Below, one piece after another: positions 1 to 64,000 of a stretch of 64,000 bases of DNA (positions are counted from its first letter, which is position 1; every line of letters starts with the position of its first letter). The DNA comes from Flavobacteriaceae bacterium PS02334 (GTDB lineage Bacteria; Bacteroidota; Bacteroidia; Flavobacteriales; Flavobacteriaceae), in NCBI GenBank assembly GCA_029959295.1, contig JASCOH010000005.1, positions 248,001-312,000 of the forward strand, read 5' to 3'. Below the pieces are notes generated by a model. It worked only from the letters and a program-made list of their open reading frames with translations, had not been told where the DNA came from and ran no database searches. The position numbers were made by a program, and so were the translations under genes.

Positions 1-78
1 AGAAATAAAATTGCAATGGATGCCACGCTTTTGGAATTGGCACAGGAATACAAACAGCTTTTAGCCAATGAGAAATAA
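1..78 (+). CDS. 3' end of a secreted-family paralog (partial)
   Basis: An open frame runs from the window edge to a TAA at 76-78 (25 codons visible). Its residues, ending in LAQEYKQLLANEK, match the spacing of the C-termini of the three genes that follow (for example LATDYLKILGDEKK at the end of the gene closing at 1562). It overlaps the next start codon by 11 bases, like its downstream siblings. I infer that it is the first visible member of the same tandem family. The function is unknown and the N-terminus lies outside the window. Confidence 0.6.
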   Translation, partial: RNKIAMDATLLELAQEYKQLLANEK

Positions 79-829
79 CTACTTTCTCATTTTCTTCATT
101 TCTTTTAGCACTATCATTTTCTCGCAGTCAAAAGAAAAAATGATTCACGGCAAAATTATTGCGCCGATAAATAACACTTCCGGAATTAACGTAATGAATC
201 TTGTCAACGAAAAGTCAGCATTGACGGATGCTAACGGCGAATTTTATATTTTAGCAAAAGTGGACGATCTTCTTATTTTATCTTCTGAAAATTTTGAATA
301 TAAGAGAAAATTGATCCAAGAAGAAGATTTTGGTGCGAAAATTGTTACGATTGAAATGATTCCAAAACTAGGGCAATTGGAGGAAGTGGTAATTACAAAA
401 TACCAAAATTTTAATGCCGTAGATTTAGGAATTCTTTCAAAACCAGCCAAAGAATATACGCCTGCAGAAAGAAGACTGAAAACTGCTGGCGATTTTAAGC
501 CGATTCATCTTTTAGGAATTTTAGGCGGAAGCTTACCGATTGATCCAATTTTGAATGCAATTAATGGAAGGACAAAAAGGCTGAAAAAAGAAATAAGCAT
601 TGAGAAAAGAGAATTTAGGTTGCAAGAAATAGAAGATTTATATGACAATAATTTCTATGTTCAGACTTTAAAAATACCAACAGAATATATCATGGGTTTC
701 AAATATTTTTTAACGGAAGACGAGGATTTTGCAACTTTATTGCTTGCAAAAAACAAACCTTCGATTGAAATGCATGTGGTCAAGTCAGCAGAAGATTATC
801 TAAAAATAATTGCTGATGAAAGGGAATAA
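68..829 (+). CDS. Secreted carboxypeptidase-regulatory-like domain protein, tandem paralog 1
   Basis: This 253-residue protein has an N-terminal signal peptide ending near FSQ (residues 1-20). Residues about 25-105 look like the CarboxypepD_reg-like beta-sandwich that precedes TonB receptors: VNLVNEKSALTDANGEF, then a stretch ending in LEEVVITKY. No plug or barrel follows. The C-terminal half (YTPAERRLKTA onwards, then a charged helical region) is shared only with the neighbours. The ATG at 68 overlaps the previous gene by 11 bases, and the stop overlaps the next start by 14 bases. Probably periplasmic or envelope-associated; the function is not known. Confidence 0.75.
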   Translation: MRNNYFLIFFISFSTIIFSQSKEKMIHGKIIAPINNTSGINVMNLVNEKSALTDANGEFYILAKVDDLLILSSENFEYKRKLIQEEDFGAKIVTIEMIPKLGQLEEVVITKYQNFNAVDLGILSKPAKEYTPAERRLKTAGDFKPIHLLGILGGSLPIDPILNAINGRTKRLKKEISIEKREFRLQEIEDLYDNNFYVQTLKIPTEYIMGFKYFLTEDEDFATLLLAKNKPSIEMHVVKSAEDYLKIIADERE

Positions 830-1562
830 ATTAGTTTTTTTTTTCTTGCTTTTTTACGGAATTACTTTTTCCCAAGAAAAGATGATTCACGTCAAAATTA
901 CCGCTAACGGAAATGACGCAGAAGGAATCAATGTCGTAAATCTTGTCAATGAAAAGTCTGCAAAATCAGATGCTAAAGGCGAATTTCAGATTTTGGCAAA
1001 GGCAGATGACTTGTTAGTTTTATCTTCAGAAAGATTTGAATACAAGCGAAAAATTATCAGCGAAGATGATTTGAAGTCTAAAGTAATTACAATACAAATG
1101 ACTCCGAAACCCGGACAATTAGACGAAGTTGTGATTACAAAATACAGAAATATAAATGCGGTAGATTTGGGAATTTTATCAAAACCAGCTAAAGAATATA
1201 CGCCGGCGGAAAGAAGATTGAAAACCGCTTCTTCCTATGATTTAACCGTCGGGACTTATACTTCAGTCAGTTTAGACGCCATCATAAATTCAATTTCTGG
1301 AAGAACGGCAATGCTGAAAAAAGAACTGGAAGTTGAAAGAAAAGAAATTGCAAGAGAAAGGCTTTTGTCGATTTTTGACGAAGAATATTTTACTGAAAAA
1401 TTAAAAATTCCTTCAGATTACGTCAAGGGATTCCAGTATTTTGTAGTTGAAGATGAAAAATTCAGGCAAGTTCTGAAGTCTAAAGATAAAATTGCACAGG
1501 AAATTTTGATAAATAAACTAGCCACAGATTACCTTAAAATATTGGGCGATGAAAAAAAATAA
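816..1562 (+). CDS. Secreted carboxypeptidase-regulatory-like domain protein, tandem paralog 2
   Basis: This protein is about 248 residues, with a signal peptide ending near FSQ. It shares the motifs of the preceding gene: NLVNEKSAKSDAKGEF, LDEVVITKYRNINAVDLG and EYTPAERRLKTAS. The frame is open from a TTG at 810, but the ATG at 816 is preferred: it gives a normal signal peptide and a 14-base overlap with the upstream stop, as at the next junction. The middle section (residues about 140-170) is the most divergent part among the copies. Function unknown; presumed co-translated with its siblings. Confidence 0.75.
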   Translation: MKGNKLVFFFLLFYGITFSQEKMIHVKITANGNDAEGINVVNLVNEKSAKSDAKGEFQILAKADDLLVLSSERFEYKRKIISEDDLKSKVITIQMTPKPGQLDEVVITKYRNINAVDLGILSKPAKEYTPAERRLKTASSYDLTVGTYTSVSLDAIINSISGRTAMLKKELEVERKEIARERLLSIFDEEYFTEKLKIPSDYVKGFQYFVVEDEKFRQVLKSKDKIAQEILINKLATDYLKILGDEKK

Positions 1563-2271
1563 TCTTCTTTTTCTATTGCTGATTTTTCAGAATGCTTTTT
1601 CCCAAGAAAAAATGATTCACGGACAAATTTTCGGAATGGGAAATAGTGTCGAAGGAATTAATATTGTAAATCTTGTCAATGAAAAATCGGCAATTTCTGA
1701 TGCAAGAGGAGAATTCCATATTCTTGCAAAGCCAGATGACATGCTGATTTTTTCGGCCATGACTTTTGAATACAAACGCAGAATAATTGTGCCGGAAGAC
1801 ATGCGTTCGTCACTTTTGGTAATTTCGTTAGAGCCAAAGCCAAATCAGTTGGAAGAAGTTGTAATCACCAAATATGTGAATATAAATGCAGTGGATTTGG
1901 GAATTATAAAAAAGCATATAAAAGAGCCGACGCCAGCAGAAAGAAGATTAAATTCTGCGAGATCAGGAATTATTACGGGTTTGATTAATAGCATAAATGG
2001 AACGACTGCCAGCTTGAAAAAAGGAGTGGAGATTGAAGGCAAAGAATTGGTAATCGATAAATTTGCAGATGATTATTTTGAGGCCAGCTATTTTACAGAA
2101 GTCTTGAAAATTGATCCTGAAAAAGTGAAAGCTTTTCAATATTATTGTGTGGAAGACGCGCGGTTTATGAAAGCGGTTAAAAGCCAAAATAAAACTTTAG
2201 CGACTTTTTGGATCAATGATTTGGCGATTCAATACAACCTACTCCAAAAAACAACTATTTTTGAGAAATAA
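1549..2271 (+). CDS. Secreted carboxypeptidase-regulatory-like domain protein, tandem paralog 3
   Basis: Third complete member of the array, 240 residues, with a signal peptide ending near FSQ. It keeps NIVNLVNEKSAISDARGEF, LEEVVITKYVNINAVDLG and the TPAERRLNSA segment, but is shorter in the middle and has a diverged C-terminus. The ATG lies 14 bases before the end of the upstream stop. It is the last of the array: a perfect -7 box for the next gene starts directly after its stop. The beta-sandwich domain suggests an envelope role, but no specific function can be assigned. Confidence 0.75.
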   Translation: MKKNNLLFLLLIFQNAFSQEKMIHGQIFGMGNSVEGINIVNLVNEKSAISDARGEFHILAKPDDMLIFSAMTFEYKRRIIVPEDMRSSLLVISLEPKPNQLEEVVITKYVNINAVDLGIIKKHIKEPTPAERRLNSARSGIITGLINSINGTTASLKKGVEIEGKELVIDKFADDYFEASYFTEVLKIDPEKVKAFQYYCVEDARFMKAVKSQNKTLATFWINDLAIQYNLLQKTTIFEK

Positions 2272-2272
2272 G

Positions 2273-2280
2273 TATCTTTG
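2273..2280 (+). promoter_or_regulatory. -7 box TATCTTTG of the DUF6702 gene
   Basis: Perfect match to the Bacteroidota -7 consensus TAnnTTTG, ending four bases before the ATG at 2285. If used, the transcript would be nearly leaderless. No clear -33 TTTG is visible. Confidence 0.5.
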
Positions 2281-2284
2281 AAAA

Positions 2285-2782
2285 ATGAAAAAAATAAGAA
2301 TACTTTTTCTCCTGATGCTTTTCGCAACTTTGAGTTCGATGGCTTTGCATAAATTTTATGTCTCGGTAAACCAAGTTGAATTTGTTCCAAAAAAGAAAGC
2401 TTTGGAAATAACTTCCCGAATTTTTATTGATGATATAGATTTTGCATTAGAAAAAAAATATGGCAAAAAACTATATCTCGGAACTTCCAAAGAATCTCCT
2501 GAAAGCTTAGATTTCCTAAAAAAATATTTCAAAGAGAAATTTTCTATAAAAGTAAACGGCCAGCAGAAAGAAATTATTCTTCTAGGAAAAGAAGTCGAAG
2601 ACAACGTTTTGATTTGCTATTTTACTGTAAAAGAAATTGAAAAAGTGACTTCGCTGGAAATAAAAGATACGGTTTTAATGGAGATTTATGACCAGCAGCA
2701 TATCTTTCATACTACGATTTTAGGCGATAAAAAAAGCTTGCTTTTAACGACAGGAAACACACAAGGATTGTTAAATTACTAA
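2285..2782 (+). CDS. DUF6702 family secreted protein
   Basis: This 165-residue protein has a signal peptide (residues 1-20, ending near SMA). The mature start HKFYVSVNQVEF is the hallmark of the DUF6702 family, common in Bacteroidota just upstream of an M1-type metallopeptidase, as here (67-base gap). The family has no established function. Alternating strand-rich segments suggest a small beta protein in the periplasm. The pairing with the M1 peptidase suggests they act in the same envelope process, but this is inference from context only. Confidence 0.75.
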   Translation: MKKIRILFLLMLFATLSSMALHKFYVSVNQVEFVPKKKALEITSRIFIDDIDFALEKKYGKKLYLGTSKESPESLDFLKKYFKEKFSIKVNGQQKEIILLGKEVEDNVLICYFTVKEIEKVTSLEIKDTVLMEIYDQQHIFHTTILGDKKSLLLTTGNTQGLLNY

Positions 2783-2849
2783 CAATTTTTTCACATGTAT
2801 CGCAAATTGACTATTTTTCAAGATTCAAAAGAATTTTACATTTCACTTC

Positions 2850-5105
2850 ATGAAAAAAATCCTACTAATCGTATTGTTTCCGCTGGCAATTTTGGCACAG
2901 GAAACCAAAACTGACGACAAAAAACGCGAGCCAGGAAGATACGATACCAATAAATTCAGCCAGATGTATGATCTTTTGGCGACTCCAAATATGTTCAGAA
3001 CAGCTTCCGGAGCGCCAGGACCTGCTTATTATCAGCAACAAGCCGATTATAAAATGGACATTGAATTGGATGATAAAAACACAAAAATCTACGGAAAAGA
3101 AACTATTACTTACCATAATAATTCTCCTGAAAGCCTAGAATATCTTTGGATTCAACTGGATCAAAACCAGCAAGCTAGAAATTCAAAATCACCTTTGACA
3201 GAGAGCGAAAAACTTAGTCAAAAAATGACGCTTCCAGGTTTTTCAAAGAAATATTTGCAGGAAGATTTTGACGGCGGTTTTACTATTGAATATGTAAATG
3301 ATGCCAGCGGAAAGCCGATGAAATATACCATCAACCAAACGATGATGCGAATTGATTTGGACAAGCCTCTAAAGTCAAAAGAAAAGATCTCGATTTCGAT
3401 TAAATGGTGGTACAATATCAATAATTATCGAATTGACGGCTATCGTTCTGGATACGAACACTTTGATAAAGATGGAAATAATTTATATGTAATTGCCCAG
3501 TTTTACCCAAGAATGGCAGTTTACAATGATGTGGAAGGCTGGCAGAATATGCAATTTTGGGGAGGCGGAGAATTTGCGCTTCCTTTTGGGAATTTTGAAG
3601 TAAATATTACAGTTCCTGCAGACCATATTTTAGAAGCGACAGGAGATTTGCTGAACCGAAAAGAAGTTTTTACTTCCGAACAATTTAAAAGATATCAATT
3701 AGCCGAAAAGACATACGATAAGCCAGTAGTTGTAGTCACTCAGGCAGAAGCGGAAGCAGCGTCAAAAGGCTTTTCAGATAAAAAGAAAACGTGGAAATTT
3801 AAAGCTACAAACGTGCGTGATTTCGGAATTTCTTCTTCCAGAAAATTCATTTATGATGCTATGGCGGTGAAACTTTCTGAGAAATCGGTGATGGCAATCT
3901 CGCTGTATCCGCCAGAATCGAATCCGCTTTGGGGAGAATTGTCTACTAAAACTGTCGCGCATACGCTGAAAAGCTATTCTTCGCACACTTTTGATTATCC
4001 TTATCCAAAGGCGATTTCGATTTCTGCGGAAGATCAAGGGATGGAATATCCAATGATTTGTTGGAATTACGGCCGTCCTGATGAAAAAGGATTTGTGAGC
4101 GACAGATTGCGACACGGAATGCAAAGTGTGATTATTCATGAAGTTGGGCATAATTTTTTTCCGATGATTGTGAATTCTGATGAAAGGCAATGGACTTGGA
4201 TGGATGAAGGCCTGAATACTTTTTTGGAATATTTAGCGGAACAAGAATTAGATCCGAATTATCCTTCGCAAAGAGGCCCGGCCAATAAAATAGTTCCTTA
4301 CATGAGCGGTCCGCAGCGTTTCTTGGAACCGATTATGTCAAACTCAGAAGTGATTCATCAATTTGGAGCAAATGCTTACGCGAAACCTGCGACTGGCTTG
4401 AATATTTTACGCGAAACCATTATGGGGCGCGAACTTTTTGACTACGCTTTTAAAACATATGCAAATCGTTGGAAATTTAAGCATCCGACTCCAGATGATT
4501 TTTTCAGAACTATGGAAGATGCTTCTGCTGTTGACTTGGACTGGTTTTGGAGAGGCTGGTTTTATTCTACAGAATATGTTGATATTGGCATAAAAGAAGT
4601 GAAGCAATATTATGTTTCGACGGAAGCGCCCAAAGAAACCAAAGATGTTTCGCTTCGAAGAGGCCGTTTTAATGAAGAAGAAGGTCCGTTTGTTTATTTA
4701 CTTCCCGAAGATTCGAAGGATTTAGATTCTAAATTAAAAAAATCTTTAAACACGGAAGATGTGAAAATTTTGAAAGATTTTATTCAAGAAAAATATTCAG
4801 CATCTGAAAAAGCGCAGTTGAAATCGCCTAAATATTTCTATGAAGTTACTTTCGACAAGCCTGGGCAAATGCTGATGCCGATTTTGGTACAGCTTACTTT
4901 TGAGGATGGAACTACCGAAGACTATAATTTTCCGGTTCAAATTTGGAGAAAGGAAAACCAGCTGGCTTACAGAACTTTTGCAACTACTAAAAAGGTTTTA
5001 AAGATCAAGCTTGATCCAAAAGAAAAAACAGCAGATATTGATTTGACTAACAATTCTTGGCCAAAAGAAGTGATAAGATCTAAGTTTGATCAATTTGGCG
5101 GTTAA
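2850..5105 (+). CDS. M1 family zinc metallopeptidase
   Basis: This 751-residue secreted peptidase has a signal peptide at residues 1-16. The zinc site is H430-E-V-G-H434 with the third ligand E453 in WMDEG, the spacing typical of M1 aminopeptidases. The segment DQGMEYP about 35 residues upstream corresponds to the family's GxMEN substrate-binding motif. An N-terminal beta domain (about 45-260) precedes the catalytic domain (about 330-580), and a C-terminal beta domain follows. It probably trims peptides in the periplasm or at the cell surface. It follows the DUF6702 gene in the same direction. The family assignment is firm; the substrate is unknown. Confidence 0.9.
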   Translation: MKKILLIVLFPLAILAQETKTDDKKREPGRYDTNKFSQMYDLLATPNMFRTASGAPGPAYYQQQADYKMDIELDDKNTKIYGKETITYHNNSPESLEYLWIQLDQNQQARNSKSPLTESEKLSQKMTLPGFSKKYLQEDFDGGFTIEYVNDASGKPMKYTINQTMMRIDLDKPLKSKEKISISIKWWYNINNYRIDGYRSGYEHFDKDGNNLYVIAQFYPRMAVYNDVEGWQNMQFWGGGEFALPFGNFEVNITVPADHILEATGDLLNRKEVFTSEQFKRYQLAEKTYDKPVVVVTQAEAEAASKGFSDKKKTWKFKATNVRDFGISSSRKFIYDAMAVKLSEKSVMAISLYPPESNPLWGELSTKTVAHTLKSYSSHTFDYPYPKAISISAEDQGMEYPMICWNYGRPDEKGFVSDRLRHGMQSVIIHEVGHNFFPMIVNSDERQWTWMDEGLNTFLEYLAEQELDPNYPSQRGPANKIVPYMSGPQRFLEPIMSNSEVIHQFGANAYAKPATGLNILRETIMGRELFDYAFKTYANRWKFKHPTPDDFFRTMEDASAVDLDWFWRGWFYSTEYVDIGIKEVKQYYVSTEAPKETKDVSLRRGRFNEEEGPFVYLLPEDSKDLDSKLKKSLNTEDVKILKDFIQEKYSASEKAQLKSPKYFYEVTFDKPGQMLMPILVQLTFEDGTTEDYNFPVQIWRKENQLAYRTFATTKKVLKIKLDPKEKTADIDLTNNSWPKEVIRSKFDQFGG

Positions 5106-5169
5106 GTTAAAATCATATTAAAATCGAATTCAAAAAAGTTAAGGTAAAACTGCAACTATTTTTTTACCG

Positions 5170-5177
5170 TATCTTTG
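5170..5177 (+). promoter_or_regulatory. -7 box TATCTTTG of the tatA-like gene
   Basis: Perfect TAnnTTTG located 16 bases before the ATG at 5194, in a short AT-rich gap after the M1 peptidase gene. The predicted 5' leader is about 10 bases. Confidence 0.55.
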
Positions 5178-5193
5178 TATAAAATTGCATATT

Positions 5194-5562
5194 ATGTTTG
5201 GAATTGGAGGATCAGAATTCATATTTATAATTTTCATCGCAATCATGCTTTTTGGTGCGGATAAAATTCCTGAAGTCGCTCGTGGATTGGCAAAAGGAAT
5301 GCAACAGCTGAAAAGTGCTACGGATGATATTAAATCTGAAATTCACAAAACAGCAGCTGAGAATGGATTTGATAAGGAATCATTAACTGGCGGACTTTCT
5401 GAAGAAGTAATTAAAGTGAAGGAGAATTTTGCCCAAATTATGGAAAATTCAAATGACAGAAGTTTCGGGCTTGATAAAATCAAAGCTGATATCACTTCAG
5501 AACTTTCACCAATTAAAGAAGACATCGAATCATTAGAAGGACCAATAAAAAGACAAAAATAA
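5194..5562 (+). CDS. tatA: Twin-arginine translocase TatA/TatE family subunit
   Basis: This 122-residue protein has one N-terminal membrane helix (residues about 6-21) followed by FGADKIPEVARGLAKGM. That is the TatA/TatB/Hcf106 hinge and amphipathic helix (FG..KLPE pattern). A long charged tail follows. TatA forms the pore part of the Tat system that exports folded proteins. The frame is open from a TTG at 5185, but the ATG at 5194 starts the canonical MFGIGG. The next gene's ATG follows the stop immediately, so the two are probably co-transcribed. tatC is not in the window, so TatA versus TatB cannot be settled. Confidence 0.8.
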   Translation: MFGIGGSEFIFIIFIAIMLFGADKIPEVARGLAKGMQQLKSATDDIKSEIHKTAAENGFDKESLTGGLSEEVIKVKENFAQIMENSNDRSFGLDKIKADITSELSPIKEDIESLEGPIKRQK

Positions 5563-6174
5563 ATGCTTGAAACGTTACTGGAATTAGATAAAAATCTATT
5601 TATATTTTTGAACGGACTTGGCTCAGAAACTTTCGATGGCTTCTGGCTTTTCATCACAAAACAGATCAATTGGATTCCTATTTTTGCCATTATTTTATAC
5701 TTGGTTTTCAAGCATCTTGGCTGGCGTCATGCTGTGCTAATTATTCTAGTCATGTCGCTTTTAATTTTAGTGACTGACCAAACTACAAACTTATTTAAAA
5801 ACGGATTTCAACGTCTTCGTCCCGGAAGCAATCCAGATTTGGCAGCTTTAATCAGAGCTGTTCAAACCCGAAAATCATTCAGCTTTATTTCTGGCCACGC
5901 TTCCAATTCAATGGCAGCCGCTTTTTTTCTCTATAAAGTATTAAAGCCTTATCTTAAATACATGGGCTTCATTTTCTTATGGCCTTTAATTTTCGCTTAC
6001 AGCAGAATTTATTTGGGGCTTCATTATCCTGGAGATATCTTATGCGGCTATGTGTGGGGAATTTTAATGTCTTTGATCATGCTTAAATTATACGTTTATT
6101 TGAGAGATAGATTTTTTCCAACTCAAAAGGAGAATATAGATCATCCGACAAATAGTGCTCCTTTGACAGACTAA
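5563..6174 (+). CDS. PAP2 family membrane phosphatase
   Basis: This 203-residue integral membrane protein has about five or six hydrophobic segments. The PAP2 signature is spread over three blocks: K...FQRLRPGS (motif 1), FISGHAS (motif 2, normally PSGH) and YSRIYLGLHYPGD (motif 3, SR..x..H..D). The histidines of motifs 2 and 3 are the expected catalytic pair. Such enzymes remove phosphate from lipid phosphates such as undecaprenyl diphosphate or phosphatidate at the periplasmic face. The gene begins directly after the stop of the tatA-like gene. The substrate cannot be told from sequence; a role in undecaprenyl phosphate recycling is plausible. Confidence 0.85.
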   Translation: MLETLLELDKNLFIFLNGLGSETFDGFWLFITKQINWIPIFAIILYLVFKHLGWRHAVLIILVMSLLILVTDQTTNLFKNGFQRLRPGSNPDLAALIRAVQTRKSFSFISGHASNSMAAAFFLYKVLKPYLKYMGFIFLWPLIFAYSRIYLGLHYPGDILCGYVWGILMSLIMLKLYVYLRDRFFPTQKENIDHPTNSAPLTD

Positions 6175-6415
6175 ATTTATTTTTCTGTAATTCATTTTGT
6201 GTTTTTCTTTTCAAAATTCTATTTTTATAACAATATTTTACCTTTAATCGGATTTATTGGTAGTTTGCCGCTTTTTTTATTTTTGTATGTTACTTTAATC
6301 TATATTAGCCTAGAATTTGAGTTTTACTCTTAATTCAAATTAATTTATAAGCCTGAATATTAAGTCGATGCCTGCGTTGAAAAACCATTCAGATAATTAA
6401 AAACCATACAATAAA

Positions 6416-7405
6416 ATGAAAAAATTACTTCTTCTAGGGGCGTTTTTCGTATCTGCGCCATTTTTTGCACAAGTTGGAATTGGAACCGTGACGCCACATG
6501 ACAAATCGGCTTTAGAAATTGTCTCTTCTGAAAAAGGCTTTCTGATGCCAAGAATGTCAACGGCACAGCGCACTGCAATTTTTCCAACAGCTGATGCAAC
6601 TTCTGCAGGAATGCGAGTGTATGACACTACAACAAAAACTTTTTGGTATTATGATGGAAGCCAGTGGGTTGAAGATGCTAAAAATGCTTCAGAACCATGG
6701 TTTGACGGAACCACAAGTTTAGCAGCAACTGCATCTTCAGATAGTATTTATTTTCCAAAAGGGCTCATGAGTATCGGAACAACGGTTAATGATGCGAAGT
6801 TTCACGCTTCTGCAACAAAAGCTGAAGCCGATGCGAGGAGGGCAATGGTAGGTATTGAGACGCATTGGCAATCTAATAATCCGAATAAGTTTGACTCTTG
6901 GAATGGTTTTGCTTTGATGCCAACGCTTCCAAATCCTTTAAATGGATTTCAGCCCTCTAATGAGCCTTTTATTGGTTATGGACCACAAACTAAAAGTTTC
7001 ACGATCCAGCAATTTATTGACGGCCCTTTTGGAGATATAAAAGAAACGAGAATGGTTTTTATGCCTACTGGCGAAGCTGGAATCGGGTATTCTGCTAGTA
7101 CGCTTTTTGGGGTAACTTATCCAACTTCGCCTAAAGCAGCATTAAGGGTTACTAACGGAACTAAAACTTATGATATCTTGAATCTAGATTATGACAAAAC
7201 AACTGTCGTAAAAGTAGATAGAACAGGTAATGTAGGAATCGGAATTGCAACGCCCCTTAGAAAACTTCATGTCAGTGAAGCAATGCGCCTTCAGCCTCAA
7301 GCTGCAGCACCGGCTTCTGGATCATTAGGTGATTTGTATGTAAACACTGATGGCAAGCTATATTTTCATAATGGAACGGCTTGGAAAGAAGTGAGTCTTC
7401 TGTAA
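6416..7405 (+). CDS. Secreted protein with VGIGT..TP / GFLMPRM repeats
   Basis: This 329-residue protein has a signal peptide ending near FAQ. Directly after it comes VGIGTVTPHDKSALEI followed by GFLMPRMSTAQR, a pattern seen in many large surface proteins of Flavobacteriia. A second VGIGIATPLRKLHV copy lies near the C-terminus, before a short region (GDLYVNTDGKLYF) that resembles phage tail-fibre tips. These suggest a beta-rich, perhaps trimeric, exposed protein. No T9SS sorting domain is seen. The 240-base gap upstream has a weak candidate -7 box (TATTTTTG, 6278-6285). A strong hairpin terminator follows at 7439. No enzymatic role can be inferred. Confidence 0.7.
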   Translation: MKKLLLLGAFFVSAPFFAQVGIGTVTPHDKSALEIVSSEKGFLMPRMSTAQRTAIFPTADATSAGMRVYDTTTKTFWYYDGSQWVEDAKNASEPWFDGTTSLAATASSDSIYFPKGLMSIGTTVNDAKFHASATKAEADARRAMVGIETHWQSNNPNKFDSWNGFALMPTLPNPLNGFQPSNEPFIGYGPQTKSFTIQQFIDGPFGDIKETRMVFMPTGEAGIGYSASTLFGVTYPTSPKAALRVTNGTKTYDILNLDYDKTTVVKVDRTGNVGIGIATPLRKLHVSEAMRLQPQAAAPASGSLGDLYVNTDGKLYFHNGTAWKEVSLL

Positions 7406-7438
7406 TATTGGGTTTTATGTTTTATATATATTTTGAGT

Positions 7439-7465
7439 AAGCTGTCTGAAAAGACAGCTTTTTTT
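7439..7465 (+). terminator. Rho-independent terminator
   Basis: Perfect 9-base stem AAGCTGTCT / AGACAGCTT with a GAAA loop followed by seven T. It lies 33 bases after the stop of the secreted protein gene and abuts the stop of the convergent O-methyltransferase gene. Confidence 0.85.
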
Positions 7466-8105
7466 ATAGTATTCTTGAAACAGTTAATCCGTCGCGAATC
7501 GGCAATAAAACCGTTTCAACCCTAGAATCTTCGTTTACTTTTTTATTATATTCTACCAATACATTCGTGCTCAAATCTTTTGGGTCGGGAGTTTCCAAAA
7601 CTTTTCCGCTCCACAAAACATTGTCAGAAAGAATGATGCCTCCTTTGTTTACCAGAGGAACGATCAAATCAAAATATTTCAGGTAATTGTCTTTGTCCGC
7701 ATCAATAAAAACCAAATCATATTTTTTATTCAAGCCAGGAATTATGTCCAAGGCATCTCCTAAATGCTGTGAAATTTGATTTTTCCAAATTGACAAATCA
7801 AAATATTTTTTTTGGATGTCAAACAATTCTTCGTTGATATCAATAGTGTCAATCGACCCATTTTCTTGCATTCCTTCAGCAAGGCACAAGGTGGCATAGC
7901 CGGTATAAGTTCCGATTTCTAAGATATTCAACGGGCGAATTAATTTAGAAAGCAGGCTTAAAACTCTGCCTTGAAAATGGCCACTCAACATTCGAGGTTG
8001 CATGATCTTTTGAAAAGTCTCTCTGTGCAAAGCTGCTAAAAGTTCAGGCTCATTTTGAGAATGCTTTTCTACATAAAGTTCTAATTCGGGAGAAATGAAA
8101 TGCAT
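7464..8105 (-). CDS. Class I SAM-dependent O-methyltransferase
   Basis: This 213-residue protein belongs to the methyltransf_3 (CCoAOMT/COMT-like) family. The SAM-binding motif ILEIGTYTGYAT and the acidic strand IDTIDINEE are clear. The metal-site strand YDLVFIDADKDNYLKYFD and GGIILSDNVLWSG are also typical. It likely methylates a catechol-like or other small hydroxylated substrate in the cytoplasm. The frame stays open to 8156, but that upstream start falls inside a perfect -7 box on this strand (8154-8161). MHFISPELELYVEKH, starting at 8105, matches the usual family N-terminus. It stands alone, convergent with the upstream gene. Confidence 0.88.
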   Translation of the reverse strand: MHFISPELELYVEKHSQNEPELLAALHRETFQKIMQPRMLSGHFQGRVLSLLSKLIRPLNILEIGTYTGYATLCLAEGMQENGSIDTIDINEELFDIQKKYFDLSIWKNQISQHLGDALDIIPGLNKKYDLVFIDADKDNYLKYFDLIVPLVNKGGIILSDNVLWSGKVLETPDPKDLSTNVLVEYNKKVNEDSRVETVLLPIRDGLTVSRIL

Positions 8106-8153
8106 TGATTTTTGTTTTATAATAACTAAATAGCTAACCAAGCTGTCGCGTTT

Positions 8154-8161
8154 CAAAATTA
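8154..8161 (-). promoter_or_regulatory. -7 box TAATTTTG of the O-methyltransferase gene
   Basis: Perfect TAnnTTTG on the minus strand, giving a predicted transcription start near 8148 and a leader of about 43 bases to the ATG at 8105. Confidence 0.5.
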
Positions 8162-8510
8162 AGGAATAAAATTTTATTTAATTATTTCAAAGTGTTTTAA
8201 TTCCGAATTGTACTTATTTCAAAAAAGAATCCGCAAAAAGCCATATAAGCGATTAATTTGATTGCTAAATACACATTTATTTCTCTATTTGTAAAGAATA
8301 TTCGTGTTATAAAATCGCTATTTTTATTTTTTTTGAAAAATAAATTAAAATAATTCACATTATGCGACTGCTTGAATTTATTGGCTTAAGTTGAAAATTC
8401 TTATTAAGTTTAGCTAATAAAAAAGCCTATTTTTCCCTTAGTCATTGATTGTCAGGTAAATTGTGATAAAAAAATCCTTACATTGTAATATAATTTAAAA
8501 CCTACAAATT
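8162..8510. other. AT-rich intergenic region between divergent genes
   Basis: About 350 bases between the O-methyltransferase and a divergent T9SS cargo gene. It is very AT-rich. I see no ORF, hairpin terminator or dispersed repeat, and no perfect plus-strand -7 box near 8511. The nearest candidate is TATAATTT at about 8489, which is weak. Confidence 0.5.
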
Positions 8511-10625
8511 ATGAAAAAAGTAATTACAATGCTTATGTTGTTCTACGGATTCATGTTGTCAGCCCAAAGCAACAGGAATTCAGTAGAAAATTCCCAAAGC
8601 GGGAATGGTTCTTATGGTCCAACTTCTGTTATTCAGCCTGGTGCGGTACTGCCACCAAGCAATCAAAGTTTTTCGACAAACGCATTTCTCATACCCGATT
8701 GCACAGTAAATGGAATTTCAATTACTACTTCAGGTACAACGGCTTTTGCGTATTCAACTCCAACAGCACCGGTAACTTGCTTTCCTTTGGCTGATGGTTT
8801 TACTGGTACTTCTCCTTGGACAGGATCTGGCACTACAGGATTTGTAACTTATACTTTCAGCTCTCCAGTTAACAATGTGCGAGTTAGCTATTCGGCTGTA
8901 AACGGTCTGGTGGATATTGGTACAATAAATGTAAACGGCGGTGGCGCTATTTCGCTTTCGAGTCCTTGTGGTATCAATGTAGCCGGAAATGTTGTGACTT
9001 GTAATTTTCCAACTCCGACAGATTTTGGAGATATTGCAGTAACAGTATCTTCAACGTTGCCATTTACAACAATTACGCTTGTAAACACAGGAGGAAATAG
9101 CGGTTTTGTTGGCGGAAATCCTTGTAATTTTACATTTGGAAGATGTCTAGCGGGAAATACTGCACCAGTATTCAGAACCAGAACTTTATCAAACAGATGT
9201 CCGGCAACGACTGCAAATCTAACTACATTGCCAGTAGCGAGCCAGCCTTTTGGCACAACGTTTACTTGGCATACAGGTACGCCTGCTACAAACGCAAATA
9301 CAGTTAGCAATCCGTCGGCTGTTGGTCCTGGAACCTATTATGGAGCGTTTTATGATGCCGTTGGAAACTGCTATAGTCCAACTACGCCAATACTTGTTAC
9401 TATAACAGAATGTGTTGCTGACTTGCAAGTTACAAAAACTGCAGATGTGAGAACCGCTTCTATAGGATCAAATGTAACTTTTACAATTACAGCAACTAAT
9501 AACGGGACAAGCCCTGCAACCGGAGTAACCGTTACTGATGTTCTTCCGGTTGGATATACTTTTGTGAGCGCAACGCCATCCGTTGGAACTTGGTCTGCAC
9601 CAACTTGGACGATCAATAACCTAGCAGTAGGAGCTTCGGAAACGCTGACAATCGTTGCAACAGTTAGACCAAGAGGAGGTTATGCAAATACGGCAACAAT
9701 CACAGGAGACCAAACTGATCCTGATTTGACAAATAATACTTCAACAGTAATCATCAGGGTTTTTGTTCCTTTGGATAGAGTTGACGCAGTTGATGATGAT
9801 TTTAGAAGAACGCCTATTTCTATTTGTGGCGGAACAACACCTAGCGTATTTTCAAATGATACGGTAAACGGCTTCTCATTTTTACCATCAGCAGTAAATG
9901 TTTCGCTTGTTTTACCTCTTTCAATTCCAGGGGCGACAATTGATGCAAATGGTGTAATCACGATTCCTCCAGGAACAGCTCCAGGTGGTTATACGCTTAC
10001 TTACAGCTTATGTTCAAATAGTAGCTTAATTTGTGATACTGCCAATGTGAGTATTTTTGTTGATAGTATTTTTGTAGCAGCATTTAATGACAATTTCCTT
10101 TCTACTCCAATAAGCGGCTTTACGGGAGGACAAACTCCAAGCGTATTGACAAACGATAGCTATTATTCTGGTATTTCAGTATCATTAGCTTTTAGCCCAA
10201 TTGCAGGAGCGACAATTGATCAGGCTGGTATAATCACAATTCCTGCTGGAGTAGCCACAGGCAATTATACTTTCCTTTATCAATTAACAGATTGCAGAGG
10301 AAATGTATATCAAGCTAAAGCTGATGTTGCTATCTCAAGAAGAGTTATAATAGGGCCGATTGATCCAATTGATCCGTTTGACCCGATTCAATTAAAACAA
10401 GTAAAAATTTATCCAAATCCGAGCAATGGTAATTTCACTATTGATGCGACTGGTTTTGAAAATCTTTCAGTTTCAATCTACACTTCAATGGGAAGAAATG
10501 TTTATCAGCTTAATGATTTGAAAAACCAAGCAAAAGTTGATTTAAGCAACTTGCCAAAAGGTATTTATTTTGTGACATTAAATAATGGATCAGAATCAAT
10601 TCAGAAGAAAGTTGTGATTGATTAA
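8511..10625 (+). CDS. T9SS cargo surface protein with DUF11 domain
   Basis: This 704-residue protein has a signal peptide ending near LSAQ. Regions in order: an N-terminal beta-rich region, a DUF11 domain (ADLQVTKTADVRTAS, then VTVTDVLPVGYTF; residues about 300-415), and two tandem Ig-like repeats. The repeats share a D-x-F-x-x-TPIS start, TPSV, a GATID segment and an ITIP segment (residues about 425-605). The C-terminus is a type A T9SS sorting domain (IYPNPSNGNFTI through LPKGIYFVTL to the end at KKVVID). It should cross the outer membrane through the gliding-associated T9SS and stay on the surface or be released. An adhesin or matrix role is likely; there is no catalytic signature. A strong terminator follows. 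Confidence 0.85.
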   Translation: MKKVITMLMLFYGFMLSAQSNRNSVENSQSGNGSYGPTSVIQPGAVLPPSNQSFSTNAFLIPDCTVNGISITTSGTTAFAYSTPTAPVTCFPLADGFTGTSPWTGSGTTGFVTYTFSSPVNNVRVSYSAVNGLVDIGTINVNGGGAISLSSPCGINVAGNVVTCNFPTPTDFGDIAVTVSSTLPFTTITLVNTGGNSGFVGGNPCNFTFGRCLAGNTAPVFRTRTLSNRCPATTANLTTLPVASQPFGTTFTWHTGTPATNANTVSNPSAVGPGTYYGAFYDAVGNCYSPTTPILVTITECVADLQVTKTADVRTASIGSNVTFTITATNNGTSPATGVTVTDVLPVGYTFVSATPSVGTWSAPTWTINNLAVGASETLTIVATVRPRGGYANTATITGDQTDPDLTNNTSTVIIRVFVPLDRVDAVDDDFRRTPISICGGTTPSVFSNDTVNGFSFLPSAVNVSLVLPLSIPGATIDANGVITIPPGTAPGGYTLTYSLCSNSSLICDTANVSIFVDSIFVAAFNDNFLSTPISGFTGGQTPSVLTNDSYYSGISVSLAFSPIAGATIDQAGIITIPAGVATGNYTFLYQLTDCRGNVYQAKADVAISRRVIIGPIDPIDPFDPIQLKQVKIYPNPSNGNFTIDATGFENLSVSIYTSMGRNVYQLNDLKNQAKVDLSNLPKGIYFVTLNNGSESIQKKVVID

Positions 10626-10646
10626 TCATAGTAAATCTTAAAAATG

Positions 10647-10682
10647 AATCGCTATTCCCTCAAAAGAATAGCGATTTTTTTT
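10647..10682 (+). terminator. Rho-independent terminator
   Basis: Perfect 11-base stem AATCGCTATTC / GAATAGCGATT, 8-base loop, then eight T. It lies 21 bases after the T9SS cargo gene. Confidence 0.9.
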
Positions 10683-10767
10683 GCCTGAATTTTTTTATAA
10701 AGCTTATGGTTATAAGGCACAATAATTGAAATAAACGGCTAGAGTTACCAATCTCATAAATAGTTAT

Positions 10768-10775
10768 TAACTTTG
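10768..10775 (+). promoter_or_regulatory. -7 box TAACTTTG of rlmN
   Basis: Perfect TAnnTTTG ending four bases before the rlmN ATG at 10780. The predicted transcript would be leaderless or nearly so. Confidence 0.55.
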
Positions 10776-10779
10776 CGGC

Positions 10780-11823
10780 ATGCAAATCGAGAAAAAAGAC
10801 ATCCGAGCTTTGACAAAAGACCAGTTGCGCGATTTTTTTGTTTCCAATGGAGACAAAGCTTTTCGTGGCAATCAAGTTTATGAATGGCTTTGGAGCAAAG
10901 GGGCGCACAAATTTGACGACATGACCAATGTCGCAAAACCGACGCGCCAAATGTTAGAGGAAAATTTTGTGATCAATCATATCAAGGTCGATCAGATGCA
11001 AAGAAGTGAAGACGGAACCGTGAAAAATGCAGTTCGTCTGCACGATGGTTTGGTAGTAGAATCGGTTTTAATTCCTACGGATACAAGAACAACAGCCTGT
11101 GTTTCAAGTCAAGTTGGTTGCAGTTTAGATTGTAATTTTTGTGCTACCGCAAGGTTGAAAAGAATGCGAAATCTTGGTCCTGATGAGATTTATGACCAAG
11201 TTGTGGCCATTGATAACGAGAGTAAATTATACCATAATCGTCCGCTTTCAAATATTGTGTTCATGGGAATGGGCGAGCCTTTGATGAATTATAACAATGT
11301 TTTGAAAGCCATTGAAATGATAACTTCGACGGAAGGTTTGGGAATGTCGCCAAAAAGAATCATGGTTTCCACTTCTGGAGTTCCAAAAATGATTAAGAAA
11401 TTAGCCGACGACGAAGTGAAATTCAAGCTTGCTGTTTCTTTGCATTCTGCGATTGACGAAATCCGTGCTCGAATTATGCCTTTCAGCAAGAATTTTCCGT
11501 TGGCTGATTTGCGAGAAGCTTTGGAATATTGGTACAGAAAAACAAAGAGCAAAGTTTCGTATGAATATGTCGTTTGGAAAGATATCAATGACAATAAGGC
11601 TTCCATCGATGCTTTGGTGAAATTTTGCAAATATGTTCCTTGCAAAGTGAATTTGATAGAATACAATCCAATTGATGATGGCGAATTTCAGCAGGCTTCT
11701 GATGAATCTATAAATGCTTACATCAAGGCTTTAGAAGCTTCGGGAATCGTAGTGAAAGTTAGAAGAAGCAGGGGAAAAGACATTGACGCCGCTTGCGGAC
11801 AGCTTGCCAACAAAGAAGCTTAA
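10780..11823 (+). CDS. rlmN: 23S rRNA (adenine(2503)-C(2))-methyltransferase
   Basis: This 347-residue radical SAM enzyme methylates C2 of A2503 in 23S rRNA (and A37 of some tRNAs) in the cytoplasm. The iron-sulfur cluster motif is C114-SLD-C118-NF-C121. The second catalytic cysteine that carries the methyl group is C339 in DIDAACGQL near the C-terminus. The N-terminal accessory domain (LTKDQLRDFF, then FRGNQVYEWLW) and GMGEPLMNYNNV are also characteristic. Length matches the family. It is monocistronic, with its own -7 box just upstream and a hairpin terminator downstream. Confidence 0.95.
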   Translation: MQIEKKDIRALTKDQLRDFFVSNGDKAFRGNQVYEWLWSKGAHKFDDMTNVAKPTRQMLEENFVINHIKVDQMQRSEDGTVKNAVRLHDGLVVESVLIPTDTRTTACVSSQVGCSLDCNFCATARLKRMRNLGPDEIYDQVVAIDNESKLYHNRPLSNIVFMGMGEPLMNYNNVLKAIEMITSTEGLGMSPKRIMVSTSGVPKMIKKLADDEVKFKLAVSLHSAIDEIRARIMPFSKNFPLADLREALEYWYRKTKSKVSYEYVVWKDINDNKASIDALVKFCKYVPCKVNLIEYNPIDDGEFQQASDESINAYIKALEASGIVVKVRRSRGKDIDAACGQLANKEA

Positions 11824-11845
11824 GTTATTTACACATAATTTTTTC

Positions 11846-11879
11846 AAAACCTGATAACTATAAAAGTGTCAGGTTTTTT
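11846..11879 (+). terminator. Rho-independent terminator of rlmN
   Basis: Stem AAAACCTGA / TCAGGTTTT (9 bases, loop of 14) running into a T tract, 22 bases after the rlmN stop. Confidence 0.75.
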
Positions 11880-11939
11880 GTTTTAAAAAAATCTTTGCGA
11901 ATCTCGTAGGCTTATCTGCGAATCTCCACGTAATTTTCT

Positions 11940-11947
11940 TAAATTTG
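11940..11947 (+). promoter_or_regulatory. -7 box TAAATTTG of the polyprenyl synthase gene
   Basis: Perfect TAnnTTTG ending six bases before the ATG at 11954, so the transcript is predicted to start at or next to the start codon. Confidence 0.55.
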
Positions 11948-11953
11948 CATCCA

Positions 11954-12934
11954 ATGAAAATCACAGAGCAAATAAAACAGCCCATCCTTGCCGAAATGGA
12001 ACTTTTCGAGAAAAAGTTTCACGAAGCAATGTCTTCAAAAGTGGCTTTGCTCAACAGAATCACTTATTACATCGTCAACCGAAAAGGCAAGCAGATGCGA
12101 CCGATGTTCGTGTTTCTTACTGCAAAAATGGTTTCTGGCGGCAATGTAAACGAAAGAACGTATCGTGGCGCTTCCGTAATTGAGCTGATTCACACAGCGA
12201 CTTTAGTTCACGATGATGTTGTAGACGATAGCAACAGACGTCGCGGATTTTTCTCAATAAATGCCTTATGGAAAAATAAAATTGCAGTTCTTGTTGGAGA
12301 TTATTTGCTCTCAAAAGGACTTTTGCTTTCTATCGATAACGGCGATTTTGACTTGCTGAAAATTATTTCCGTAGCCGTAAGAGAAATGAGCGAAGGAGAA
12401 TTATTGCAGATTGAGAAAGCGAGAAGGCTTGATATTACTGAAGAGGTTTACTATGAAATCATCCGTCAGAAAACGGCAACATTAATCGCGGCTTGTTGTT
12501 CGCTTGGCGCTTGTTCTGTAATTCCGGGCAATGCTGAAGTCGTAGAAAAAATGCGAAAGTTTGGTGAATTGATCGGGATGGCTTTTCAAATCAAGGATGA
12601 TCTTTTTGATTACACTGATGACGCCATAGGAAAACCAACCGGAATTGATATTAAAGAACAGAAAATGACACTTCCATTAATTCATGTTCTCAATAATTGT
12701 ACTCCAAAAGAAAAAAGCTGGGTGATTAATTCTATAAAAAATCACAACAAAGACAAAAAGCGTGTCAAAGAAGTTATCGTTTTTGTAAAAAACAACCACG
12801 GACTTACTTATGCCGAAGAAAAAATGGTTGAATTCCAGCAGGAAGCATTAATGCTTATCCAAGATTTTCCTGATTCTGCTTACAAAGAGGCACTTATCTT
12901 GATGGTAAATTACGTTATTGAAAGAAAGAAGTAA
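11954..12934 (+). CDS. Trans-polyprenyl diphosphate synthase
   Basis: This protein is about 326 residues and condenses isopentenyl diphosphate units onto an allylic primer. It carries both aspartate-rich motifs: D87-D-V-V-D-D followed by NRRRG (first, DDxxD) and D215-D-L-F-D (second). The GKQMRP motif near the N-terminus binds the homoallylic substrate. It most likely makes the side chain of menaquinone (MK-6 in flavobacteria), like IspB-type long-chain synthases; chain length is inferred from genus physiology. An in-frame TTG at 11945 lies inside the -7 box, so the ATG is preferred. It is cytoplasmic and monocistronic. Confidence 0.9.
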   Translation: MKITEQIKQPILAEMELFEKKFHEAMSSKVALLNRITYYIVNRKGKQMRPMFVFLTAKMVSGGNVNERTYRGASVIELIHTATLVHDDVVDDSNRRRGFFSINALWKNKIAVLVGDYLLSKGLLLSIDNGDFDLLKIISVAVREMSEGELLQIEKARRLDITEEVYYEIIRQKTATLIAACCSLGACSVIPGNAEVVEKMRKFGELIGMAFQIKDDLFDYTDDAIGKPTGIDIKEQKMTLPLIHVLNNCTPKEKSWVINSIKNHNKDKKRVKEVIVFVKNNHGLTYAEEKMVEFQQEALMLIQDFPDSAYKEALILMVNYVIERKK

Positions 12935-13119
12935 TGCTGATTAGCGAATGCGCTAATTGTTAAATTTAAAAAAAAATCTAATTTTTTTTCCACTCCATGC
13001 AACCTTTTTTGAACCAATCTCGTCTATGCTAATAGAAGACTGTAATTAATTGCAAAAATCAATTTCAATGGCAAAGTCAAAATTTGGAATTGTGATTGAA
13101 ATTTGAAATTGACATTTAA

Positions 13120-13680
13120 ATGAAAGTAATAAACTTACATCAAGAAGAAAAGGATATCATCGCACTCGCTGTCGAGAATAACCGACATGCGCAGCAAAAA
13201 ATCTACTCGGCGCACTCTCCGAAAATGTTGAGCGTTTGCCGTCAGTATATCAAAGATTTGCACCAGGCGGAAGATATTATGATTACGGCTTTCATGAAAG
13301 TTTTTACAAACCTGAAAAATTTTGAGCACAAAGGAAGTTTCGAAGGTTGGATCAGAAGAATAATGGTGAACGAATGTATTTCTTTTATCAGAGTTCAGAA
13401 AAAAGTGAAATATATTGAAGATGAAAATTTCTTCGAAGAAACACACAACAATACCGACAGTCAATTTAATGTAGAAGATATTCAGTTTTTAATTGACGGT
13501 TTGCCAGATGGCTACAAAATGGTTTTCAATTTATATGCTATCGAAGGATTTAAACACCAAGAAATTGCGAAAATGCTTGGAATAAATGAAGGAACATCGA
13601 AATCGCAATTGTCACACGCCCGCAAAATACTGCAGGCACAAATTAACAAATTAAAGAATTTTCAAAATGGAACCGAATAA
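13120..13680 (+). CDS. ECF RNA polymerase sigma factor
   Basis: This 186-residue sigma-70 family protein has region 2 (residues about 25-95: DLHQAEDIMITAFMKVFTNL, then FEGWIRRIMVNECI) and region 4 (about 120-175: LPDGYKMVFNLYAIEGFKHQEIAKML). It has no regions 1 or 3, so it is of the extracytoplasmic-function type. It is the first gene of a three-gene operon, and its stop overlaps the next start by 14 bases. The second gene encodes a single-pass membrane protein that may hold the sigma factor, and the third a putative outer-membrane barrel. The stimulus is unknown. The 185-base gap upstream holds a small hairpin at 12940-12957 and no perfect -7 box, so it may have an ECF-type promoter. Confidence 0.9.
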   Translation: MKVINLHQEEKDIIALAVENNRHAQQKIYSAHSPKMLSVCRQYIKDLHQAEDIMITAFMKVFTNLKNFEHKGSFEGWIRRIMVNECISFIRVQKKVKYIEDENFFEETHNNTDSQFNVEDIQFLIDGLPDGYKMVFNLYAIEGFKHQEIAKMLGINEGTSKSQLSHARKILQAQINKLKNFQNGTE

Positions 13681-14368
13681 TAAATTAGAGCAAAATTTTA
13701 GAGACCAGCTGAATCAAAGGGAGATTCAGCCTTCTGAAAAAGCATGGGACAGGCTGGATGCAATGCTTTCGGTTGCTGAAAAGAAAAAGCCGAAAAGAAC
13801 ATGGCTGTATATTGCGGCAAGTTTTTTAGGATTTCTATTGGTTGGAACGATTTATCTCAATCAATCAAAAACGGAGCAGATAGATAGTAAAAATGCTATC
13901 GTATTGGAAAATAAAAAAGAAAATAAGCCACAAGAAATAAAAGAAACGCCTTTTGCAGTAAAAGAAGAAGTAATTGCAAGCAACGAAAATCATCAATCTG
14001 AGTCTCATCAAGCTCAAAAATCATCAATCAAAAAAGAACAAGTTAAGAATCAAATTCTTGAAACAACTACAAAACAAGAAGTTGCAATTGAAGATGTTAA
14101 AGCTGAAGAAGTGGCCCAAAAAATCATGGAACTCAGCAAGTCTGAAAGAGGTGTAACTGATCAGGAAATTAATGACTTGCTCAGCAAAGCAAAAAAAGAC
14201 ATCGCAGCACAGCGCTTGTTTAATAAGACGACTAAAAAAGTCGACGCCACAGCACTTCTTCTGGACGCAGAACGCGGGCTCGACAATTCTTTTAAACAAA
14301 AGGTTTTCGACTTGTTGAAGGAAGGCTACAAAGAAACTAAAACTTTTGTAGCCGAAAGAAACAATTAA
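13667..14368 (+). CDS. Single-pass membrane protein, probable anti-sigma factor
   Basis: This 233-residue protein has a cytoplasmic N-terminal stretch (residues 1-42), one membrane helix (about 44-62, WLYIAASFLGFLLVGTIYL) and a long charged, Lys/Glu/Gln-rich periplasmic part with coiled-coil character. No anti-sigma family motif such as a zinc-binding HxxxCxxC is present. The role is inferred from the 14-base overlap with the ECF sigma gene and the membrane topology. It could instead be a structural link between the inner membrane and the barrel protein encoded next. Confidence 0.6.
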   Translation: MEPNNKLEQNFRDQLNQREIQPSEKAWDRLDAMLSVAEKKKPKRTWLYIAASFLGFLLVGTIYLNQSKTEQIDSKNAIVLENKKENKPQEIKETPFAVKEEVIASNENHQSESHQAQKSSIKKEQVKNQILETTTKQEVAIEDVKAEEVAQKIMELSKSERGVTDQEINDLLSKAKKDIAAQRLFNKTTKKVDATALLLDAERGLDNSFKQKVFDLLKEGYKETKTFVAERNN

Positions 14369-14391
14369 ATCATCAATTAAAAATCAACATC

Positions 14392-15435
14392 ATGAACAGA
14401 ATTATTTTTTATATCACAATAGTGGTAGTGGTCTTTTGTGTCCAAAATTTAACAGCACAAACATTTGATTACCAAGCAGAAATTAAGAACCTGCAGGAAA
14501 GAAAAGTCCAAATTGAAAGCTCAGAACGTGAGGAATTGCAGAAGGATATTATTAAAATTGAAAACCGCTTGGCAAAAAACGAAATTACAAAAGACGAGGC
14601 GCAAAAGCAAAAAGAAGAAGCGGCGTTGAAAAGAGCGCAAAACATTGAAGACAAGACAGCAATTGCAGATAGTCAGATTTCATTGTTAGAAAGAAATAAA
14701 AACTATGCGTCAATTGAAGAATATGACGGCGATAATTCAGGAAGCAGAATCAAATTCGGAAATATCTTCGAATTTAATTCAAATGGTTACAAAAATAAAG
14801 ACACCGTTGGCACAAAAGAAAGACAGAACCGTCGCACTTATTCGTATTTGGTTTTTGCAATCGGCGGAGCAAATAATCTAGTCACTAACGGAGCTGTTGC
14901 GCATTCAGATTTCAAATATACCGGATCTCGTTCCTATGAATGGGGACTTGCCTTCAACAGAAAATTAGGAAAAAATAGCAACCTTTTGCATTTGCAATAT
15001 GGACTTTCATTGATGTACAACGATTTAAAGCCTACAGACAATCGCTTTTTTGTAGATAACGGAAAAGAAACCAATCTAGAAACAAATACTGTTCATATGA
15101 AAGATTCCAGATTCAGAAATGTTAATTTGGTAGTTCCGGTTCATTTTGAATTGGATTTCGGAAAAAACAGACACCAAGGTTTCCGTCTAGGAATGGGAGG
15201 CTATGCAGGAGTTAATGTGAAAACAAAGCAGATTTTGAAGTTCGATATTGACAATTATAAAAGAAGAGAAGTAACAAAAGGCGACTTTAATGTGAACGAT
15301 TTTATCTATGGGCTTAGCACTTATTTCGGCTACAAATCTGCGAGTTTGTACTTAAAATATGACCTGAATCCGCTTTTCAAAAACAATGCAGTGGATCAAA
15401 ATAATATATCATTAGGATTGCGTTTCGATTTATAA
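14392..15435 (+). CDS. Putative outer-membrane beta-barrel protein with coiled-coil N-terminus
   Basis: This 347-residue protein has a signal peptide ending near LTAQ. Residues about 25-110 form a charged coiled coil (IKNLQERKVQIESSEREEL and following heptads). The C-terminal two thirds alternate in beta-strand fashion, and the protein ends in LGLRFDL with a terminal aromatic/hydrophobic pattern as in outer-membrane barrels. It is the third gene of the ECF operon, 23 bases after the second. The coiled coil would reach into the periplasm, which fits sensing envelope state or anchoring the second protein. No named family is recognised. Confidence 0.65.
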   Translation: MNRIIFYITIVVVVFCVQNLTAQTFDYQAEIKNLQERKVQIESSEREELQKDIIKIENRLAKNEITKDEAQKQKEEAALKRAQNIEDKTAIADSQISLLERNKNYASIEEYDGDNSGSRIKFGNIFEFNSNGYKNKDTVGTKERQNRRTYSYLVFAIGGANNLVTNGAVAHSDFKYTGSRSYEWGLAFNRKLGKNSNLLHLQYGLSLMYNDLKPTDNRFFVDNGKETNLETNTVHMKDSRFRNVNLVVPVHFELDFGKNRHQGFRLGMGGYAGVNVKTKQILKFDIDNYKRREVTKGDFNVNDFIYGLSTYFGYKSASLYLKYDLNPLFKNNAVDQNNISLGLRFDL

Positions 15436-15466
15436 ATTTATGTATTAGAGTTAGTTAAATACGTTA

Positions 15467-15500
15467 AATGTCCGTTGTGTTAATTGCAGCGGGCATTTTT
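15467..15500 (+). terminator. Rho-independent terminator of the ECF operon
   Basis: 11-base stem AATGTCCGTTG / CAGCGGGCATT with two G-T pairs, 9-base loop and a following T run. It lies 31 bases after the barrel gene. Confidence 0.8.
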
Positions 15501-15597
15501 ATTTATTGACATGATCTTTTAAAACTTTGCTAAACCGTTCAATTTTTGCGTTTAAATTTTCAGCTCTTTACTTTAAAATCGAACATATTAATCTTCG

Positions 15598-15605
15598 TAT
15601 CTTTG
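15598..15605 (+). promoter_or_regulatory. -7 box TATCTTTG of dnaG
   Basis: Perfect TAnnTTTG with a predicted start near 15611, about 25 bases before the dnaG start codon. Confidence 0.6.
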
Positions 15606-15636
15606 CCCAAACATATAACTTCAGAATTCCTAAAAA

Positions 15637-17610
15637 TTGATATCAAAAGCCACCATTGACACTGTTTTCGAAACCGCCAGAGTAGAGGAGGTGATCGGTG
15701 ATTTTGTGCAATTAAAAAGAGCAGGAAGTAATTTTAAAGGCTTGAGTCCTTTTTCAGATGAGCGTTCCCCATCTTTCATGGTTTCTCCGGTAAAACAGAT
15801 TTGGAAGGATTTTAGCTCCGGTAAAGGCGGAAACTCCGTGGCTTTCTTGATGGAGCATGAACATTTTACGTATCCGGAAGCGATTCGATATCTAGCCAAG
15901 AAATACAATATCGAGATAGAAGAAACCGAGCGTTCTGATGAAGAAAAAGCAGAAGCAAACGAAAAAGAAAGCATGTATTTGGTTTCTGAATTCGCTAAAA
16001 GATATTTCCATGATATTCTTTTGAATAATGAAGAAGGCCAAGCAATTGGTTATTCTTATTTTAAGGAAAGAGGTTTTACCAGTGAAACAATTAAAAAATT
16101 TGAGCTTGGCTATTCTCCAGAATCTTGGGATGCACTAACAAAAGAAGCGCTTGGAAAAGGCTATAAATTAGAATATCTTGACAAAACCGGATTAACAATT
16201 GTAAAGGAAGACAAGCAATTTGATCGTTTTAAAGGTCGGGTTATGTTTCCCATTCAAAGCATGTCAGGACGAACTTTAGGTTTTGGCGGCAGAATTTTAA
16301 CCAATGATAAAAAAGCGGCGAAATACCTGAATTCTCCTGAAAGCGATATTTACCATAAAAGTAAAGTTCTCTACGGAATTTTTCATGCCAAGCAAGCCAT
16401 CGCCAAGCAAGATGTCTGTTATTTGGTCGAAGGCTACACTGATGTAATCCAATTTCATCAAGCCGGAATCGAGAATACTGTTTCTTCTTCAGGAACCGCA
16501 TTGACTCCAGATCAAATACGTTTGGTAAATCGACTTACAAAAAATATTACGGTACTTTTTGATGGAGATGCTGCGGGCTTGCGAGCTTCCATACGAGGAA
16601 TCGATTTGATTTTGGAAGAAGGAATGAACGTCAAAGTATGTACTTTTCCTGATGGAGAAGATCCGGATAGCTTTGCCAGAAAGAATTCTCATGACGATTT
16701 AGTTCGTTACTTAGATTCAAATTCAAAAGATTTTATACAGTTCAAAGCCTCTCTTTTAATGGATGAAGCGAAAAATGATCCAGTAAAAAAAGCAGGATTG
16801 ATTCGCGATATGGTAACTAGTATTTCAAAAATTCCAGATCGCATCCAAAGAGAAATTTATATACAGGAAACTGCCAGAATCATGGATATTTCTGAACAAG
16901 TTTTGGTCAATACTTTGGCACAGCTTGTTCAAAAAGATATTACAGAATCTGGAAAAAAAATCAAACAAGAGCAAAAAGCTTTTGAAGTTGTAAAAAATGA
17001 AAATCCTTCTGAGAGTCCAAGAGTCGATGTTTTATATGAATTAGAAAGAAAAATTATCGAAATTCTTCTGCTTTATGGTCACAAAGATGAAGAGTTTGAA
17101 GATATTCTGCTAAAAACAAATGAAGAAGGTGAAATCTATGAGTCTTCTGAAAAAAAGGAGTATAAAGTTTTTCAGCGAATTTATTTAAGCCTTCAAGAAG
17201 ATGAGGTTGAATTGGCAAATCCTTTATTTAGAGATATTTATAATGATTTGGTGAATTATTTTCTCCAAAACGACATCTTCAATATTGAGCATTATTTAAT
17301 GCACCTTGCTCCAGAATTAAGCCAAGAAGTTACCGATATCTTGATGCGGGAAGAAAGAGATTTGCTCCACAATTGGGAGGGACAGAATATAATTGTAAAA
17401 CAAAAAGACCAAACTATAAGTCAATATGTGTCTGAAACCATATTGACTTTAAGATGGTTTTTAGTGGATAAAATTATAGAAGAATTAAAAGGAAGCATTT
17501 CTCCAGACGCCGACAATAGTGAAACATTGTCGATGGCCATGGATTATTATAAATTAATCAATTCTTTTTCTTCAAAATTAGGAAGAGTTATGTCGCGTTA
17601 CAGCAACTAA
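15637..17610 (+). CDS. dnaG: DNA primase DnaG (TTG start, zinc ligands lost)
   Basis: This 657-residue primase makes RNA primers at the replication fork. The start is TTG at 15637, since an in-frame stop lies two codons upstream. The N-terminal domain aligns with the CHC2 zinc-binding domain, but its four metal ligands are replaced: CPFH becomes S37-P-F-S40 and CFGC becomes D58-F-S-S61. The TOPRIM catalytic core is intact (YLVEGYTDVIQFHQAG and LFDGDAAGLRAS), preceded by the primase core with GFGGRIL. The C-terminal helicase-binding region is divergent. The stop overlaps the convergent regulator gene by 4 bases. Confidence 0.95.
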   Translation: MISKATIDTVFETARVEEVIGDFVQLKRAGSNFKGLSPFSDERSPSFMVSPVKQIWKDFSSGKGGNSVAFLMEHEHFTYPEAIRYLAKKYNIEIEETERSDEEKAEANEKESMYLVSEFAKRYFHDILLNNEEGQAIGYSYFKERGFTSETIKKFELGYSPESWDALTKEALGKGYKLEYLDKTGLTIVKEDKQFDRFKGRVMFPIQSMSGRTLGFGGRILTNDKKAAKYLNSPESDIYHKSKVLYGIFHAKQAIAKQDVCYLVEGYTDVIQFHQAGIENTVSSSGTALTPDQIRLVNRLTKNITVLFDGDAAGLRASIRGIDLILEEGMNVKVCTFPDGEDPDSFARKNSHDDLVRYLDSNSKDFIQFKASLLMDEAKNDPVKKAGLIRDMVTSISKIPDRIQREIYIQETARIMDISEQVLVNTLAQLVQKDITESGKKIKQEQKAFEVVKNENPSESPRVDVLYELERKIIEILLLYGHKDEEFEDILLKTNEEGEIYESSEKKEYKVFQRIYLSLQEDEVELANPLFRDIYNDLVNYFLQNDIFNIEHYLMHLAPELSQEVTDILMREERDLLHNWEGQNIIVKQKDQTISQYVSETILTLRWFLVDKIIEELKGSISPDADNSETLSMAMDYYKLINSFSSKLGRVMSRYSN

Positions 17611-18236
17611 ACAATATCCAATGTTTTTGCCTTGTTCACTAAATCAACTAAGTTGGTCACATTCAATTTTGTAAGCAGTCTTAGTTTGTAAGTGCTCACT
17701 GTCTTTTCATTTAAGTTGAGAATTTGTGCAATTTCCTTATTCTTCTTTCCGTCGCTCAAATAGCGCAACACTTCGATTTCTCTTGTAGAAAGTTTTCTAT
17801 AAAGCCTTTCTGATTTATTTCTCTTGCCAATTAAAGCTAGGTTTCTTTTTACTATGTCACTGAAAACAATAGCGCCTCCATGAACTTTTACAATGGCAGA
17901 AGAAAGAGCTTCTAATTTTGCAGTTTTGTGAACATAGGCAGAAACTCCTGCTTTTAAGGCATTTGGAGCATAAATTTGTTCAGAAAGATTAGTGAAAATT
18001 ACAATTTTCGACGAAGGATACTCTTTTACAAGATTTTTTACAATATTAATGCTCGAAAGACCTTCTAAATCTAAATCAAGAACCATTACGTCCACGGTTT
18101 TTTTAGAAAGAATTTCTTCTAAATCATTATAATTTTCTGCCTGTCCAACTATACTTATTTCGGAATTATCTTTAAGATATGCTTTTATTCCATAATGTAC
18201 TACTGGATGATTATCGGCTAAACAAACTTTTATCAT
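17607..18236 (-). CDS. NarL/FixJ-type response regulator with LuxR HTH
   Basis: This 209-residue protein has a receiver domain (residues 1-115; phospho-acceptor D54 in VMVLDLD, conserved K near KTAKLEA) and a C-terminal LuxR-type HTH (about 145-205: LSTREIEVLRYLSDGKKNKEIA). In the acidic pair only D8 remains (LADNH instead of the usual DD). It should act as a DNA-binding regulator controlled by a histidine kinase, but no kinase gene is adjacent, so it is an orphan here. It converges on dnaG with a 4-base tail overlap and no terminator between them. Targets are unknown. Confidence 0.88.
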   Translation of the reverse strand: MIKVCLADNHPVVHYGIKAYLKDNSEISIVGQAENYNDLEEILSKKTVDVMVLDLDLEGLSSINIVKNLVKEYPSSKIVIFTNLSEQIYAPNALKAGVSAYVHKTAKLEALSSAIVKVHGGAIVFSDIVKRNLALIGKRNKSERLYRKLSTREIEVLRYLSDGKKNKEIAQILNLNEKTVSTYKLRLLTKLNVTNLVDLVNKAKTLDIV

Positions 18237-18326
18237 AGCGTTGATTTTAATTTTTAAACTGACGAATCTATAGTAAATTTAGTTAAAATTTTGAAATAAT
18301 GTATTTTTTATTATAATAAATTTTAT

Positions 18327-19130
18327 TTAAATCCGTTTTGGGATCTCGCAAACGGGTATAGGATCCATTTTGTGTTTATTGTTTTTATTTAGTTTTTGGT
18401 AAATAGCAAAAATTTCTGCCTCTCTTCCTGTGAAATTTTCTATCGTTTTTTTCTCTTCCGAAGCGCGCATCGCCCATTCTAATTCATCATAACTTGCGCC
18501 AAGCTGGTCTTCATCTGTTCTGTCATCGCCAAATAAGCCATCGGTCGGCGCCGCTTTTAATATGGAATTTGGGACGTCGAGATGTTCAGCTAATTTATAG
18601 ACTTCTGATTTCATCAAATCTGCAATCGGACTGATGTCTACACCGCCATCGCCATATTTCGTATAAAAACCTACGCCAAAATCTTCTACTTTATTTCCTG
18701 TTCCGGCCACAATACAGCTGTTAATTCCTGCATGATAATATAACGTTGTCATGCGCAAACGCGCTCTGGTGTTGGCAAGTGAAAGGTTGTATTTCGCTTC
18801 GTCTTTACTAGCAGGAACCAGGCTTTTAAACATTTCAAATACTGAAGTCAGGTTGGTTTCAACATTAGTCACATTAGCAAATCTTTTCTTCAATTGCTCA
18901 ATATGTTCTCGCCCTCTAGATACGTGACTTTCGGCTTGATGGATTGGCATTTCAACACAAATTGTTGGAAGTCCGGTCGAGGCACACAAAGTCGAAGTGA
19001 CGGCAGAATCAACTCCGCCAGAAATTCCTACAACAAAACCATTTACTTTTGCGTTATCAGCATAGTTTTTTAACCAGCCAACAATGTGATTCTTGATTTC
19101 TTCCGCTTGAAAAGTATTGTTATTTTGCAT
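18327..19130 (-). CDS. nadE: NH3-dependent NAD+ synthetase
   Basis: This 267-residue enzyme performs the last step of NAD biosynthesis, amidating deamido-NAD with ATP and ammonia. The ATP-pyrophosphatase P-loop is SGGVDS at residues 37-42. GTGNKVEDFGVGFYTKYGDGGVD and the segment from LKAAPTDGLF through DRTDEDQLG are conserved substrate-binding regions. There is no N-terminal glutaminase domain, so it uses free ammonia. It is transcribed away from gldB, 124 bases apart, and upstream of the response regulator in the same direction. Confidence 0.95.
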   Translation of the reverse strand: MQNNNTFQAEEIKNHIVGWLKNYADNAKVNGFVVGISGGVDSAVTSTLCASTGLPTICVEMPIHQAESHVSRGREHIEQLKKRFANVTNVETNLTSVFEMFKSLVPASKDEAKYNLSLANTRARLRMTTLYYHAGINSCIVAGTGNKVEDFGVGFYTKYGDGGVDISPIADLMKSEVYKLAEHLDVPNSILKAAPTDGLFGDDRTDEDQLGASYDELEWAMRASEEKKTIENFTGREAEIFAIYQKLNKNNKHKMDPIPVCEIPKRI

Positions 19131-19163
19131 TTTATTTTTGTAAAATTTAAGAAACTTGAAGTG

Positions 19164-19171
19164 TATATTTG
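19164..19171 (+). promoter_or_regulatory. -7 box TATATTTG of gldBC
   Basis: Perfect TAnnTTTG with a TTTG at 19137-19140, 23 bases upstream (long but within the reported range). The predicted leader to the gldB ATG at 19255 is about 77 bases. Confidence 0.45.
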
Positions 19172-19254
19172 CACTTTAATTTAAACCTATAAAGTTAAAA
19201 AAACATTTTTTAATATAAGAATATCTGTTGGTATAAAAAAAACACAAAATTTAG

Positions 19255-20214
19255 ATGAAGAAAATCGCATTTGCCCTGATAGCTTTGGTATTTTTTATTT
19301 CTTGCAATAAAAAAGATAAGGTAGAAGAAGCTATTGAAGAAGTTCCGGTAGTGCTTGAAGTTGAGCGCTTTGACAAAATATTCTATGAAACCCCTGTGCA
19401 AGACCTTTCCAAGATTAAGAAAGAATATCCTTATCTTTTTCCAGCTGGAAATGAAGACAGCGTTTGGACGAATAAAATGAAAAATCCTCTTCTGAGAGAA
19501 TTGCACGCGGAAGTTCAAAAACAATTTGGCGATTTTCAGTCTGAAAGAACAGAATTGGAAGAACTTTTCCGTCATATAAAATATTATTTTCCGCAGACGA
19601 AATTGCCAAAAGTTATCACGCTTATTTCCGAAGTAGATACTGACAGCAAAGTAATTTATGCAGACAGTTTATTGCTGATTTCTTTGGATGTTTATTTAGG
19701 CAAGGATCATCGTTTTTATGAAGGCTTTCCAGAATATCAGCGTACAAGTTTTGAAAAATCGCAATTGCTTCCTGATGTAGTTTCTGATTTTGCCTTGCGC
19801 AAAATTCCGCCTCCGAGAGACAGGACGCTTTTGTCTCAGATGATTTATTTTGGCAAGGAATTATATCTGAAAGACGTGTTGATACCGCAGGTTTCTGATG
19901 CTGATAAAATAGGATATACGCCCGAACAGATCACTTGGAGCCAAGAAAATGAAGGCTATGTCTGGAGGTATTTTATAGATGAGAATTTATTATATGATTC
20001 TGATCCTAAACTACCAGGAAGATTTATCAATCCGGCGCCATTTTCAAAATTTTATCTGGAAATCGATAACGAATCTCCAGGCAAAATCGGAATGTGGATC
20101 GGATGGCAGATTGTTCGTTCTTATATGAAAAACAATGATGTATCTTTGCAGCAATTATTGCAAGCGGATGCAAAAGAAATTTTCGATAATAGTAAATACA
20201 AACCTAAAAAGTAA
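19255..20214 (+). CDS. gldB: Gliding motility lipoprotein GldB
   Basis: This 319-residue lipoprotein has a signal sequence ending in FFISC with the lipidated cysteine at position 17. The sequence (VERFDKIFYETPVQDL, SLDVYLGKDHRFYEG, GKIGMWIGWQIVRSYM) is characteristic of GldB, which is required for gliding in Flavobacterium johnsoniae. It probably sits on the periplasmic side of the envelope and supports T9SS/gliding machinery assembly; the molecular activity is not known. It overlaps gldC by one base (TAATG), so the two are translated together. Confidence 0.95.
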   Translation: MKKIAFALIALVFFISCNKKDKVEEAIEEVPVVLEVERFDKIFYETPVQDLSKIKKEYPYLFPAGNEDSVWTNKMKNPLLRELHAEVQKQFGDFQSERTELEELFRHIKYYFPQTKLPKVITLISEVDTDSKVIYADSLLLISLDVYLGKDHRFYEGFPEYQRTSFEKSQLLPDVVSDFALRKIPPPRDRTLLSQMIYFGKELYLKDVLIPQVSDADKIGYTPEQITWSQENEGYVWRYFIDENLLYDSDPKLPGRFINPAPFSKFYLEIDNESPGKIGMWIGWQIVRSYMKNNDVSLQQLLQADAKEIFDNSKYKPKK

Positions 20215-20555
20215 TGTCAAAAAAAATAACTTCCGAGATAAAAATCACAGTTGAATTGGATGATAACCGCGTTCCAGAAAAATTATTTTGGGCAGCACAA
20301 GACGGCGGCGTTGTTCAAGAAGAGTCAAAAGCGATGATGCTTTCTTTTTGGGACAGCAACGTTCAAGAAACAATGAGAATCGACCTTTGGACTAAAGATA
20401 TGCCGGTTGATGAGATGAAAAAATTCTTCCACCAAAGTTTAGTGGCTATGGCCGACACCTTTCAAAGAGCAACAGATGACGAGAAAATGGCTGAAACAAT
20501 GAAAGATTTCTGTGATTATTTTGCAGAAAAAATGGAGTTGAAAAAAGGTGAATAA
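20214..20555 (+). CDS. gldC: Gliding motility protein GldC
   Basis: This 113-residue soluble protein (SEIKITVELDDNRVPEKLFW, then DLWTKDMPVDEMKKFFHQSL) matches GldC, a small protein always next to GldB that increases gliding efficiency. It has no signal peptide, so it is cytoplasmic. The start codon shares its A with the gldB stop. A bidirectional hairpin terminator follows 20 bases after its stop. Confidence 0.95.
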   Translation: MSKKITSEIKITVELDDNRVPEKLFWAAQDGGVVQEESKAMMLSFWDSNVQETMRIDLWTKDMPVDEMKKFFHQSLVAMADTFQRATDDEKMAETMKDFCDYFAEKMELKKGE

Positions 20556-20575
20556 TTTCTCAAATAAAACTAAAA

Positions 20576-20611
20576 AATCCCGAATTCAATTTTGAGTTCG
20601 GGATTTTTTTT
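20576..20611. terminator. Bidirectional terminator between gldC and engB
   Basis: Near-perfect 14-base stem (core AATCCCGAA / TTCGGGATT) with T runs on the plus side and A runs before the stem. It can therefore end both gldBC and the convergent engB transcript. Confidence 0.85.
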
Positions 20612-20615
20612 ATGG

Positions 20616-20686
20616 TTTTTTGCCACAGATTACACAGATTAAAAGGATTTAAAATCCGTGGAAATCATTTAATCTGTGGCAAAAAA
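20616..20686. repeat. 71-base dispersed inverted repeat (CCACAGATTA type)
   Basis: Two 17-base arms (20616-20632 and 20670-20686) are perfect inverted copies reading GCCACAGATTA outward into T/A runs. The interior has a second small palindrome GGATTT/AAATCC. The left 30 bases recur in reverse orientation at 31871-31909 with one mismatch, so this is a repeat family rather than a chance hairpin. It abuts the stop codon of engB. Confidence 0.8.
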
Positions 20687-21307
20687 TTAAAAACTATTCA
20701 AGTCCTTAAAAACTTCTTCATTTATTTCATCAATATATCCTAGAACTGCATCTTTTCCAGTTCCTTCAGTAGATGAAGTTACAAAGTATGGAGGCATTTC
20801 TTCCCAGTTATTGGCAAGCAATTTTTTCTTGTAAGCCGCAACGTGAGAATCAATTTTAGTTTTGCTAATCTTGTCTGCTTTTGTAAAAATAATACAAAAC
20901 GGAACTTCGTATTCTCCTAAATAGGTAATGAATTCCAAATCAATTGCCTGAGCTTCCAAACGGATGTCAATCAACACAAACGCGCAAACCAACTGCTCTC
21001 TTTTCTCGAAATAATCAGTAATAAATTTCTGAAAAACTTCCTTGGTTTTCTTAGAAACTCTTGCATACCCATATCCTGGCAAATCGACCAAAAACCAATT
21101 GTTGTTAATCTTAAAGTGATTGATAAGTTGTGTTTTTCCAGGTCTTCCCGAAGTTTTTGCCAAACTCTTGTGATTGGTCAGCATATTGATCAAAGATGAT
21201 TTTCCAACATTTGAGCGTCCAATAAAAGCATATTCTGGCAAGCGTTCAGTCGGGCATTTGGCTACTTCTGAATTACTTATTATAAATTCGGCGGTATTGA
21301 TTTTCAT
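20687..21307 (-). CDS. engB: Ribosome biogenesis GTPase YihA/YsxC (EngB)
   Basis: This 206-residue TRAFAC-class GTPase needed for 50S subunit assembly has the GTP-binding motifs GRSNVGKSS (P-loop, residues about 31-39), DLPGYG (G3) and TKADK (G4). Length and order of motifs fit the EngB family well. A perfect -7 box lies 20 bases upstream. The gene ends exactly where the dispersed inverted repeat begins, and it shares a bidirectional terminator with gldC. Confidence 0.95.
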   Translation of the reverse strand: MKINTAEFIISNSEVAKCPTERLPEYAFIGRSNVGKSSLINMLTNHKSLAKTSGRPGKTQLINHFKINNNWFLVDLPGYGYARVSKKTKEVFQKFITDYFEKREQLVCAFVLIDIRLEAQAIDLEFITYLGEYEVPFCIIFTKADKISKTKIDSHVAAYKKKLLANNWEEMPPYFVTSSTEGTGKDAVLGYIDEINEEVFKDLNSF

Positions 21308-21326
21308 AACGGATATTCGATTTCTG

Positions 21327-21334
21327 CAAAGGTA
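21327..21334 (-). promoter_or_regulatory. -7 box TACCTTTG of engB
   Basis: Perfect TAnnTTTG on the minus strand, giving a predicted start near 21321 and a leader of about 14 bases. Confidence 0.55.
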
Positions 21335-21335
21335 G

Positions 21336-21386
21336 TCAAAAAAAATAACCGCTAATTTCAGAATTACTCTTTAAATCAGCGGTTAA
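21336..21386 (-). terminator. Terminator of the alpha/beta hydrolase gene
   Basis: On the minus strand, AACCGCT..ATTT pairs with AAAT..AGCGGTT and is followed by a run of eight T. It sits between the hydrolase stop and the engB promoter. Confidence 0.65.
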
Positions 21387-21403
21387 AATTATTTTATTTA
21401 TTT

Positions 21404-22165
21404 CTATAAATGAGTCTTCTCAAGCCACTCATGCATCAATTTATTAAACTCATCTGGATGTTCCATCATTGCCGCGTGACCGCAATTGTCAATCCAATAT
21501 AACGACGAATTCGGTAATAATTGGTCAAATTCTTCAGCAACTTCTGGTGGCGTAACTTTGTCGTTTTTCCCCCAAATAATACAAGTCGGAACATGCATTT
21601 TTGGCAAATCTTTCGCCATATTATGTCGGATAGCGCTTTTGGCAATAGTCAAAGTTTTGATCAATTTGATTCGGTCATTTGCCATCGCATAAACTTCATC
21701 GACAATTTCTTTGGTAGCGATTTTTGGATCATAAAAAACGTCTTCCGCTTTTTTCTGAATGTAGTCATAATCGCCTCTTCTTGGGTAGCTGTCGCCCATG
21801 GCGCTTTCATAAAGTCCTGAGCTTCCTGTAATTATCAGCCCAAGCATTTTCTCAGGATACATCTTTGTGTGGTACAAAGCGATGTGTCCTCCAAGAGAAT
21901 TTCCTAATAAAATGACGCGGTCAAAACCTTTGTACGTAATAAAATCCTTAACGTATTTTGCAAATGCTTTTACGTTGGTTTTTAAGATATTTTGTGTGTA
22001 AATCGGCAATTCAGGAATTACGACTTTATATCCATGTTTTGGAAAATATTCGGCAACGCCTCCAAAATTGCTCAAACCACCCATTAATCCATGCAGAATA
22101 ATGATTGGCGTGCCTTCTCCTGCTTCAAAATATTTATATTTTCCTTCTTTTTTTAAATCTTCCAT
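21404..22165 (-). CDS. Alpha/beta hydrolase
   Basis: This 253-residue alpha/beta-hydrolase fold protein has an oxyanion-hole segment IILHGLMGG, nucleophile elbow GNSLGGH (serine nucleophile, residues about 88-94), a likely acid in IWGKNDKVTPP, and the catalytic histidine in NCGHAAMMEHP. It has no signal peptide, so it is cytoplasmic. The overall pattern resembles meta-cleavage hydrolases and MenH-like enzymes, but substrate specificity cannot be read from sequence. It is monocistronic, with its own -7 box and a terminator. Confidence 0.88.
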   Translation of the reverse strand: MEDLKKEGKYKYFEAGEGTPIIILHGLMGGLSNFGGVAEYFPKHGYKVVIPELPIYTQNILKTNVKAFAKYVKDFITYKGFDRVILLGNSLGGHIALYHTKMYPEKMLGLIITGSSGLYESAMGDSYPRRGDYDYIQKKAEDVFYDPKIATKEIVDEVYAMANDRIKLIKTLTIAKSAIRHNMAKDLPKMHVPTCIIWGKNDKVTPPEVAEEFDQLLPNSSLYWIDNCGHAAMMEHPDEFNKLMHEWLEKTHL

Positions 22166-22206
22166 TGGTTGTGTTAGGCATTTTCAATCCCGAAATGTAG
22201 GGAACA

Positions 22207-22214
22207 CAAATATA
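22207..22214 (-). promoter_or_regulatory. -7 box TATATTTG of the alpha/beta hydrolase gene
   Basis: Perfect TAnnTTTG on the minus strand with a predicted leader of about 36 bases. Confidence 0.5.
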
Positions 22215-22516
22215 TGATTTTATCAATAAAAATGAATTTTTGGATAGATAAATTACTTTTAAATTTTAAGAATAAATCTTGAATGTGTAAGACGATTCTT
22301 CAGAAAATCTGTTTTATGTTTTTTGAATTTGTAAAATACTATAAATCAATTCGTTTAAATAAAATTCTAAGCCAATTGTTTTCTGAAATATTTAAAATAT
22401 TTAGCATTTTTCATAAATCTCTTGCTGAATTTTTGGATAAAGTTATTTTTTCTTAAAATATTCATAATAATCTATAACGTTCTGATAAACTACAGATTAT
22501 CTATTTTAAGTCTAAA
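22215..22516. other. AT-rich region upstream of the dcw operator
   Basis: About 300 very AT-rich bases between the hydrolase promoter and the GTGGTAA repeats of mraZ. I see no ORF, terminator hairpin or dispersed repeat here. Confidence 0.5.
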
Positions 22517-22564
22517 GTGGTAAAACTTATCAACAAAGTGGTAATTTGTGGTAAATTGTGGTAA
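22517..22564 (+). promoter_or_regulatory. Predicted MraZ operator: four GTGGTAA direct repeats
   Basis: GTGGTAA begins at 22517, 22538, 22548 and 22558, spaced 21, 10 and 10 bases. All four therefore lie on one face of the helix. They end ten bases before the -7 box of mraZ. MraZ is known in E. coli to bind direct TGGGN repeats with a 10-base period upstream of its own gene, and in Mycoplasma AAAGTG-type repeats. The position and period here fit autoregulation of the dcw cluster. Confidence 0.75.
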
Positions 22565-22573
22565 ATATTTTTC

Positions 22574-22581
22574 TACATTTG
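22574..22581 (+). promoter_or_regulatory. -7 box TACATTTG of the dcw cluster
   Basis: Perfect TAnnTTTG located just downstream of the GTGGTAA repeats. The predicted start is near 22587, about 20 bases before the mraZ TTG codon. The repeats overlap the expected -33 region. Confidence 0.65.
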
Positions 22582-22608
22582 CTATAAATCATTAAAAAAC
22601 GTAACTAA

Positions 22609-23082
22609 TTGAATACCATCATTGGAACATATGAATGTAAGGTCGATGCTAAAGGGAGAGTGCTTTTGCCAGCGCCGCTGAAGAAGCAATTGACGGATTC
22701 ATTGAACGATGGTTTTGTATTGAAACGTTCGGTTTTTCAGCCTTGCTTGGAGTTGTATCCAATGTCTGAATGGAATTTAATGATGCAGAAAATCAATAAG
22801 TTAAACCGATTTGTAAAGAAAAATAACGATTTCATCAGAAGATTTACGGCTGGTGTAAAAGTGGTTGAAATTGACAATTTGGGACGACTTTTAATTCCGA
22901 AGGATTTAGTGACTTTCGGAAACATTTCGAAAGATTTAGTGTTGTCTTCGGCAGTAAATATCGTTGAAATCTGGGATAAAGATTTGTATGAAAAATCAAT
23001 TTCTGGAGATGATATGGATTTTGCAGATTTGGCGGAAGACGTAATGGGAAATATAAATGACGATGACAATGGAATATCATAA
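22609..23082 (+). CDS. mraZ: Transcriptional regulator MraZ (TTG start)
   Basis: This 157-residue protein has two tandem AbrB-like MraZ half-domains: IIGTYECKVDAKGRVLLPAPLKKQL near the N-terminus and VVEIDNLGRLLIPKDLVTF at about residues 84-102. MraZ binds DNA at the head of the division and cell-wall (dcw) cluster and represses it. The start codon is TTG at 22609; no in-frame ATG gives the conserved N-terminus. It is the first gene of a long same-strand run to ftsZ, and its end overlaps rsmH. Confidence 0.93.
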   Translation: MNTIIGTYECKVDAKGRVLLPAPLKKQLTDSLNDGFVLKRSVFQPCLELYPMSEWNLMMQKINKLNRFVKKNNDFIRRFTAGVKVVEIDNLGRLLIPKDLVTFGNISKDLVLSSAVNIVEIWDKDLYEKSISGDDMDFADLAEDVMGNINDDDNGIS

Positions 23083-23965
23083 TCCGGTTTTGTTAATGGA
23101 AACTGTGGATGGTTTGGATATCAAGCCAGACGGAGTTTATGTGGATGTGACTTTCGGCGGTGGCGGTCATTCAAAAGAAATTTTAAAAAGATTGGGTCCA
23201 GACGGAAGATTATTTGGTTTTGACCAGGACGAAGACGCTTTGGCAAATGCTTTAGAAGATGAACGATTTACATTAATCAATGAAAATTTCAGATTCATCA
23301 AAAGGTTTTTGAGATTCCACAATGTGAAAAGCGTTGATGGAATTTTGGCTGATTTGGGCGTTTCTTCACACCAATTTGATGTGGCTGAAAGAGGTTTTTC
23401 TACTCGCTTTGATGCAGAATTGGACATGAGAATGAGCCAGAAAAATGATTTGAGCGCTTTTAAAGTGGTCAATGAATACGACGAAGCGAATTTGCGCCGT
23501 GTGTTTTATGACTACGGAGAATTGAAAAATGCGCCGGCAATTGCAAGAGTGATTTTGGAAGCAAGAGATCTTGAAGTAATCAAAAATACAGAGCAATTAA
23601 AAACGGTTTTGGGAAGATTTCTTCCGGCTCACAAAAGCCACAAGATTTTAGCTCAAATGTACCAAGCTATTCGAATTGAAGTCAATCAAGAAATGGATGT
23701 TTTGAAAGAATTTTTAGAACAATCTCTAGAAATTTTAAAGCCAGGCGGAAGATTAAGCGTGATTTCTTACCATTCTTTAGAAGACAGATTGGTAAAAAGA
23801 TACATCAAAAACGGAATGTTTGAAGGCGAACCAGAGCGTGATTTCTTCGGAAATTTCTCTGTTCCGTTCAAAACTATCGGAAAATTAATTGTTCCAAATG
23901 ATGCTGAAATCAGAATCAACAACCGAGCAAGAAGCGCAAAATTAAGAATCGCAGAAAAAGTATAG
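23057..23965 (+). CDS. rsmH: 16S rRNA (cytosine(1402)-N(4))-methyltransferase
   Basis: This 302-residue enzyme methylates N4 of C1402 in the 16S rRNA decoding centre. The SAM site VDVTFGGGGHSKEIL, the segment DGILADLGVSSHQFD, and the C-terminal SYHSLEDRLVKRY are family signatures. Three in-frame ATG codons (23057, 23063, 23069) could start it; the third begins MEYHNPVLL and would give a 14-base overlap with mraZ. It is the second gene of the dcw cluster, its usual place. Confidence 0.95.
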   Translation: MTMTMEYHNPVLLMETVDGLDIKPDGVYVDVTFGGGGHSKEILKRLGPDGRLFGFDQDEDALANALEDERFTLINENFRFIKRFLRFHNVKSVDGILADLGVSSHQFDVAERGFSTRFDAELDMRMSQKNDLSAFKVVNEYDEANLRRVFYDYGELKNAPAIARVILEARDLEVIKNTEQLKTVLGRFLPAHKSHKILAQMYQAIRIEVNQEMDVLKEFLEQSLEILKPGGRLSVISYHSLEDRLVKRYIKNGMFEGEPERDFFGNFSVPFKTIGKLIVPNDAEIRINNRARSAKLRIAEKV

Positions 23966-24030
23966 TTTTAAGGTTGCAGATTTCAGTCGGCAGACATCAA
24001 ATCTTCAATCAAAAATCATAAATCTGAAAA

Positions 24031-24378
24031 ATGAAAGGTGGAGTTTACAGCATATTAAAAGCAAAGTTTCTGATTAATGATGACGCGGCAAAAAACTGGC
24101 AGTTCATCATTTTCTTGATTGTTTTGGCTTTGGTGATGATTGCGAATTCACATAATTACGAGCAAAAAACATACAGAATTACAGAATTAGATAAAGAAGT
24201 GAAAGAGCTTCGATCTGAATTTGTCGACAGACGTTCAGAATTAATGAAATTGAAAATGGAATCGACAATTGCAACAAAAATGGAAGAAAAAATGATTTTT
24301 CCATCGTCAGTTCCGCCAAAGAAAATCAAGGTTTTAAAAGAAAGAGAAAAAGGATTTTTTGAAAAATTATGGCAGTAG
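24031..24378 (+). CDS. ftsL: FtsL-like cell division protein
   Basis: This 115-residue bitopic protein has a short cytoplasmic part, one membrane helix (residues about 24-40, FIIFLIVLALVMIANS) and a periplasmic coiled coil (TELDKEVKELRSEFVDRRSEL). The position between rsmH and the PBP gene, its size and its topology identify it as the Bacteroidota FtsL-type protein that links FtsI/FtsQ at the septum. Sequence similarity to E. coli FtsL is low, so the name rests on position and topology. It overlaps ftsI by 10 bases. Confidence 0.85.
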   Translation: MKGGVYSILKAKFLINDDAAKNWQFIIFLIVLALVMIANSHNYEQKTYRITELDKEVKELRSEFVDRRSELMKLKMESTIATKMEEKMIFPSSVPPKKIKVLKEREKGFFEKLWQ

Positions 24379-26366
24379 AAGAAAAAAATATTTCTTATAG
24401 AATTTATCTGGTCGCTTTTGTGATCGTGATAATGGCTGTCGGTATTTTAGTAAAACTGACTAATATTCAGTGGGTTGAAGGCGATTATTACAGAAAATTA
24501 GCCCAAGACAGAACGGTTAAAAACTTTGTGATTCCTGCAAATAAAGGAAATGTGTATTCAGCAGATGGAAGTTTATTGGCAACATCAATTCCAAATTACA
24601 CGGTTCGTTTCGATGCTGTGGCTCCAAAAAAGGAAGATTTTGATAAAAACATAAAAGCTTTGGCAGATTCGCTGGCAATTTTATTAGACAAGCCGAGCAC
24701 TCATTATTATAATGAATTCAGAAAAGCGAGAGCCAACAAAAACAGGTATTTATTGCTTGCAAGAGGTTTGAGCTACACGGAATATATGCGAATGAAAACC
24801 TTTCCATTGTTCAATTTAGGAACGAATAAAGGCGGTTTGATTTCAGACCAAAAAACAGTTCGCGAACATCCGATCGGAAAAATTGCTGAAAGAACTATCG
24901 GTTATGAAAGATTTGATGAAAACGGAAATCCAACTAGAATCGGAATTGAAGGTGCTTTCGAAGAATATCTAAACGGAAAAGACGGAAAAGTTCTCAAGCA
25001 AAAAATCGCAAAAGGACAATGGAAGCCAATCAGCGACAACAATCAAGTGGAACCGCAAGACGGCTATGACGTGATTTCGACGATTGACGTTTACATTCAA
25101 GATATTGCCCACCACGCTTTGCTGAAACAGTTGGAATATTATGAAGCAGAACATGGTTGCGTTGTTGTAATGGAAACAAAAACTGGCGAAGTAAAGGCGA
25201 TTTCAAACCTTGGAATTGGAGATGACGGAAATTATTACGAGACAATAAATTATGCAGTAGCGGAATCTCACGAGCCAGGATCTACATTCAAATTAATCGA
25301 TTTGATTGCTTTGATTGATGATAATAAAGTAGATACAAGCAAAGTATATGACAGTCGCGGTGGTGATATAATGTATCATAATCGCCATGTAAGGGATTCA
25401 AAAAAAGGGGGTTACGGAAAAGTGTCGCTTGCGCGAGGTTTTGAATTGTCTTCCAATACAATCATGGTTCAGGCGGTTTATGAAAATTATAAAGACAATC
25501 CAAAGCAGTTTGTTGACAGAATTAATGCGATGGGATTAAACAAATCTTTAGGATTGCCATTTAAAGGAGAAGGAATTCCGTTTATTCCACAGCCGAAAAC
25601 AAAAAGATGGAATGGAACTTCGCTTCCGTGGATGGCTTTTGGATATGGAGTCTCGATGACGCCATTGCAAACTTTGACTGTTTACAACGCCATCGCAAAT
25701 AATGGAGAAATGGTAAAGCCAATCTTCGTGAAGGAAATTAAAGAGTGGAATAAAACGATTAAAAAGTTCGATAAAGAAGTGATTAATCCAAGAATTTGCT
25801 CTGATGAAACGGTTAAAAAAGTAAGAAAGATTTTAGAAAATACGGTAAAAAAAGGAACGGGGTCTAAATTGTATTCCAAAGATTTTTCAATGGCAGGAAA
25901 AACAGGAACCGCGCAAGTGGATTATGCCAAAGGAAAACATTCGGATGCGATGTATTATGCGTCGTCTTTTGCAGGCTATTTCCCAGCAGATAATCCAAAA
26001 TATTCTTGCATCGTAATTATTCATAAGCCAAGCAAGAGCAAAGGTTTTTATGGAGGAGATGTTTCCGGGCCGGTGTTCAAAAGAATTGCCCAAAAGATTT
26101 TTACCGATGTTCCTTCTACGAATGAAATAAAAAATTTAGACAGAAAGAGCAAAATGCAAGAAGCAAATTTTGGAAAGTATTCCAACTTAGTTTCTTCAGA
26201 AAAAGTTCCAAATGTTCAAGGAATGCCAGGAATGGATGCGGTGGCGCTTTTCGAAAACTTGAAAATGAAAGTCAAAGTAATCGGAGTTGGAAAAGTGAAA
26301 AAACAGTCGATCCAAGCAGGGCAACCAATTATTAAAAACAACACTATAACATTAGAATTGTCGTGA
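24369..26366 (+). CDS. ftsI: Penicillin-binding protein, septal transpeptidase FtsI
   Basis: This 665-residue class B PBP cross-links septal peptidoglycan. It has an N-terminal membrane anchor (residues about 13-30), a PBP dimerisation domain (about 55-220), and a transpeptidase domain with active-site S-T-F-K in EPGSTFKLIDL, the SSN motif in ELSSNTIM, and KTG in AGKTGTAQ. The C-terminal about 60 residues (KVPNVQGMPGMDAVALFENL) form a PASTA-like domain. It sits inside the dcw cluster and its stop overlaps the murE GTG start in GTGA. Confidence 0.95.
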   Translation: MAVEEKNISYRIYLVAFVIVIMAVGILVKLTNIQWVEGDYYRKLAQDRTVKNFVIPANKGNVYSADGSLLATSIPNYTVRFDAVAPKKEDFDKNIKALADSLAILLDKPSTHYYNEFRKARANKNRYLLLARGLSYTEYMRMKTFPLFNLGTNKGGLISDQKTVREHPIGKIAERTIGYERFDENGNPTRIGIEGAFEEYLNGKDGKVLKQKIAKGQWKPISDNNQVEPQDGYDVISTIDVYIQDIAHHALLKQLEYYEAEHGCVVVMETKTGEVKAISNLGIGDDGNYYETINYAVAESHEPGSTFKLIDLIALIDDNKVDTSKVYDSRGGDIMYHNRHVRDSKKGGYGKVSLARGFELSSNTIMVQAVYENYKDNPKQFVDRINAMGLNKSLGLPFKGEGIPFIPQPKTKRWNGTSLPWMAFGYGVSMTPLQTLTVYNAIANNGEMVKPIFVKEIKEWNKTIKKFDKEVINPRICSDETVKKVRKILENTVKKGTGSKLYSKDFSMAGKTGTAQVDYAKGKHSDAMYYASSFAGYFPADNPKYSCIVIIHKPSKSKGFYGGDVSGPVFKRIAQKIFTDVPSTNEIKNLDRKSKMQEANFGKYSNLVSSEKVPNVQGMPGMDAVALFENLKMKVKVIGVGKVKKQSIQAGQPIIKNNTITLELS

Positions 26367-27826
26367 GTATTCTAAAAGACATATTATATAAAGTGGCGAT
26401 TGAAGCAGTGAAAGGCTCAACGGAAATTGCTGTAAACAACATTGACTTCGACTCCAGAAAGATTGAAGAAAATGACGTTTTCATCGCAATCCGTGGTACT
26501 GTTGCTGACGGTCACGAATTTATTGAAACTACTATTAACAAAGGCGCAACAGCGATTATCTGTGACACGTTTCCAGAAAATATTGTTGCTGGAGTGACTT
26601 ACGTCCAAGTAAAAGATACGAATAGAGCTTTGGCTTTTATGGCTTCAAATTTCTACGGAAATCCGTCGTCAAATTTGAAATTAGTTGGAATCACAGGAAC
26701 AAACGGAAAAACGACAATTGCGTCATTATTGTTCCAATTATTCAAAAAAGCGGGTTATAAAGTCGGCTTGCTTTCTACGGTTAAAAACGTAGTGGATGAT
26801 GTGGAATACAAGTCAATGCTGACAACTTCAGATTCAATTACGATTAATAAGTTCTTGAAACAAATGAACGATGCTGGCGTAGAATATTGCTTTATGGAAG
26901 TAAGTTCACACGGAATCGCGCAAAAAAGAACCGAAGGTCTGCAGTTTGCAGGAGGCGTTTTTACCAACCTTTCGCACGACCATTTAGATTATCACAAAAC
27001 ATTTGCGGAATACCGCGATGTGAAAAAAATATTTTTCGACCAATTGCCAAAATCAGCTTTCGCTTTAGTGAATTCTGATGATAAAAATGGTCAGGTAATG
27101 TTGCAGAATACAGTAGCAAAAAAACTGACTTACGCTTTAAAATCTTACGCAGATTACAGAGCGCAAATTTTGGAAAACCAATTGTCAGGATTGCTTTTGA
27201 AAATAAATGAACAAGAAGTTTGGGTTCGATTGATCGGAACTTTCAATGCGTATAATTTGCTTGCGATTTATGGAACAGCAATAGAATTAGGTTTGGATAA
27301 TTTAGAAGTTTTGAGATTGCTTTCTGAATTAGAAAGTGTTTCCGGAAGATTTCAATTCATAGTTTCAAAAGATAACATCACAGCGGTTGTGGATTATGCG
27401 CATACACCTGATGCTTTAGAAAATGTATTGAAAACTATCGAAGATATTCGTACAAAAAACGAGCAATTGATTACGGTTGTGGGTTGCGGTGGCGATAGAG
27501 ATAAAACAAAACGCCCGATTATGGCAAACATCGCTTCAACATTGAGCGACAAAGCGATTTTGACTTCGGATAATCCAAGAACCGAGAACCCGGAAGCGAT
27601 TATCGAAGATATGGAAAAAGGCGTGGAGCCTCAAAATTATAAAAAAACGCTTGCCATTTTAGACAGAAAACAAGCGATAAAAACGGCTTGCCAATTGGCA
27701 CAGCCAAACGATATCATCCTGATTGCAGGAAAAGGACACGAAACATACCAAGAAATCAACGGCGTTCGCCACGATTTTGACGATATGAAAATTGTAAAAG
27801 AACTTTTAGAACAACTGAATAAATAG
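26363..27826 (+). CDS. murE: UDP-MurNAc-tripeptide synthetase MurE (meso-DAP adding)
   Basis: This 487-residue Mur ligase adds the third amino acid to UDP-MurNAc-L-Ala-D-Glu. The ATP-binding loop is [14 protein letters not shown], followed by [15 protein letters not shown]. The motif DNPR in [13 protein letters not shown] marks meso-diaminopimelate as substrate rather than lysine. The start is GTG at 26363, overlapping the ftsI stop by four bases. It acts in the cytoplasm. Confidence 0.95.
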
Positions 27827-27833
27827 GGAAACT

Positions 27834-29057
27834 ATGCTATACTATCTATTTGATTATTTACACCGAATGGACGTTCCTGGCTCAGGAGTGTTTCAATACA
27901 TCACGTTCCGTTCTGGGTTGGCAATCATACTTTCGCTATTGATTTCGACCGTTTTTGGAAAGAAAATTATCAACTTTTTGAGAAAACAGCAAGTTGGGGA
28001 AACCGTTCGTGAACTTGGCTTGGCCGGACAAAATGAAAAAGCAGGAACCCCAACAATGGGCGGACTCATCATTATTATTGCGACTTTGATTCCTGTTTTG
28101 TTGTTGGCAAAATTGAACAACATTTATATCGTTTTGCTAATCGTAACCACGCTTTGGATGGGAAGTATCGGTTTTTTAGATGATTATATCAAAATTTTCA
28201 AAAAAGATAAAGAAGGCTTAAAAGGAAAATTTAAAGTTATCGGACAGGTTGGTTTGGGATTGATCGTAGGAACGGTTTTGTATTTCCACCCGCAAGTTAC
28301 GGTTCGAACAGATACAGGAAGCACGAATATTTTCGCAACAAACCAAACAACGGTTTCTGCAGCGCCTTTGGAAGAAAAATCTACGGCAACGACGATTCCT
28401 TTCTTTAAAGATAATGAATTTGATTACGCAGAAGTTCTTTCCTTTTTAGGAGACAATTACAGAGATTTTGCTTGGCTGATTTTTATTCCAGTCGTAATTT
28501 TTATCATCACGGCGGTTTCAAACGGAGCCAACCTTACGGATGGAATCGATGGTTTAGCCGCAGGAACTTCCGCAATTTCAGTAGTCGCTTTAGGAATTTT
28601 CACTTTCGTTTCCGGTAACATTATTTTCTCGAATTATTTGAACATAATGTACATTCCAAATGCTGGGGAAATGACGGTCTACATTGCCGCATTTGTCGGA
28701 GCACTCGTCGGATTTCTCTGGTACAATACGTATCCGGCAACGGTTTTTATGGGCGATACCGGAAGTCTGACCATCGGTGGAATCATCGCCGTTTTGGCAA
28801 TTGCAGTTAGAAAAGAAATGATGATTCCGGTATTGTGCGGAATTTTCTTGGCAGAGAATTTCTCAGTGATTTTGCAGGTTTCGTACTTTAAATATACAAA
28901 GAAACGTTTCGGCGAAGGCCGAAGAATATTTTTGATGTCGCCATTGCATCACCATTACCAGAAGAAGGGTTATCACGAAAGTAAAATCGTGACCCGCTTC
29001 TGGATCGTGGGAATTTTGTTGGCAATTCTGTCAATAGTAACCTTAAAATTGAGATAG
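27834..29057 (+). CDS. mraY: Phospho-MurNAc-pentapeptide transferase MraY
   Basis: This 407-residue polytopic membrane enzyme transfers phospho-MurNAc-pentapeptide to undecaprenyl phosphate to form lipid I. Typical motifs are [15 protein letters not shown] (catalytic DD), [21 protein letters not shown] and the C-terminal [12 protein letters not shown] hydrophilic insert of about 40 residues (roughly 165-205) between membrane segments is longer than in E. coli and common in Bacteroidota. It lies 7 bases after murE, and murD starts at the next base after its stop. Confidence 0.95.
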
Positions 29058-30395
29058 ATGGAACAAAGGTTAGTCATTTTAGGCGGCGGAGAAAGCGGTG
29101 TTGGAACTGCCATTCTCGGGAAGAAAAAAGGATACGACGTGTTCGTTTCTGATTTCGGAAAAATTAAAAATAATTACAAAGAAGTTCTTGGCCTTCACGG
29201 CATCAAATGGGAAGAGGAAAAGCATACGGAAGATTTGATTCTAAATGCAGATGTGGTAATGAAAAGCCCTGGAATTCCTGATAAGTCGCCAATGGTGAAG
29301 AAGCTTTTGGAGAAAGGAGTCAAAATAATTTCTGAAATAGAATTTGCGATTCAATATACCAAAGCAATAACCGTCGGAATAACAGGAAGCAACGGAAAAA
29401 CGACAACCACTATGCTGACGTATCATTTGCTGAAACAAGGTGGAATCAACGTCGGTTTAGCCGGAAACATCGGAAAAAGTTTCGCTTGGCAGGTTGCTGA
29501 TGACAAACACGATGTTTATGTTTTGGAACTGAGCAGTTTCCAGTTGGACGGAATTATAGATTACAAACCGCATATCGCCATAATCACGAACATCAGTCCA
29601 GATCATTTAGACCGATATGATTACGATTACGGAAAATACATCGCAGCAAAATTTAGGATTACAGAAAACCAGACGGAAGAAGATTTCCTGATTTATGATG
29701 CTGACGACGAAGCCATCGCAAACTGGCTTAAGATGAATAAAACAAAAGCGCAATTATTACCTTTTTCAATGACAAAAACCTTTGAAAACGGCGCATTTGC
29801 AACAGAAGATACAATCAATATAAACATCAATAACGAAGAATTTGTTATGCCACAAGACAAACTAGCTTTAGAAGGAAAACACAACGTGAAAAATGCAATG
29901 GCTGCGACTACGGTTGCCCAATTATTGCGCATCAGAAAATCTACAATCCGTGAGAGCCTTTCTGATTTTCAGGGTGTGGAACATCGTTTGGAAAAAGTGC
30001 TGAAAATTCAAAACGTTCAGTATGTAAATGATTCAAAAGCGACCAATGTGAACGCTGCATTTTATGCTTTAGATAGCATGAACACGCCAACAGTTTGGAT
30101 TGTCGGAGGTGTTGATAAAGGGAACGACTACGCAGAATTGATGCCACTAGTTCGCGAAAAAGTAAAAGCAATCATCTGTCTTGGAATAGACAATAAAAAA
30201 ATAATTGACGCTTTTGGTGATGTAGTTGATGAAATGATTGAGGCAAATAATATGGTGGATGCTGTGAAATTGGCACAAAGAATGTCTGAAAAAGGCGATA
30301 CTGTTTTGCTTTCCCCAGCTTGCGCAAGTTTTGATTTATTCGAAAGCTACGAAGACAGAGGAAGACAATTTAAGCAAGCCGTTCAGAATTTATAA
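29058..30395 (+). CDS. murD: UDP-MurNAc-L-alanine--D-glutamate ligase MurD
   Basis: This 445-residue Mur ligase adds D-glutamate. It has an N-terminal Rossmann segment LVILGGGESGVGTAIL, an ATP loop GITGSNGKTTTTML, and the central ligase region VLELSSFQLDGI and NISPDHLDRYD. The C-terminal domain carries FQGVEHRLE, NDSKATNVNAA and LSPACASFDLFESYEDRG. Its start directly abuts the mraY stop. A copy of the GTCATTGCGAGGAACGA repeat starts at the base after its stop codon. Confidence 0.95.
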   Translation: MEQRLVILGGGESGVGTAILGKKKGYDVFVSDFGKIKNNYKEVLGLHGIKWEEEKHTEDLILNADVVMKSPGIPDKSPMVKKLLEKGVKIISEIEFAIQYTKAITVGITGSNGKTTTTMLTYHLLKQGGINVGLAGNIGKSFAWQVADDKHDVYVLELSSFQLDGIIDYKPHIAIITNISPDHLDRYDYDYGKYIAAKFRITENQTEEDFLIYDADDEAIANWLKMNKTKAQLLPFSMTKTFENGAFATEDTINININNEEFVMPQDKLALEGKHNVKNAMAATTVAQLLRIRKSTIRESLSDFQGVEHRLEKVLKIQNVQYVNDSKATNVNAAFYALDSMNTPTVWIVGGVDKGNDYAELMPLVREKVKAIICLGIDNKKIIDAFGDVVDEMIEANNMVDAVKLAQRMSEKGDTVLLSPACASFDLFESYEDRGRQFKQAVQNL

Positions 30396-30419
30396 GTCAT
30401 TGCGAGGAACGAAGCAATC
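30396..30419 (+). repeat. Dispersed repeat GTCATTGCGAGGAACGA, copy 1
   Basis: The repeat begins directly after the murD stop codon and continues GCAATC. A second copy lies at 38705-38730. This motif is a well-known intergenic repeat in many bacteria. It lies within the 71-base murD-ftsW gap. Confidence 0.7.
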
Positions 30420-30466
30420 ACATTGTCAAAGTCAATAAAAGCCAAAAAACAAAAATGTAAGAGATT

Positions 30467-31804
30467 ATGAAAGAGTTTATAAACAATCTTAAAGGAGACA
30501 AGGTCATTTGGGCATTTATCGCCCTTTTGGCGCTGATTTCCTTTATGCCTGTTTACAGCGCGAGTAGTAATTTGGCGTACGGCGCAAACGGTTCTGGAAA
30601 TACTGTGAGCTTTTTGATCAAACATTTCGCCCACGTCGGAATCGGATTTTTGATTGTTTATTTGGTTCATAAAGTTCCATATCATTATTTCAAGGCAATT
30701 TCAATGATCGCTTTGCCGGTCGTTTGGTTGTTACTCCTTTACACTTTATGGCAAGGGAAAACAATTGGCGGAGCTAATGCCAGCCGTTGGATTCAGATAC
30801 CTTTTATCGGAATTGGCTTTCAGACTTCCACTTTAGCATCTATGGTTTTGATGGTTTACGTGGCAAGATATTTGGCCAAGAAAAGAGAAGTGGAAGATTC
30901 GTTCCAAAAGTCAATTTTAGAACTTTGGCTTCCGGTTTTTGCAATTTTGATGTTGATTCTTCCCGCTAACTTCTCAACAGCCGCCTTGATTTTTGCAATG
31001 GTTTCGATGTTGGTTTTCGTTGGAAAATATCCGCTGAAGTATTTAGGAATTATTATAGGAACAGGAATAATCGCTTTGACATTTTTCATATTAATTGCGA
31101 AAGCGTTTCCAGATGCGTTCCCAAACCGTGTGGATACTTGGGTAAGCCGTATTGAAAATTTCACGAGTGACAAGCCAGACGAAGATAATTACCAAATTGA
31201 AAAAGCAAAAATTGCCATCGCAACAGGCGGATTTTACGGAGTCGGACCAGGAAAAAGCGTTCAGAAAAACTTCTTGCCACAATCGTCTTCCGATTTTATC
31301 TATGCCATTATCGTAGAAGAAAACGGCTTGATTGGAGCAGTCGTAATTATGTTTTTATACATCATGCTTTTCATCCGATTTTTGATCGCCTCGCACAAAG
31401 CAAATACGCTATTCGGAAAATTATTAGTCGTCGGATTAGGATTTCCAATCGTATTCCAGGCTTTGATTAATATGGCTGTCGCCGTAGAATTATTGCCAGT
31501 AACCGGACAAACTTTGCCGTTGATAAGTAGCGGAGGAAGTTCTATCTGGATGACCTGCGTTTCGCTCGGAATTATTTTAAGCGTAACCAAAAAAGACGAA
31601 GAAATTGCTCAAGAAATTCTAGAAAAAGCAAAACGCGAAGAAGCGCTTCAAAGGTTAATCGAAAGAGAAATGAACGGCGAATTAGAAGAGGAAGAAGAAA
31701 AAAATGAAGAGGAAGAAAGCGAATACACAAACGAAAAAGTAGAACAAAGATACGCGATCGAGGATTTAAGCGACAATCCAATGAAAGCAGTCATGGGGAA
31801 ATAA
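30467..31804 (+). CDS. ftsW: Peptidoglycan glycosyltransferase FtsW with acidic C-terminal tail
   Basis: This 445-residue SEDS-family membrane protein has about ten membrane segments and polymerises septal glycan with FtsI. Signatures include GGANASRWIQIP, GFYGVGPGKS and the motif TGQTLPLISSGGSSIWM near the end of the membrane domain. Residues about 383-445 form a cytoplasmic tail unusually rich in Glu (runs of E with K/R), perhaps a docking site for cytoplasmic division proteins such as FtsZ or FtsA. It lies between murD and murG in standard dcw order. Confidence 0.93.
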   Translation: MKEFINNLKGDKVIWAFIALLALISFMPVYSASSNLAYGANGSGNTVSFLIKHFAHVGIGFLIVYLVHKVPYHYFKAISMIALPVVWLLLLYTLWQGKTIGGANASRWIQIPFIGIGFQTSTLASMVLMVYVARYLAKKREVEDSFQKSILELWLPVFAILMLILPANFSTAALIFAMVSMLVFVGKYPLKYLGIIIGTGIIALTFFILIAKAFPDAFPNRVDTWVSRIENFTSDKPDEDNYQIEKAKIAIATGGFYGVGPGKSVQKNFLPQSSSDFIYAIIVEENGLIGAVVIMFLYIMLFIRFLIASHKANTLFGKLLVVGLGFPIVFQALINMAVAVELLPVTGQTLPLISSGGSSIWMTCVSLGIILSVTKKDEEIAQEILEKAKREEALQRLIEREMNGELEEEEEKNEEEESEYTNEKVEQRYAIEDLSDNPMKAVMGK

Positions 31805-31837
31805 TTTAAGAATTAAGATTGCAGATTTAAGCACGTT

Positions 31838-31862
31838 GTCATCCCGAGCGCAGTCGAGGGAA
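31838..31862 (+). repeat. Dispersed repeat GTCATCCCGAGCGCAGTCG, copy 1
   Basis: This motif continues AGGGAA and recurs at 38815-38840 as GTCATCCCGAGCATAGTCG. It sits in the ftsW-murG gap. Confidence 0.7.
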
Positions 31863-31870
31863 CGTTTCTG

Positions 31871-31909
31871 AAAAAATCCTTTTAATCTGTGTAATCAGTG
31901 GCAAAAAAA
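31871..31909 (-). repeat. Partial copy of the CCACAGATTA-type repeat
   Basis: Reverse-oriented, nearly identical copy of the left half of the 71-base element at 20616, differing at one base (AATCAGTGGC instead of AATCTGTGGC). It carries only one arm, so no full hairpin forms. It lies in the ftsW-murG gap just before murG. Confidence 0.75.
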
Positions 31910-31932
31910 TAAAAGATTTCAATAAACATAAA

Positions 31933-33024
31933 ATGCAAAAATTAAAATTCATATTAAGCGGTGGCGGGACTGGTGGACATATCTACCCAGCAATCGCTAT
32001 TGCAAATGAATTAAAAGAACGTTTTCCAGATTGTGAAATTTTGTTCGTTGGAGCAAAAGACAAAATGGAAATGCAGAAAGTGCCGCAAGCCGGTTACCAA
32101 ATAAAAGGACTTTGGATTTCAGGTATACAAAGAAGATTGACTTTTGATAACTCCCTTTTTCCCTTCAAGCTTTTTGACAGTTTGTTGAAATCAAGAACGA
32201 TCATCAAATATTTCAAGCCAAATGTAGTCATCGGAACAGGAGGTTTTGCAAGCGGACCTTTGTTGAGAGTTGCCGGTTTTGCTGGAATTCCAACGGTAAT
32301 CCAAGAACAAAACTCTTATCCAGGAATTACAAATAAATGGTTGAGCGCCAAAGCAAGCAAAATCTGCGTAGCGTATGAAAATCTGGATCGATTTTTTCCT
32401 AAGAATAAAATAGTTTTTACAGGAAATCCGGTACGTCAAGATTTGATTGACATCCACGGAAAAAATGCAGAAGCAAGAGACTATTTCAAATTAGACGCTA
32501 ATAAAAAAGTATTGTTGATTCTCGGCGGAAGCTTAGGTTCGAGAAGAATCAACCAATTAATTGCAAAAGAATTGGTGAATTTTACTTCTCAAAACGTACA
32601 GATTATCTGGCAATGCGGAAAATTCTACATTGACGAATACCAACATTTCAACGAGAAAGAAAATGTTCAAGTTGTTTCGTTTATTGACAGAATGGATTTG
32701 GTTTATGCTTCGGCAGATTTTATTATTTCGAGAGCTGGCGCGTCATCGGTTTCAGAATTATGCTTGGTCGGAAAACCAGTGATTTTCATTCCGTCGCCAA
32801 ATGTAGCCGAAGATCATCAGACAAAAAATGCAAAAGCAATCGTCGATAAAGAAGGCGCTTTAATGGTTAAAGAAAGCGAATTGGATACAAAATTTACAGA
32901 AACGTTTAATAATCTTTTAAATGACCAAGAGTTGCAAAATAGCTTAAGCCAAAACATAAAAAAACTGGCTACGCCAAATGCGACAAAAGATATTGTTGAC
33001 GAAATTATAAAATTGATAAAATAG
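31933..33024 (+). CDS. murG: Lipid II synthase MurG (UDP-GlcNAc transferase)
   Basis: This 363-residue GT28 glycosyltransferase converts lipid I to lipid II on the inner face of the membrane. It has the glycine-rich loop [31 protein letters not shown], the second glycine loop [11 protein letters not shown], and the UDP-GlcNAc site [19 protein letters not shown]. It follows a 128-base gap holding two dispersed repeats, and murC follows after 63 bases. Confidence 0.95.
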
Positions 33025-33087
33025 GGCAATAGCCAAAACAAAATAGTCAAGAGTTGAATTAAACTCTGCAACTTAGAAACTTAAAAA

Positions 33088-34437
33088 ATGAATTTAAATC
33101 AGATACATAACGTTTATTTCATCGGAATCGGAGGCATCGGAATGAGTGCTTTGGCGCGTTATTTCAAGGCAATCGGAAAAAATGTATCTGGTTATGACAA
33201 GACCGAAACCGAGCTGACGCAAGAATTGGCTTCCATCGGAATTGACATTCATTTTGAAGATAGTATAGGATTAATTCCAAAGGATTATTTCGTAGAAAAT
33301 ACGCTGGTAATTATTACGCCCGCTGTTCCAAAAACTCATTCTGAATGGAATTACTTTTTGGAAAGAGAATACCAGATTAAAAAAAGAGCAGAAGTTCTGG
33401 GAATTATTACCAAAGATACGTTCTGTTTTGCAGTCGCTGGAACACACGGAAAAACGACAACTTCCAGTATTCTTGGACATATTTTGTATGAAAGCGGTGT
33501 TGATGTTACGGCTTTTTTAGGCGGAATTGTAGAAAATTATAATTCGAATTTAATCGGAAGCGGAAAAACGGTAACGGTTGTTGAAGCGGATGAATTTGAC
33601 CGTTCGTTTTTGCATTTGAATCCAAATATCGCCTGCATTACTTCTATGGACGCCGACCATTTGGATATTTATGGCGACACGGCTTCGATTGAAGCTTCGT
33701 TCGTGGAATTTGCTGATAAAGTAGAAGATAAAAGTAATTTATTTATCGTAAAAGATTTGCCTTTGGAGGGAATTTCGGTTGCCATAAATGAAGATGCGGA
33801 TTATAAAGCGTTCAATGTCAGAATTGAAAATAGCGCTTATGTTTTTGACATAGAAACGCCAACCGGAATCGTAAAAGATTTAAGATTCAACCTGCCAGGA
33901 AAGCACAATCTGACCAATGCGCTGCTAGCTTTTGCCATGGCAAATACTTACGGAGTCGAAACCGATAAAATTGCGAAAGCTTTATTTTCTTTCAAAGGTG
34001 TGAAGCGTAGATTTTCATACCAAATTAAAGAAGATAATTTAGTTTATATCGACGATTATGCACATCATCCGACGGAAATAAATGCAGTAAGTCAGGCGGT
34101 TAAAGAACTATATCCAGATGAAAAGGTTTTGGCTATTTTTCAGCCGCATCTTTTTAGCAGAACGAAAGATTTCATCGACGGATTTGCAGAAAGTTTGTCA
34201 AAATTTGACGAAGTAATTTTATTGGATATTTATCCGGCTAGAGAATTGCCGATTGAAGGCGTAAATTCTAATTGGTTATTAGAAAAAATAACAAATAATA
34301 ACAAGAAATTAGTTGCAAAAAACGAATTAATTTCCGTAATTTTAAATAGCGACGCAAAAGTAATCGTTACAATTGGTGCAGGAGATATCGGGGAATTAGT
34401 GAAACCAATTAAACAAGCATTACATGAAAAAGTTTAA
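33088..34437 (+). CDS. murC: UDP-MurNAc--L-alanine ligase MurC
   Basis: This 449-residue ligase adds the first amino acid to UDP-MurNAc. It shows the N-terminal Rossmann motif FIGIGGIGMSALARYF, ATP loop VAGTHGKTTTSSI, VVEADEFDRSF, SMDADHLDIYG, and the C-terminal DDYAHHPTEI and FQPHLFSRTKDF. Its stop overlaps the ftsQ start by 14 bases. Confidence 0.95.
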   Translation: MNLNQIHNVYFIGIGGIGMSALARYFKAIGKNVSGYDKTETELTQELASIGIDIHFEDSIGLIPKDYFVENTLVIITPAVPKTHSEWNYFLEREYQIKKRAEVLGIITKDTFCFAVAGTHGKTTTSSILGHILYESGVDVTAFLGGIVENYNSNLIGSGKTVTVVEADEFDRSFLHLNPNIACITSMDADHLDIYGDTASIEASFVEFADKVEDKSNLFIVKDLPLEGISVAINEDADYKAFNVRIENSAYVFDIETPTGIVKDLRFNLPGKHNLTNALLAFAMANTYGVETDKIAKALFSFKGVKRRFSYQIKEDNLVYIDDYAHHPTEINAVSQAVKELYPDEKVLAIFQPHLFSRTKDFIDGFAESLSKFDEVILLDIYPARELPIEGVNSNWLLEKITNNNKKLVAKNELISVILNSDAKVIVTIGAGDIGELVKPIKQALHEKV

Positions 34438-35149
34438 CTGGATAAATGTAAAATTGATACTAATGTTCGCCTTGGTAGTCTTTCTTTTTTCCTTCACTTC
34501 CAAGCGAAATGAAGAACGAAAATTGAAGAAAACGATGGTTGAATTTATAGATGAAAGTAGTCCGTTTATTACAGAAGAGGCGGTTAATAAATTGTTAATA
34601 GAAAATAATGCAGCACCTAGTAGCATTCGAAAAGATAAGTTAGATTTGAATAAATTGGAAAAAACGCTCGATTCTCACAACATGATACAAAAGTGTGAGG
34701 TATTCGTGAGTGTTGACGGTGTCTTAAAAGCTGTTGTGAAACAGAAAACGCCTGTTGCCCGCATATTTGGCAGTGAAAGTTCTTTCTATATTGATAATGA
34801 GGGACATGAAATGCCATTATCGAGCAATTATACAGCAAGAGTTCCGATAGTTTCGGGGGAAATTAACGCCAAAAATAACAAGGATTTGACGAAGTTATTT
34901 TGCTACATCCATGAAGATGATTTTTTGAGAAAAAATATCATTGGAATAGAAATTATGCCCAGCGGTGGCGTAAAAATGAGGAACAGAAATTTCAATTATG
35001 TGATTGATTTCGGAAAAACTATAAATGTTGAAAAGAAATTCAAGAACTATAAAGCGTTTTTTCAAAAGGCAGTTCAGGATAGTTTGATAAATAAATACAA
35101 GACAGTAAATCTGAAGTTTACACAACAGGTAGTGTGCACCAAAAATTAG
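34424..35149 (+). CDS. ftsQ: Cell division protein FtsQ/DivIB-like
   Basis: This 241-residue bitopic protein has an N-terminal membrane helix (residues about 7-24, LILMFALVVFLFSFTS) and a periplasmic part. The POTRA-like region (about 40-110) contains LNKLEKTLDSHNMIQKCEVFV. The protein is short and divergent from the proteobacterial form; the name follows topology, the position between murC and ftsA, and these residues. It links FtsL/FtsI at the septum. It overlaps murC by 14 bases and ftsA starts 3 bases after its stop. Confidence 0.85.
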   Translation: MKKFNWINVKLILMFALVVFLFSFTSKRNEERKLKKTMVEFIDESSPFITEEAVNKLLIENNAAPSSIRKDKLDLNKLEKTLDSHNMIQKCEVFVSVDGVLKAVVKQKTPVARIFGSESSFYIDNEGHEMPLSSNYTARVPIVSGEINAKNNKDLTKLFCYIHEDDFLRKNIIGIEIMPSGGVKMRNRNFNYVIDFGKTINVEKKFKNYKAFFQKAVQDSLINKYKTVNLKFTQQVVCTKN

Positions 35150-35152
35150 GAT

Positions 35153-36547
35153 ATGGAAAAAGAAAGTATTGCAGTAGGTTTAGACATTGGGACAACCAAG
35201 ATTGTCGCTATGATTGGCAAGAAAAATGAATATGGAAAATTGGAGATTCTCGGTGTAGGAAAGTCCAAAAGCTTGGGTGTTGCGAGAGGTGTTGTAAATA
35301 ATATCACGCAAACCATTCAGTCGATTCAGCAGGCAGTTCATGAAGCGGAAGTAAATTCTGGGTATGTAATTAAAGATGTGGTGGTTGGCATTGCCGGTCA
35401 GCACATTCGCAGTATTCAGCACAGCGATTATATCAGCAGAAATAATCCTGAAGAAGTAATTAGTGAAAATGATATTGACTTGTTAGTCAATCAAGTACAT
35501 AAGTTGGCGATGCTTCCGGGAGAAGAAATTATCCACGTTTTGCCACAAGAATTTAAAATTGATGGCCAAGCCGAAATTAAAGAGCCAATCGGAATGTATG
35601 GCGGAAGACTAGAATCTAGCTTCCACGTTGTCGTTGGCCAAGCTTCTTCTATCAGAAACGTGGGAAGATGTATCAAAAGTTCAGGATTGGATTTGTCAGG
35701 ATTGACTTTAGAGCCTTTGGCGTCAGCTGATGCGGTTTTGAGCCAAGAAGAGAAAGAAGCTGGTGTGGCGCTGATCGATATCGGTGGCGGTACAACAGAT
35801 TTGGCTATTTTCAAAGACGGAATCATTCGCCATACGGCTGTAATTCCTTTCGGAGGAAATGTAATTACAGAAGATATCAAAGAAGGATGTTCGATCATTG
35901 AAAAACAGGCAGAGTTATTGAAAGTAAAATTCGGGTCTGCTTGGCCAGGAGAAAATAAAGACAATGAAATTGTGTCAATTCCAGGTTTGAGAGGAAGAGA
36001 GCCGAAAGAAATTTCTTTGAAAAACTTGTCTAAGATTATCCATGCACGCGTTGTGGAAATTATCGAGCAGGTTTTTACTGAAATCAAGCAATACGGACAC
36101 GAAGATCCGCGCAAGAAATTGATTGCAGGAATCGTTCTTACTGGTGGTGGCGCGCAATTGCAGCACATCAAACAGTTAGTAGAATATATTACTGGGATGG
36201 ACACAAGAATCGGATATCCAAACGAGCATTTGGCTGGAAATTCTGATGAAGAAATCTCTAGTCCGTTATATGCGACAGCGGTTGGATTGGTGATGAACAG
36301 CATTCGCAATAATACGCAAAGTGCTATTCCGTTCAATCAGGTGGAAGTTGAAAAAGTGGTGGCTCCGGCTCCAATTCAGGTGCAAAGAGAGGTTGTTGTT
36401 GAAAATAATTACGAAGAAGAAATTGTTCAGGAAGTGCCAAGAAAGATTGAATCTGAAAAATCAGTTTCTACCGAAGGACGAATGAAAAAATCATTTTTTG
36501 ACAAATATATCGACAAGATCAAAGAATTTTTAGATAACGCAGAATAA
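35153..36547 (+). CDS. ftsA: Cell division protein FtsA
   Basis: This 464-residue actin-like ATPase tethers FtsZ to the membrane. The phosphate-1 motif is GLDIGTTKIVAMIG, phosphate-2 ALIDIGGGTTDLAIF and the adenosine motif IVLTGGGAQL. The 1C domain follows the first subdomain. The last about 20 residues (MKKSFFDKYIDKIKEFLDN) form an amphipathic membrane-targeting helix, after a linker of about 50 residues rich in Val, Glu and Pro. It lies just upstream of ftsZ. Confidence 0.95.
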   Translation: MEKESIAVGLDIGTTKIVAMIGKKNEYGKLEILGVGKSKSLGVARGVVNNITQTIQSIQQAVHEAEVNSGYVIKDVVVGIAGQHIRSIQHSDYISRNNPEEVISENDIDLLVNQVHKLAMLPGEEIIHVLPQEFKIDGQAEIKEPIGMYGGRLESSFHVVVGQASSIRNVGRCIKSSGLDLSGLTLEPLASADAVLSQEEKEAGVALIDIGGGTTDLAIFKDGIIRHTAVIPFGGNVITEDIKEGCSIIEKQAELLKVKFGSAWPGENKDNEIVSIPGLRGREPKEISLKNLSKIIHARVVEIIEQVFTEIKQYGHEDPRKKLIAGIVLTGGGAQLQHIKQLVEYITGMDTRIGYPNEHLAGNSDEEISSPLYATAVGLVMNSIRNNTQSAIPFNQVEVEKVVAPAPIQVQREVVVENNYEEEIVQEVPRKIESEKSVSTEGRMKKSFFDKYIDKIKEFLDNAE

Positions 36548-36611
36548 GGCAGATAAACTATTCGCCGGAAAAAATAAAAAAGAAAAAGAAAAGAAATTAA
36601 AACCAAATATT

Positions 36612-38624
36612 ATGACAAGCAACTCAGATTTTGGAAGTATTTCATTTGATTTACCTAAAAACCAATCAAATGTGATAAAAGTTATTGGAGTAGGCGGGGG
36701 CGGAAGCAACGCAATTAACCACATGTTTCAGCAGGGAATTAAAGGTGTAGATTTTATCGTCTGCAACACTGATTCTCAGGCTTTGCAAAACAGTACGGTG
36801 CCAAATAAAATTCAATTAGGTGTAAACTTAACAGAAGGACTTGGTGCTGGTGCCAACCCAGAAGTGGGACAGCAATCTGCAATCGAAAGTATTGCTGACA
36901 TCGAAAAAATGCTGGACAGCAACACAAAAATGGTTTTCATTACCGCAGGAATGGGTGGAGGAACTGGAACTGGTGCTGCGCCGGTAATCGCTCAACTGGC
37001 AAAAGATAGAGATATTTTAACGGTTGGTATTGTAACTATTCCTTTTCAATTTGAAGGAAAAGTACGTCAAGACCAAGCTTTATTAGGTGTTGAAAGATTA
37101 AGAAAACAAGTTGATTCCTTAATTGTAATCAATAATAATAAATTGAGAGAAGTATACGGAAACCTCGGTTTTAAAGCTGGTTTCTCAAAAGCAGACGAAG
37201 TTTTGGCAACAGCCTCAAGAGGAATTGCTGAAGTAATCACGCACCACTACACTCAAAATATCGATTTAAAAGACGCTAAAACTGTGTTGTCAAACAGTGG
37301 AACTGCAATAATGGGTTCTGCAACGGCAATTGGTGAAAACCGTGCAAAAGAAGCAATCGTTTCTGCATTGGATTCTCCATTGTTGAACGACAACAAAATT
37401 ACAGGTGCCAAAAACGTATTGTTGCTTATCGTTTCTGGAACTAACGAAATCACGATTGACGAAATCGGTGAAATCAACGACCACATTCAAGTGGAAGCAG
37501 GTTTCAACGCAAATATTATCATGGGGGTTGGTGAAGATGAAACGCTTGGAGATTCAATCGCAGTGACGATAATTGCTACAGGTTTCAACGTAGAACAGCA
37601 AAATGATATCGTAAATACTGAGCCAAAAAAAATCATCCACTCTCTTGAAGAAAATCAAAGAATGGGCCATGATTTGTCTCCAAAACCTGTAGTTTCTTCT
37701 TTTGATTTTACTGCGCCAGAAGAAAAAAAAACAGTAGTTTCTGATGAAAAAATAATTTTCTCTTTAGAAGACTATGACGTTTTTGATGCAAAGATTGAAG
37801 AGCCCGTAAGAATGGTGGAAGAGCCATTACAGCAAGTACAATTTGTAGCTCCAGTAGCGCCAATCATTCCTGCAGTGCCAGTTGCTCCAGTTTCTGACTT
37901 GGTAAGAACTACGGAATTCATTAAAAATATTGATGTGGAATTCCAAATTGTTTCGCCGATCAGCGAGCATGAATTTTATATCACGACGCCTGAAGTTAGA
38001 GAAATGGAAGTTTTTCAGCCAGAATTCGTAGCATATCAAGAAGAAGAGCAAATCACTTTTTCTTTTGATATTCCAAAACCACAAGCCGAAGCTCCAAAAC
38101 AAGACAGAATTCTTTTTGAATTGTCAAACGAAACTAAAGAAATCAAAGTAAATCAGCCGGTTCAAGTGGTTCCGATGACAGAATTGAATGACAAAGGAAT
38201 CGTAAGATATTCGCTGGAAGAATACATGGAAGTGGAAAACGAACTGCTTCAGTCAAAACCGGTTGCAAAAGTAGAAGAGCCGATCGATAGAGAATTAGAC
38301 CTTAAGATTAAAGAAATTGAAAAGCCAAAATTCAACAATCCGTCTTACGAAGAAATTTCTCCGTTAGAAATGACAATCGAGCAGTCTTTGAAGAAAAGAG
38401 CCGATGAGAGAAGAATGAAAATGAAAGAATTTAACTATAAATTCCATAATAATCCTTCTCGTGTTGATGAATTTGAAAAAGAACCAGCATACAAAAGAAT
38501 GGGAATCGATATTTCGAATACCCAGACAGACAATAGCAAGTCTAGGATGTCATTAGGAACAGATAGCAACGACGATTTACAATTGCGTTCAAACAATTCT
38601 TTCCTGCATGACAATGTAGATTAA
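36612..38624 (+). CDS. ftsZ: Cell division protein FtsZ with very long C-terminal region
   Basis: This 670-residue tubulin homologue forms the Z ring. The GTPase core (residues about 18-330) has VIGVGGGGSNAINHM, the tubulin signature GMGGGTGTGAAP, and the T7 loop region VGEDETLGDSIAV. Residues about 335-670 are a long, charged, probably disordered linker, roughly doubling the usual length. It ends with NNSFLHDNVD rather than the common (D/E)IPxFLR tail that binds FtsA. It closes the dcw run and is followed by a strong terminator. Confidence 0.95.
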   Translation: MTSNSDFGSISFDLPKNQSNVIKVIGVGGGGSNAINHMFQQGIKGVDFIVCNTDSQALQNSTVPNKIQLGVNLTEGLGAGANPEVGQQSAIESIADIEKMLDSNTKMVFITAGMGGGTGTGAAPVIAQLAKDRDILTVGIVTIPFQFEGKVRQDQALLGVERLRKQVDSLIVINNNKLREVYGNLGFKAGFSKADEVLATASRGIAEVITHHYTQNIDLKDAKTVLSNSGTAIMGSATAIGENRAKEAIVSALDSPLLNDNKITGAKNVLLLIVSGTNEITIDEIGEINDHIQVEAGFNANIIMGVGEDETLGDSIAVTIIATGFNVEQQNDIVNTEPKKIIHSLEENQRMGHDLSPKPVVSSFDFTAPEEKKTVVSDEKIIFSLEDYDVFDAKIEEPVRMVEEPLQQVQFVAPVAPIIPAVPVAPVSDLVRTTEFIKNIDVEFQIVSPISEHEFYITTPEVREMEVFQPEFVAYQEEEQITFSFDIPKPQAEAPKQDRILFELSNETKEIKVNQPVQVVPMTELNDKGIVRYSLEEYMEVENELLQSKPVAKVEEPIDRELDLKIKEIEKPKFNNPSYEEISPLEMTIEQSLKKRADERRMKMKEFNYKFHNNPSRVDEFEKEPAYKRMGIDISNTQTDNSKSRMSLGTDSNDDLQLRSNNSFLHDNVD

Positions 38625-38644
38625 CTAACTCAAACCATAATCCG

Positions 38645-38686
38645 ATAACCCGAAAATTCATTGAGTTTTCGGGTTATTTTTTTTAT
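38645..38686 (+). terminator. Rho-independent terminator of the dcw cluster
   Basis: 12-base stem ATAACCCGAAAA / TTTTCGGGTTAT with a 9-base loop, followed by a T run. It lies 20 bases after the ftsZ stop. Confidence 0.9.
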
Positions 38687-38704
38687 CTTCGCATCTTGAT
38701 TGCA

Positions 38705-38730
38705 GTCATTGCGAGGAACGAAGGAATTGC
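38705..38730 (+). repeat. Dispersed repeat GTCATTGCGAGGAACGA, copy 2
   Basis: Matches the copy at 30396 over its first 19 bases, then reads GGAATTGC. A short inverted match, GCAATTCC, lies at 38777-38784 next to the following element. Confidence 0.7.
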
Positions 38731-38781
38731 ATAATAGTGGTTTTTTGAAGCGAATCGTCAGGCATTTTCAGGAAAGGCAAT

Positions 38782-38881
38782 TCCCGCTTTCCGGTACAAT
38801 CTTTTTTATTTTTTGTCATCCCGAGCATAGTCGAGGGAATTTTGCTTAAAAATAAAAAAGGATTTTCCCTGCAATCGGGGC
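38782..38881. repeat. CCCGCTTTCCG...CAATCGGGG hairpin element, copy 1
   Basis: The ends read TTCCCGCTTTCCG followed by a CTTTTTTATTTTTT tract, and on the right AAAATAAAAAAGG, TTTCCC and CAATCGGGG. A second element with the same end structure lies at 59384-59517. Inside this copy, at 38815-38840, sits a GTCATCCCGAGCATAGTCG repeat like the one at 31838, so one repeat is nested in another. Together with the terminator and the copy at 38705 this fills the 322-base gap between ftsZ and the GatB/YqeY gene. Confidence 0.65.
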
Positions 38882-38946
38882 TATTAGAAAAACTATTTGG
38901 CTTTCTTTAAACAACAGAACAAGAACGTAAACAGAAACGAAATAAC

Positions 38947-39396
38947 ATGAGCTTACAAATTCAAATCAACGAAGAAATAAAAACGGCAATGAGAGCCAAA
39001 GACACTTTGAGTCTTGAATCTCTAAGAGCTGTAAAATCAGCATTATTGCTTGCACAGACTGAAACCGGATCAAAAGAAGAAATTTCTGAAGAAGATGAAA
39101 TCAAGCTTTTGCAAAGATTGGTAAAGCAAAGAAAAGACAGCGCAAACATCTATAAAGAACAAGGAAGGCCAGATTTAGCAGAGCCAGAATTGTTACAGGC
39201 TGCGGTAATCGAAAAATTCCTTCCAGCACAGTTAAGCGAAGCAGAAGTAGAAGCAGTAGTTGCAAAAATCATCGCTGATTCGGGTGCTTCAGGAATGGCT
39301 TCCATGGGAAAAGTAATGGGGCAAGCTTCGGCAGAATTAGCTGGAAAAGCAGATGGGAAAACAATTTCTACAATCGTTAAAAAGTTATTGTCTTAA
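38947..39396 (+). CDS. GatB/YqeY domain-containing protein
   Basis: This 149-residue YqeY family protein (MRAKDTLSLESLRAVKSALL, KQRKDSANIYKEQGRPDLA, MGQASAELAGKADGK) shares its fold with the C-terminal tRNA-binding tail of GatB but lacks the amidotransferase catalytic domain. It is cytoplasmic; the role is unproven, perhaps linked to tRNA or aminoacylation. It is separated from ftsZ by a terminator and repeats and lies 49 bases before a tRNA-Arg gene. Confidence 0.9.
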   Translation: MSLQIQINEEIKTAMRAKDTLSLESLRAVKSALLLAQTETGSKEEISEEDEIKLLQRLVKQRKDSANIYKEQGRPDLAEPELLQAAVIEKFLPAQLSEAEVEAVVAKIIADSGASGMASMGKVMGQASAELAGKADGKTISTIVKKLLS

Positions 39397-39424
39397 TTAA
39401 ATTAAAACATTTTACATATTATTG

Positions 39425-39432
39425 TATATTTG
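39425..39432 (+). promoter_or_regulatory. -7 box TATATTTG of the tRNA-Arg gene
   Basis: Perfect TAnnTTTG ending 13 bases before the mature tRNA 5' end. Confidence 0.6.
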
Positions 39433-39445
39433 AAGATATGCAAAT

Positions 39446-39519
39446 GACTCCGTAGTTCAACTGGATAGAATATCAGATTTCGGCTCTGAGGGTTGGGGGT
39501 TCGAACCCCTCCGGGGTCA
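39446..39519 (+). tRNA. tRNA-Arg (anticodon TCG)
   Basis: The 74-base cloverleaf folds fully. Acceptor stem GACTCCG / CGGGGTC with discriminator A, and a 4-base D stem GTTC / GAAT. The anticodon stem TCAGA / TCTGA encloses the 7-base loop TTTCGGC, giving anticodon TCG (Arg, CGA codons). A 5-base variable loop and a T stem GGGGG / CCCTC with loop TTCGAAC complete it. The 3' CCA is not encoded (CAC follows). It has its own -7 box and a terminator, so it is a single-gene unit. Confidence 0.95.
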
Positions 39520-39530
39520 CAAAATGGCAG

Positions 39531-39564
39531 CGAGAAGATTTTAATAATCTTCTCGTTTTTTTTT
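39531..39564 (+). terminator. Rho-independent terminator of the tRNA-Arg gene
   Basis: Perfect 10-base stem CGAGAAGATT / AATCTTCTCG with a 5-base loop and nine T, starting 12 bases after the tRNA. Confidence 0.9.
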
Positions 39565-39870
39565 ATAAAAAAAGCCCCATCAATTAAGAAAGGGCATTTT
39601 TTGGGGAAATAAAGTTGGTAACTAATCAAACCTTAAAAAAGAATTGCATTAATTAATACGATTAAGTCAGTGCGAATGTAAGAAAAAGGACTATAATTAA
39701 AATAAAAAAGTAGATTAACTTTTAAATTATAAATCTGATTTTGATTTTTGCTAAAATACAAAAATAAATTATGTTGTTTTAATTTTGAAAATAAATGAAT
39801 TTATTTCTGTTAATTAGTTTATTGTGTTTTATAATTGTTTAATTTTAAGAAAATTTTAAACATTATTATT
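39565..39870. other. AT-rich intergenic region upstream of a T9SS cargo gene
   Basis: About 306 bases, very AT-rich, with no convincing ORF and no dispersed repeat. A near-match -7 box (TATAATTG, about 39829-39836) could drive the following gene. Confidence 0.4.
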
Positions 39871-40914
39871 ATGAATCAAAAAACTACTTTTAACACGAAG
39901 AAATCAGTTTTTGTTTTCTTTAATTTGATGATGCTTTCCTTGTCAGGGATAGCACAAGTTCAGTTTATGAATGGAAATCTGTCTACAGGAGCCACTTCAA
40001 AAAGCGGTGTTGCTGCGCCGACAGGCTATACTTGGAGCGAGTTGCAGAATGATACTGGTGTGACAACATCCAGTAATACCAACTTGGGGTTTGGTGCAGC
40101 AATTTCTGCAGATATAAGCATTGCAGATGATTTTACTGTTCCGGCGGGCGAGACTTGGAATATTTCTAAATTTTCCTTTTATGCTTACAAAACAGGATCT
40201 GCAGCAACACCATCACCTTTTGATGATCTGAGAGTTGTCGTTCATAGTTCAAATCCGGCATTAGGCGCTACAACTGTTTTGTTTGGCAACTTAGATGACA
40301 ATGTTTTTGATGTTTCAAGTGATGCATTGATCTATAGAATTGGTAATTCATTATATCCAACGGCTTCCGCACCAGGAATTACAAGAAAAATATGGAAAAT
40401 TGACAGCACGCCAGTAACTCTTAGCTTGCCAGCAGGAACCTATTGGATTGAATGGCAAATTGGAGATACAGCAGCTACAGGAAATTTTTGTCCAGCAAGT
40501 ACTGTTGCGGGTGCAAGAACACAGGCGGGATACAATGCTGTTCAATTTATAGGAACATGGGCAGCTTTAGTTGATGCTGGAAATCCTGCAACAGCAGCCG
40601 ATGTAGCCGTTGATATGCCTTTCGGAGTTACTTATACAGCAACTTTAGGAGTCGATGAAAATAATCTTAATAACATTTCTGTTTATCCTAATCCGGTTAA
40701 GAGTGCCTTGAATTTTGAATTAAAAAACCAAGCGCTTAATGTTGATAGATTTGAAATTTATGATCTGAAAGGAGCAAATGTTTTGAGCCAGAATATTTCT
40801 AAAGAGGAAGCTTTTTCCGTAAATGTTTCTGGTTTAACTACAGGAACTTATTTTGTCAAATTGTTAGATGCAACTGGAAAAAAAGTAGCTGTCAAAAAGA
40901 TAGTAAAAGAATAG
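39871..40914 (+). CDS. T9SS cargo protein with type A sorting domain
   Basis: This protein is about 347 residues. The frame opens at a TTG (39835), but the ATG at 39871 gives a normal signal peptide (KKSVFVFFNLMMLSLSGIAQ). The mature part starts VQFMNGNLSTGATSKSGVAAP and holds a beta-rich region with repeated Thr/Ala/Ser, resembling secreted beta-sandwich domains. The last about 80 residues are a type A T9SS sorting domain (ISVYPNPVKSALNFEL through LTTGTYFVKLLDATGKKVAVKKIVKE). It should be exported by the T9SS to the surface or medium. The function of the passenger region is not known. Confidence 0.85.
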   Translation: MNQKTTFNTKKSVFVFFNLMMLSLSGIAQVQFMNGNLSTGATSKSGVAAPTGYTWSELQNDTGVTTSSNTNLGFGAAISADISIADDFTVPAGETWNISKFSFYAYKTGSAATPSPFDDLRVVVHSSNPALGATTVLFGNLDDNVFDVSSDALIYRIGNSLYPTASAPGITRKIWKIDSTPVTLSLPAGTYWIEWQIGDTAATGNFCPASTVAGARTQAGYNAVQFIGTWAALVDAGNPATAADVAVDMPFGVTYTATLGVDENNLNNISVYPNPVKSALNFELKNQALNVDRFEIYDLKGANVLSQNISKEEAFSVNVSGLTTGTYFVKLLDATGKKVAVKKIVKE

Positions 40915-40931
40915 TTTAATTGAGTAATGAC

Positions 40932-40966
40932 AAAAAGCCACAGCAGATTTTCTACTGTGGCTTTTT
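40932..40966. terminator. Bidirectional terminator between the T9SS cargo gene and rpe
   Basis: Perfect 12-base stem AAAAAGCCACAG / CTGTGGCTTTTT with an 11-base loop. The A/T ends allow it to work for both convergent genes. Confidence 0.85.
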
Positions 40967-40984
40967 AATTTATGAAAAGAGAAA

Positions 40985-41647
40985 TTAAATGCTAGTTAGA
41001 TTCTTTAAATCAGCTATAGTTTCAATTTGATTCTGTGCTTTGAAAACGTAGCTTCCTGCCACTAAAACATCAGCCCCAGCTTCTGCTAGTTGTCTGGCAT
41101 TTAAATTGGTTACGCCTCCATCTACTTCAATCAGAGTCTCAGCTTTGTTTCTTCTGATAATTTCTTTTAATTGCCTCACTTTTTTGTAAGTATTCTCGAT
41201 GAAAGATTGTCCTCCAAAGCCAGGATTGACGCTCATTATGCAAACTACATCGATGTCATTGATTATATCTTCCAAAACATTCACACTTGTATGCGGATTT
41301 AACGCAACACCGGCTTTCATTCCTTCTGCTTTTATGGCTTGAAGCGTTCTGTGAAGATGCGTGCAAGCTTCATAATGTACGCTCAAAACATTAGCCCCTA
41401 AAGATGCAAAGGTTTTGATATAACGATCAGGATCGATAATCATTAAATGTACATCGATTGTCTTTTTTGCATGTTTTTGGATCGTTTCTAAAACGGGCAT
41501 TCCATAAGAGATATTCGGAACAAAAACGCCGTCCATGATGTCAATGTGAAACCAATCGGCCTCGCTATTGTTGATCATTTCAAGGTCGCGTTGTAAATTT
41601 CCAAAATCAGCTGCAAGAACTGAAGGTGCAATTAGTGTGTTTTTCAT
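40985..41647 (-). CDS. rpe: Ribulose-phosphate 3-epimerase
   Basis: This 220-residue TIM-barrel enzyme of the pentose phosphate pathway interconverts ribulose 5-phosphate and xylulose 5-phosphate. Motifs include IAPSVLAADFGNL, the metal-site WFHIDIMDGVFVPN, VDVHLMI, MSVNPGFGGQSF, and EVDGGVTNLNARQLAEAGAD. A perfect -7 box lies upstream at 41701. It is cytoplasmic and monocistronic, sharing a bidirectional terminator with the gene to the left. Confidence 0.95.
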   Translation of the reverse strand: MKNTLIAPSVLAADFGNLQRDLEMINNSEADWFHIDIMDGVFVPNISYGMPVLETIQKHAKKTIDVHLMIIDPDRYIKTFASLGANVLSVHYEACTHLHRTLQAIKAEGMKAGVALNPHTSVNVLEDIINDIDVVCIMSVNPGFGGQSFIENTYKKVRQLKEIIRRNKAETLIEVDGGVTNLNARQLAEAGADVLVAGSYVFKAQNQIETIADLKNLTSI

Positions 41648-41700
41648 TTTTGTAGTTATGTTGTATAAAGTTTAAAATTTAAACTTTTAGTTGTTTTTTG

Positions 41701-41708
41701 CAAAGATA
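41701..41708 (-). promoter_or_regulatory. -7 box TATCTTTG of rpe
   Basis: Perfect TAnnTTTG on the minus strand, predicting a leader of about 47 bases before the rpe ATG. Confidence 0.55.
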
Positions 41709-41827
41709 GTATTTTCAAAATTTATTTTCTAATAAGAAAAATTTCTATGTAATAAGAATAAATTAAGATGCATATTTTATTTTAACAGATTTTATGTAGA
41801 AATAATCTTATCATTTCATATTAATTG

Positions 41828-41835
41828 TATATTTG
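41828..41835 (+). promoter_or_regulatory. -7 box TATATTTG of the M48 peptidase operon
   Basis: Perfect TAnnTTTG 17 bases before the ATG at 41853, with a predicted leader of about 12 bases. Confidence 0.55.
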
Positions 41836-41852
41836 AAATCAATATTCATAGT

Positions 41853-43148
41853 ATGGTTAATAGGTTTCGTTTTTTAGCTGCAATAATCTTTTTAGGATGT
41901 TATTGCAAAAGTTTCGCGCAACAGAATTTTATTAATATTGATGCACCATCTTCCACTTGCAAAATCGTTCTGGTTAAAGAATATGAAGAAAAATTTAAGT
42001 ATATAAATCAGGATATTTCGAATAAAAATTCTAAAGAGAGAAAAGCTACTAAAGAGATTTATAGTGAAATTCAAGAAAATTTTCTAGAAAAAATAAATAA
42101 TAGTGATTTTATCTGTAATGATGATCTTGCTAACTATTTAAGGGGATTGATGGATGAAATCTTATTAAAAAATAATATAAAAGGTCAGGATTATAAAATT
42201 TTATTATCAAAAGATTCTGAAGTTAATGCTTATAATACTGGTGATGGAACGATTGTGATAAATTATGGCTTGTTTTTAATTGTAGCAAATGAAAATGAAC
42301 TTGTTTCTGTTATTTCGCATGAAATTGGACATCAGTTTTTAAATCATGTAAAAAAACAAATAGATGCTTTTGTGCAGCTTTCAACATCTGAGGAAATTCT
42401 TGCCAAGACAAAAGAAATTAAGCGCCAGAAATTTGGCAAAGCGACAAAAGCGAACGATTTGATAAGAAATATCCGCTATCAAAATTATGGACAAAGAAGA
42501 AAAAAAGAAATCGAAGCAGATTCAATAGGATTTTCATTTTATAGAAAGACTTTAAGAAATCCGAAATCATTTACTGATATATTGGCAAGGTTAGATAATT
42601 CTGATATTGAAAGTGACTCACTTACTGTAGCTGACTATAAATTTATTTTTGAAAGAAATGGATTTATTATAAAGCAGAAATACTTTGAGGAAGAAAAAAG
42701 CTTATTCTCAAAATATGATAAAGACAAAAGAATAAATTCAGACTCTTTGAAGTCGCATCCGGATTGTGCAACTCGAATTAGAATTATTGAAAAGCAATCG
42801 GTTAAAAGCGATAATGAATTTATAAGAAATTCTAAAATTTTTAATGAAACCAAGCAAAATTGCATCTATCAAAATCTTTATAATCTTTATTCTTCAGAAA
42901 AATACGGACTTTCACTTTATGAGGCATTAAAACTGTATAAAAAGAATACCGATGATTCAGTTTTGAGAAATATAATTTATATGAATTTGGTTAAAATACA
43001 CGAATCTCGTTTAAATTATACGATTACCCGTTATGTTCCCATCCATGATAATTTATATAACTCTACAAGCCTTAATAGGTTTGTCAGTTATTTCAACAAT
43101 ATAAAAATCTCAGACTTCGAAACTATAATTTCAAATTTTAAATCTTAA
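41853..43148 (+). CDS. Secreted M48 family metallopeptidase
   Basis: This 431-residue protein has a signal peptide ending near SFAQ. The zinc site is H156-E-I-G-H160, and the M48 third-ligand motif ExxxD is E219-I-E-A-D223. The segment SEVNAYNTGDGTIVINYGLF just before the active site is typical of the M48 (Ste24/HtpX/BepA) class. It has no membrane segments apart from the signal, so it resembles periplasmic BepA-type peptidases that control outer-membrane protein quality. The C-terminal 200 residues are helical and family-specific. It is 1 base from the next gene and surely co-transcribed with it. Confidence 0.85.
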   Translation: MVNRFRFLAAIIFLGCYCKSFAQQNFINIDAPSSTCKIVLVKEYEEKFKYINQDISNKNSKERKATKEIYSEIQENFLEKINNSDFICNDDLANYLRGLMDEILLKNNIKGQDYKILLSKDSEVNAYNTGDGTIVINYGLFLIVANENELVSVISHEIGHQFLNHVKKQIDAFVQLSTSEEILAKTKEIKRQKFGKATKANDLIRNIRYQNYGQRRKKEIEADSIGFSFYRKTLRNPKSFTDILARLDNSDIESDSLTVADYKFIFERNGFIIKQKYFEEEKSLFSKYDKDKRINSDSLKSHPDCATRIRIIEKQSVKSDNEFIRNSKIFNETKQNCIYQNLYNLYSSEKYGLSLYEALKLYKKNTDDSVLRNIIYMNLVKIHESRLNYTITRYVPIHDNLYNSTSLNRFVSYFNNIKISDFETIISNFKS

Positions 43149-43149
43149 T

Positions 43150-44667
43150 ATGAAAAACACTTATTTATTGCTGATTTCTTTTTTTCTGTGTTCAATAATG
43201 CATGGGCAAATCGTAGATTTAAAAAAATTCTCCAAAGGAAAATTTTATTGGTCTGATCAGATTAAAGATGAAAATAACAATATAAAAGGATATTTAGTTT
43301 TGTATGAAAGCGACAAAATGGCTAAAGAAACCTATCAGCTTGAATATGTCGTACTTGACGAAAATTTGACAAAAGTCACAAATGGATTTATAAATGAGAT
43401 GAAATTTGAATCATGGTTAATGAAGTCAGAGAAAATTTCGGTTAACGTTTCAGTTTACAAAGACAATTTGCTTCTTAGATTAGCTGATTCTTATGAAGGA
43501 GAAGAGTTTTTCAAGCGTTATAGACTTTTGTCAATTAAGGATAATAAAATTAGCGAGCCATTTATTTATAACAAAGGTAAAATGATTTTAGATCCTGTTA
43601 TTGATCGAAAGCTTTCGAATATTTCAGATAATCATTCTGAAGATATGTTCTTTTTTGATGAAGTAGGTTTGGTCGTAAATTCAACGATGTTGGATAAAAG
43701 CGAGAATCTTACAAAGAGCTATCTAGCGCATTTTGATGAGAATATGAAGGAAGTTTGGCGATTTGAATATGGGGATATTTCTGATAAAAGAATAAAAGAT
43801 CTCCATTATTTGAAATCTGACAAAGATGTTATTGTGCTTTTTAACCATGCTTTTAAAAACAAAACAATGGTTGATAATGTCAATGAAGTTTCTGCTTTGT
43901 TTTTAGATTCAAAGAGCGGAGCTTTGCGTAAAGAATTTGCATTTCCAGATTTAGATAAATTTAGCTATAGAGTTGTAGATTGCAATATCACTACAGATAA
44001 AATTTATTTGGCTGGAAATTACTCAAAGTCTGATAAGACAGGTTTTATTGATGATGATGATAATACAGGGCTTTTTAATTTTGTTTTCAATAAAGCTACT
44101 GGAGAATTAATCAAGAGTACTTATTTTAATTGGGAATCGCTTCTTCCTAAATTAGATATCAATAAAAAAGGTTATGTGAAAAAAGAAGGTAACTTATTTA
44201 TTCATGAAATGTTGTTTACCAGCACTGGAAAATTGATAGTTGCAGCAGAGGCCTTTACTCAGTCTCCAATTACTACAAATAATATGTACTTTCTAGAATT
44301 TAATGATAAATTTGAGATCGAGCAATTGTTTGAAGTTCAAAAATTTAGAAATAAATTCCCAAAGACAATTGGACATTCAAGTCAGATAAAAAAATCTGGA
44401 CTATTTGATTTTATAGATTATCAAAGCCTTGGTGACGATGAATACCTTTTCTTTGTTAATGATAATGAGAAGAATTCTGTTAACGGAGATAAAAGGACAT
44501 TATTTGGAATAATTTCTTATTCAGATGGCAAATTTAAAAGACAGACGCTGGAACTTAAAGAGTCTGACAATACAAAAAATATTTATAATGCGAAAAAAGG
44601 ATATCTTATGATTTTTGAAAGTAGTGGCAAATCAAAAGAACTTCGTTTAGAAAAAATAAATTATTAG
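43150..44667 (+). CDS. Secreted protein of unknown function, partner of the M48 peptidase
   Basis: This 505-residue protein has a signal peptide ending near MHGQ. The rest alternates short strands with charged turns and repeated segments of the form (Y/F)LAGNYSKSDKTG and LDSKSGALRKEF, suggestive of a beta-propeller-like fold; this fold is inference. No catalytic motif is recognised. It begins one base after the M48 peptidase stop, so the two are probably made together and may form a chaperone/protease or substrate pair in the periplasm. Codon use matches its neighbour. Confidence 0.6.
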   Translation: MKNTYLLLISFFLCSIMHGQIVDLKKFSKGKFYWSDQIKDENNNIKGYLVLYESDKMAKETYQLEYVVLDENLTKVTNGFINEMKFESWLMKSEKISVNVSVYKDNLLLRLADSYEGEEFFKRYRLLSIKDNKISEPFIYNKGKMILDPVIDRKLSNISDNHSEDMFFFDEVGLVVNSTMLDKSENLTKSYLAHFDENMKEVWRFEYGDISDKRIKDLHYLKSDKDVIVLFNHAFKNKTMVDNVNEVSALFLDSKSGALRKEFAFPDLDKFSYRVVDCNITTDKIYLAGNYSKSDKTGFIDDDDNTGLFNFVFNKATGELIKSTYFNWESLLPKLDINKKGYVKKEGNLFIHEMLFTSTGKLIVAAEAFTQSPITTNNMYFLEFNDKFEIEQLFEVQKFRNKFPKTIGHSSQIKKSGLFDFIDYQSLGDDEYLFFVNDNEKNSVNGDKRTLFGIISYSDGKFKRQTLELKESDNTKNIYNAKKGYLMIFESSGKSKELRLEKINY

Positions 44668-44686
44668 CCAGAGAATAAGATTGATA

Positions 44687-44721
44687 CAAAAAAACAAAAC
44701 TCCGGTAATCAGCCGGAGTTT
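44687..44721 (-). terminator. Rho-independent terminator downstream of rpoD
   Basis: 9-base stem AAACTCCGG / CCGGAGTTT with a 7-base loop. On the minus strand it is followed by a T-rich tract. It lies about 130 bases past the rpoD stop; it could also slow plus-strand transcripts but lacks a T run on that side. Confidence 0.65.
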
Positions 44722-44852
44722 CAATCATCAATCAAAAAACGAACAGTTTACACTGTTGTTGCGTTAAATATTGTGTATGTGTTTAGTTTCTGAAGCCAAA
44801 TTACAAATAAATTTTTACAAACAAAATGGATTTCAGAAAACATTACAAATGA

Positions 44853-45716
44853 TTATCCTAAATATGTTTTTAAGATCTTGCTTCTTGAAGTATGTTTCAA
44901 TCTGCGGATCGCTTTTTCTTTGATCTGGCGAACACGTTCACGAGTCAAGTCAAAAGTTTCACCGATTTCTTCCAAAGTCATTGGATGTTGGTCGCCCAAG
45001 CCAAAATACAAACGAACTACGTCAGCTTCTCTTGGCGTCAAAGTTTCCAAAGAACGCTCAATTTCTGTACGCAAAGACTCGTGGATCAATTCTCTGTCTG
45101 GGTTTGGAGATTCTCCTGAACGCAACACGTCATAAAGATTTGAATCTTCTCCTTCTACAAGAGGCGCATCCATTGAAAGGTGACGGCCAGAATTTTTCAT
45201 AGATTCTTTTACGTCATTCACAGTCATGTCAAGTTCTTTTGCAATTTCTTCAGCAGATGGCGGACGCTCGTTTGATTGCTCAAGCAAAGCATACATCTTG
45301 TTGATTTTATTGATAGAACCAATTTTGTTCAATGGCAAACGAACAATACGAGATTGTTCAGCCAGAGCCTGCAAGATAGATTGACGAATCCACCAAACGG
45401 CATAAGAGATGAATTTAAAACCACGCGTTTCATCAAAACGTTGTGCGGCTTTTATAAGACCTAAATTTCCTTCATTAATTAAATCGGGAAGTGTAAGTCC
45501 TTGATTTTGATATTGTTTTGCTACGGAAACCACGAAACGAAGATTGGCTTTTGTCAATTTCTCCAACGCTCTCTGGTCTCCAGCCTTAATCTTTTGTGCC
45601 AATTCTACCTCTTCATCAGCGGTAATTAAGTCAACTTTTCCAATTTCTTGTAGGTATTTGTCTAAAGAAGCAGTTTCACGATTCGTTACCTGCTTGGTAA
45701 TTTTGAGTTGTCTCAT
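44853..45716 (-). CDS. rpoD: Primary sigma factor RpoD/SigA (short Bacteroidota form)
   Basis: This 287-residue protein contains regions 1.2 to 4.2. Region 2 includes [35 protein letters not shown] and the -10 recognition helix; region 3 follows; region 4 contains [12 protein letters not shown], then [19 protein letters not shown]. There is no region 1.1, and length and sequence match the housekeeping sigma of Bacteroidota, which recognises TAnnTTTG promoters like those found throughout this window. Its own promoter is not obvious. Confidence 0.95.
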
Positions 45717-45816
45717 CTAGGTTTTCCTTAAATTTTAAGTATTCAGATTGTTATACGTAATGAACGCTAAAAAAGTTACAAAAGTTTAGAAAAAATCTTC
45801 ATTTGTTTCAAATTAT

Positions 45817-46773
45817 TTACAATTCATAGTCTAACTTGTTGATTTTCTGTATGTAAAAATCTATTTTTTGATGCCCTTTATTGAAAAATAATTTTCGATC
45901 TCTAGTTCCAGAAAGGTTTAATGACTTAGAATTCTTGATTTGATGGATAAAATACTCTGAAGCATTGTTGCAAGTAGAAATATCTTCTGTAATAAAATAT
46001 CCGAGCATAGTATAAGGTATAAACAACGATTTCTTTTCAGAATTAGACATCAGAACATTATTGTTCAAAATCAAAAGCTCATTGTAATATAAATGATAGT
46101 TAGAAGAATTCTTGCTTGACTTCTCTTCCGCTTTAAGTAATAATTTTTTCAAATCTTCATAAAGCAAAGTAGCATTTTGATGCGACAACAAACCCGATTC
46201 AAAGAAATATAAAATCTGTTGCAAAGTACTGTTTATCGTAGTATCATTCCAGATTTCATGCACTTCAGAATTATCATAAACACTTTGCAATTGTGAACTA
46301 TATTCCAAAAGCGATTGGTCTAAAGTAAATTTTTCGAAACTTTCCTGGTTTTCGCTTCCAATCAAAAGATTCAGCCAGACATATAATTTGAATTTGGAAA
46401 GCAGAGTTCCTCCAATAGTATAAAAAAGCGGAATGTCTTTAGCAGAATAATACATTTTCGAATTCATGCCATAAGGTTTTAAATTCGAAGCAGATTGCCT
46501 GAAATACGTAGCCAAGTCTCCTAAAGAATGAATTTCTTTGGTCTTTTCTGCAATGACTTGATTTTCTTTTCCGCCAAACATTTTATCCATAGAAATAGAA
46601 AAATGCTGGCAAAGTTTCACAGTTTCCTCAATTGAAAATTTGCTTTTTGACGAAACTCTCCGGTGGGAAGCGTCATAACTTATCTGCAAAACAGAAGCAA
46701 TTTCTTCAATTAAAGAAGAATTCTTGCTTAAATGCTTCCTGATATTACCTAGTAAAATCGTTTGGTTGCCCAT
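45817..46773 (-). CDS. Putative HTH regulator divergent from the HMG-CoA reductase operon
   Basis: This protein is about 318 residues. The N-terminal about 65 residues (LIEEIASVLQISYDASHRRV, then FSIEETVKLCQHFSISMDKMF) look like a Cro/C1-type helix-turn-helix. The rest is mostly helical and unassigned, possibly a ligand-binding or dimerisation part. The frame opens at a GTG (46791), but that codon lies in the minus-strand -7 box, so the ATG at 46773 is preferred. Its promoter lies only about 50 bases from that of the divergent isoprenoid/phospholipid operon, so control of that operon is likely. The family resembles unnamed Bacteroidota regulators; binding site and ligand are unknown. Confidence 0.6.
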   Translation of the reverse strand: MGNQTILLGNIRKHLSKNSSLIEEIASVLQISYDASHRRVSSKSKFSIEETVKLCQHFSISMDKMFGGKENQVIAEKTKEIHSLGDLATYFRQSASNLKPYGMNSKMYYSAKDIPLFYTIGGTLLSKFKLYVWLNLLIGSENQESFEKFTLDQSLLEYSSQLQSVYDNSEVHEIWNDTTINSTLQQILYFFESGLLSHQNATLLYEDLKKLLLKAEEKSSKNSSNYHLYYNELLILNNNVLMSNSEKKSLFIPYTMLGYFITEDISTCNNASEYFIHQIKNSKSLNLSGTRDRKLFFNKGHQKIDFYIQKINKLDYEL

Positions 46774-46790
46774 AATTTTTGCGATTATCA

Positions 46791-46798
46791 CAAATATA
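46791..46798 (-). promoter_or_regulatory. -7 box TATATTTG of the putative regulator
   Basis: Perfect TAnnTTTG on the minus strand, predicting a start near 46785 and a short leader. It overlaps the alternative GTG start, which argues against that start. Confidence 0.55.
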
Positions 46799-46845
46799 GG
46801 ATTTTAAATTATTATTTAGAGCAATTCAATATGTGTTAATCACAA

Positions 46846-46853
46846 TAAGTTTG
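46846..46853 (+). promoter_or_regulatory. -7 box TAAGTTTG of the HMG-CoA reductase operon
   Basis: Perfect TAnnTTTG on the plus strand with a predicted start near 46859, just ahead of the small ORF at 46878. It makes a divergent promoter pair with the box at 46791-46798. Confidence 0.55.
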
Positions 46854-46877
46854 GCTTGTAATTATAAATCAATCGCA

Positions 46878-47009
46878 ATGAAAATGATAATTGCAAAAAT
46901 GTATTTCTATCTCTATAAAAAAGCGATCGAAAGAGACAAGCCCGAAACGGCAAGATGGAAAATTATTAAAGAAGTGGCCATAAATCTAATTAGATATTAT
47001 AAAAAGTAA
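46878..47009 (+). CDS. Small protein (43 residues) leading the HMG-CoA reductase operon
   Basis: An ATG-to-TAA frame of 43 codons begins MKMIIAKMYFYLYKKAIERD and continues with KPETARWKIIKEVAINLIR to YYKK. It lies downstream of a perfect -7 box and ends 6 bases before the HMG-CoA reductase ATG, the spacing expected of an operon gene. The product is basic, aromatic and probably helical (amphipathic), perhaps a membrane-associated peptide. No known family is recognised; it could instead be a leader peptide whose translation controls the operon. Confidence 0.5.
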   Translation: MKMIIAKMYFYLYKKAIERDKPETARWKIIKEVAINLIRYYKK

Positions 47010-47015
47010 ACTATC

Positions 47016-48191
47016 ATGAAAACAATATCAGAGAATAAACAGACAAGATTTTCAATAGATTCAAGCAATTCAACAGATGGAATTAAAAATAGGAGAGAGG
47101 CAATTGCTGGCGAATGCAGTTATTTATTCCAAGAAAAAATATTTGATTCTCCAGAAATCCTGAAAGGAAATATCGAGAATTACATCGGAATGTCAATGAT
47201 CCCGACAGGAATTATTGGTCCTGTAAAAGTAAATGGCAATTCGGCGAAAGGAGAATTTATAGTTCCGTTAGCAACTTCAGAAGGCGCTTTAGTTGCTTCT
47301 TACAATCGCGGCGCAAAAGCCTGCCATGAAGCTGGCGGCGTTACGTCAATTTGCTTGGAAGAAGGCGTTCAAAGAAGTCCAGTTTTTAAATTTGAAAATA
47401 TTAATAACTTAAGTATATTTTTAAATTGGGTCTTAAATCAGGAAACTATTTTCAAGCAGATTATCAATGACAGCAGTCGATTCGCACAATTAAAAGAAAT
47501 GAAAGTTAATGTGGAAGGAAATCATCTGACTTTAACTTTTGATTATTCTACAGCCGATGCTTCCGGTCAAAATATGGTAACTTTTTGTACGGAAAACATT
47601 TGCAATTATATTATAAAAAATGCTCCGATCCAACCCAAATTATGGTTTATCGAAGGAAATTTTTCAGGCGATAAAAAAGCAACTTCGCTTTCATTTTCGC
47701 AGGTCAGAGGTAAAAAAGTAACTGCAGAAATAGTCTTGCCAAAAGAAATCGTAGAAAAAACATTGCTAACGACTCCAGCGGCAATGTTCAATTATTGGCT
47801 GAGTTCCACAATAGGTGTGATTCAAAGCGGCGCAATCGGCGCTCAAGGGCATTATGCCAATGGTTTGGCTGCAATTTTTATCGCCACGGGTCAAGACGTT
47901 GCCTGTGTTTCTGAAGCTTCTGTCGGAATTACACGGATGGAAATCACAGAAAACGGATCGCTTTACGCCGCAATTACGTTGCCTAATTTAATTGTAGGAA
48001 CCGTCGGTGGCGGAACTTCATTGCCAACTCAAAAAGAATGCTTGCAAATAATGGATTGCTACGGTGAAGGAAAAGCCAAAAAATTTGCTGAGATAATCGG
48101 AGCTGTTTTATTGGCAGGAGAACTATCAATTGCAGCCGCTATTTCTGCTGGACATTTTACAAGCGCGCATAAAAAATTTGGAAGAAAATAA
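47016..48191 (+). CDS. Class I hydroxymethylglutaryl-CoA reductase
   Basis: This 391-residue enzyme reduces HMG-CoA to mevalonate. Residues match the human class I enzyme: catalytic E89 in PLATSEGALVAS, K220 in GDKKATS, D293 in ATGQDVACVSE, and H385 in GHFTSAH. The substrate loop ENYIGMSMIPTGIIGP and the cofactor region DASGQNMVT and GTVGGGTSLPTQ are present. It is catalytic-domain only and soluble. Flavobacteria use the mevalonate pathway, but here the gene is grouped with lipid head-group and isoprenoid-kinase-like genes and a divergent regulator, not other mevalonate genes. Confidence 0.9.
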   Translation: MKTISENKQTRFSIDSSNSTDGIKNRREAIAGECSYLFQEKIFDSPEILKGNIENYIGMSMIPTGIIGPVKVNGNSAKGEFIVPLATSEGALVASYNRGAKACHEAGGVTSICLEEGVQRSPVFKFENINNLSIFLNWVLNQETIFKQIINDSSRFAQLKEMKVNVEGNHLTLTFDYSTADASGQNMVTFCTENICNYIIKNAPIQPKLWFIEGNFSGDKKATSLSFSQVRGKKVTAEIVLPKEIVEKTLLTTPAAMFNYWLSSTIGVIQSGAIGAQGHYANGLAAIFIATGQDVACVSEASVGITRMEITENGSLYAAITLPNLIVGTVGGGTSLPTQKECLQIMDCYGEGKAKKFAEIIGAVLLAGELSIAAAISAGHFTSAHKKFGRK

Positions 48192-48207
48192 CTTAAAAAA
48201 GTAGCTT

Positions 48208-48795
48208 ATGAAAACTCAAGAAAATATTTTAAATGTGCCTAATCTCTTGTCATTCTATAGATTGTTGGCGATTCCATTTATTGTTTGGAGTCTGTTTGAA
48301 GAAAACAAAACGCTTTTTATCGCTTTGATTTGTATTAATTTAATCACCGATATTTTGGATGGATTAATCGCCAGAACTTTCAATTTGTGTACAGAATTTG
48401 GCGCAAGATTAGATTCCTTAGCAGATATTAGCACTTTTTTATTGTCAATTTCTGGCTTTTGGGTTTTTGAGAAACTCTTTGTGCTAGAACATCAATTTGC
48501 CTTCGTCACGCTTTTTAGTTTTTATGCTATTCCGCAATTGGTTTCGTTGCTTAAATTTAAGCGACCGACTAGTTTTCATCTGTATTCAAATAAAATTGTA
48601 GGTTATATTCAAGGCATTTTTATCTTCACTTTTTTCGTCTTCGGATACAATGAATTCTACTTTTATTTCATGGTTGTTGCTAGTTGTTTGGGCGATTTTG
48701 AAGTGTTTTTATTGGTTCTTTTATTGCCGAAAATCATTTCAAATGCCAAAAGTATTTTCTCTGTCTTAAAAAGAAAGCAAAATGGGACTTTATAA
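48208..48795 (+). CDS. CDP-alcohol phosphatidyltransferase family protein
   Basis: This 195-residue protein has about six membrane segments. The family signature DG..AR..G..D..D is complete: D-I-L-D-G-L-I-A-R at about residues 48-56, followed by GARLDSLAD. It joins a CDP-linked lipid to an alcohol such as glycerol phosphate, serine or inositol phosphate, releasing CMP. The specific alcohol cannot be deduced. It lies 16 bases after the reductase and overlaps the next gene by 14 bases, so it is translated with it. Confidence 0.85.
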   Translation: MKTQENILNVPNLLSFYRLLAIPFIVWSLFEENKTLFIALICINLITDILDGLIARTFNLCTEFGARLDSLADISTFLLSISGFWVFEKLFVLEHQFAFVTLFSFYAIPQLVSLLKFKRPTSFHLYSNKIVGYIQGIFIFTFFVFGYNEFYFYFMVVASCLGDFEVFLLVLLLPKIISNAKSIFSVLKRKQNGTL

Positions 48796-50137
48796 TATTT
48801 TAGCGATTTTCTTCCTGATTGGAGGAATCGGAATCTTTTTGATAAATAAAAAATCAAAGGCAGTTTTGGCCAATAAAAACCGATGGAAAAAGTATTTAGT
48901 TTACCTTTTTTTGGTTTTCGGACAATTGTTTTTAATCCAAAATAAAGGGTACAATTGGTTTATGATATTGATTTTGCTGTTTGGTTTCTATGAAATAATT
49001 AAGATTGGAAAAATAAAGAAATCTGCAATTCTGAGCCTTCTTCTCTATTCCTTTTTCGGATGGTTTTTCTTTTCTTTTTTTACTTCTGAAGCTTTGATTT
49101 GGCAGCAGTTTTTATTTGTGATTGTAATTTCATTCGACGGATATTCGCAACTTTTCGGACAGCTTTTCGGGAAAACGAAATTATTTCCAAAAATTAGCCC
49201 GAATAAAACTTTAGAAGGATTGTTAGGTGGAATAACTTCAGTCATAATAACTGCAATAATTTTAAGCAATTCTTTAAAAATTGAAATTTATAAAGGTCTA
49301 GTTTTTGGCTTGGCAATTGCAATTTTGGCTATAATTGGTGATTTTTTAGCTTCATTTTACAAAAGAATAAACAACGCAAAAGATTACAGCCAATTAATTC
49401 CAAATCATGGCGGATTTCTAGATCGCTTCGACAGCCTCATTTTTGCCGGATTTGGAGCTACCTTTTTGCTGAAGATTGATTTTTCAAATCCTGTAGTTTT
49501 GATCTTTGCAATTTACATTTTGCTGTTTCTGCTGCTTTTCTTGACTTCGGAAATAATCCATCATTCCTTAGAATTTAAGGCCGAAATAAGTCGAAAATTC
49601 GTGCATTTCACCTCTGGAGTTATTTGCCTGTCTTTTCCTTTCTACATAAATAATCATTGGATAGTCTTGGCTCTTTGTGCAGGATTTCTATTGCTGTTGT
49701 TTGGAAGTCAAAAGTTTAAAGTGTTAAAGTCAATAAATAACATACCTAGAAAATCGTATGGAAGTTTGCTGTTTCCAATTTCTGTGTATTGCTGTTTTTT
49801 AAATTTCCAATATCACAATGATGAAAAAATCTATTTCTATTTGCCTATTTTGATTTTAGCAATTTGCGATCCTTTAGCCTCGTTAATCGGGAAAAAATAT
49901 CCTTTTTGGAAATATAAAAACGGGAACGATTATAAAACAATTATGGGCTCGTCAGTTTTTTTTGTTGCGAGTTTTTTAATAGTATTTGCTACTTTCTACT
50001 TTAACGGAATTATTTTTCCAGAATTATTTCTAAAGAGTTTTTTTATCTCAACAATTGCAACTTTAGCTGAGGCATTTAGCAAAAAAGGGACAGATAATTT
50101 ATTTATTCCGCTGGCTGTCATTATATTGCTGAATTGA
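48782..50137 (+). CDS. Fusion of CdsA-like cytidylyltransferase and dolichol/phytol kinase-like domain
   Basis: This 451-residue membrane protein has two parts. Residues about 1-250 match phosphatidate cytidylyltransferase (CdsA): SPNKTLEGLLGG and the signature FYKRINNAKDYSQLIPNHGG followed by FLDRFDS, which activates a lipid phosphate with CTP. From about residue 262 it resembles the CTP-dependent dolichol/phytol kinase and DGK1 family: EISRKFVHFTSG, CDPLASLIGKK, KTIMGS and GTDNLFIPLAV. Two CTP-using lipid enzymes are thus joined, plausibly phosphorylating and then activating the same isoprenoid or acyl lipid. It is the last gene of the operon and converges on the DUF4421 gene 4 bases away. 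Confidence 0.8.
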   Translation: MGLYNILAIFFLIGGIGIFLINKKSKAVLANKNRWKKYLVYLFLVFGQLFLIQNKGYNWFMILILLFGFYEIIKIGKIKKSAILSLLLYSFFGWFFFSFFTSEALIWQQFLFVIVISFDGYSQLFGQLFGKTKLFPKISPNKTLEGLLGGITSVIITAIILSNSLKIEIYKGLVFGLAIAILAIIGDFLASFYKRINNAKDYSQLIPNHGGFLDRFDSLIFAGFGATFLLKIDFSNPVVLIFAIYILLFLLLFLTSEIIHHSLEFKAEISRKFVHFTSGVICLSFPFYINNHWIVLALCAGFLLLLFGSQKFKVLKSINNIPRKSYGSLLFPISVYCCFLNFQYHNDEKIYFYLPILILAICDPLASLIGKKYPFWKYKNGNDYKTIMGSSVFFVASFLIVFATFYFNGIIFPELFLKSFFISTIATLAEAFSKKGTDNLFIPLAVIILLN

Positions 50138-50141
50138 TGTG

Positions 50142-51215
50142 CTAATTTTTCTTCTTTATTTTTGATCCCATCCATTCAAAGCTTCTTTCAATAGGCTTTG
50201 GAGCTTTAAAACGGTAGCCGATAAAAGCCATGACATAAGTTTGTTCTCCAGAAGGCTTAATATCGGCGGTCGGACTTGTATATCGGTTAACACTGGCATA
50301 AGCGCCTCCAAACCAGCTTCGGGAATTATATCCGAGAGAAAATTCGCCATATCCTGAAATGGTCATTTCTGTATTCTTTTCAGAAGATTTTCCTGCCGGA
50401 AACTCCAATCGGGTAGATTGTGCGCCAATTGTCGGATAAACAAAGGCTGTGGCATAGAATTTTTTCAGAAAAATATAATTGTAGGCATATCCCGCGCCGG
50501 CAACCGCATAATAGGTCTGGTTGCGAAAAGGATAAATCAAGTTTTGGTCGATATTTGACTGCAGAAATGGAAATTGCTGTTTGCTTCCGTCAATATCTGA
50601 ATAATATAATCCCAAAACGGCAACAACTGATCCAGCACTTTTCAATTGGATTTCGCTTTGAGTGCGTGCAAATTGCGATGAAAATTTCTCTCCGTTGAAA
50701 TAATAATAACTTACTAATCCGGCTTCAACAGATTTGAAGTCGGGCAGCAACGCATATTTCCCAAAAATGCCACTTTCAGACAATTCCGTTCGGTATTCAT
50801 TTGAATTCGAGAGGTAATAGCCTTCGGTTTTTTTGTAAAAAATATGCTGCTGAAGTTTGTTGAAACTTAAATTTAGGCCAAGGCCAAAAACAGTCGACTT
50901 GCCTTTTAGTGCTTCGTCGTCATTCAGTCCGCCAATTTTTGGAGAAAAACTGTAGGCAAGATTGAGCCATTTATATCCCAAAGAAATACGTGCCTGATAA
51001 CTTTCATTGGGCAAGACATTGAAATCTTTGACAGGAGCACGGTTATTGAATTTAAATTCGGTAATATCGGTATTGGCGTCAAACCTGACCTGAATGTAAT
51101 TTTCCATCGATTCTTTATAGGAATCAGATATGGAATCTTGAAGTAAAACGGTAGCTTCTTGCGCTTGGGCATAGAACCCAATAAGGATCACGGCTGATAA
51201 AATAGTTATTTTCAT
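50142..51215 (-). CDS. DUF4421-like outer-membrane protein
   Basis: This 357-residue protein has a signal peptide ending near AQAQ. The body is beta-strand rich with LGYKWLNLAYSFSPKIGG, GLGLNLSFNKLQQH and GYYLSN, consistent with a DUF4421 outer-membrane barrel of Bacteroidota. It ends MAFIGYRFKAPKPIERSFEW plus a short basic tail. It is probably an outer-membrane structural or transport protein of unknown substrate. A perfect -7 box lies just upstream. It is convergent with the CdsA/kinase fusion gene. Confidence 0.65.
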   Translation of the reverse strand: MKITILSAVILIGFYAQAQEATVLLQDSISDSYKESMENYIQVRFDANTDITEFKFNNRAPVKDFNVLPNESYQARISLGYKWLNLAYSFSPKIGGLNDDEALKGKSTVFGLGLNLSFNKLQQHIFYKKTEGYYLSNSNEYRTELSESGIFGKYALLPDFKSVEAGLVSYYYFNGEKFSSQFARTQSEIQLKSAGSVVAVLGLYYSDIDGSKQQFPFLQSNIDQNLIYPFRNQTYYAVAGAGYAYNYIFLKKFYATAFVYPTIGAQSTRLEFPAGKSSEKNTEMTISGYGEFSLGYNSRSWFGGAYASVNRYTSPTADIKPSGEQTYVMAFIGYRFKAPKPIERSFEWMGSKIKKKN

Positions 51216-51234
51216 GGCTTATAATTATACTTGT

Positions 51235-51242
51235 CAAATATA
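51235..51242 (-). promoter_or_regulatory. -7 box TATATTTG of the DUF4421-like gene
   Basis: Perfect TAnnTTTG on the minus strand, about 14 bases from the predicted transcription start to the ATG at 51215. Confidence 0.55.
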
Positions 51243-51271
51243 AAAAAATATACTTATAAAACTATAAAAAC

Positions 51272-51310
51272 TTAAAAACCCCACTTCAAAAAATGAAATG
51301 GGGTTTTAAT
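51272..51310 (-). terminator. Rho-independent terminator of pnp
   Basis: Stem AAAACCCCA / TGGGGTTTT extended by further pairs with one mismatch. On the minus strand it is followed by a T-rich run. It lies 28 bases past the pnp stop. Confidence 0.8.
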
Positions 51311-51337
51311 TGAATTAACCTTATAAAAGAATAATTA

Positions 51338-53518
51338 TTATTTTCTGTCGTCGCGTCTTTCTGGACGAGGCGCTCTTTCTTCTCTTGGAGCATTTTCATC
51401 TCTTGGAGGTCTTGGCAATAAAGCTTTTCTTGAAACTTTTTCTTTTCTTGTTTTTGGGTCTAATCCAAGGTATTTCACTTGGAAAACATCGCCCATATTT
51501 ACAACATCAGTTACGTTTTCAGTTCTTTCCCAAGCCAATTCAGATACGTGCAATAAAACCTCGTTTCCGGGAGCTTCTGTGTATTCTACAACCGCGCCAA
51601 AATCCAACATCTTGATTACTTTCACTTCATAAGCTTCTCCCATTTGTGGTTTGAAGATGATAGAATCGATTTTTGCCAATACAGCTGCGATTCCGTCAGG
51701 ATCAGTTCCAAGGATTTCAACAACACCTTGCTCGTCAACTTCATTGATAACGATTGTTGTTCCTGTAGCTTTTTGCAATTCTTGAATTACTTTTCCTCCA
51801 GGTCCGATCAATGCACCAATGAAAGCACCAGGAATGGTACGCATGATGATTTTTGGAGCGTGAACTTTAACGTCAGTTCTAGGCTGTTCTAATGTTTCCA
51901 TCAATTTTCCTAAGATATGCAAACGTCCATCACGAGCTTGAGCCAATGCCTGCTCCATGATTTCATATTTCAATCCGTCGATTTTGATGTCCATTTGGCA
52001 AGCCGTAATTCCTTCAGAAGTTCCAGTTACTTTGAAATCCATATCTCCCAAGTGATCTTCATCACCCAAGATATCAGATAAAACTGCAAAACGATCTCCG
52101 TCAGTAATCAATCCCATCGCGATTCCAGAAACCGGGCGAATCATTTGAATACCGGCATCCATCAAAGCCAATGTTCCAGCACAAACTGTTGCCATTGAAG
52201 ACGAACCGTTAGATTCTAAAACTTCAGAAACAACTCTAATTGTGTATGGATTTTCAGCAGGAATCATGTTTTTCAAGGCTCTTTGTGCCAAGTTTCCGTG
52301 ACCCACTTCTCTTCTTGAAGTTCCTCTTAACGGACGAGCTTCTCCTGTTGAAAATGGAGGGAAATTATAGTGCAAATAGAATTTTTCTTCTCCTTGCTCA
52401 GATGGTGAATCAATTTGGTTGGCTTCTCTAGAAGTTCCTAAAGTTGCCGTTGCCAAAGCTTGCGTTTCTCCACGTGTAAACAATGCAGAACCGTGAACTG
52501 AAGGCAAATAATCTACTTCAGACCAAATTGGACGAATTTCAGTAGTTTTTCTTCCGTCAAGACGAGTTCCTAAATCTAAAGTTACATTACGAACGGCTTC
52601 TTTGTTTGTTTTGTAGAAATATTTAGAAACTAAATCTCCGTTTTCCAACAATTCTTCGTCTGTAAATAATGCTTTTACTTCTTCTTTTACAGCATCAAAA
52701 GCAGCAGAACGTTCGTGTTTTGCAGAACCTTTGCTTGCAATAGCGTAAATTTTATCATAAGCCGCTTCTTTTACTTTTGCGTAAATAGCGTCATCCGATT
52801 TTTCTTTTTCATAGGTACGAACTTCTTTTTTTCCAAAAGCAGCAGCCAATCTTTCTTGAGCTGCGATTTGTACTTTAATATGTTCGTGCGCAAATTTAAT
52901 GGCTTCCACCATTTCTGCTTCTGAAATTTCTTTCATTTCACCTTCTACCATCGCGATAGAATCGGTTGAAGCTCCAATCATCATGTCAATATCAGACAAT
53001 TCTAATTGTGCGCGAGATGGGTTGATGATGAATTTTCCATCAATTCTTCCAACTCTAGCTTCAGAAATCAATGTTTCAAAAGGAATGTCAGACAATGCAA
53101 GTGCTGCCGAAGCGGCCAAACCTGCCAAAGCATCTGGCATAACTTCTTCATCATGAGACATTAATTGAATCATAACTTGAACTTCTGCATGGTAATCTGA
53201 TGGGAAAAGCGGACGCAAAACACGGTCAACTAATCTCATTGTTAATACTTCGCTGTCGCTTGGACGTGCTTCTCTTTTGAAGAAACCACCAGGAAAACGA
53301 CCTGCTGCAGCAAATTTTTCACGATAATCTACCGTTAAAGGTAAAAAGTCGATACCTGGACTTGCTTTTCTTGCGGAAACAACTGTACCTAAAATTACAG
53401 TTTTTCCAATTCTTACTACTACAGAACCGTCAGCTTGTTTTGCTAAACGACCTGTCTCGATTGTGATGCTTCTGCCATCACCTAAATCGATGCTTTCTAC
53501 AAATAATTGTGGAATCAT
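51338..53518 (-). CDS. pnp: Polyribonucleotide nucleotidyltransferase (PNPase)
   Basis: This 726-residue 3'-5' phosphorolytic exoribonuclease has two RNase PH domains (residues about 1-215 and 300-530), the all-alpha domain between them, a KH domain ([21 protein letters not shown], about 555-620) and an S1 RNA-binding domain (about 620-690). The Arg/Pro-rich tail ([20 protein letters not shown]) is typical of Bacteroidota. It is a cytoplasmic RNA-degradation enzyme. It lies downstream of rpsO, a classic arrangement, with a terminator between them. Confidence 0.95.
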
Positions 53519-53631
53519 AAATTAATTCTCTAATTGATTAAACAATGGGTTTTAGTTGTGTTGTAGTTGTTGTGTGTAGTTATTGTTCTAAAACCCAATG
53601 AAAAACCAAACTTTTTATTCTAATATGCGTA

Positions 53632-53665
53632 AAAACAAAAAGAGGCGCGTCAGCACCTCTTTTTT
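53632..53665 (-). terminator. Terminator between rpsO and pnp
   Basis: 8-base stem with one mismatch (AGAGGCGC / GCACCTCT), loop GTCA, then a T-rich run on the minus strand. It lies just past the rpsO stop and may allow separate expression of pnp. Confidence 0.75.
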
Positions 53666-53671
53666 ATTGAA

Positions 53672-53941
53672 TTATTTTCTAATATTCAATTCTTTGATAA
53701 TCTCACGGTATCTGTTGATATCTTTCTTTTTAAGATAATCAAGCAAACTTCTTCTTTTACCTACCAAAAGTACAAGCGAACGCTCAGTGTTATAATCGTG
53801 ACGATTTTTTTTCAAGTGCTCTGTCAAGTGGCTGATTCTGAATGTGAACAATGCGATTTGACCTTCTGCTGAACCAGTGTTTTCAGCTTTTCCTCCGTGT
53901 TTAGCGAAAATTTCCGCTTTAACTTCATTAGTTAAGTACAT
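53672..53941 (-). CDS. rpsO: 30S ribosomal protein S15
   Basis: This 89-residue protein binds 16S rRNA in the platform of the small subunit. The S15 signature is clear: GSAEGQIALFTFRISHLTEHLKKNRHDYNTERSLVLLVGKRR then LLDYLKKKDINRYREII (given in parts). Length is normal for the family. A perfect -7 box lies 54 bases upstream. In many bacteria S15 autoregulates through its leader; no such RNA fold was identified here. Confidence 0.97.
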   Translation of the reverse strand: MYLTNEVKAEIFAKHGGKAENTGSAEGQIALFTFRISHLTEHLKKNRHDYNTERSLVLLVGKRRSLLDYLKKKDINRYREIIKELNIRK

Positions 53942-53994
53942 GCAAATATTATTTAATGATTTTTATGTATGAATAAGTTTTTCCTATTCGAGTG

Positions 53995-54002
53995 CAAAGG
54001 TA
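53995..54002 (-). promoter_or_regulatory. -7 box TACCTTTG of rpsO
   Basis: Perfect TAnnTTTG on the minus strand, predicted start near 53989, giving a leader of about 48 bases before the rpsO ATG. Confidence 0.6.
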
Positions 54003-54103
54003 GCTTTTATTTTTAGATTGAAAAATTTAAAGAATGAAAAATTGAAAAAAATGTTTGAAGTGAATCCGCAATTTGTCAATTATTAAATCATCCAATCTTT
54101 AAA

Positions 54104-54559
54104 TTAAAACAACTTCGCTACTTCAGCATTTACAAATTCTAAAAATCTTTCATCTAAGTCAGAAAAAGGATCTAATACATTTGAATCAATATCAATCTGC
54201 CCAATATTTTTTCCATCTACAAATAAAGGAACAACGATTTCAGATTTTACAGTAAAACTGCAAGCAATATAATTGTCCTGAGCCTGAACATCCGGAACTA
54301 CAAAGTTTTGATTTGAAACCGCAACCTGTCCGCAGATTCCTTTTCCAAACGGAATTACAGTATGATCTGTCGGTTCTCCAGCATAAGGCCCGAGCAATAA
54401 TTCTTCCTTATCGCCATTGCGAAAGTAAAATCCAACCCAGTCATAATAATCAATATTATCTTTTAAAAGATGGCAAAGCTGTAATAACTTGTCTTCTCTC
54501 AATGTATTTTTATGCTGTAATATGTCTTCAACCTTAGGTTTTAATTCTTCAAAAGTCAT
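54104..54559 (-). CDS. GAF domain protein, fRMsr-like
   Basis: This 151-residue GAF-domain protein resembles free methionine-(R)-sulfoxide reductase. WVGFYFRNGDKEELLLGPYAG, IPFGKGICGQVAV and IACSFTVKSEIVVPL are shared with that family. Two of its three active-site cysteines align: C76 and C100 (E. coli 94 and 118). The third (E. coli C84) is H66. It could therefore still act on free methionine sulfoxide, with a changed resolving step, or be a sensor. The upstream TTG at 54577 lies in a minus-strand -7 box, so the ATG at 54559 is used. Confidence 0.75.
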   Translation of the reverse strand: MTFEELKPKVEDILQHKNTLREDKLLQLCHLLKDNIDYYDWVGFYFRNGDKEELLLGPYAGEPTDHTVIPFGKGICGQVAVSNQNFVVPDVQAQDNYIACSFTVKSEIVVPLFVDGKNIGQIDIDSNVLDPFSDLDERFLEFVNAEVAKLF

Positions 54560-54574
54560 GATATTATTTTTATA

Positions 54575-54582
54575 CAAAAGTA
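54575..54582 (-). promoter_or_regulatory. -7 box TACTTTTG of the GAF-domain gene
   Basis: Perfect TAnnTTTG on the minus strand that partly overlaps the -33 region of the divergent xrtF promoter, so the two may compete. Confidence 0.5.
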
Positions 54583-54586
54583 TTTA

Positions 54587-54616
54587 TTTGCGCAAAGCCG
54601 AAATTGTATATTTTTG
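54587..54616 (+). promoter_or_regulatory. Complete promoter of xrtF (TTTG -33, TATTTTTG -7)
   Basis: TTTG at 54587-54590 and TATTTTTG at 54609-54616, separated by 18 bases, match the Bacteroidota consensus TTTG-N(about 19)-TAnnTTTG. The start is predicted near 54622, about 11 bases before the xrtF TTG. Confidence 0.65.
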
Positions 54617-54632
54617 TTAAAAAAAATACCGT

Positions 54633-55181
54633 TTGAAAAAATATTTTTTACAATACCGCGCCTTTTTTATATTCCTCTTGAAATTCTTCGCCGTTTATGG
54701 CTTATTATCGATCTGCTACCAATATTATTTGGGCAGTTTTGATGTGCTAACTTTTGAGCCCGACGGATTTACAAAATTTGTAGCGGGCCAGGTCGAAAGC
54801 GTATTGAAAATTTTTGGTCAAGACGCTTATGTTTTGCCACATCAACATGAGGCCTCGATGAAGCTTTATTACAATCAAAAATTTATCGCCAGAGTAGTGG
54901 AAGGTTGCAATGCGATGAGCGTGATGATTCTTTTCATGGCTTTTGTAATCGCTTTCAAAGGAAAAATCAAGCATACTTTTTTATTCATTTTAGCAGGAAT
55001 CGTAATTATTCATATATTAAATGTAATCCGAATTGCGCTACTTGGCGTAGCTCTTTATAATTATCCTGAATACGAGCATATTTTGCACGGCGTAATTTTT
55101 CCGCTGTTTATTTATGGTGTCGTTTTTGGTTTGTGGGTAATTTGGGTTCAAAAATTTTCTACATATGGAAAAGATTCTTAG
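54633..55181 (+). CDS. xrtF: Exosortase family protein XrtF (TTG start)
   Basis: This 182-residue polytopic membrane protein has the exosortase/archaeosortase catalytic residues: C92 in VVEGCNAMS, R133 in LNVIRIALLG and H152 in HILHGVIFP. Exosortases are thought to cleave and process C-terminal sorting signals of secreted proteins, often linked to exopolysaccharide production. The length and sequence match the short XrtF class of Flavobacteriia. The start codon is TTG. It overlaps its partner gene by 17 bases. Confidence 0.88.
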   Translation: MKKYFLQYRAFFIFLLKFFAVYGLLSICYQYYLGSFDVLTFEPDGFTKFVAGQVESVLKIFGQDAYVLPHQHEASMKLYYNQKFIARVVEGCNAMSVMILFMAFVIAFKGKIKHTFLFILAGIVIIHILNVIRIALLGVALYNYPEYEHILHGVIFPLFIYGVVFGLWVIWVQKFSTYGKDS

Positions 55182-55620
55182 TCATAAAAGACAAATCGCA
55201 TTTTGTATTTTTCTAGTGTTTTTGCTGGCATTGGTAAGAGCTTTGGAGTCTTTTTTCTATGATCCGTTTTTGATTTATTTCAAAGGAGATTACATGAGAT
55301 TGCCGTTTCCGGAATACAATTCGATTAAATTATTTTTCAGTTTGTTCCTGAGATACTTGCTGAATTCAATTATTTCTCTTGCTATAATCCAAATTTTATT
55401 CAAAGATTTTATGCTGACCAAATTTGCTTCAGTTTTATATCTTTTCCTCTTTGTAATCCTGATTATTGCCTTTTTCTCGATTATCGGACTTTCAGATAAA
55501 AGCAATAATTTTCTGCTTTTCTACGTAAGAAGATTCTTGATCCAGCCGCTTTTTGTACTGTTATTTGTTCCGGCGTTTTATTACCAAAACCAGATTTCTA
55601 GAAAAAATAACAATTCTTAA
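55165..55620 (+). CDS. Exosortase F system-associated membrane protein
   Basis: This 151-residue protein with about four membrane segments (regions near residues 10-28, 50-75, 85-105, 120-140) starts MEKILSHKRQIAFCIFLVFL. It resembles the small protein that always accompanies XrtF. It overlaps xrtF by 17 bases, indicating coupled translation. Its role in exosortase action is unknown, perhaps complex assembly or substrate recognition. Confidence 0.8.
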   Translation: MEKILSHKRQIAFCIFLVFLLALVRALESFFYDPFLIYFKGDYMRLPFPEYNSIKLFFSLFLRYLLNSIISLAIIQILFKDFMLTKFASVLYLFLFVILIIAFFSIIGLSDKSNNFLLFYVRRFLIQPLFVLLFVPAFYYQNQISRKNNNS

Positions 55621-55643
55621 AGAGTTTTTGTCCTCAAATTCGA

Positions 55644-55651
55644 TATTTTTG
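55644..55651 (+). promoter_or_regulatory. -7 box TATTTTTG of the HYC_CC_PP gene
   Basis: Perfect TAnnTTTG; the predicted start (about 55657) lies inside the palindrome that follows. Confidence 0.5.
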
Positions 55652-55676
55652 CATTGAATAACTTCACATTCAATGC
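55651..55676. promoter_or_regulatory. Perfect 9-base palindrome over the start codon of the copper-related gene
   Basis: GCATTGAAT and ATTCAATGC are exact inverted copies separated by 8 bases. The right arm contains the ATG at 55673, and the left arm touches the -7 box. A DNA operator for a metal-responsive repressor is the favoured reading, because the predicted transcript starts within the left arm. Confidence 0.5.
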
Positions 55677-56098
55677 GTTTTACAAAGAGCACAAGTTTGA
55701 TTATTGCCTTCTTCCTGTTGGTTTCCAATATCGGAATGGCTTTCAACGTGCATTTCTGCAGCGGTACCATTTCTTCAATTTCTATAAATTATAAGGTTGA
55801 CGCATCTTGTGCAATGCCAAAAAAAGCAAATCCAATAAAGAAATGCTGTGCTGAAAAAGCAAAAGAAAACAAGAAATGCTGTTCTGACAAAAAAGTAGAG
55901 CAGAAGAAAAAATCAGACCCAGTTGTTGTTAAAACCTTTTCTTTCAATGCAGAACTTCCGTTTGTAATCAATGATTGGAACCCGATACTATTCGAAAACC
56001 AGCCAATTGTTGCAAAACAAAATACAATTGAATATTGCTGTGATGCCAATGCGCCACCGCTGTTCAAGCTCTATTCCCAATACATTTTTTACGCCTGA
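55673..56098 (+). CDS. HYC_CC_PP family protein (probable copper-related)
   Basis: This 141-residue protein has a signal peptide (residues 1-22, ending near MAF). It has a metal-binding layout: HFCSG, then two CC pairs within a lysine-rich loop (KKCCAEKAKENKKCC), and a C-terminal EYCCDANAPPLFKLYSQ. This is the pattern that names the HYC_CC_PP family. It precedes a TonB-dependent receptor (69 bases later) and an HMA-domain protein, so a role in binding and delivering copper or a similar metal is likely. The palindrome covering its start suggests metal-responsive control. Confidence 0.75.
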   Translation: MRFTKSTSLIIAFFLLVSNIGMAFNVHFCSGTISSISINYKVDASCAMPKKANPIKKCCAEKAKENKKCCSDKKVEQKKKSDPVVVKTFSFNAELPFVINDWNPILFENQPIVAKQNTIEYCCDANAPPLFKLYSQYIFYA

Positions 56099-56167
56099 TT
56101 TGATATTTCATTGAACAAATGCCATTTTTTGTGGCCAAATTTTTCATGATCTATTAAATCTTTTTTT

Positions 56168-58417
56168 ATGCAAAAGCAATTACTGCTGCTTGTATTATTT
56201 TTAGTTTCCACCACTTCTTTTTCGCAAGAATTAAAAGGTAAAATAACGGAAGCTTCCAATGCAAGCCAGCCCATAATCGGAGCCAATATTCAATGGCTCA
56301 ACACTCAAATCGGAACTACATCTAATGAAAACGGTGAATTTTCAATTTCGTATAAACCAGAATATACAAAGCTGGTTATAAGCCATGTAGGTTTTTCTAC
56401 GGATACAATTTCTGTAAATTCTCCAGATTTTATCAATCACTCGCTTTCCCAAAACAATAATTTGGAAGTCGTTACAATTGATTCTGAAAGGAAAAGCCTC
56501 CAAAAATCCTACGTAAAAACCGCAAATATTTCAACCATGTCAAGCAAAGAATTGCTGAAAGCTGCCTGCTGTAATTTGGCAGAAAGCTTTGAAACAAATC
56601 CTTCCATCGATGTCAATTTTTCAGATGCTTTGACTGGGACAAAACAGATCAAAATGCTTGGCCTGACGAGTCCGTATTTGATGATTACCGAAGAAAATAT
56701 TCCTTCTGTTCGTGGCGCTTCGCAAGCTTATGGTTTGTCCTTTACGCCTGGAACTTGGGTCGAAAGTATCCAAATTACAAAAGGCGCAGGTTCTGTCGTA
56801 AACGGTTTTGAAAGTATTTCCGGCCAGATAAATACAGAATTGATCAAGCCGGTAAATGATATTCCGTTCTTTTTGAATTTTTATGGTTCAACAGACAGCC
56901 GTTTTGAATTGAACACGCATTTCAATAAAAAAATTTCTGATAAATGGAGCACAAGTTTGTTCCTCCACGGAAATACGCGCGTTGCCAAAAACGACATGAA
57001 CGATGACGGATTTTTAGATAATCCGCTGGCAAAGCAAATCAATGTTTTGAATCGCTGGCAATATACAGATTTGGAAAAAGGCTGGGTAAGTTTTCTGAAT
57101 TTCAGATACATGAATGACGCGAAACAAACCGGTGAAATGGATTTTGACAAAGACCGTGATAAGCTGACGACCAATTATTGGGGCTCAGAAATCAAAACCG
57201 AGCGTTATGATATTTCCGGAAAATTAGGTTACGTTTTTCCAGACATGCCTTACCAAAGTATTGGTTTGCAAACCGCTTTCAACGGTCACAATCAAGAATC
57301 CTATTTTGGTCTAAATCAATACGATATAAATCAAAAAAGTTTTTATTCGAACTTGATTTTCAACTCGATAATCAACAATACGCTGAATAAATTTGCGACG
57401 GGTTTGAATTTTACGTATGATCAATATGATGAATTCGTAGGTGTTCCGAATATCTACAGAAATTTTGACAGAATCGATAATTCTGTGGGAGCATTTTTTG
57501 AATATACATATGACAATACCACGAATTTCAGCTTGGTTGCAGGCGGAAGAATCGACAATCACAACAGATTGGGAACTTTTATCACGCCAAGATTGCACGT
57601 CAGATACAATCCTTGGGAGGGCGGCGTTTTGAGAGCTTCTGCTGGAAGAGGAAAGCGTTTGGCCAATATTTTTGCCGAAAACCAACAGCTTTTTGCAAGT
57701 TCAAGAACTTTTGATATTTTAAACACAGGAGGGAAAATCTACGGATTAGACGCAGAAATTGCTTGGAATTATGGTTTAAGTTTTATGCAAGGTTTCAGTC
57801 TTTTTAATCGTTCGGCAGATGTCAGCGTAGATTTTTACAGAACTGATTTCCAAAATCAAGCCGTTGTAGATTTATACGCTTCGCCACAGCAAGTCTTGTT
57901 TTACAACTTGAACGGGAAATCTTTTGCAAACAGCCTTCAGGTTGATTTCAACTACGAAATTATGAGACATTTTAATTTGAGAACGGCTTATAAATTCTAT
58001 GAAATACAAACAGATTACCTTGGCGGAAGCGAGCAAAGACCGCTTCAGGCAAAACATCGTTTCTTCGGAAATTTAGCCTATGAAACACATATCGCAGAAA
58101 AAGGAAAACAGTGGAAATTTGATTTTACTTACAATTGGCTAGGCAAACAGCAGTTGCCAAATACGGCTTCAAATCCGCCATCAGACCGGCTTCCTGAATA
58201 TTCGCCGTCATTTTCTTTGATGAATGCACAAATTACCAGAACATTTTCTTCTACATTTGAAGTGTATGTTGGCGGTGAAAACATCGGAAATTACAAGCAA
58301 GAAAAAGCAATTGTCGGCGCCGATAATCCGTTTGGACCAAATTTTGATAGTTCTATGATTTATGCGCCAATTTTCGGCCAGATGTATTACGCTGGACTGC
58401 GATTTAAAATAAAATAA
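56168..58417 (+). CDS. TonB-dependent outer-membrane receptor, probable metal uptake
   Basis: This 749-residue protein has a signal peptide ending near FSQ, a CarboxypepD_reg-like domain (residues about 22-100, SNENGEFSISYKPEY), a plug domain (about 105-235, AACCNLAESFETNPSIDVNF, SVRGASQAYGL) and a 22-strand barrel ending in LRFKIK. Flanking HYC_CC_PP and HMA genes, and the CC in the plug entry, point to copper or another heavy metal as ligand. It is in the outer membrane and energised by TonB. The exact ligand cannot be read from sequence. Confidence 0.88.
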   Translation: MQKQLLLLVLFLVSTTSFSQELKGKITEASNASQPIIGANIQWLNTQIGTTSNENGEFSISYKPEYTKLVISHVGFSTDTISVNSPDFINHSLSQNNNLEVVTIDSERKSLQKSYVKTANISTMSSKELLKAACCNLAESFETNPSIDVNFSDALTGTKQIKMLGLTSPYLMITEENIPSVRGASQAYGLSFTPGTWVESIQITKGAGSVVNGFESISGQINTELIKPVNDIPFFLNFYGSTDSRFELNTHFNKKISDKWSTSLFLHGNTRVAKNDMNDDGFLDNPLAKQINVLNRWQYTDLEKGWVSFLNFRYMNDAKQTGEMDFDKDRDKLTTNYWGSEIKTERYDISGKLGYVFPDMPYQSIGLQTAFNGHNQESYFGLNQYDINQKSFYSNLIFNSIINNTLNKFATGLNFTYDQYDEFVGVPNIYRNFDRIDNSVGAFFEYTYDNTTNFSLVAGGRIDNHNRLGTFITPRLHVRYNPWEGGVLRASAGRGKRLANIFAENQQLFASSRTFDILNTGGKIYGLDAEIAWNYGLSFMQGFSLFNRSADVSVDFYRTDFQNQAVVDLYASPQQVLFYNLNGKSFANSLQVDFNYEIMRHFNLRTAYKFYEIQTDYLGGSEQRPLQAKHRFFGNLAYETHIAEKGKQWKFDFTYNWLGKQQLPNTASNPPSDRLPEYSPSFSLMNAQITRTFSSTFEVYVGGENIGNYKQEKAIVGADNPFGPNFDSSMIYAPIFGQMYYAGLRFKIK

Positions 58418-58440
58418 ATTCAATCTAAAATATAAAAAAA

Positions 58441-58782
58441 ATGAAAAAATTGATCTTAATATTCTTCATCTCACATTTAAGTTTCTCCTCAAACGCACAA
58501 GAAAAAAAGAGCAAAAATGCAAAACACAATATCGAAGTAAACGGCAATTGCGAACTCTGCAAAAAGCGAATCGAGAAAGCTGCTTTCTCAGTTCCAGGAG
58601 TGAAATCCGCAACATGGAATCCTGATGAAAAAGTCTTGCATCTGATTGTAAATGAGGAAAAAACTTCTGATTTAGAGGTTCAAAAAGCAGTTGCAAAAGC
58701 AGGTCACGACACAAAAGAAGTCAAAGCCACAGACGAGGCTTACAAGAATCTTCATTCGTGTTGTTCTTACGATCGCAACTAA
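58441..58782 (+). CDS. Secreted heavy-metal-associated (HMA) domain protein
   Basis: This 113-residue protein has a signal peptide ending near NAQ. The HMA (ferredoxin-like) domain has the metal-binding C37-E-L-C40 motif followed by KKRIEKAAFSVPGVKSATW. The C-terminal LHSCCSYDRN adds two cysteines. It is likely a periplasmic copper chaperone working with the TonB receptor 23 bases upstream. A strong terminator follows, so it closes the metal-uptake unit. Confidence 0.85.
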   Translation: MKKLILIFFISHLSFSSNAQEKKSKNAKHNIEVNGNCELCKKRIEKAAFSVPGVKSATWNPDEKVLHLIVNEEKTSDLEVQKAVAKAGHDTKEVKATDEAYKNLHSCCSYDRN

Positions 58783-58792
58783 AACGTAATAG

Positions 58793-58824
58793 TGCCTCAA
58801 ACTAAAATTTGAGGCATTTTTTTT
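58793..58824 (+). terminator. Rho-independent terminator of the metal-uptake unit
   Basis: Perfect 9-base stem TGCCTCAAA / TTTGAGGCA with a 6-base loop and eight T. Confidence 0.9.
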
Positions 58825-58870
58825 GTTAAAAAAATAATATAAAAAATTCCAATGAATTGAAAAAATGGTT

Positions 58871-58878
58871 TATGTTTG
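58871..58878 (+). promoter_or_regulatory. -7 box TATGTTTG of the small membrane protein gene
   Basis: Perfect TAnnTTTG inside the longer reading frame that opens at 58857. It shows that translation must begin further downstream (58896). Confidence 0.55.
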
Positions 58879-58895
58879 CCCAAAATTTTTCAGCC

Positions 58896-59291
58896 ATGAA
58901 AACCATAAAAAGTATAATTCAAGCAAATCGCGGCCTCGTTTCCGTGACGCTTTTATTTTTCTTTTTATACGCTGGACTTTTTAGAACAAGTGTCATAAAT
59001 CTTTCTTTAGGCACAAAAAGTGAAGTCGCTTACAAAAAATCTGCGGCGACATTTGCTGCAGAATTTACACAGTCTGACGACAACGATGATTCACAAAATT
59101 TACCAGCGCAATATAAAAAAGTAGACAATGATCTAGATGATGTCGAAGCTGTTTTAAATGAAGATTTTTCTTTTAAAAATCTTATAGCGCTATTTCAGCA
59201 TCATAACTTCTTCAGCTTTGAAACCTATCAAGCTGTCTCAAAATTACCCCTTTACGACTTGTTTTGTAATTGGAAATTTCATCTTCTGTAA
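58896..59291 (+). CDS. Small single-pass membrane protein of unknown function
   Basis: This protein is about 131 residues, with one membrane helix near the N-terminus (VSVTLLFFFLYAGLF) and a hydrophilic, acidic remainder (QSDDNDDSQNLPAQYKKVDNDLDDVEAVL). The in-frame TTG at 58857 is discounted because a perfect -7 box lies at 58871-58878. No family is recognised. It lies alone between the metal-uptake unit and a repeat element, and its product likely faces the periplasm. Confidence 0.5.
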   Translation: MKTIKSIIQANRGLVSVTLLFFFLYAGLFRTSVINLSLGTKSEVAYKKSAATFAAEFTQSDDNDDSQNLPAQYKKVDNDLDDVEAVLNEDFSFKNLIALFQHHNFFSFETYQAVSKLPLYDLFCNWKFHLL

Positions 59292-59383
59292 ATTAATAAT
59301 CAGCATTTTGCAGGTTTTTTATGACTGCAAGCCAACAACGATTATTAATACATCTGGCTTTTTGTTCCTAATTATTTGGGCCT

Positions 59384-59517
59384 AATCCCGCTTTCCGTTC
59401 CAAGCTTTTTATTTTAAAAACTTTTTTCTAAGTTCCGCCACTAGCTTCCGCTGGTCGCTGTGGCATCATAAGAAAAAATGTTCTTAAAATAAAAAGGCTT
59501 TCCACTATAATCGGGGG
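59384..59517. repeat. CCCGCTTTCCG...AATCGGGG hairpin element, copy 2
   Basis: The left end reads AATCCCGCTTTCCG followed by GCTTTTTATTTTAA. The right end reads TTAAAATAAAAAGGCTTTCC and then AATCGGGG, so the tracts form inverted repeats. Between them lies a further hairpin (GCCACTAGC...GCTGTGGC). The end structure matches the element at 38782-38881, marking a dispersed family. It occupies most of the gap between the small membrane protein and dabA. Confidence 0.65.
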
Positions 59518-59571
59518 CAGGGCATCCCTTCTTTGAACAAAATTTCAGGTTTTAACAGCCATGAAATAGTA

Positions 59572-62070
59572 ATGAAACCAAACCATTTTTTATTTGATGA
59601 ACACGAAGTGCTTCATGAAATAAAGCATTTTTTACCAGCTCAAGCGCCTTTAAAAGACTTTGTGCATCACAATACTTTGCATGCTTTCCAGAATATGAAA
59701 TTCTATGATGCTATTCAAAAAGCGTCAAAGATTTTCGGCTACAAAGTTTCTCTTTCGCTAGAAGAATATAGAAAATTGTATGCTTCCGGAAAAATCAGCG
59801 AAGAGATTCTTGAGCGTACAATCGCAGAAAGAAAAGGCGTATTCTCTGTTTTAGAATGGAAAGAAAAAGCAGTTGAAGGAAAATATAATTCCTCAATTTT
59901 ACCAAGAATTGGTCTTTTGAGAGAAAACTGGAGAAAGCAATTCCACATCGATTTAGATCTTGATGTTCACCCGATTCTCTTCAGAATTCTTTGCAGTTAT
60001 TTAGACCAAGGCATCTCAATTTGGAGTTTTCCGATAGAAAATAAAGGCTTTCTTTCTTCCATGAGAGAAATGGAACGCAATACTTTCACCAGCTTTTTCA
60101 AGTCAAAAAGAGCTAAGAAATTACTGCTCAAGCAAGACATCCACATTGCCGATTTACTAAAAATAATTGTGGGCGACGAAACGCTTTACAAGCAATATTT
60201 ATACGATCAGCAGTTCTCGCACCAAGGCTGGTCAGGAATTGTTTCTTCCGTTGAAGACAATCCAGGAACGCTTTTAGAACACAGAAATATCACGTTGCAA
60301 GAACTGATTATTTTCGAATTGCTTCTTGAAATCGATGCTTTAGACCAAAGATTTGGTGAAACTTGGGCGCCATTAGCTATCAATTTAAAAAATCGTCCGT
60401 CGAATATTTTTGCCGAAATCAAGAAAACTGAGCAGAATGAAATCATGATGATTTGGCAAGATGCTTACGAATGGACTTTTTATGATCAAGTTTTGTCAGG
60501 CGTCAATAGCATTGGAAAAGTAGAAAATAACATTTCTGAAAAAAGCTTTCAAGCGATGTTTTGCATCGACGACAGAGAATGTTCCATTCGTCGCTACATA
60601 GAAAAAACAGATCCAAAAAGCGAGACTTACGGAACAGCAGGATTTTTCGGAGTGGAGTTTTATTACCAACCAGAACATGGAAAAACATACACAAAAGTTT
60701 GCCCAGCACCTGTTTTTCCAAAGCATTTAATCAAAGAAATTGGCAGTTCTGCAAAACAAGAATCCAACATTCATTTTGCAAAACACACGCACACGCCAGT
60801 CACTGGTTATGCGATGTCGCAGACGGTTGGCTTCTTTTCCGGACTTCGTTTGGCGATGAATATTTTCAAGCCGACGATGAGTTCTACGACGGCTTCGTCT
60901 TTCCGCCACATGGATCAGTTTTCCAATTTAACGATTGAAAATAAAAATCCGGAAGACATTGAAAACGGCTTGCAGATTGGTTTTACAGTTCCAGAAATGG
61001 CTTTGCGAGCAGAAAATCTTTTGCGAAGCATTGGTCTTGTGGACAATTTTGCACCAATAGTTTACATCGTCGGGCACGGAGCAACTAGCGTAAACAACAC
61101 GCATTATGCAGGTTATGATTGCGGCGCTTGTTCGGGACGGCCAGGTTCTGTGAATGCTAGAGTTTTGGCGTACATGGCGAATCATCCGAAGGTAAGAGAA
61201 ATTTTAGCAACCAACGGAATCCATATTCCAGAAGGCACGCAATTCTTTGGCGCTTTGCACGATACGACTCGTGATGACATTACTTTTTATGATGAAAAGC
61301 TGATGAATGCAGCGAATGCTTTAGCGCATAAAAAGAACAAAATTACTTTTGAAACGGCTTTGGATTTAAACGCAAAAGAACGCTCAAGACGATTTGAATC
61401 GATTGACACGACTTTAAGCGCTAAGAAAATCCATGAGAAAATCAAGACAAGATCAGTTTCATTATTTGAGCCTCGTCCTGAGCTAAACCACGCTACGACA
61501 ACGCTTTGTTTCGTAGGACGACGAAATATTTCAAAGGATTTATACCTTGACAGAAGAGCTTTTTTAAATTCTTATGATTATAAAGTAGATCCTGATGGGA
61601 AATACCTAGTCGGGATTTTAGCAGCAGTTGCAGGAGTTTGCGGCGGTATAAATCTTGAATATTTCTTTTCAAGAGTGGACAATCAAAAACTAGGAGCCGG
61701 AACAAAATTGGCCCACAATGTCATGGGACTTTTTGGCGTGGCAAACGGAATCGACGGTGATTTAAGACCCGGACTTCCAAGCCAGATGATTGAAGTTCAC
61801 GATCCGATTCGATTGATGGGAATTGTCGAGCATTTTCCAGAAGTGGTTTTAGAAGCGGTGAAAAAGAATCCGGCGACTTTTGAATGGTTTGAAAACGAAT
61901 GGGTTCGATTGTCGGTTGTCAATCCTGAAACTCAGGAGATTTTTGTCATGAAAAACGGCGCTTTTGAAAGATACAATCCGCTGGCAAAAGTGAAGACGAC
62001 TTCCGATATCAGTCCGATTATCGAGAAAACCCTAGGAAATATTGATGTTCACTTAATTAAACAAGACTAA
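59572..62070 (+). CDS. dabA: Inorganic carbon transporter subunit DabA (DUF2309)
   Basis: This protein is about 832 residues (DUF2309/UPF0753), the carbonic-anhydrase-like subunit of the DAB bicarbonate/CO2 accumulation complex. The zinc-site residues match DabA: C and D in CIDDRE (C about residue 331), and H in YIVGHGATS (about 502) with the C in DCGACSGRPG exactly 15 residues later. These are the residues shown to be essential in Halothiobacillus DabA. The frame opens at a TTG (59533), directly behind the repeat; the ATG at 59572 gives KPNHFLFDEHEVL. It is followed 3 bases later by dabB. It is cytoplasmic, membrane-bound through DabB. Confidence 0.9.
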   Translation: MKPNHFLFDEHEVLHEIKHFLPAQAPLKDFVHHNTLHAFQNMKFYDAIQKASKIFGYKVSLSLEEYRKLYASGKISEEILERTIAERKGVFSVLEWKEKAVEGKYNSSILPRIGLLRENWRKQFHIDLDLDVHPILFRILCSYLDQGISIWSFPIENKGFLSSMREMERNTFTSFFKSKRAKKLLLKQDIHIADLLKIIVGDETLYKQYLYDQQFSHQGWSGIVSSVEDNPGTLLEHRNITLQELIIFELLLEIDALDQRFGETWAPLAINLKNRPSNIFAEIKKTEQNEIMMIWQDAYEWTFYDQVLSGVNSIGKVENNISEKSFQAMFCIDDRECSIRRYIEKTDPKSETYGTAGFFGVEFYYQPEHGKTYTKVCPAPVFPKHLIKEIGSSAKQESNIHFAKHTHTPVTGYAMSQTVGFFSGLRLAMNIFKPTMSSTTASSFRHMDQFSNLTIENKNPEDIENGLQIGFTVPEMALRAENLLRSIGLVDNFAPIVYIVGHGATSVNNTHYAGYDCGACSGRPGSVNARVLAYMANHPKVREILATNGIHIPEGTQFFGALHDTTRDDITFYDEKLMNAANALAHKKNKITFETALDLNAKERSRRFESIDTTLSAKKIHEKIKTRSVSLFEPRPELNHATTTLCFVGRRNISKDLYLDRRAFLNSYDYKVDPDGKYLVGILAAVAGVCGGINLEYFFSRVDNQKLGAGTKLAHNVMGLFGVANGIDGDLRPGLPSQMIEVHDPIRLMGIVEHFPEVVLEAVKKNPATFEWFENEWVRLSVVNPETQEIFVMKNGAFERYNPLAKVKTTSDISPIIEKTLGNIDVHLIKQD

Positions 62071-62073
62071 CCG

Positions 62074-63942
62074 ATGGATTTTATACTTCAATTTTTTATA
62101 ATCATTCCTTTGATAGGGTTTGTTATAAGCCTGTTTATTCCTTCAAAAAAGGAAACTGTCATTTCTTGGACGGCCTTTTTTACGGTAGGAATCCACATGT
62201 TGGGACTTGTTGCTTTCTTGGTTTTTTGGCTACTAAACGGTCATCCGTATTTGAATTTGAAAGAAATTCCGATTATCAAAACTATTGGTTATGAGTTTTA
62301 TATCGATTTTTATTTTGACAAAATCACTGCGGTTTATCTTTTGGTGGGAGCATTTTTGACCTTTTTAGTAACCATTTACAGCCGTTATTATTTACACAGA
62401 GAATCAGGATACAAGCGTTTTTTCAACACGATTCTGTTCTTTTATATAGGTTATAATATTGCTGTCCTTTCAGGAAATTTTGAAACTTTGTTTATGGGCT
62501 GGGAAATTTTAGGAATCTCTTCCTTCCTTTTAATTGCCTTTTATAGAGACCGATATCTTCCTGTAAAAAATGCTTTGAAAGTGTTTTCGGTTTATAGAAT
62601 CGGCGACATCGGATTGATTTTGGCAATGTGGGCGAGCCATCATTTGTGGCACGAAAACATTTCTTTCATGAAACTGCATAACTATGAATTGGTTCACGAA
62701 CATCTTTTAGATCACAGTGTCATCGGATTTTTTATTTCGATAATGATTCTAGTTGCGGCAGCTGCAAAATCGGCGCAATTGCCATTTTCATCTTGGTTGC
62801 CAAGAGCGATGGAAGGCCCAACGCCTTCGAGTGCTATTTTCTATGGTTCGCTTTCTGTGCATTTGGGTGTTTTCCTTTTATTGCGAACTTTTCCTTTTTG
62901 GGAACACCAAGTTGCGGTTCGAATCTTGATCGGAATTTTAGGCCTGACCACAAGCATAATCGCTTCATTAATCGCCAGAGTTCAGTCTTCCATAAAAAGC
63001 CAGATTGCCTATTCTTCGGTTGCGCAAATAGGGATTATCTTTATCGAAGTCGCTTTAGGCTGGGAAGATTTGGCGTTGATTCACTTTGCCGGAAATGCTT
63101 TCTTGAGAACCTATCAGCTTTTAGTTTCGCCTTCTGTAGTAAGCTATAAAATTCGTGAACAGCTTTATAGTTTTGTTCCAAAGCACCATACGATTGAAGA
63201 TTCTTTTCCAAAAAGAGTGGAATATTCTATCTATTTATTGAGCTTGAAAGAATGGAATTTAGAGTCATTCATGGATAATCTAATCCGCAGGCCTTCAAAA
63301 TTCATTGGAAAAAGATTGAGCTTTTTGACCGTAAAAAGATTGTACTTGTTATTTGTCCCGACCTATTTAATCGGACTGTATTTTCTTTTTATAGTAAAAA
63401 ATGCGGCGCCTTCTGTGACGCAATATCTTCCGGGATTGTTTTCAATTATCGGTTTCGTGCTGGTTTTGAAATCTTTCTCTGAAAGAAAAAGTCCGCTGTT
63501 GAGCTGGATGCTTTTGATTGCGAATCATTTCTGCGTAGCCTTGGCGATTTCTTTCAATGAATATTTTTCTTTTCAGGAAGCCATTTTCTACTTAAGTGGC
63601 GTGTCAGTTGCAGGTTTTATTGGTATTCTCTGTCTTGCAAAACTTCGAAAATATGAGAAAAATATAAGTTTGAACCGCTTCTACGGATTGTCATACGAGC
63701 ATCCAAAACTGGCTTTGCTTTTCTTGTTAGTAAGTTTGGCATTGATGGGATTTCCAATCACGACAACCTTTATCGGTGAGGATTTGATCTTCAGCCACAT
63801 TCACCATGACCAATTTATCTTGGCTTATTTCACCGCTTCAAGTTTCATCTTTTCGGGACTTTCTGTAGTACGAATGTATGCTCGACTTTTCCTTGGGCCT
63901 CACCAGAAATCTTATCACGAAATACCTTATAAATCAGCTTAA
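62074..63942 (+). CDS. dabB: DabB-type proton-conducting transporter subunit (NuoL/MrpA-like)
   Basis: This 622-residue membrane protein of the NADH-quinone oxidoreductase subunit 5 / Mrp antiporter class has about 14 membrane segments. Signatures are FMGWEILGISSFLLIAFYR (glutamate in the first half channel), AAAKSAQLPFSSWLPRAMEGPTPSSA (conserved lysine and the MEGPTPVSA loop) and SQIAYSSVAQIG. It begins 3 bases after dabA, so it is the ion-driving partner that powers carbon uptake. It carries no complex I neighbours, which supports the Dab rather than Nuo assignment. Confidence 0.88.
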   Translation: MDFILQFFIIIPLIGFVISLFIPSKKETVISWTAFFTVGIHMLGLVAFLVFWLLNGHPYLNLKEIPIIKTIGYEFYIDFYFDKITAVYLLVGAFLTFLVTIYSRYYLHRESGYKRFFNTILFFYIGYNIAVLSGNFETLFMGWEILGISSFLLIAFYRDRYLPVKNALKVFSVYRIGDIGLILAMWASHHLWHENISFMKLHNYELVHEHLLDHSVIGFFISIMILVAAAAKSAQLPFSSWLPRAMEGPTPSSAIFYGSLSVHLGVFLLLRTFPFWEHQVAVRILIGILGLTTSIIASLIARVQSSIKSQIAYSSVAQIGIIFIEVALGWEDLALIHFAGNAFLRTYQLLVSPSVVSYKIREQLYSFVPKHHTIEDSFPKRVEYSIYLLSLKEWNLESFMDNLIRRPSKFIGKRLSFLTVKRLYLLFVPTYLIGLYFLFIVKNAAPSVTQYLPGLFSIIGFVLVLKSFSERKSPLLSWMLLIANHFCVALAISFNEYFSFQEAIFYLSGVSVAGFIGILCLAKLRKYEKNISLNRFYGLSYEHPKLALLFLLVSLALMGFPITTTFIGEDLIFSHIHHDQFILAYFTASSFIFSGLSVVRMYARLFLGPHQKSYHEIPYKSA

Positions 63943-63979
63943 ATTAAATCAAAAAACAAAATATTAAAATAGAATAACA

Positions 63980-64000
63980 ATGAAACAAAATATAAAATTG
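63980..64000 (+). CDS. Possible start of a third gene downstream of dabB (partial)
   Basis: An ATG at 63980 opens a frame of seven codons (MKQNIKL) that runs to the window end, 37 bases after dabB and in the same direction. Too little is visible to name it. Confidence 0.3.

Follow-up and report, generated by a model that had tools for sequence, protein, structure and literature searches.

A flavobacterial operon that joins a class I HMG-CoA reductase to CDP-alcohol lipid genes: a candidate route to a special membrane lipid

What does a class I HMG-CoA reductase do in an operon of phospholipid-type genes? The question is raised by a locus of Flavobacteriaceae bacterium PS02334, lying within the 64,000 nt stretch of DNA analysed here (the window). 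Gophna (2006) reportedly noticed, in marine bacteria, class I HMG-CoA reductases that have no isoprenoid pathway to match, and gave no function for them.

The operon and its divergent regulator gene

The open reading frames and their Pfam matches define a three-gene operon (47016–50137), in which a reductase (HMGR) is followed by a CDP-alcohol phosphatidyltransferase (CDPOH) and by a fusion of a CdsA-type domain with a lipid kinase-like domain (KIN). The features of the locus are:

45817–46791, minus strand: divergent HTH-type regulator gene (324 aa), with a BetR-like N-terminal HTH and a C-terminal part of about 250 aa
46792–47015, no strand: divergent intergenic region (224 bp), with one Bacteroidota-like −7 element
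47016–48191, plus strand: class I HMG-CoA reductase (HMGR) without a membrane domain (391 aa), catalytic residues intact
48208–48795, plus strand: CDP-alcohol phosphatidyltransferase (CDPOH, 195 aa), catalytic motif full
48782–50137, plus strand: fusion of a CdsA-type cytidylyltransferase and a CTP-dependent lipid kinase-like domain (KIN), 451 aa
48782–49516, plus strand: CdsA-type half of the fusion (residues 1–245), signature KR....KDYS..IP.HGG.LDRFD
49517–50137, plus strand: kinase-like half of the fusion (residues 246–451), with the residues RK..H, D..A...G and KT..GS

Open reading frames and Pfam scores confirm the original prediction, that these three genes are grouped behind a divergent HTH-type gene. 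Since the gap between HMGR and CDPOH is 16 bp, and CDPOH overlaps the fusion gene by 14 bp, the three likely form a single transcription unit. Position 46791, at which that prediction began, coincides with the HTH start codon; the body of that gene lies outside the predicted range.

The reductase matches Pfam HMG-CoA_red (PF00368) with 382.7 bits (cut-off 27). It had been described as a class I enzyme with all catalytic residues, and both points hold: it scores 325.9 bits with TIGR00533 and 54.9 bits with TIGR00532, placing it in class I and not class II, and E89, K220, D294 and H385 are all present, their roles being assigned by human numbering. The TIGR00533 score is under the equivalog cut-off for HMG-CoA reductase (NADPH), 441.8 bits. 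In the HMGR tree, a 100/100 branch separates the window protein from the other sampled Bacteroidota class I HMGRs, and there is no support for its derivation from the solitary Flavobacterium HMGRs described below. Two possible peculiarities were discarded. A glutamate in place of serine (presumably human S684) before GN..GDKK, suggestive of an altered substrate pocket, is also found in 20 of 21 ordinary Bacteroidota class I HMGRs (L109 has A), and the altered cofactor motif DASGQNM also occurs outside the cluster described below, e.g., in two Vibrio plasmid copies. GC content shows no clear shift at the operon, so its acquisition, which is the best reading, is argued from distribution, tree and an empty site, not from composition.

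The CDPOH protein matches CDP-OH_P_transf (PF01066) with 78.9 bits (cut-off 22), and its motif, DG..AR........G...D...D, is complete and present in all five aligned sequences. Ten NCBIfam head-group models (PgsA, PssA, ClsA, PIP synthase and archaeal types) match it, each below cut-off, the best being ClsA (48.8 of 240 bits). The CdsA half of the fusion matches CTP_transf_1 (PF01148) with 134.9 bits (cut-off 24; confined to residues 34–231) and PDB 4q2g with 91.6 bits (profile), and the signature KD....IP.HGG.LDRFD is present in four of four aligned sequences. No curated family match of its own was found for the kinase half. Five of 14 KIN members show a weak CTP_transf_1 match (the window KIN shows none), and no sequence relative of KIN was found in PDB. 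This half was recognised because of its conserved residues and the separate KIN gene in other genomes, and is predicted to be a CTP-dependent lipid kinase of the Sec59/VTE5/Dgk1 type (COG0170), which we take it to resemble. An AlphaFold2 model of fusion residues 236–451 has a pLDDT of 93.2.

The HTH protein matches BetR (PF08667) weakly (17.3 bits, cut-off 21.6), as do five homologues (17.1, 18, 15.5, 21.2 and 22.7 bits), only the last of which exceeds the cut-off. Its profile matches PDB chain 3op9 (E 0.0087), and its AlphaFold2 model has a mean pLDDT of 83.0. The −7 element TAAGTTTG lies at 46846 (+) in the intergenic region, neither strand of which carries a full match to TTG-N17..23-TAnnTTTG, presumably the Bacteroidota promoter motif. 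The operon was originally thought to have its own divergent regulator. A divergent HTH gene is indeed present, and in three of the seven regulator loci examined (window included) the gene diverges from a unit with CDPOH, and in one from a fatty-acid desaturase, but homologues also occur without HMGR, near pnp or beside other lipid genes. The regulator family is sometimes divergent to lipid genes and is not a fixed member of the set.

Recurrence of the gene set and a larger cluster

The same genes recur in other arrangements. In another Flavobacteriales genome (G039; L025/L035) they are all separate, in the order HMGR-KIN-CDPOH-CdsA, while L029 and L031 have HMGR-CDPOH-CdsA with KIN 4.6–4.7 kb past CdsA. 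At L030 the order is HMGR-KIN-CarS-like-CDPOH (the contig stops inside CDPOH), with a CarS-like protein (36.8 bits, cut-off 22) in the place of CdsA. That CdsA is exchanged here while the kinase and transferase are retained points to three steps in succession. In a sample of 395 genomes, KIN is found within 5 kb of HMGR in eight of the nine genomes carrying this HMGR subfamily (gaps 1.3–4.9 kb), and HMGR and KIN distances correlate across 18 loci (r = 0.90, as high in none of 2000 permutations). The grouping of these genes is not due to chance, and the earlier view that they form a unit is supported both by the recurrent sets and by the co-location of HMGR with KIN.

Co-occurrence, which had been proposed as a check, was found for HMGR and KIN but is not general: 20 of the 40 HMGR loci found lack these partners, all 20 in Flavobacterium (four of them, L046, L051, L054 and L059, have less than 1 kb of contig beyond HMGR). 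CDPOH was rejected as a co-occurrence marker, the family being too general (matches in 390 of 395 genomes); the window copy scores 315.2 bits and the next 139.5. Within about 1.5 kb either side of these next relatives (L141–L147), neither HMGR nor KIN was recognised. At L146, a CdsA-type gene adjoins CDPOH.

The window set overlaps a larger Bacteroidota cluster, HMGR-UbiA-PEP-synthase-like (PEPS)-DUF3419-KIN-GNAT-AMP ligase (AMPL), which is also carried by an alphaproteobacterial plasmid and of which no description was found in the literature. HMGR and KIN are common to both; CDPOH and CdsA are extra in the window, as in cluster loci L029 and L031. The DUF3419 protein of the cluster scores 225.9 bits, and its UbiA-type protein has E..RK at the position of the second aspartate motif, as we assume it from the canonical form. 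At L132 (G412), where HMGR was not found, an NAD_binding_4 thioester/fatty acyl reductase (170.4 bits) adjoins PEPS-DUF3419-KIN, a placement fitting a putative role in converting a thioester to an alcohol. The UbiA-297/ebo and lipocone systems were set aside as matches, as the descriptions examined concern other gene sets.

The fate of mevalonate

Besides the gene set with its catalytic residues, recurrence and co-location, a second HMGR is evident in the genome sequence. It is of class II type (TIGR00532, 308.2 bits, cut-off 259.95) and lies away from the operon, beside a GYDIA-family GHMP kinase. The genome also has HMG-CoA synthase and mevalonate-diphosphate decarboxylase, and no DXR match was found in it; the operon HMGR is therefore surplus. 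Among the seven genes scanned in 41853–51215, no other mevalonate-pathway gene was recognised. Among 19 tested cluster hosts, 11 have DXR and gave no match for decarboxylase, the single usable lower-pathway marker, so that the classical route would not carry their mevalonate to isopentenyl diphosphate; in these hosts HMGR probably does not feed isopentenyl diphosphate. Four others (G000, G215, G122 and G451) match decarboxylase but not DXR, and could use mevalonate for isoprenoids. As to the hosts of CDPOH loci, decarboxylase occurs without DXR in the window genome and together with it in the L029 and L031 hosts, and G039 (76% complete) matches neither. These 19 are hosts of the larger cluster. 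Absence of HMG-CoA synthase is a weak indicator, because PF08540 matches 3 of 22 genomes and misses G215, G122, G453 and G454, which bear decarboxylase. Mevalonate kinase (TIGR00549) was abandoned as a marker, with matches in 19 of 22 genomes, none above cut-off, and in 13 of 14 controls, including E. coli. The second reductase, the synthase and the decarboxylase of the genome, and the 11 hosts all weigh against the original prediction that HMGR is the isoprenoid entry to the lipid.

Our preferred reading, which we put forward tentatively, is that this acquired operon specifies a self-contained route to a special membrane lipid, with mevalonate (or a similar alcohol) as a direct building block. 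We infer its substrates, step order, product and control as follows. HMGR would form mevalonate from HMG-CoA, or an alcohol from a comparable CoA thioester, and this would enter the lipid directly instead of proceeding to isopentenyl diphosphate. The kinase half would use CTP to phosphorylate a lipid alcohol such as diacylglycerol, the CdsA half would convert the lipid phosphate to a CDP-lipid, and CDPOH would couple this to an alcohol acceptor, in the simplest case mevalonate. The divergent HTH protein would control the operon. No paper on a mevalonate lipid was found in the literature.

That the lipid is instead an isoprenoid one, as originally proposed, is unlikely. HMGR would then raise the levels of mevalonate and isopentenyl diphosphate, and an isoprenoid alcohol would be phosphorylated by the kinase, activated by CdsA and given its head group by CDPOH, in an archaeal-like manner. 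The kinase domain, which we take to resemble polyprenol/phytol kinases, is consistent with this, as are the CarS-like protein of L030 (CDP-archaeol synthase family), the UbiA-type protein of the larger cluster, and the decarboxylase of the window genome and five more of the 19 hosts, which could take mevalonate onward. However, the 11 hosts with DXR and no decarboxylase match do not fit, the cluster UbiA-type protein has the E..RK change, and prenyl synthase, GGGP synthase and UbiA were not recognised in the window operon. The archaeal-type ether-lipid markers GGGP synthase and DGGGP synthase were not recognised near the operon.

Slightly less likely again are two unrelated activities sharing one transcript, namely a spare reductase lifting mevalonate under some condition, and a trio (diacylglycerol kinase, CdsA, CDP-alcohol transferase) salvaging diacylglycerol into an ordinary phospholipid. 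HMGR and KIN remain linked in different families and on a plasmid of an alphaproteobacterium, including hosts without evident isoprenoid use for extra mevalonate, which argues against such a coincidence, although the recognised enzymes are all members of common families, the Flavobacterium HMGRs are often partnerless, and the next CDPOH relatives have no HMGR or KIN around them. Activation of mevalonate or anhydromevalonate as an acyl group, giving a fusarinine-like amide or ester that the lipid genes anchor or modify, is improbable: the larger cluster does bring together HMGR, an AMP ligase and a GNAT-type protein, and on an Alteromonas plasmid a related HMGR has an AMP-binding gene and a TonB siderophore receptor in its vicinity, but the window operon has neither ligase nor GNAT, and no hydratase or NRPS was recognised by eye in the cluster loci (a minority of proteins scanned).

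The mevalonate-lipid reading may be extended, more doubtfully, to a new class of membrane lipids in which a dedicated HMGR supplies mevalonate as a constituent. The window operon would represent this class in its simplest form, based on a CDP-alcohol transferase, and the seven-gene cluster would be an elaborate form, spread across Bacteroidota and an alphaproteobacterial plasmid, with several carriers lacking a detected mevalonate-to-isopentenyl route. A lipid that bears mevalonate would add a new component to membranes and give the enzyme family targeted by statins a second role in bacteria. The recurring lipid-gene context and the many DXR hosts make the fate of mevalonate apart from isopentenyl diphosphate directly testable.

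Comparison with known systems

The window HMGR shares its family and catalytic E, K, D and H with eukaryotic class I enzymes and with PDB 6hr7 (283.8 bits), which we take to be an archaeal HMG-CoA reductase. It differs from class I enzymes of the mevalonate pathway in having no recognised neighbours from that pathway, and in that no decarboxylase was detected in many of the genomes that carry its relatives. Fungal fusarinine siderophores involve HMGR, the AMP ligase SidI and the GNAT protein SidF, a combination also seen in the larger cluster; the latter, in contrast, has lipid enzymes instead of a recognised NRPS or hydratase, and the window operon lacks the ligase and GNAT as well. Betaine-lipid synthesis by BtaA (DUF3419) shares a protein family with the larger cluster but not with the window operon, which has no DUF3419 protein; to our knowledge, that synthesis involves no HMGR, UbiA or PEP-synthase-like protein. 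CDP-diacylglycerol phospholipid synthesis (CdsA, PgsA/PssA) is matched by the CdsA half resembling 4q2g and by a CDPOH with the family motif, but the window CDPOH falls below the head-group cut-offs and the CdsA part shares its polypeptide with a kinase-like domain. The Sec59/VTE5/Dgk1 kinases have the same conserved residues (RK..H, D..A...G and KT..GS) as this domain, whereas the window kinase half reaches no curated model and is genetically linked to HMGR.

Organisation of the operon and its surroundings

The operon lies in a 4.59 Mb genome (G000, completeness 100), in a region with the following features:

38776-38886, minus strand: Flavo-1 RNA match (71.7 bits, cut-off 42)
44853-45716, minus strand: rpoD (named by inspection)
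45817-46791, minus strand: divergent HTH gene
47016-50137, plus strand: operon of class I HMG-CoA reductase (HMGR), CDP-alcohol phosphatidyltransferase (CDPOH) and a fusion of CdsA with a predicted lipid kinase module (CdsA/KIN)
50142-51215, minus strand: DUF4421 gene, inside the rpoD-pnp interval and convergent with the operon at a spacing of 4 bp
51338-53518, minus strand: pnp (named by inspection)
53939-54002, minus strand: S15-Flavobacteria leader
59380-59522, minus strand: Flavo-1 RNA match (56.9 bits, cut-off 42)

Genes 1 and 2 of the operon are separated by 16 bp, and genes 2 and 3 overlap by 14 bp. The rpoD-pnp interval is 5.6 kb in the window compared with 163 bp in genome G017 (locus L196), where the junction is the empty site. 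In G024 a regulator 64% identical to that of the window sits between rpoD and pnp, with HMGR absent, and the regulators of G004 and G015 are 1.3–1.6 kb from pnp. No clear shift in GC content was seen across the operon.

The reductase belongs to PF00368 (382.7 bits, Pfam), and its nearest PDB entry is 6hr7 (283.8 bits), an archaeal HMGR. It was noted to have all catalytic residues, and the four are indeed conserved in every aligned HMGR row covering those columns (72 rows; one solitary Flavobacterium row stops short of the catalytic histidine). The CDPOH family motif is complete; ten head-group models matched the protein, none reaching its cut-off. One half of the fusion is CdsA-type (Pfam). 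The KIN half, for which Pfam gives no family name, aligns with stand-alone proteins of ~220–260 aa at other loci, has a confident helical predicted model (pLDDT 93.2) and shows remote similarity to the CdsA half in hhalign (probability 18.5%, E 0.0013). We read it as a putative Sec59/VTE5/Dgk1-type CTP-dependent lipid kinase.

Recurrence of the gene group

A contig scan using three HMGRs as queries gave 40 loci. One or more further cluster genes accompany HMGR at 15 of them, all from Bacteroidota; the others, 20 from Flavobacterium and 5 proteobacterial, have none, the contig stopping within 1 kb past HMGR at L062 and at four of the partnerless Flavobacterium loci. KIN is present at 12 of the 15 and CDPOH at 4; among the three without KIN, L034 and L036 stop at the contig end and L037 has HMGR-UbiA only. 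The gene group recurs as a unit. All four modules of the window occur at L035 (one record with L025, genome G039), each as its own gene. At L029 and L031, HMGR-CDPOH-CdsA leads into a further run of genes for UbiA, a PEP-synthase-like protein (PEPS), DUF3419, KIN, a GNAT-type protein and an AMP ligase. The order at L030 is HMGR-KIN-CarS-like-CDPOH, reaching the contig end (CarS-like protein 36.8 bits, cut-off 22).

The larger cluster, HMGR-UbiA-PEPS-DUF3419-KIN-GNAT-AMP ligase, is complete at 8 of the 40 loci (L028, L029, L031, L032, L033, L038, L057 and, with permuted order, L053) and at 7 of 11 further stretches picked for their HMGR or KIN matches (L129, L130, L131, L133-L136). A Roseinatronobacter plasmid has the seven genes in L028 order, the HMGR frame being truncated by the record start. 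L027 has six of the seven, the AMP ligase being absent, and at L040 the sequence stops past the GNAT-type gene. Representative positions are:

L028 9860-19617, L029 9911-20408 and L197 29-8507: seven-gene cluster (Bacteroidota and an alphaproteobacterial plasmid)

Pfam scores at L028 were 38.6 bits for UbiA (34.2), 190.8 for PPDK_N, 80.9 for PEP-utilizers, 225.9 for DUF3419 and 142.0 for AMP-binding. No family matched its GNAT-type protein, and Acetyltransf_1 was matched by 7 of 12 aligned GNAT-type members. In UbiA, the acidic residues of the first motif are retained and the second motif is E..RK in all 12 aligned sequences. The models nearest to PEPS were PRK06241.2 PEP synthase and then the prodigiosin ligase PigC, every score falling below its cut-off. 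L132 (genome G412), a relative of the cluster, carries PEPS-DUF3419-KIN-UbiA-GNAT without HMGR, and an NAD_binding_4 reductase adjoins PEPS; a phosphatidylserine decarboxylase gene (6630-7532) lies downstream in this locus (6630-15534).

Across a sample of 395 Bacteroidota genomes, HMGR exceeded its profile threshold (430 bits) in 9 and KIN its own (120 bits) in 10, with both in 8; the Fisher p of 2.9e-14 is too favourable, since thresholds were set after scores had been seen and cluster loci had supplied the sequences for the KIN profile. In all eight, HMGR and KIN are on one contig, 1.3–4.9 kb apart, and these short distances are independent of threshold choice and profile origin. The exceptions were G083 (HMGR without KIN) and G412 and G396 (KIN without an HMGR of this subfamily). 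KIN-type matches of any score are frequent (227/395 genomes). HMGR and KIN distances correlate with r 0.90 over 18 loci, to which shared species history can contribute. Among 60 relatives, KIN was found in G000, G039 and weakly G049 (Fisher p 0.005 with HMGR, G049 counted).

A 66-row HMGR tree places the cluster and solitary Flavobacterium HMGRs on one side (40 rows, 100/100), opposite 26 rows of other Bacteroidota class I HMGRs and proteobacterial ones. The window HMGR, whose branch is long (0.58), groups with L027, L028, L029, L030 and L031 (97/90). Solitary Flavobacterium HMGRs form a separate lineage with L034 (100/98), and the tree thus does not support those sampled as source of the window gene.

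The 20 partnerless Flavobacterium loci (L039, L041-L052, L054-L056, L058, L059, L064, L065), three of them from one genome (LHD-85), fall on the same tree side as the cluster HMGRs; L048 and L065 have Q in place of the histidine aligned to window H279, and at L058 the gene is broken across two frames. On an Alteromonas macleodii plasmid (L201, 121-9151) HMGR is close to an AMP-binding gene, a TonB siderophore receptor, a gene annotated thermostable hemolysin and an iron-containing redox enzyme gene. The Sinorhizobium meliloti plasmid HMGR (L200, 1-9640) lies within an acyl-CoA/biotin carboxylase gene group, which hints at HMG-CoA from leucine-like degradation.

The divergent regulator

Regulator homologues occur in 7 of the 60 genomes, the window's own included, at 8 places, 7 of which had their neighbours inspected. 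CDPOH is in the divergent unit in G000, G004 (39.1 bits) and G040 (57.4 bits), and G015 has a divergent unit with a fatty-acid desaturase (105.5 bits). Divergent genes in G024 have no Pfam match, G042 has a divergent M20 peptidase, and the neighbour in G049 is not divergent. L193 and L194, also CDPOH-divergent, were left out of the count because they were chosen for their CDPOH matches. Given these CDPOH units and the desaturase, the regulator family seems to be lipid-linked in part. The original prediction of an operon with its own regulator holds for the divergent arrangement, but not for HMGR as the regulator's partner elsewhere: blastp (1e-4) found no regulator at the other HMGR loci compared.

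Isoprenoid supply and the fate of the HMGR product

The window genome has a second HMGR, of class II type (G000:C66:205334-206347; TIGR00532, 308.2 bits, cut-off 259.95; NCBI model name 'degradative'), adjoined by a GYDIA-family GHMP kinase (440.1 bits, cut-off 225). An HMG-CoA synthase and a mevalonate-diphosphate decarboxylase domain are also present, and a search for DXR, the marker of the MEP route, gave no match, so its isoprenoids most likely come from the mevalonate route using an enzyme other than the operon HMGR. The latter matched 23 of the 60 genomes, strongly only in G000, G039 and G004 (59–100% identity); the remaining 20 matches (22–29% identity) are provisionally taken as class II.

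DXR and decarboxylase were searched in 22 genomes, 19 of them counted. Eleven have DXR only: G074, G334, G326, G264 and G314 (completeness 94–99), and G452 (a Dyadobacter psychrotolerans strain), G455 and the metagenome-assembled G456, G457, G459 and G460, six with no completeness figure. Four have the decarboxylase only (G000, G215, G122, G451), two both (G453, G454) and two neither (G039, 76% complete, and G458); the decarboxylase count misses any mevalonate route not needing such an enzyme, and the mevalonate kinase model was uninformative. Left out were G083 (solitary HMGR; decarboxylase only), G412 (no HMGR; DXR only) and G461 (Aquisalinus, solitary HMGR; DXR only). At G453:C7:58537-61326 and G454:C6:10602-13391 the mevalonate kinase model matches a 966-aa frame twice, and the decarboxylase match (frame given as 351 aa) falls between these two and in register with them; both genomes also have DXR, and a fusion and dual isoprenoid pathways are possible.

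Three observations jointly argue that the HMGR product would enter a lipid directly: the reductase is surplus in the window genome, many hosts have DXR only, and the association with lipid genes recurs. The proposed single route from HMG-CoA to an isoprenoid or acyl lipid could also end in an isoprenoid lipid in the window organism, which does possess enzymes for turning mevalonate into isoprenoids; we consider this reading less likely than direct entry. For direct entry into a lipid, the simplest scheme for the window operon would be a kinase step, then a cytidylyltransferase step, after which the CDP-lipid would be passed to an alcohol; mevalonate as that acceptor is a guess fitting the enzymes.

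In the open-licence full-text literature searched (subscription papers lie outside it), no description of the larger cluster, or of an HMGR paired with KIN, was recognised, and there was no paper on 'Phosphatidylmevalon' or similar names. Class I HMGRs are present in some bacteria, and an F. psychrophilum HMGR, taken from the paper's bacterial tree, was assayed (PMC13370337); most Bacteroidota encode the MEP route, with only the mevalonate route in a subset of genera (PMC13001223); and other neighbourhoods may include HMG-CoA reductase and a GHMP kinase (PMC12419801).
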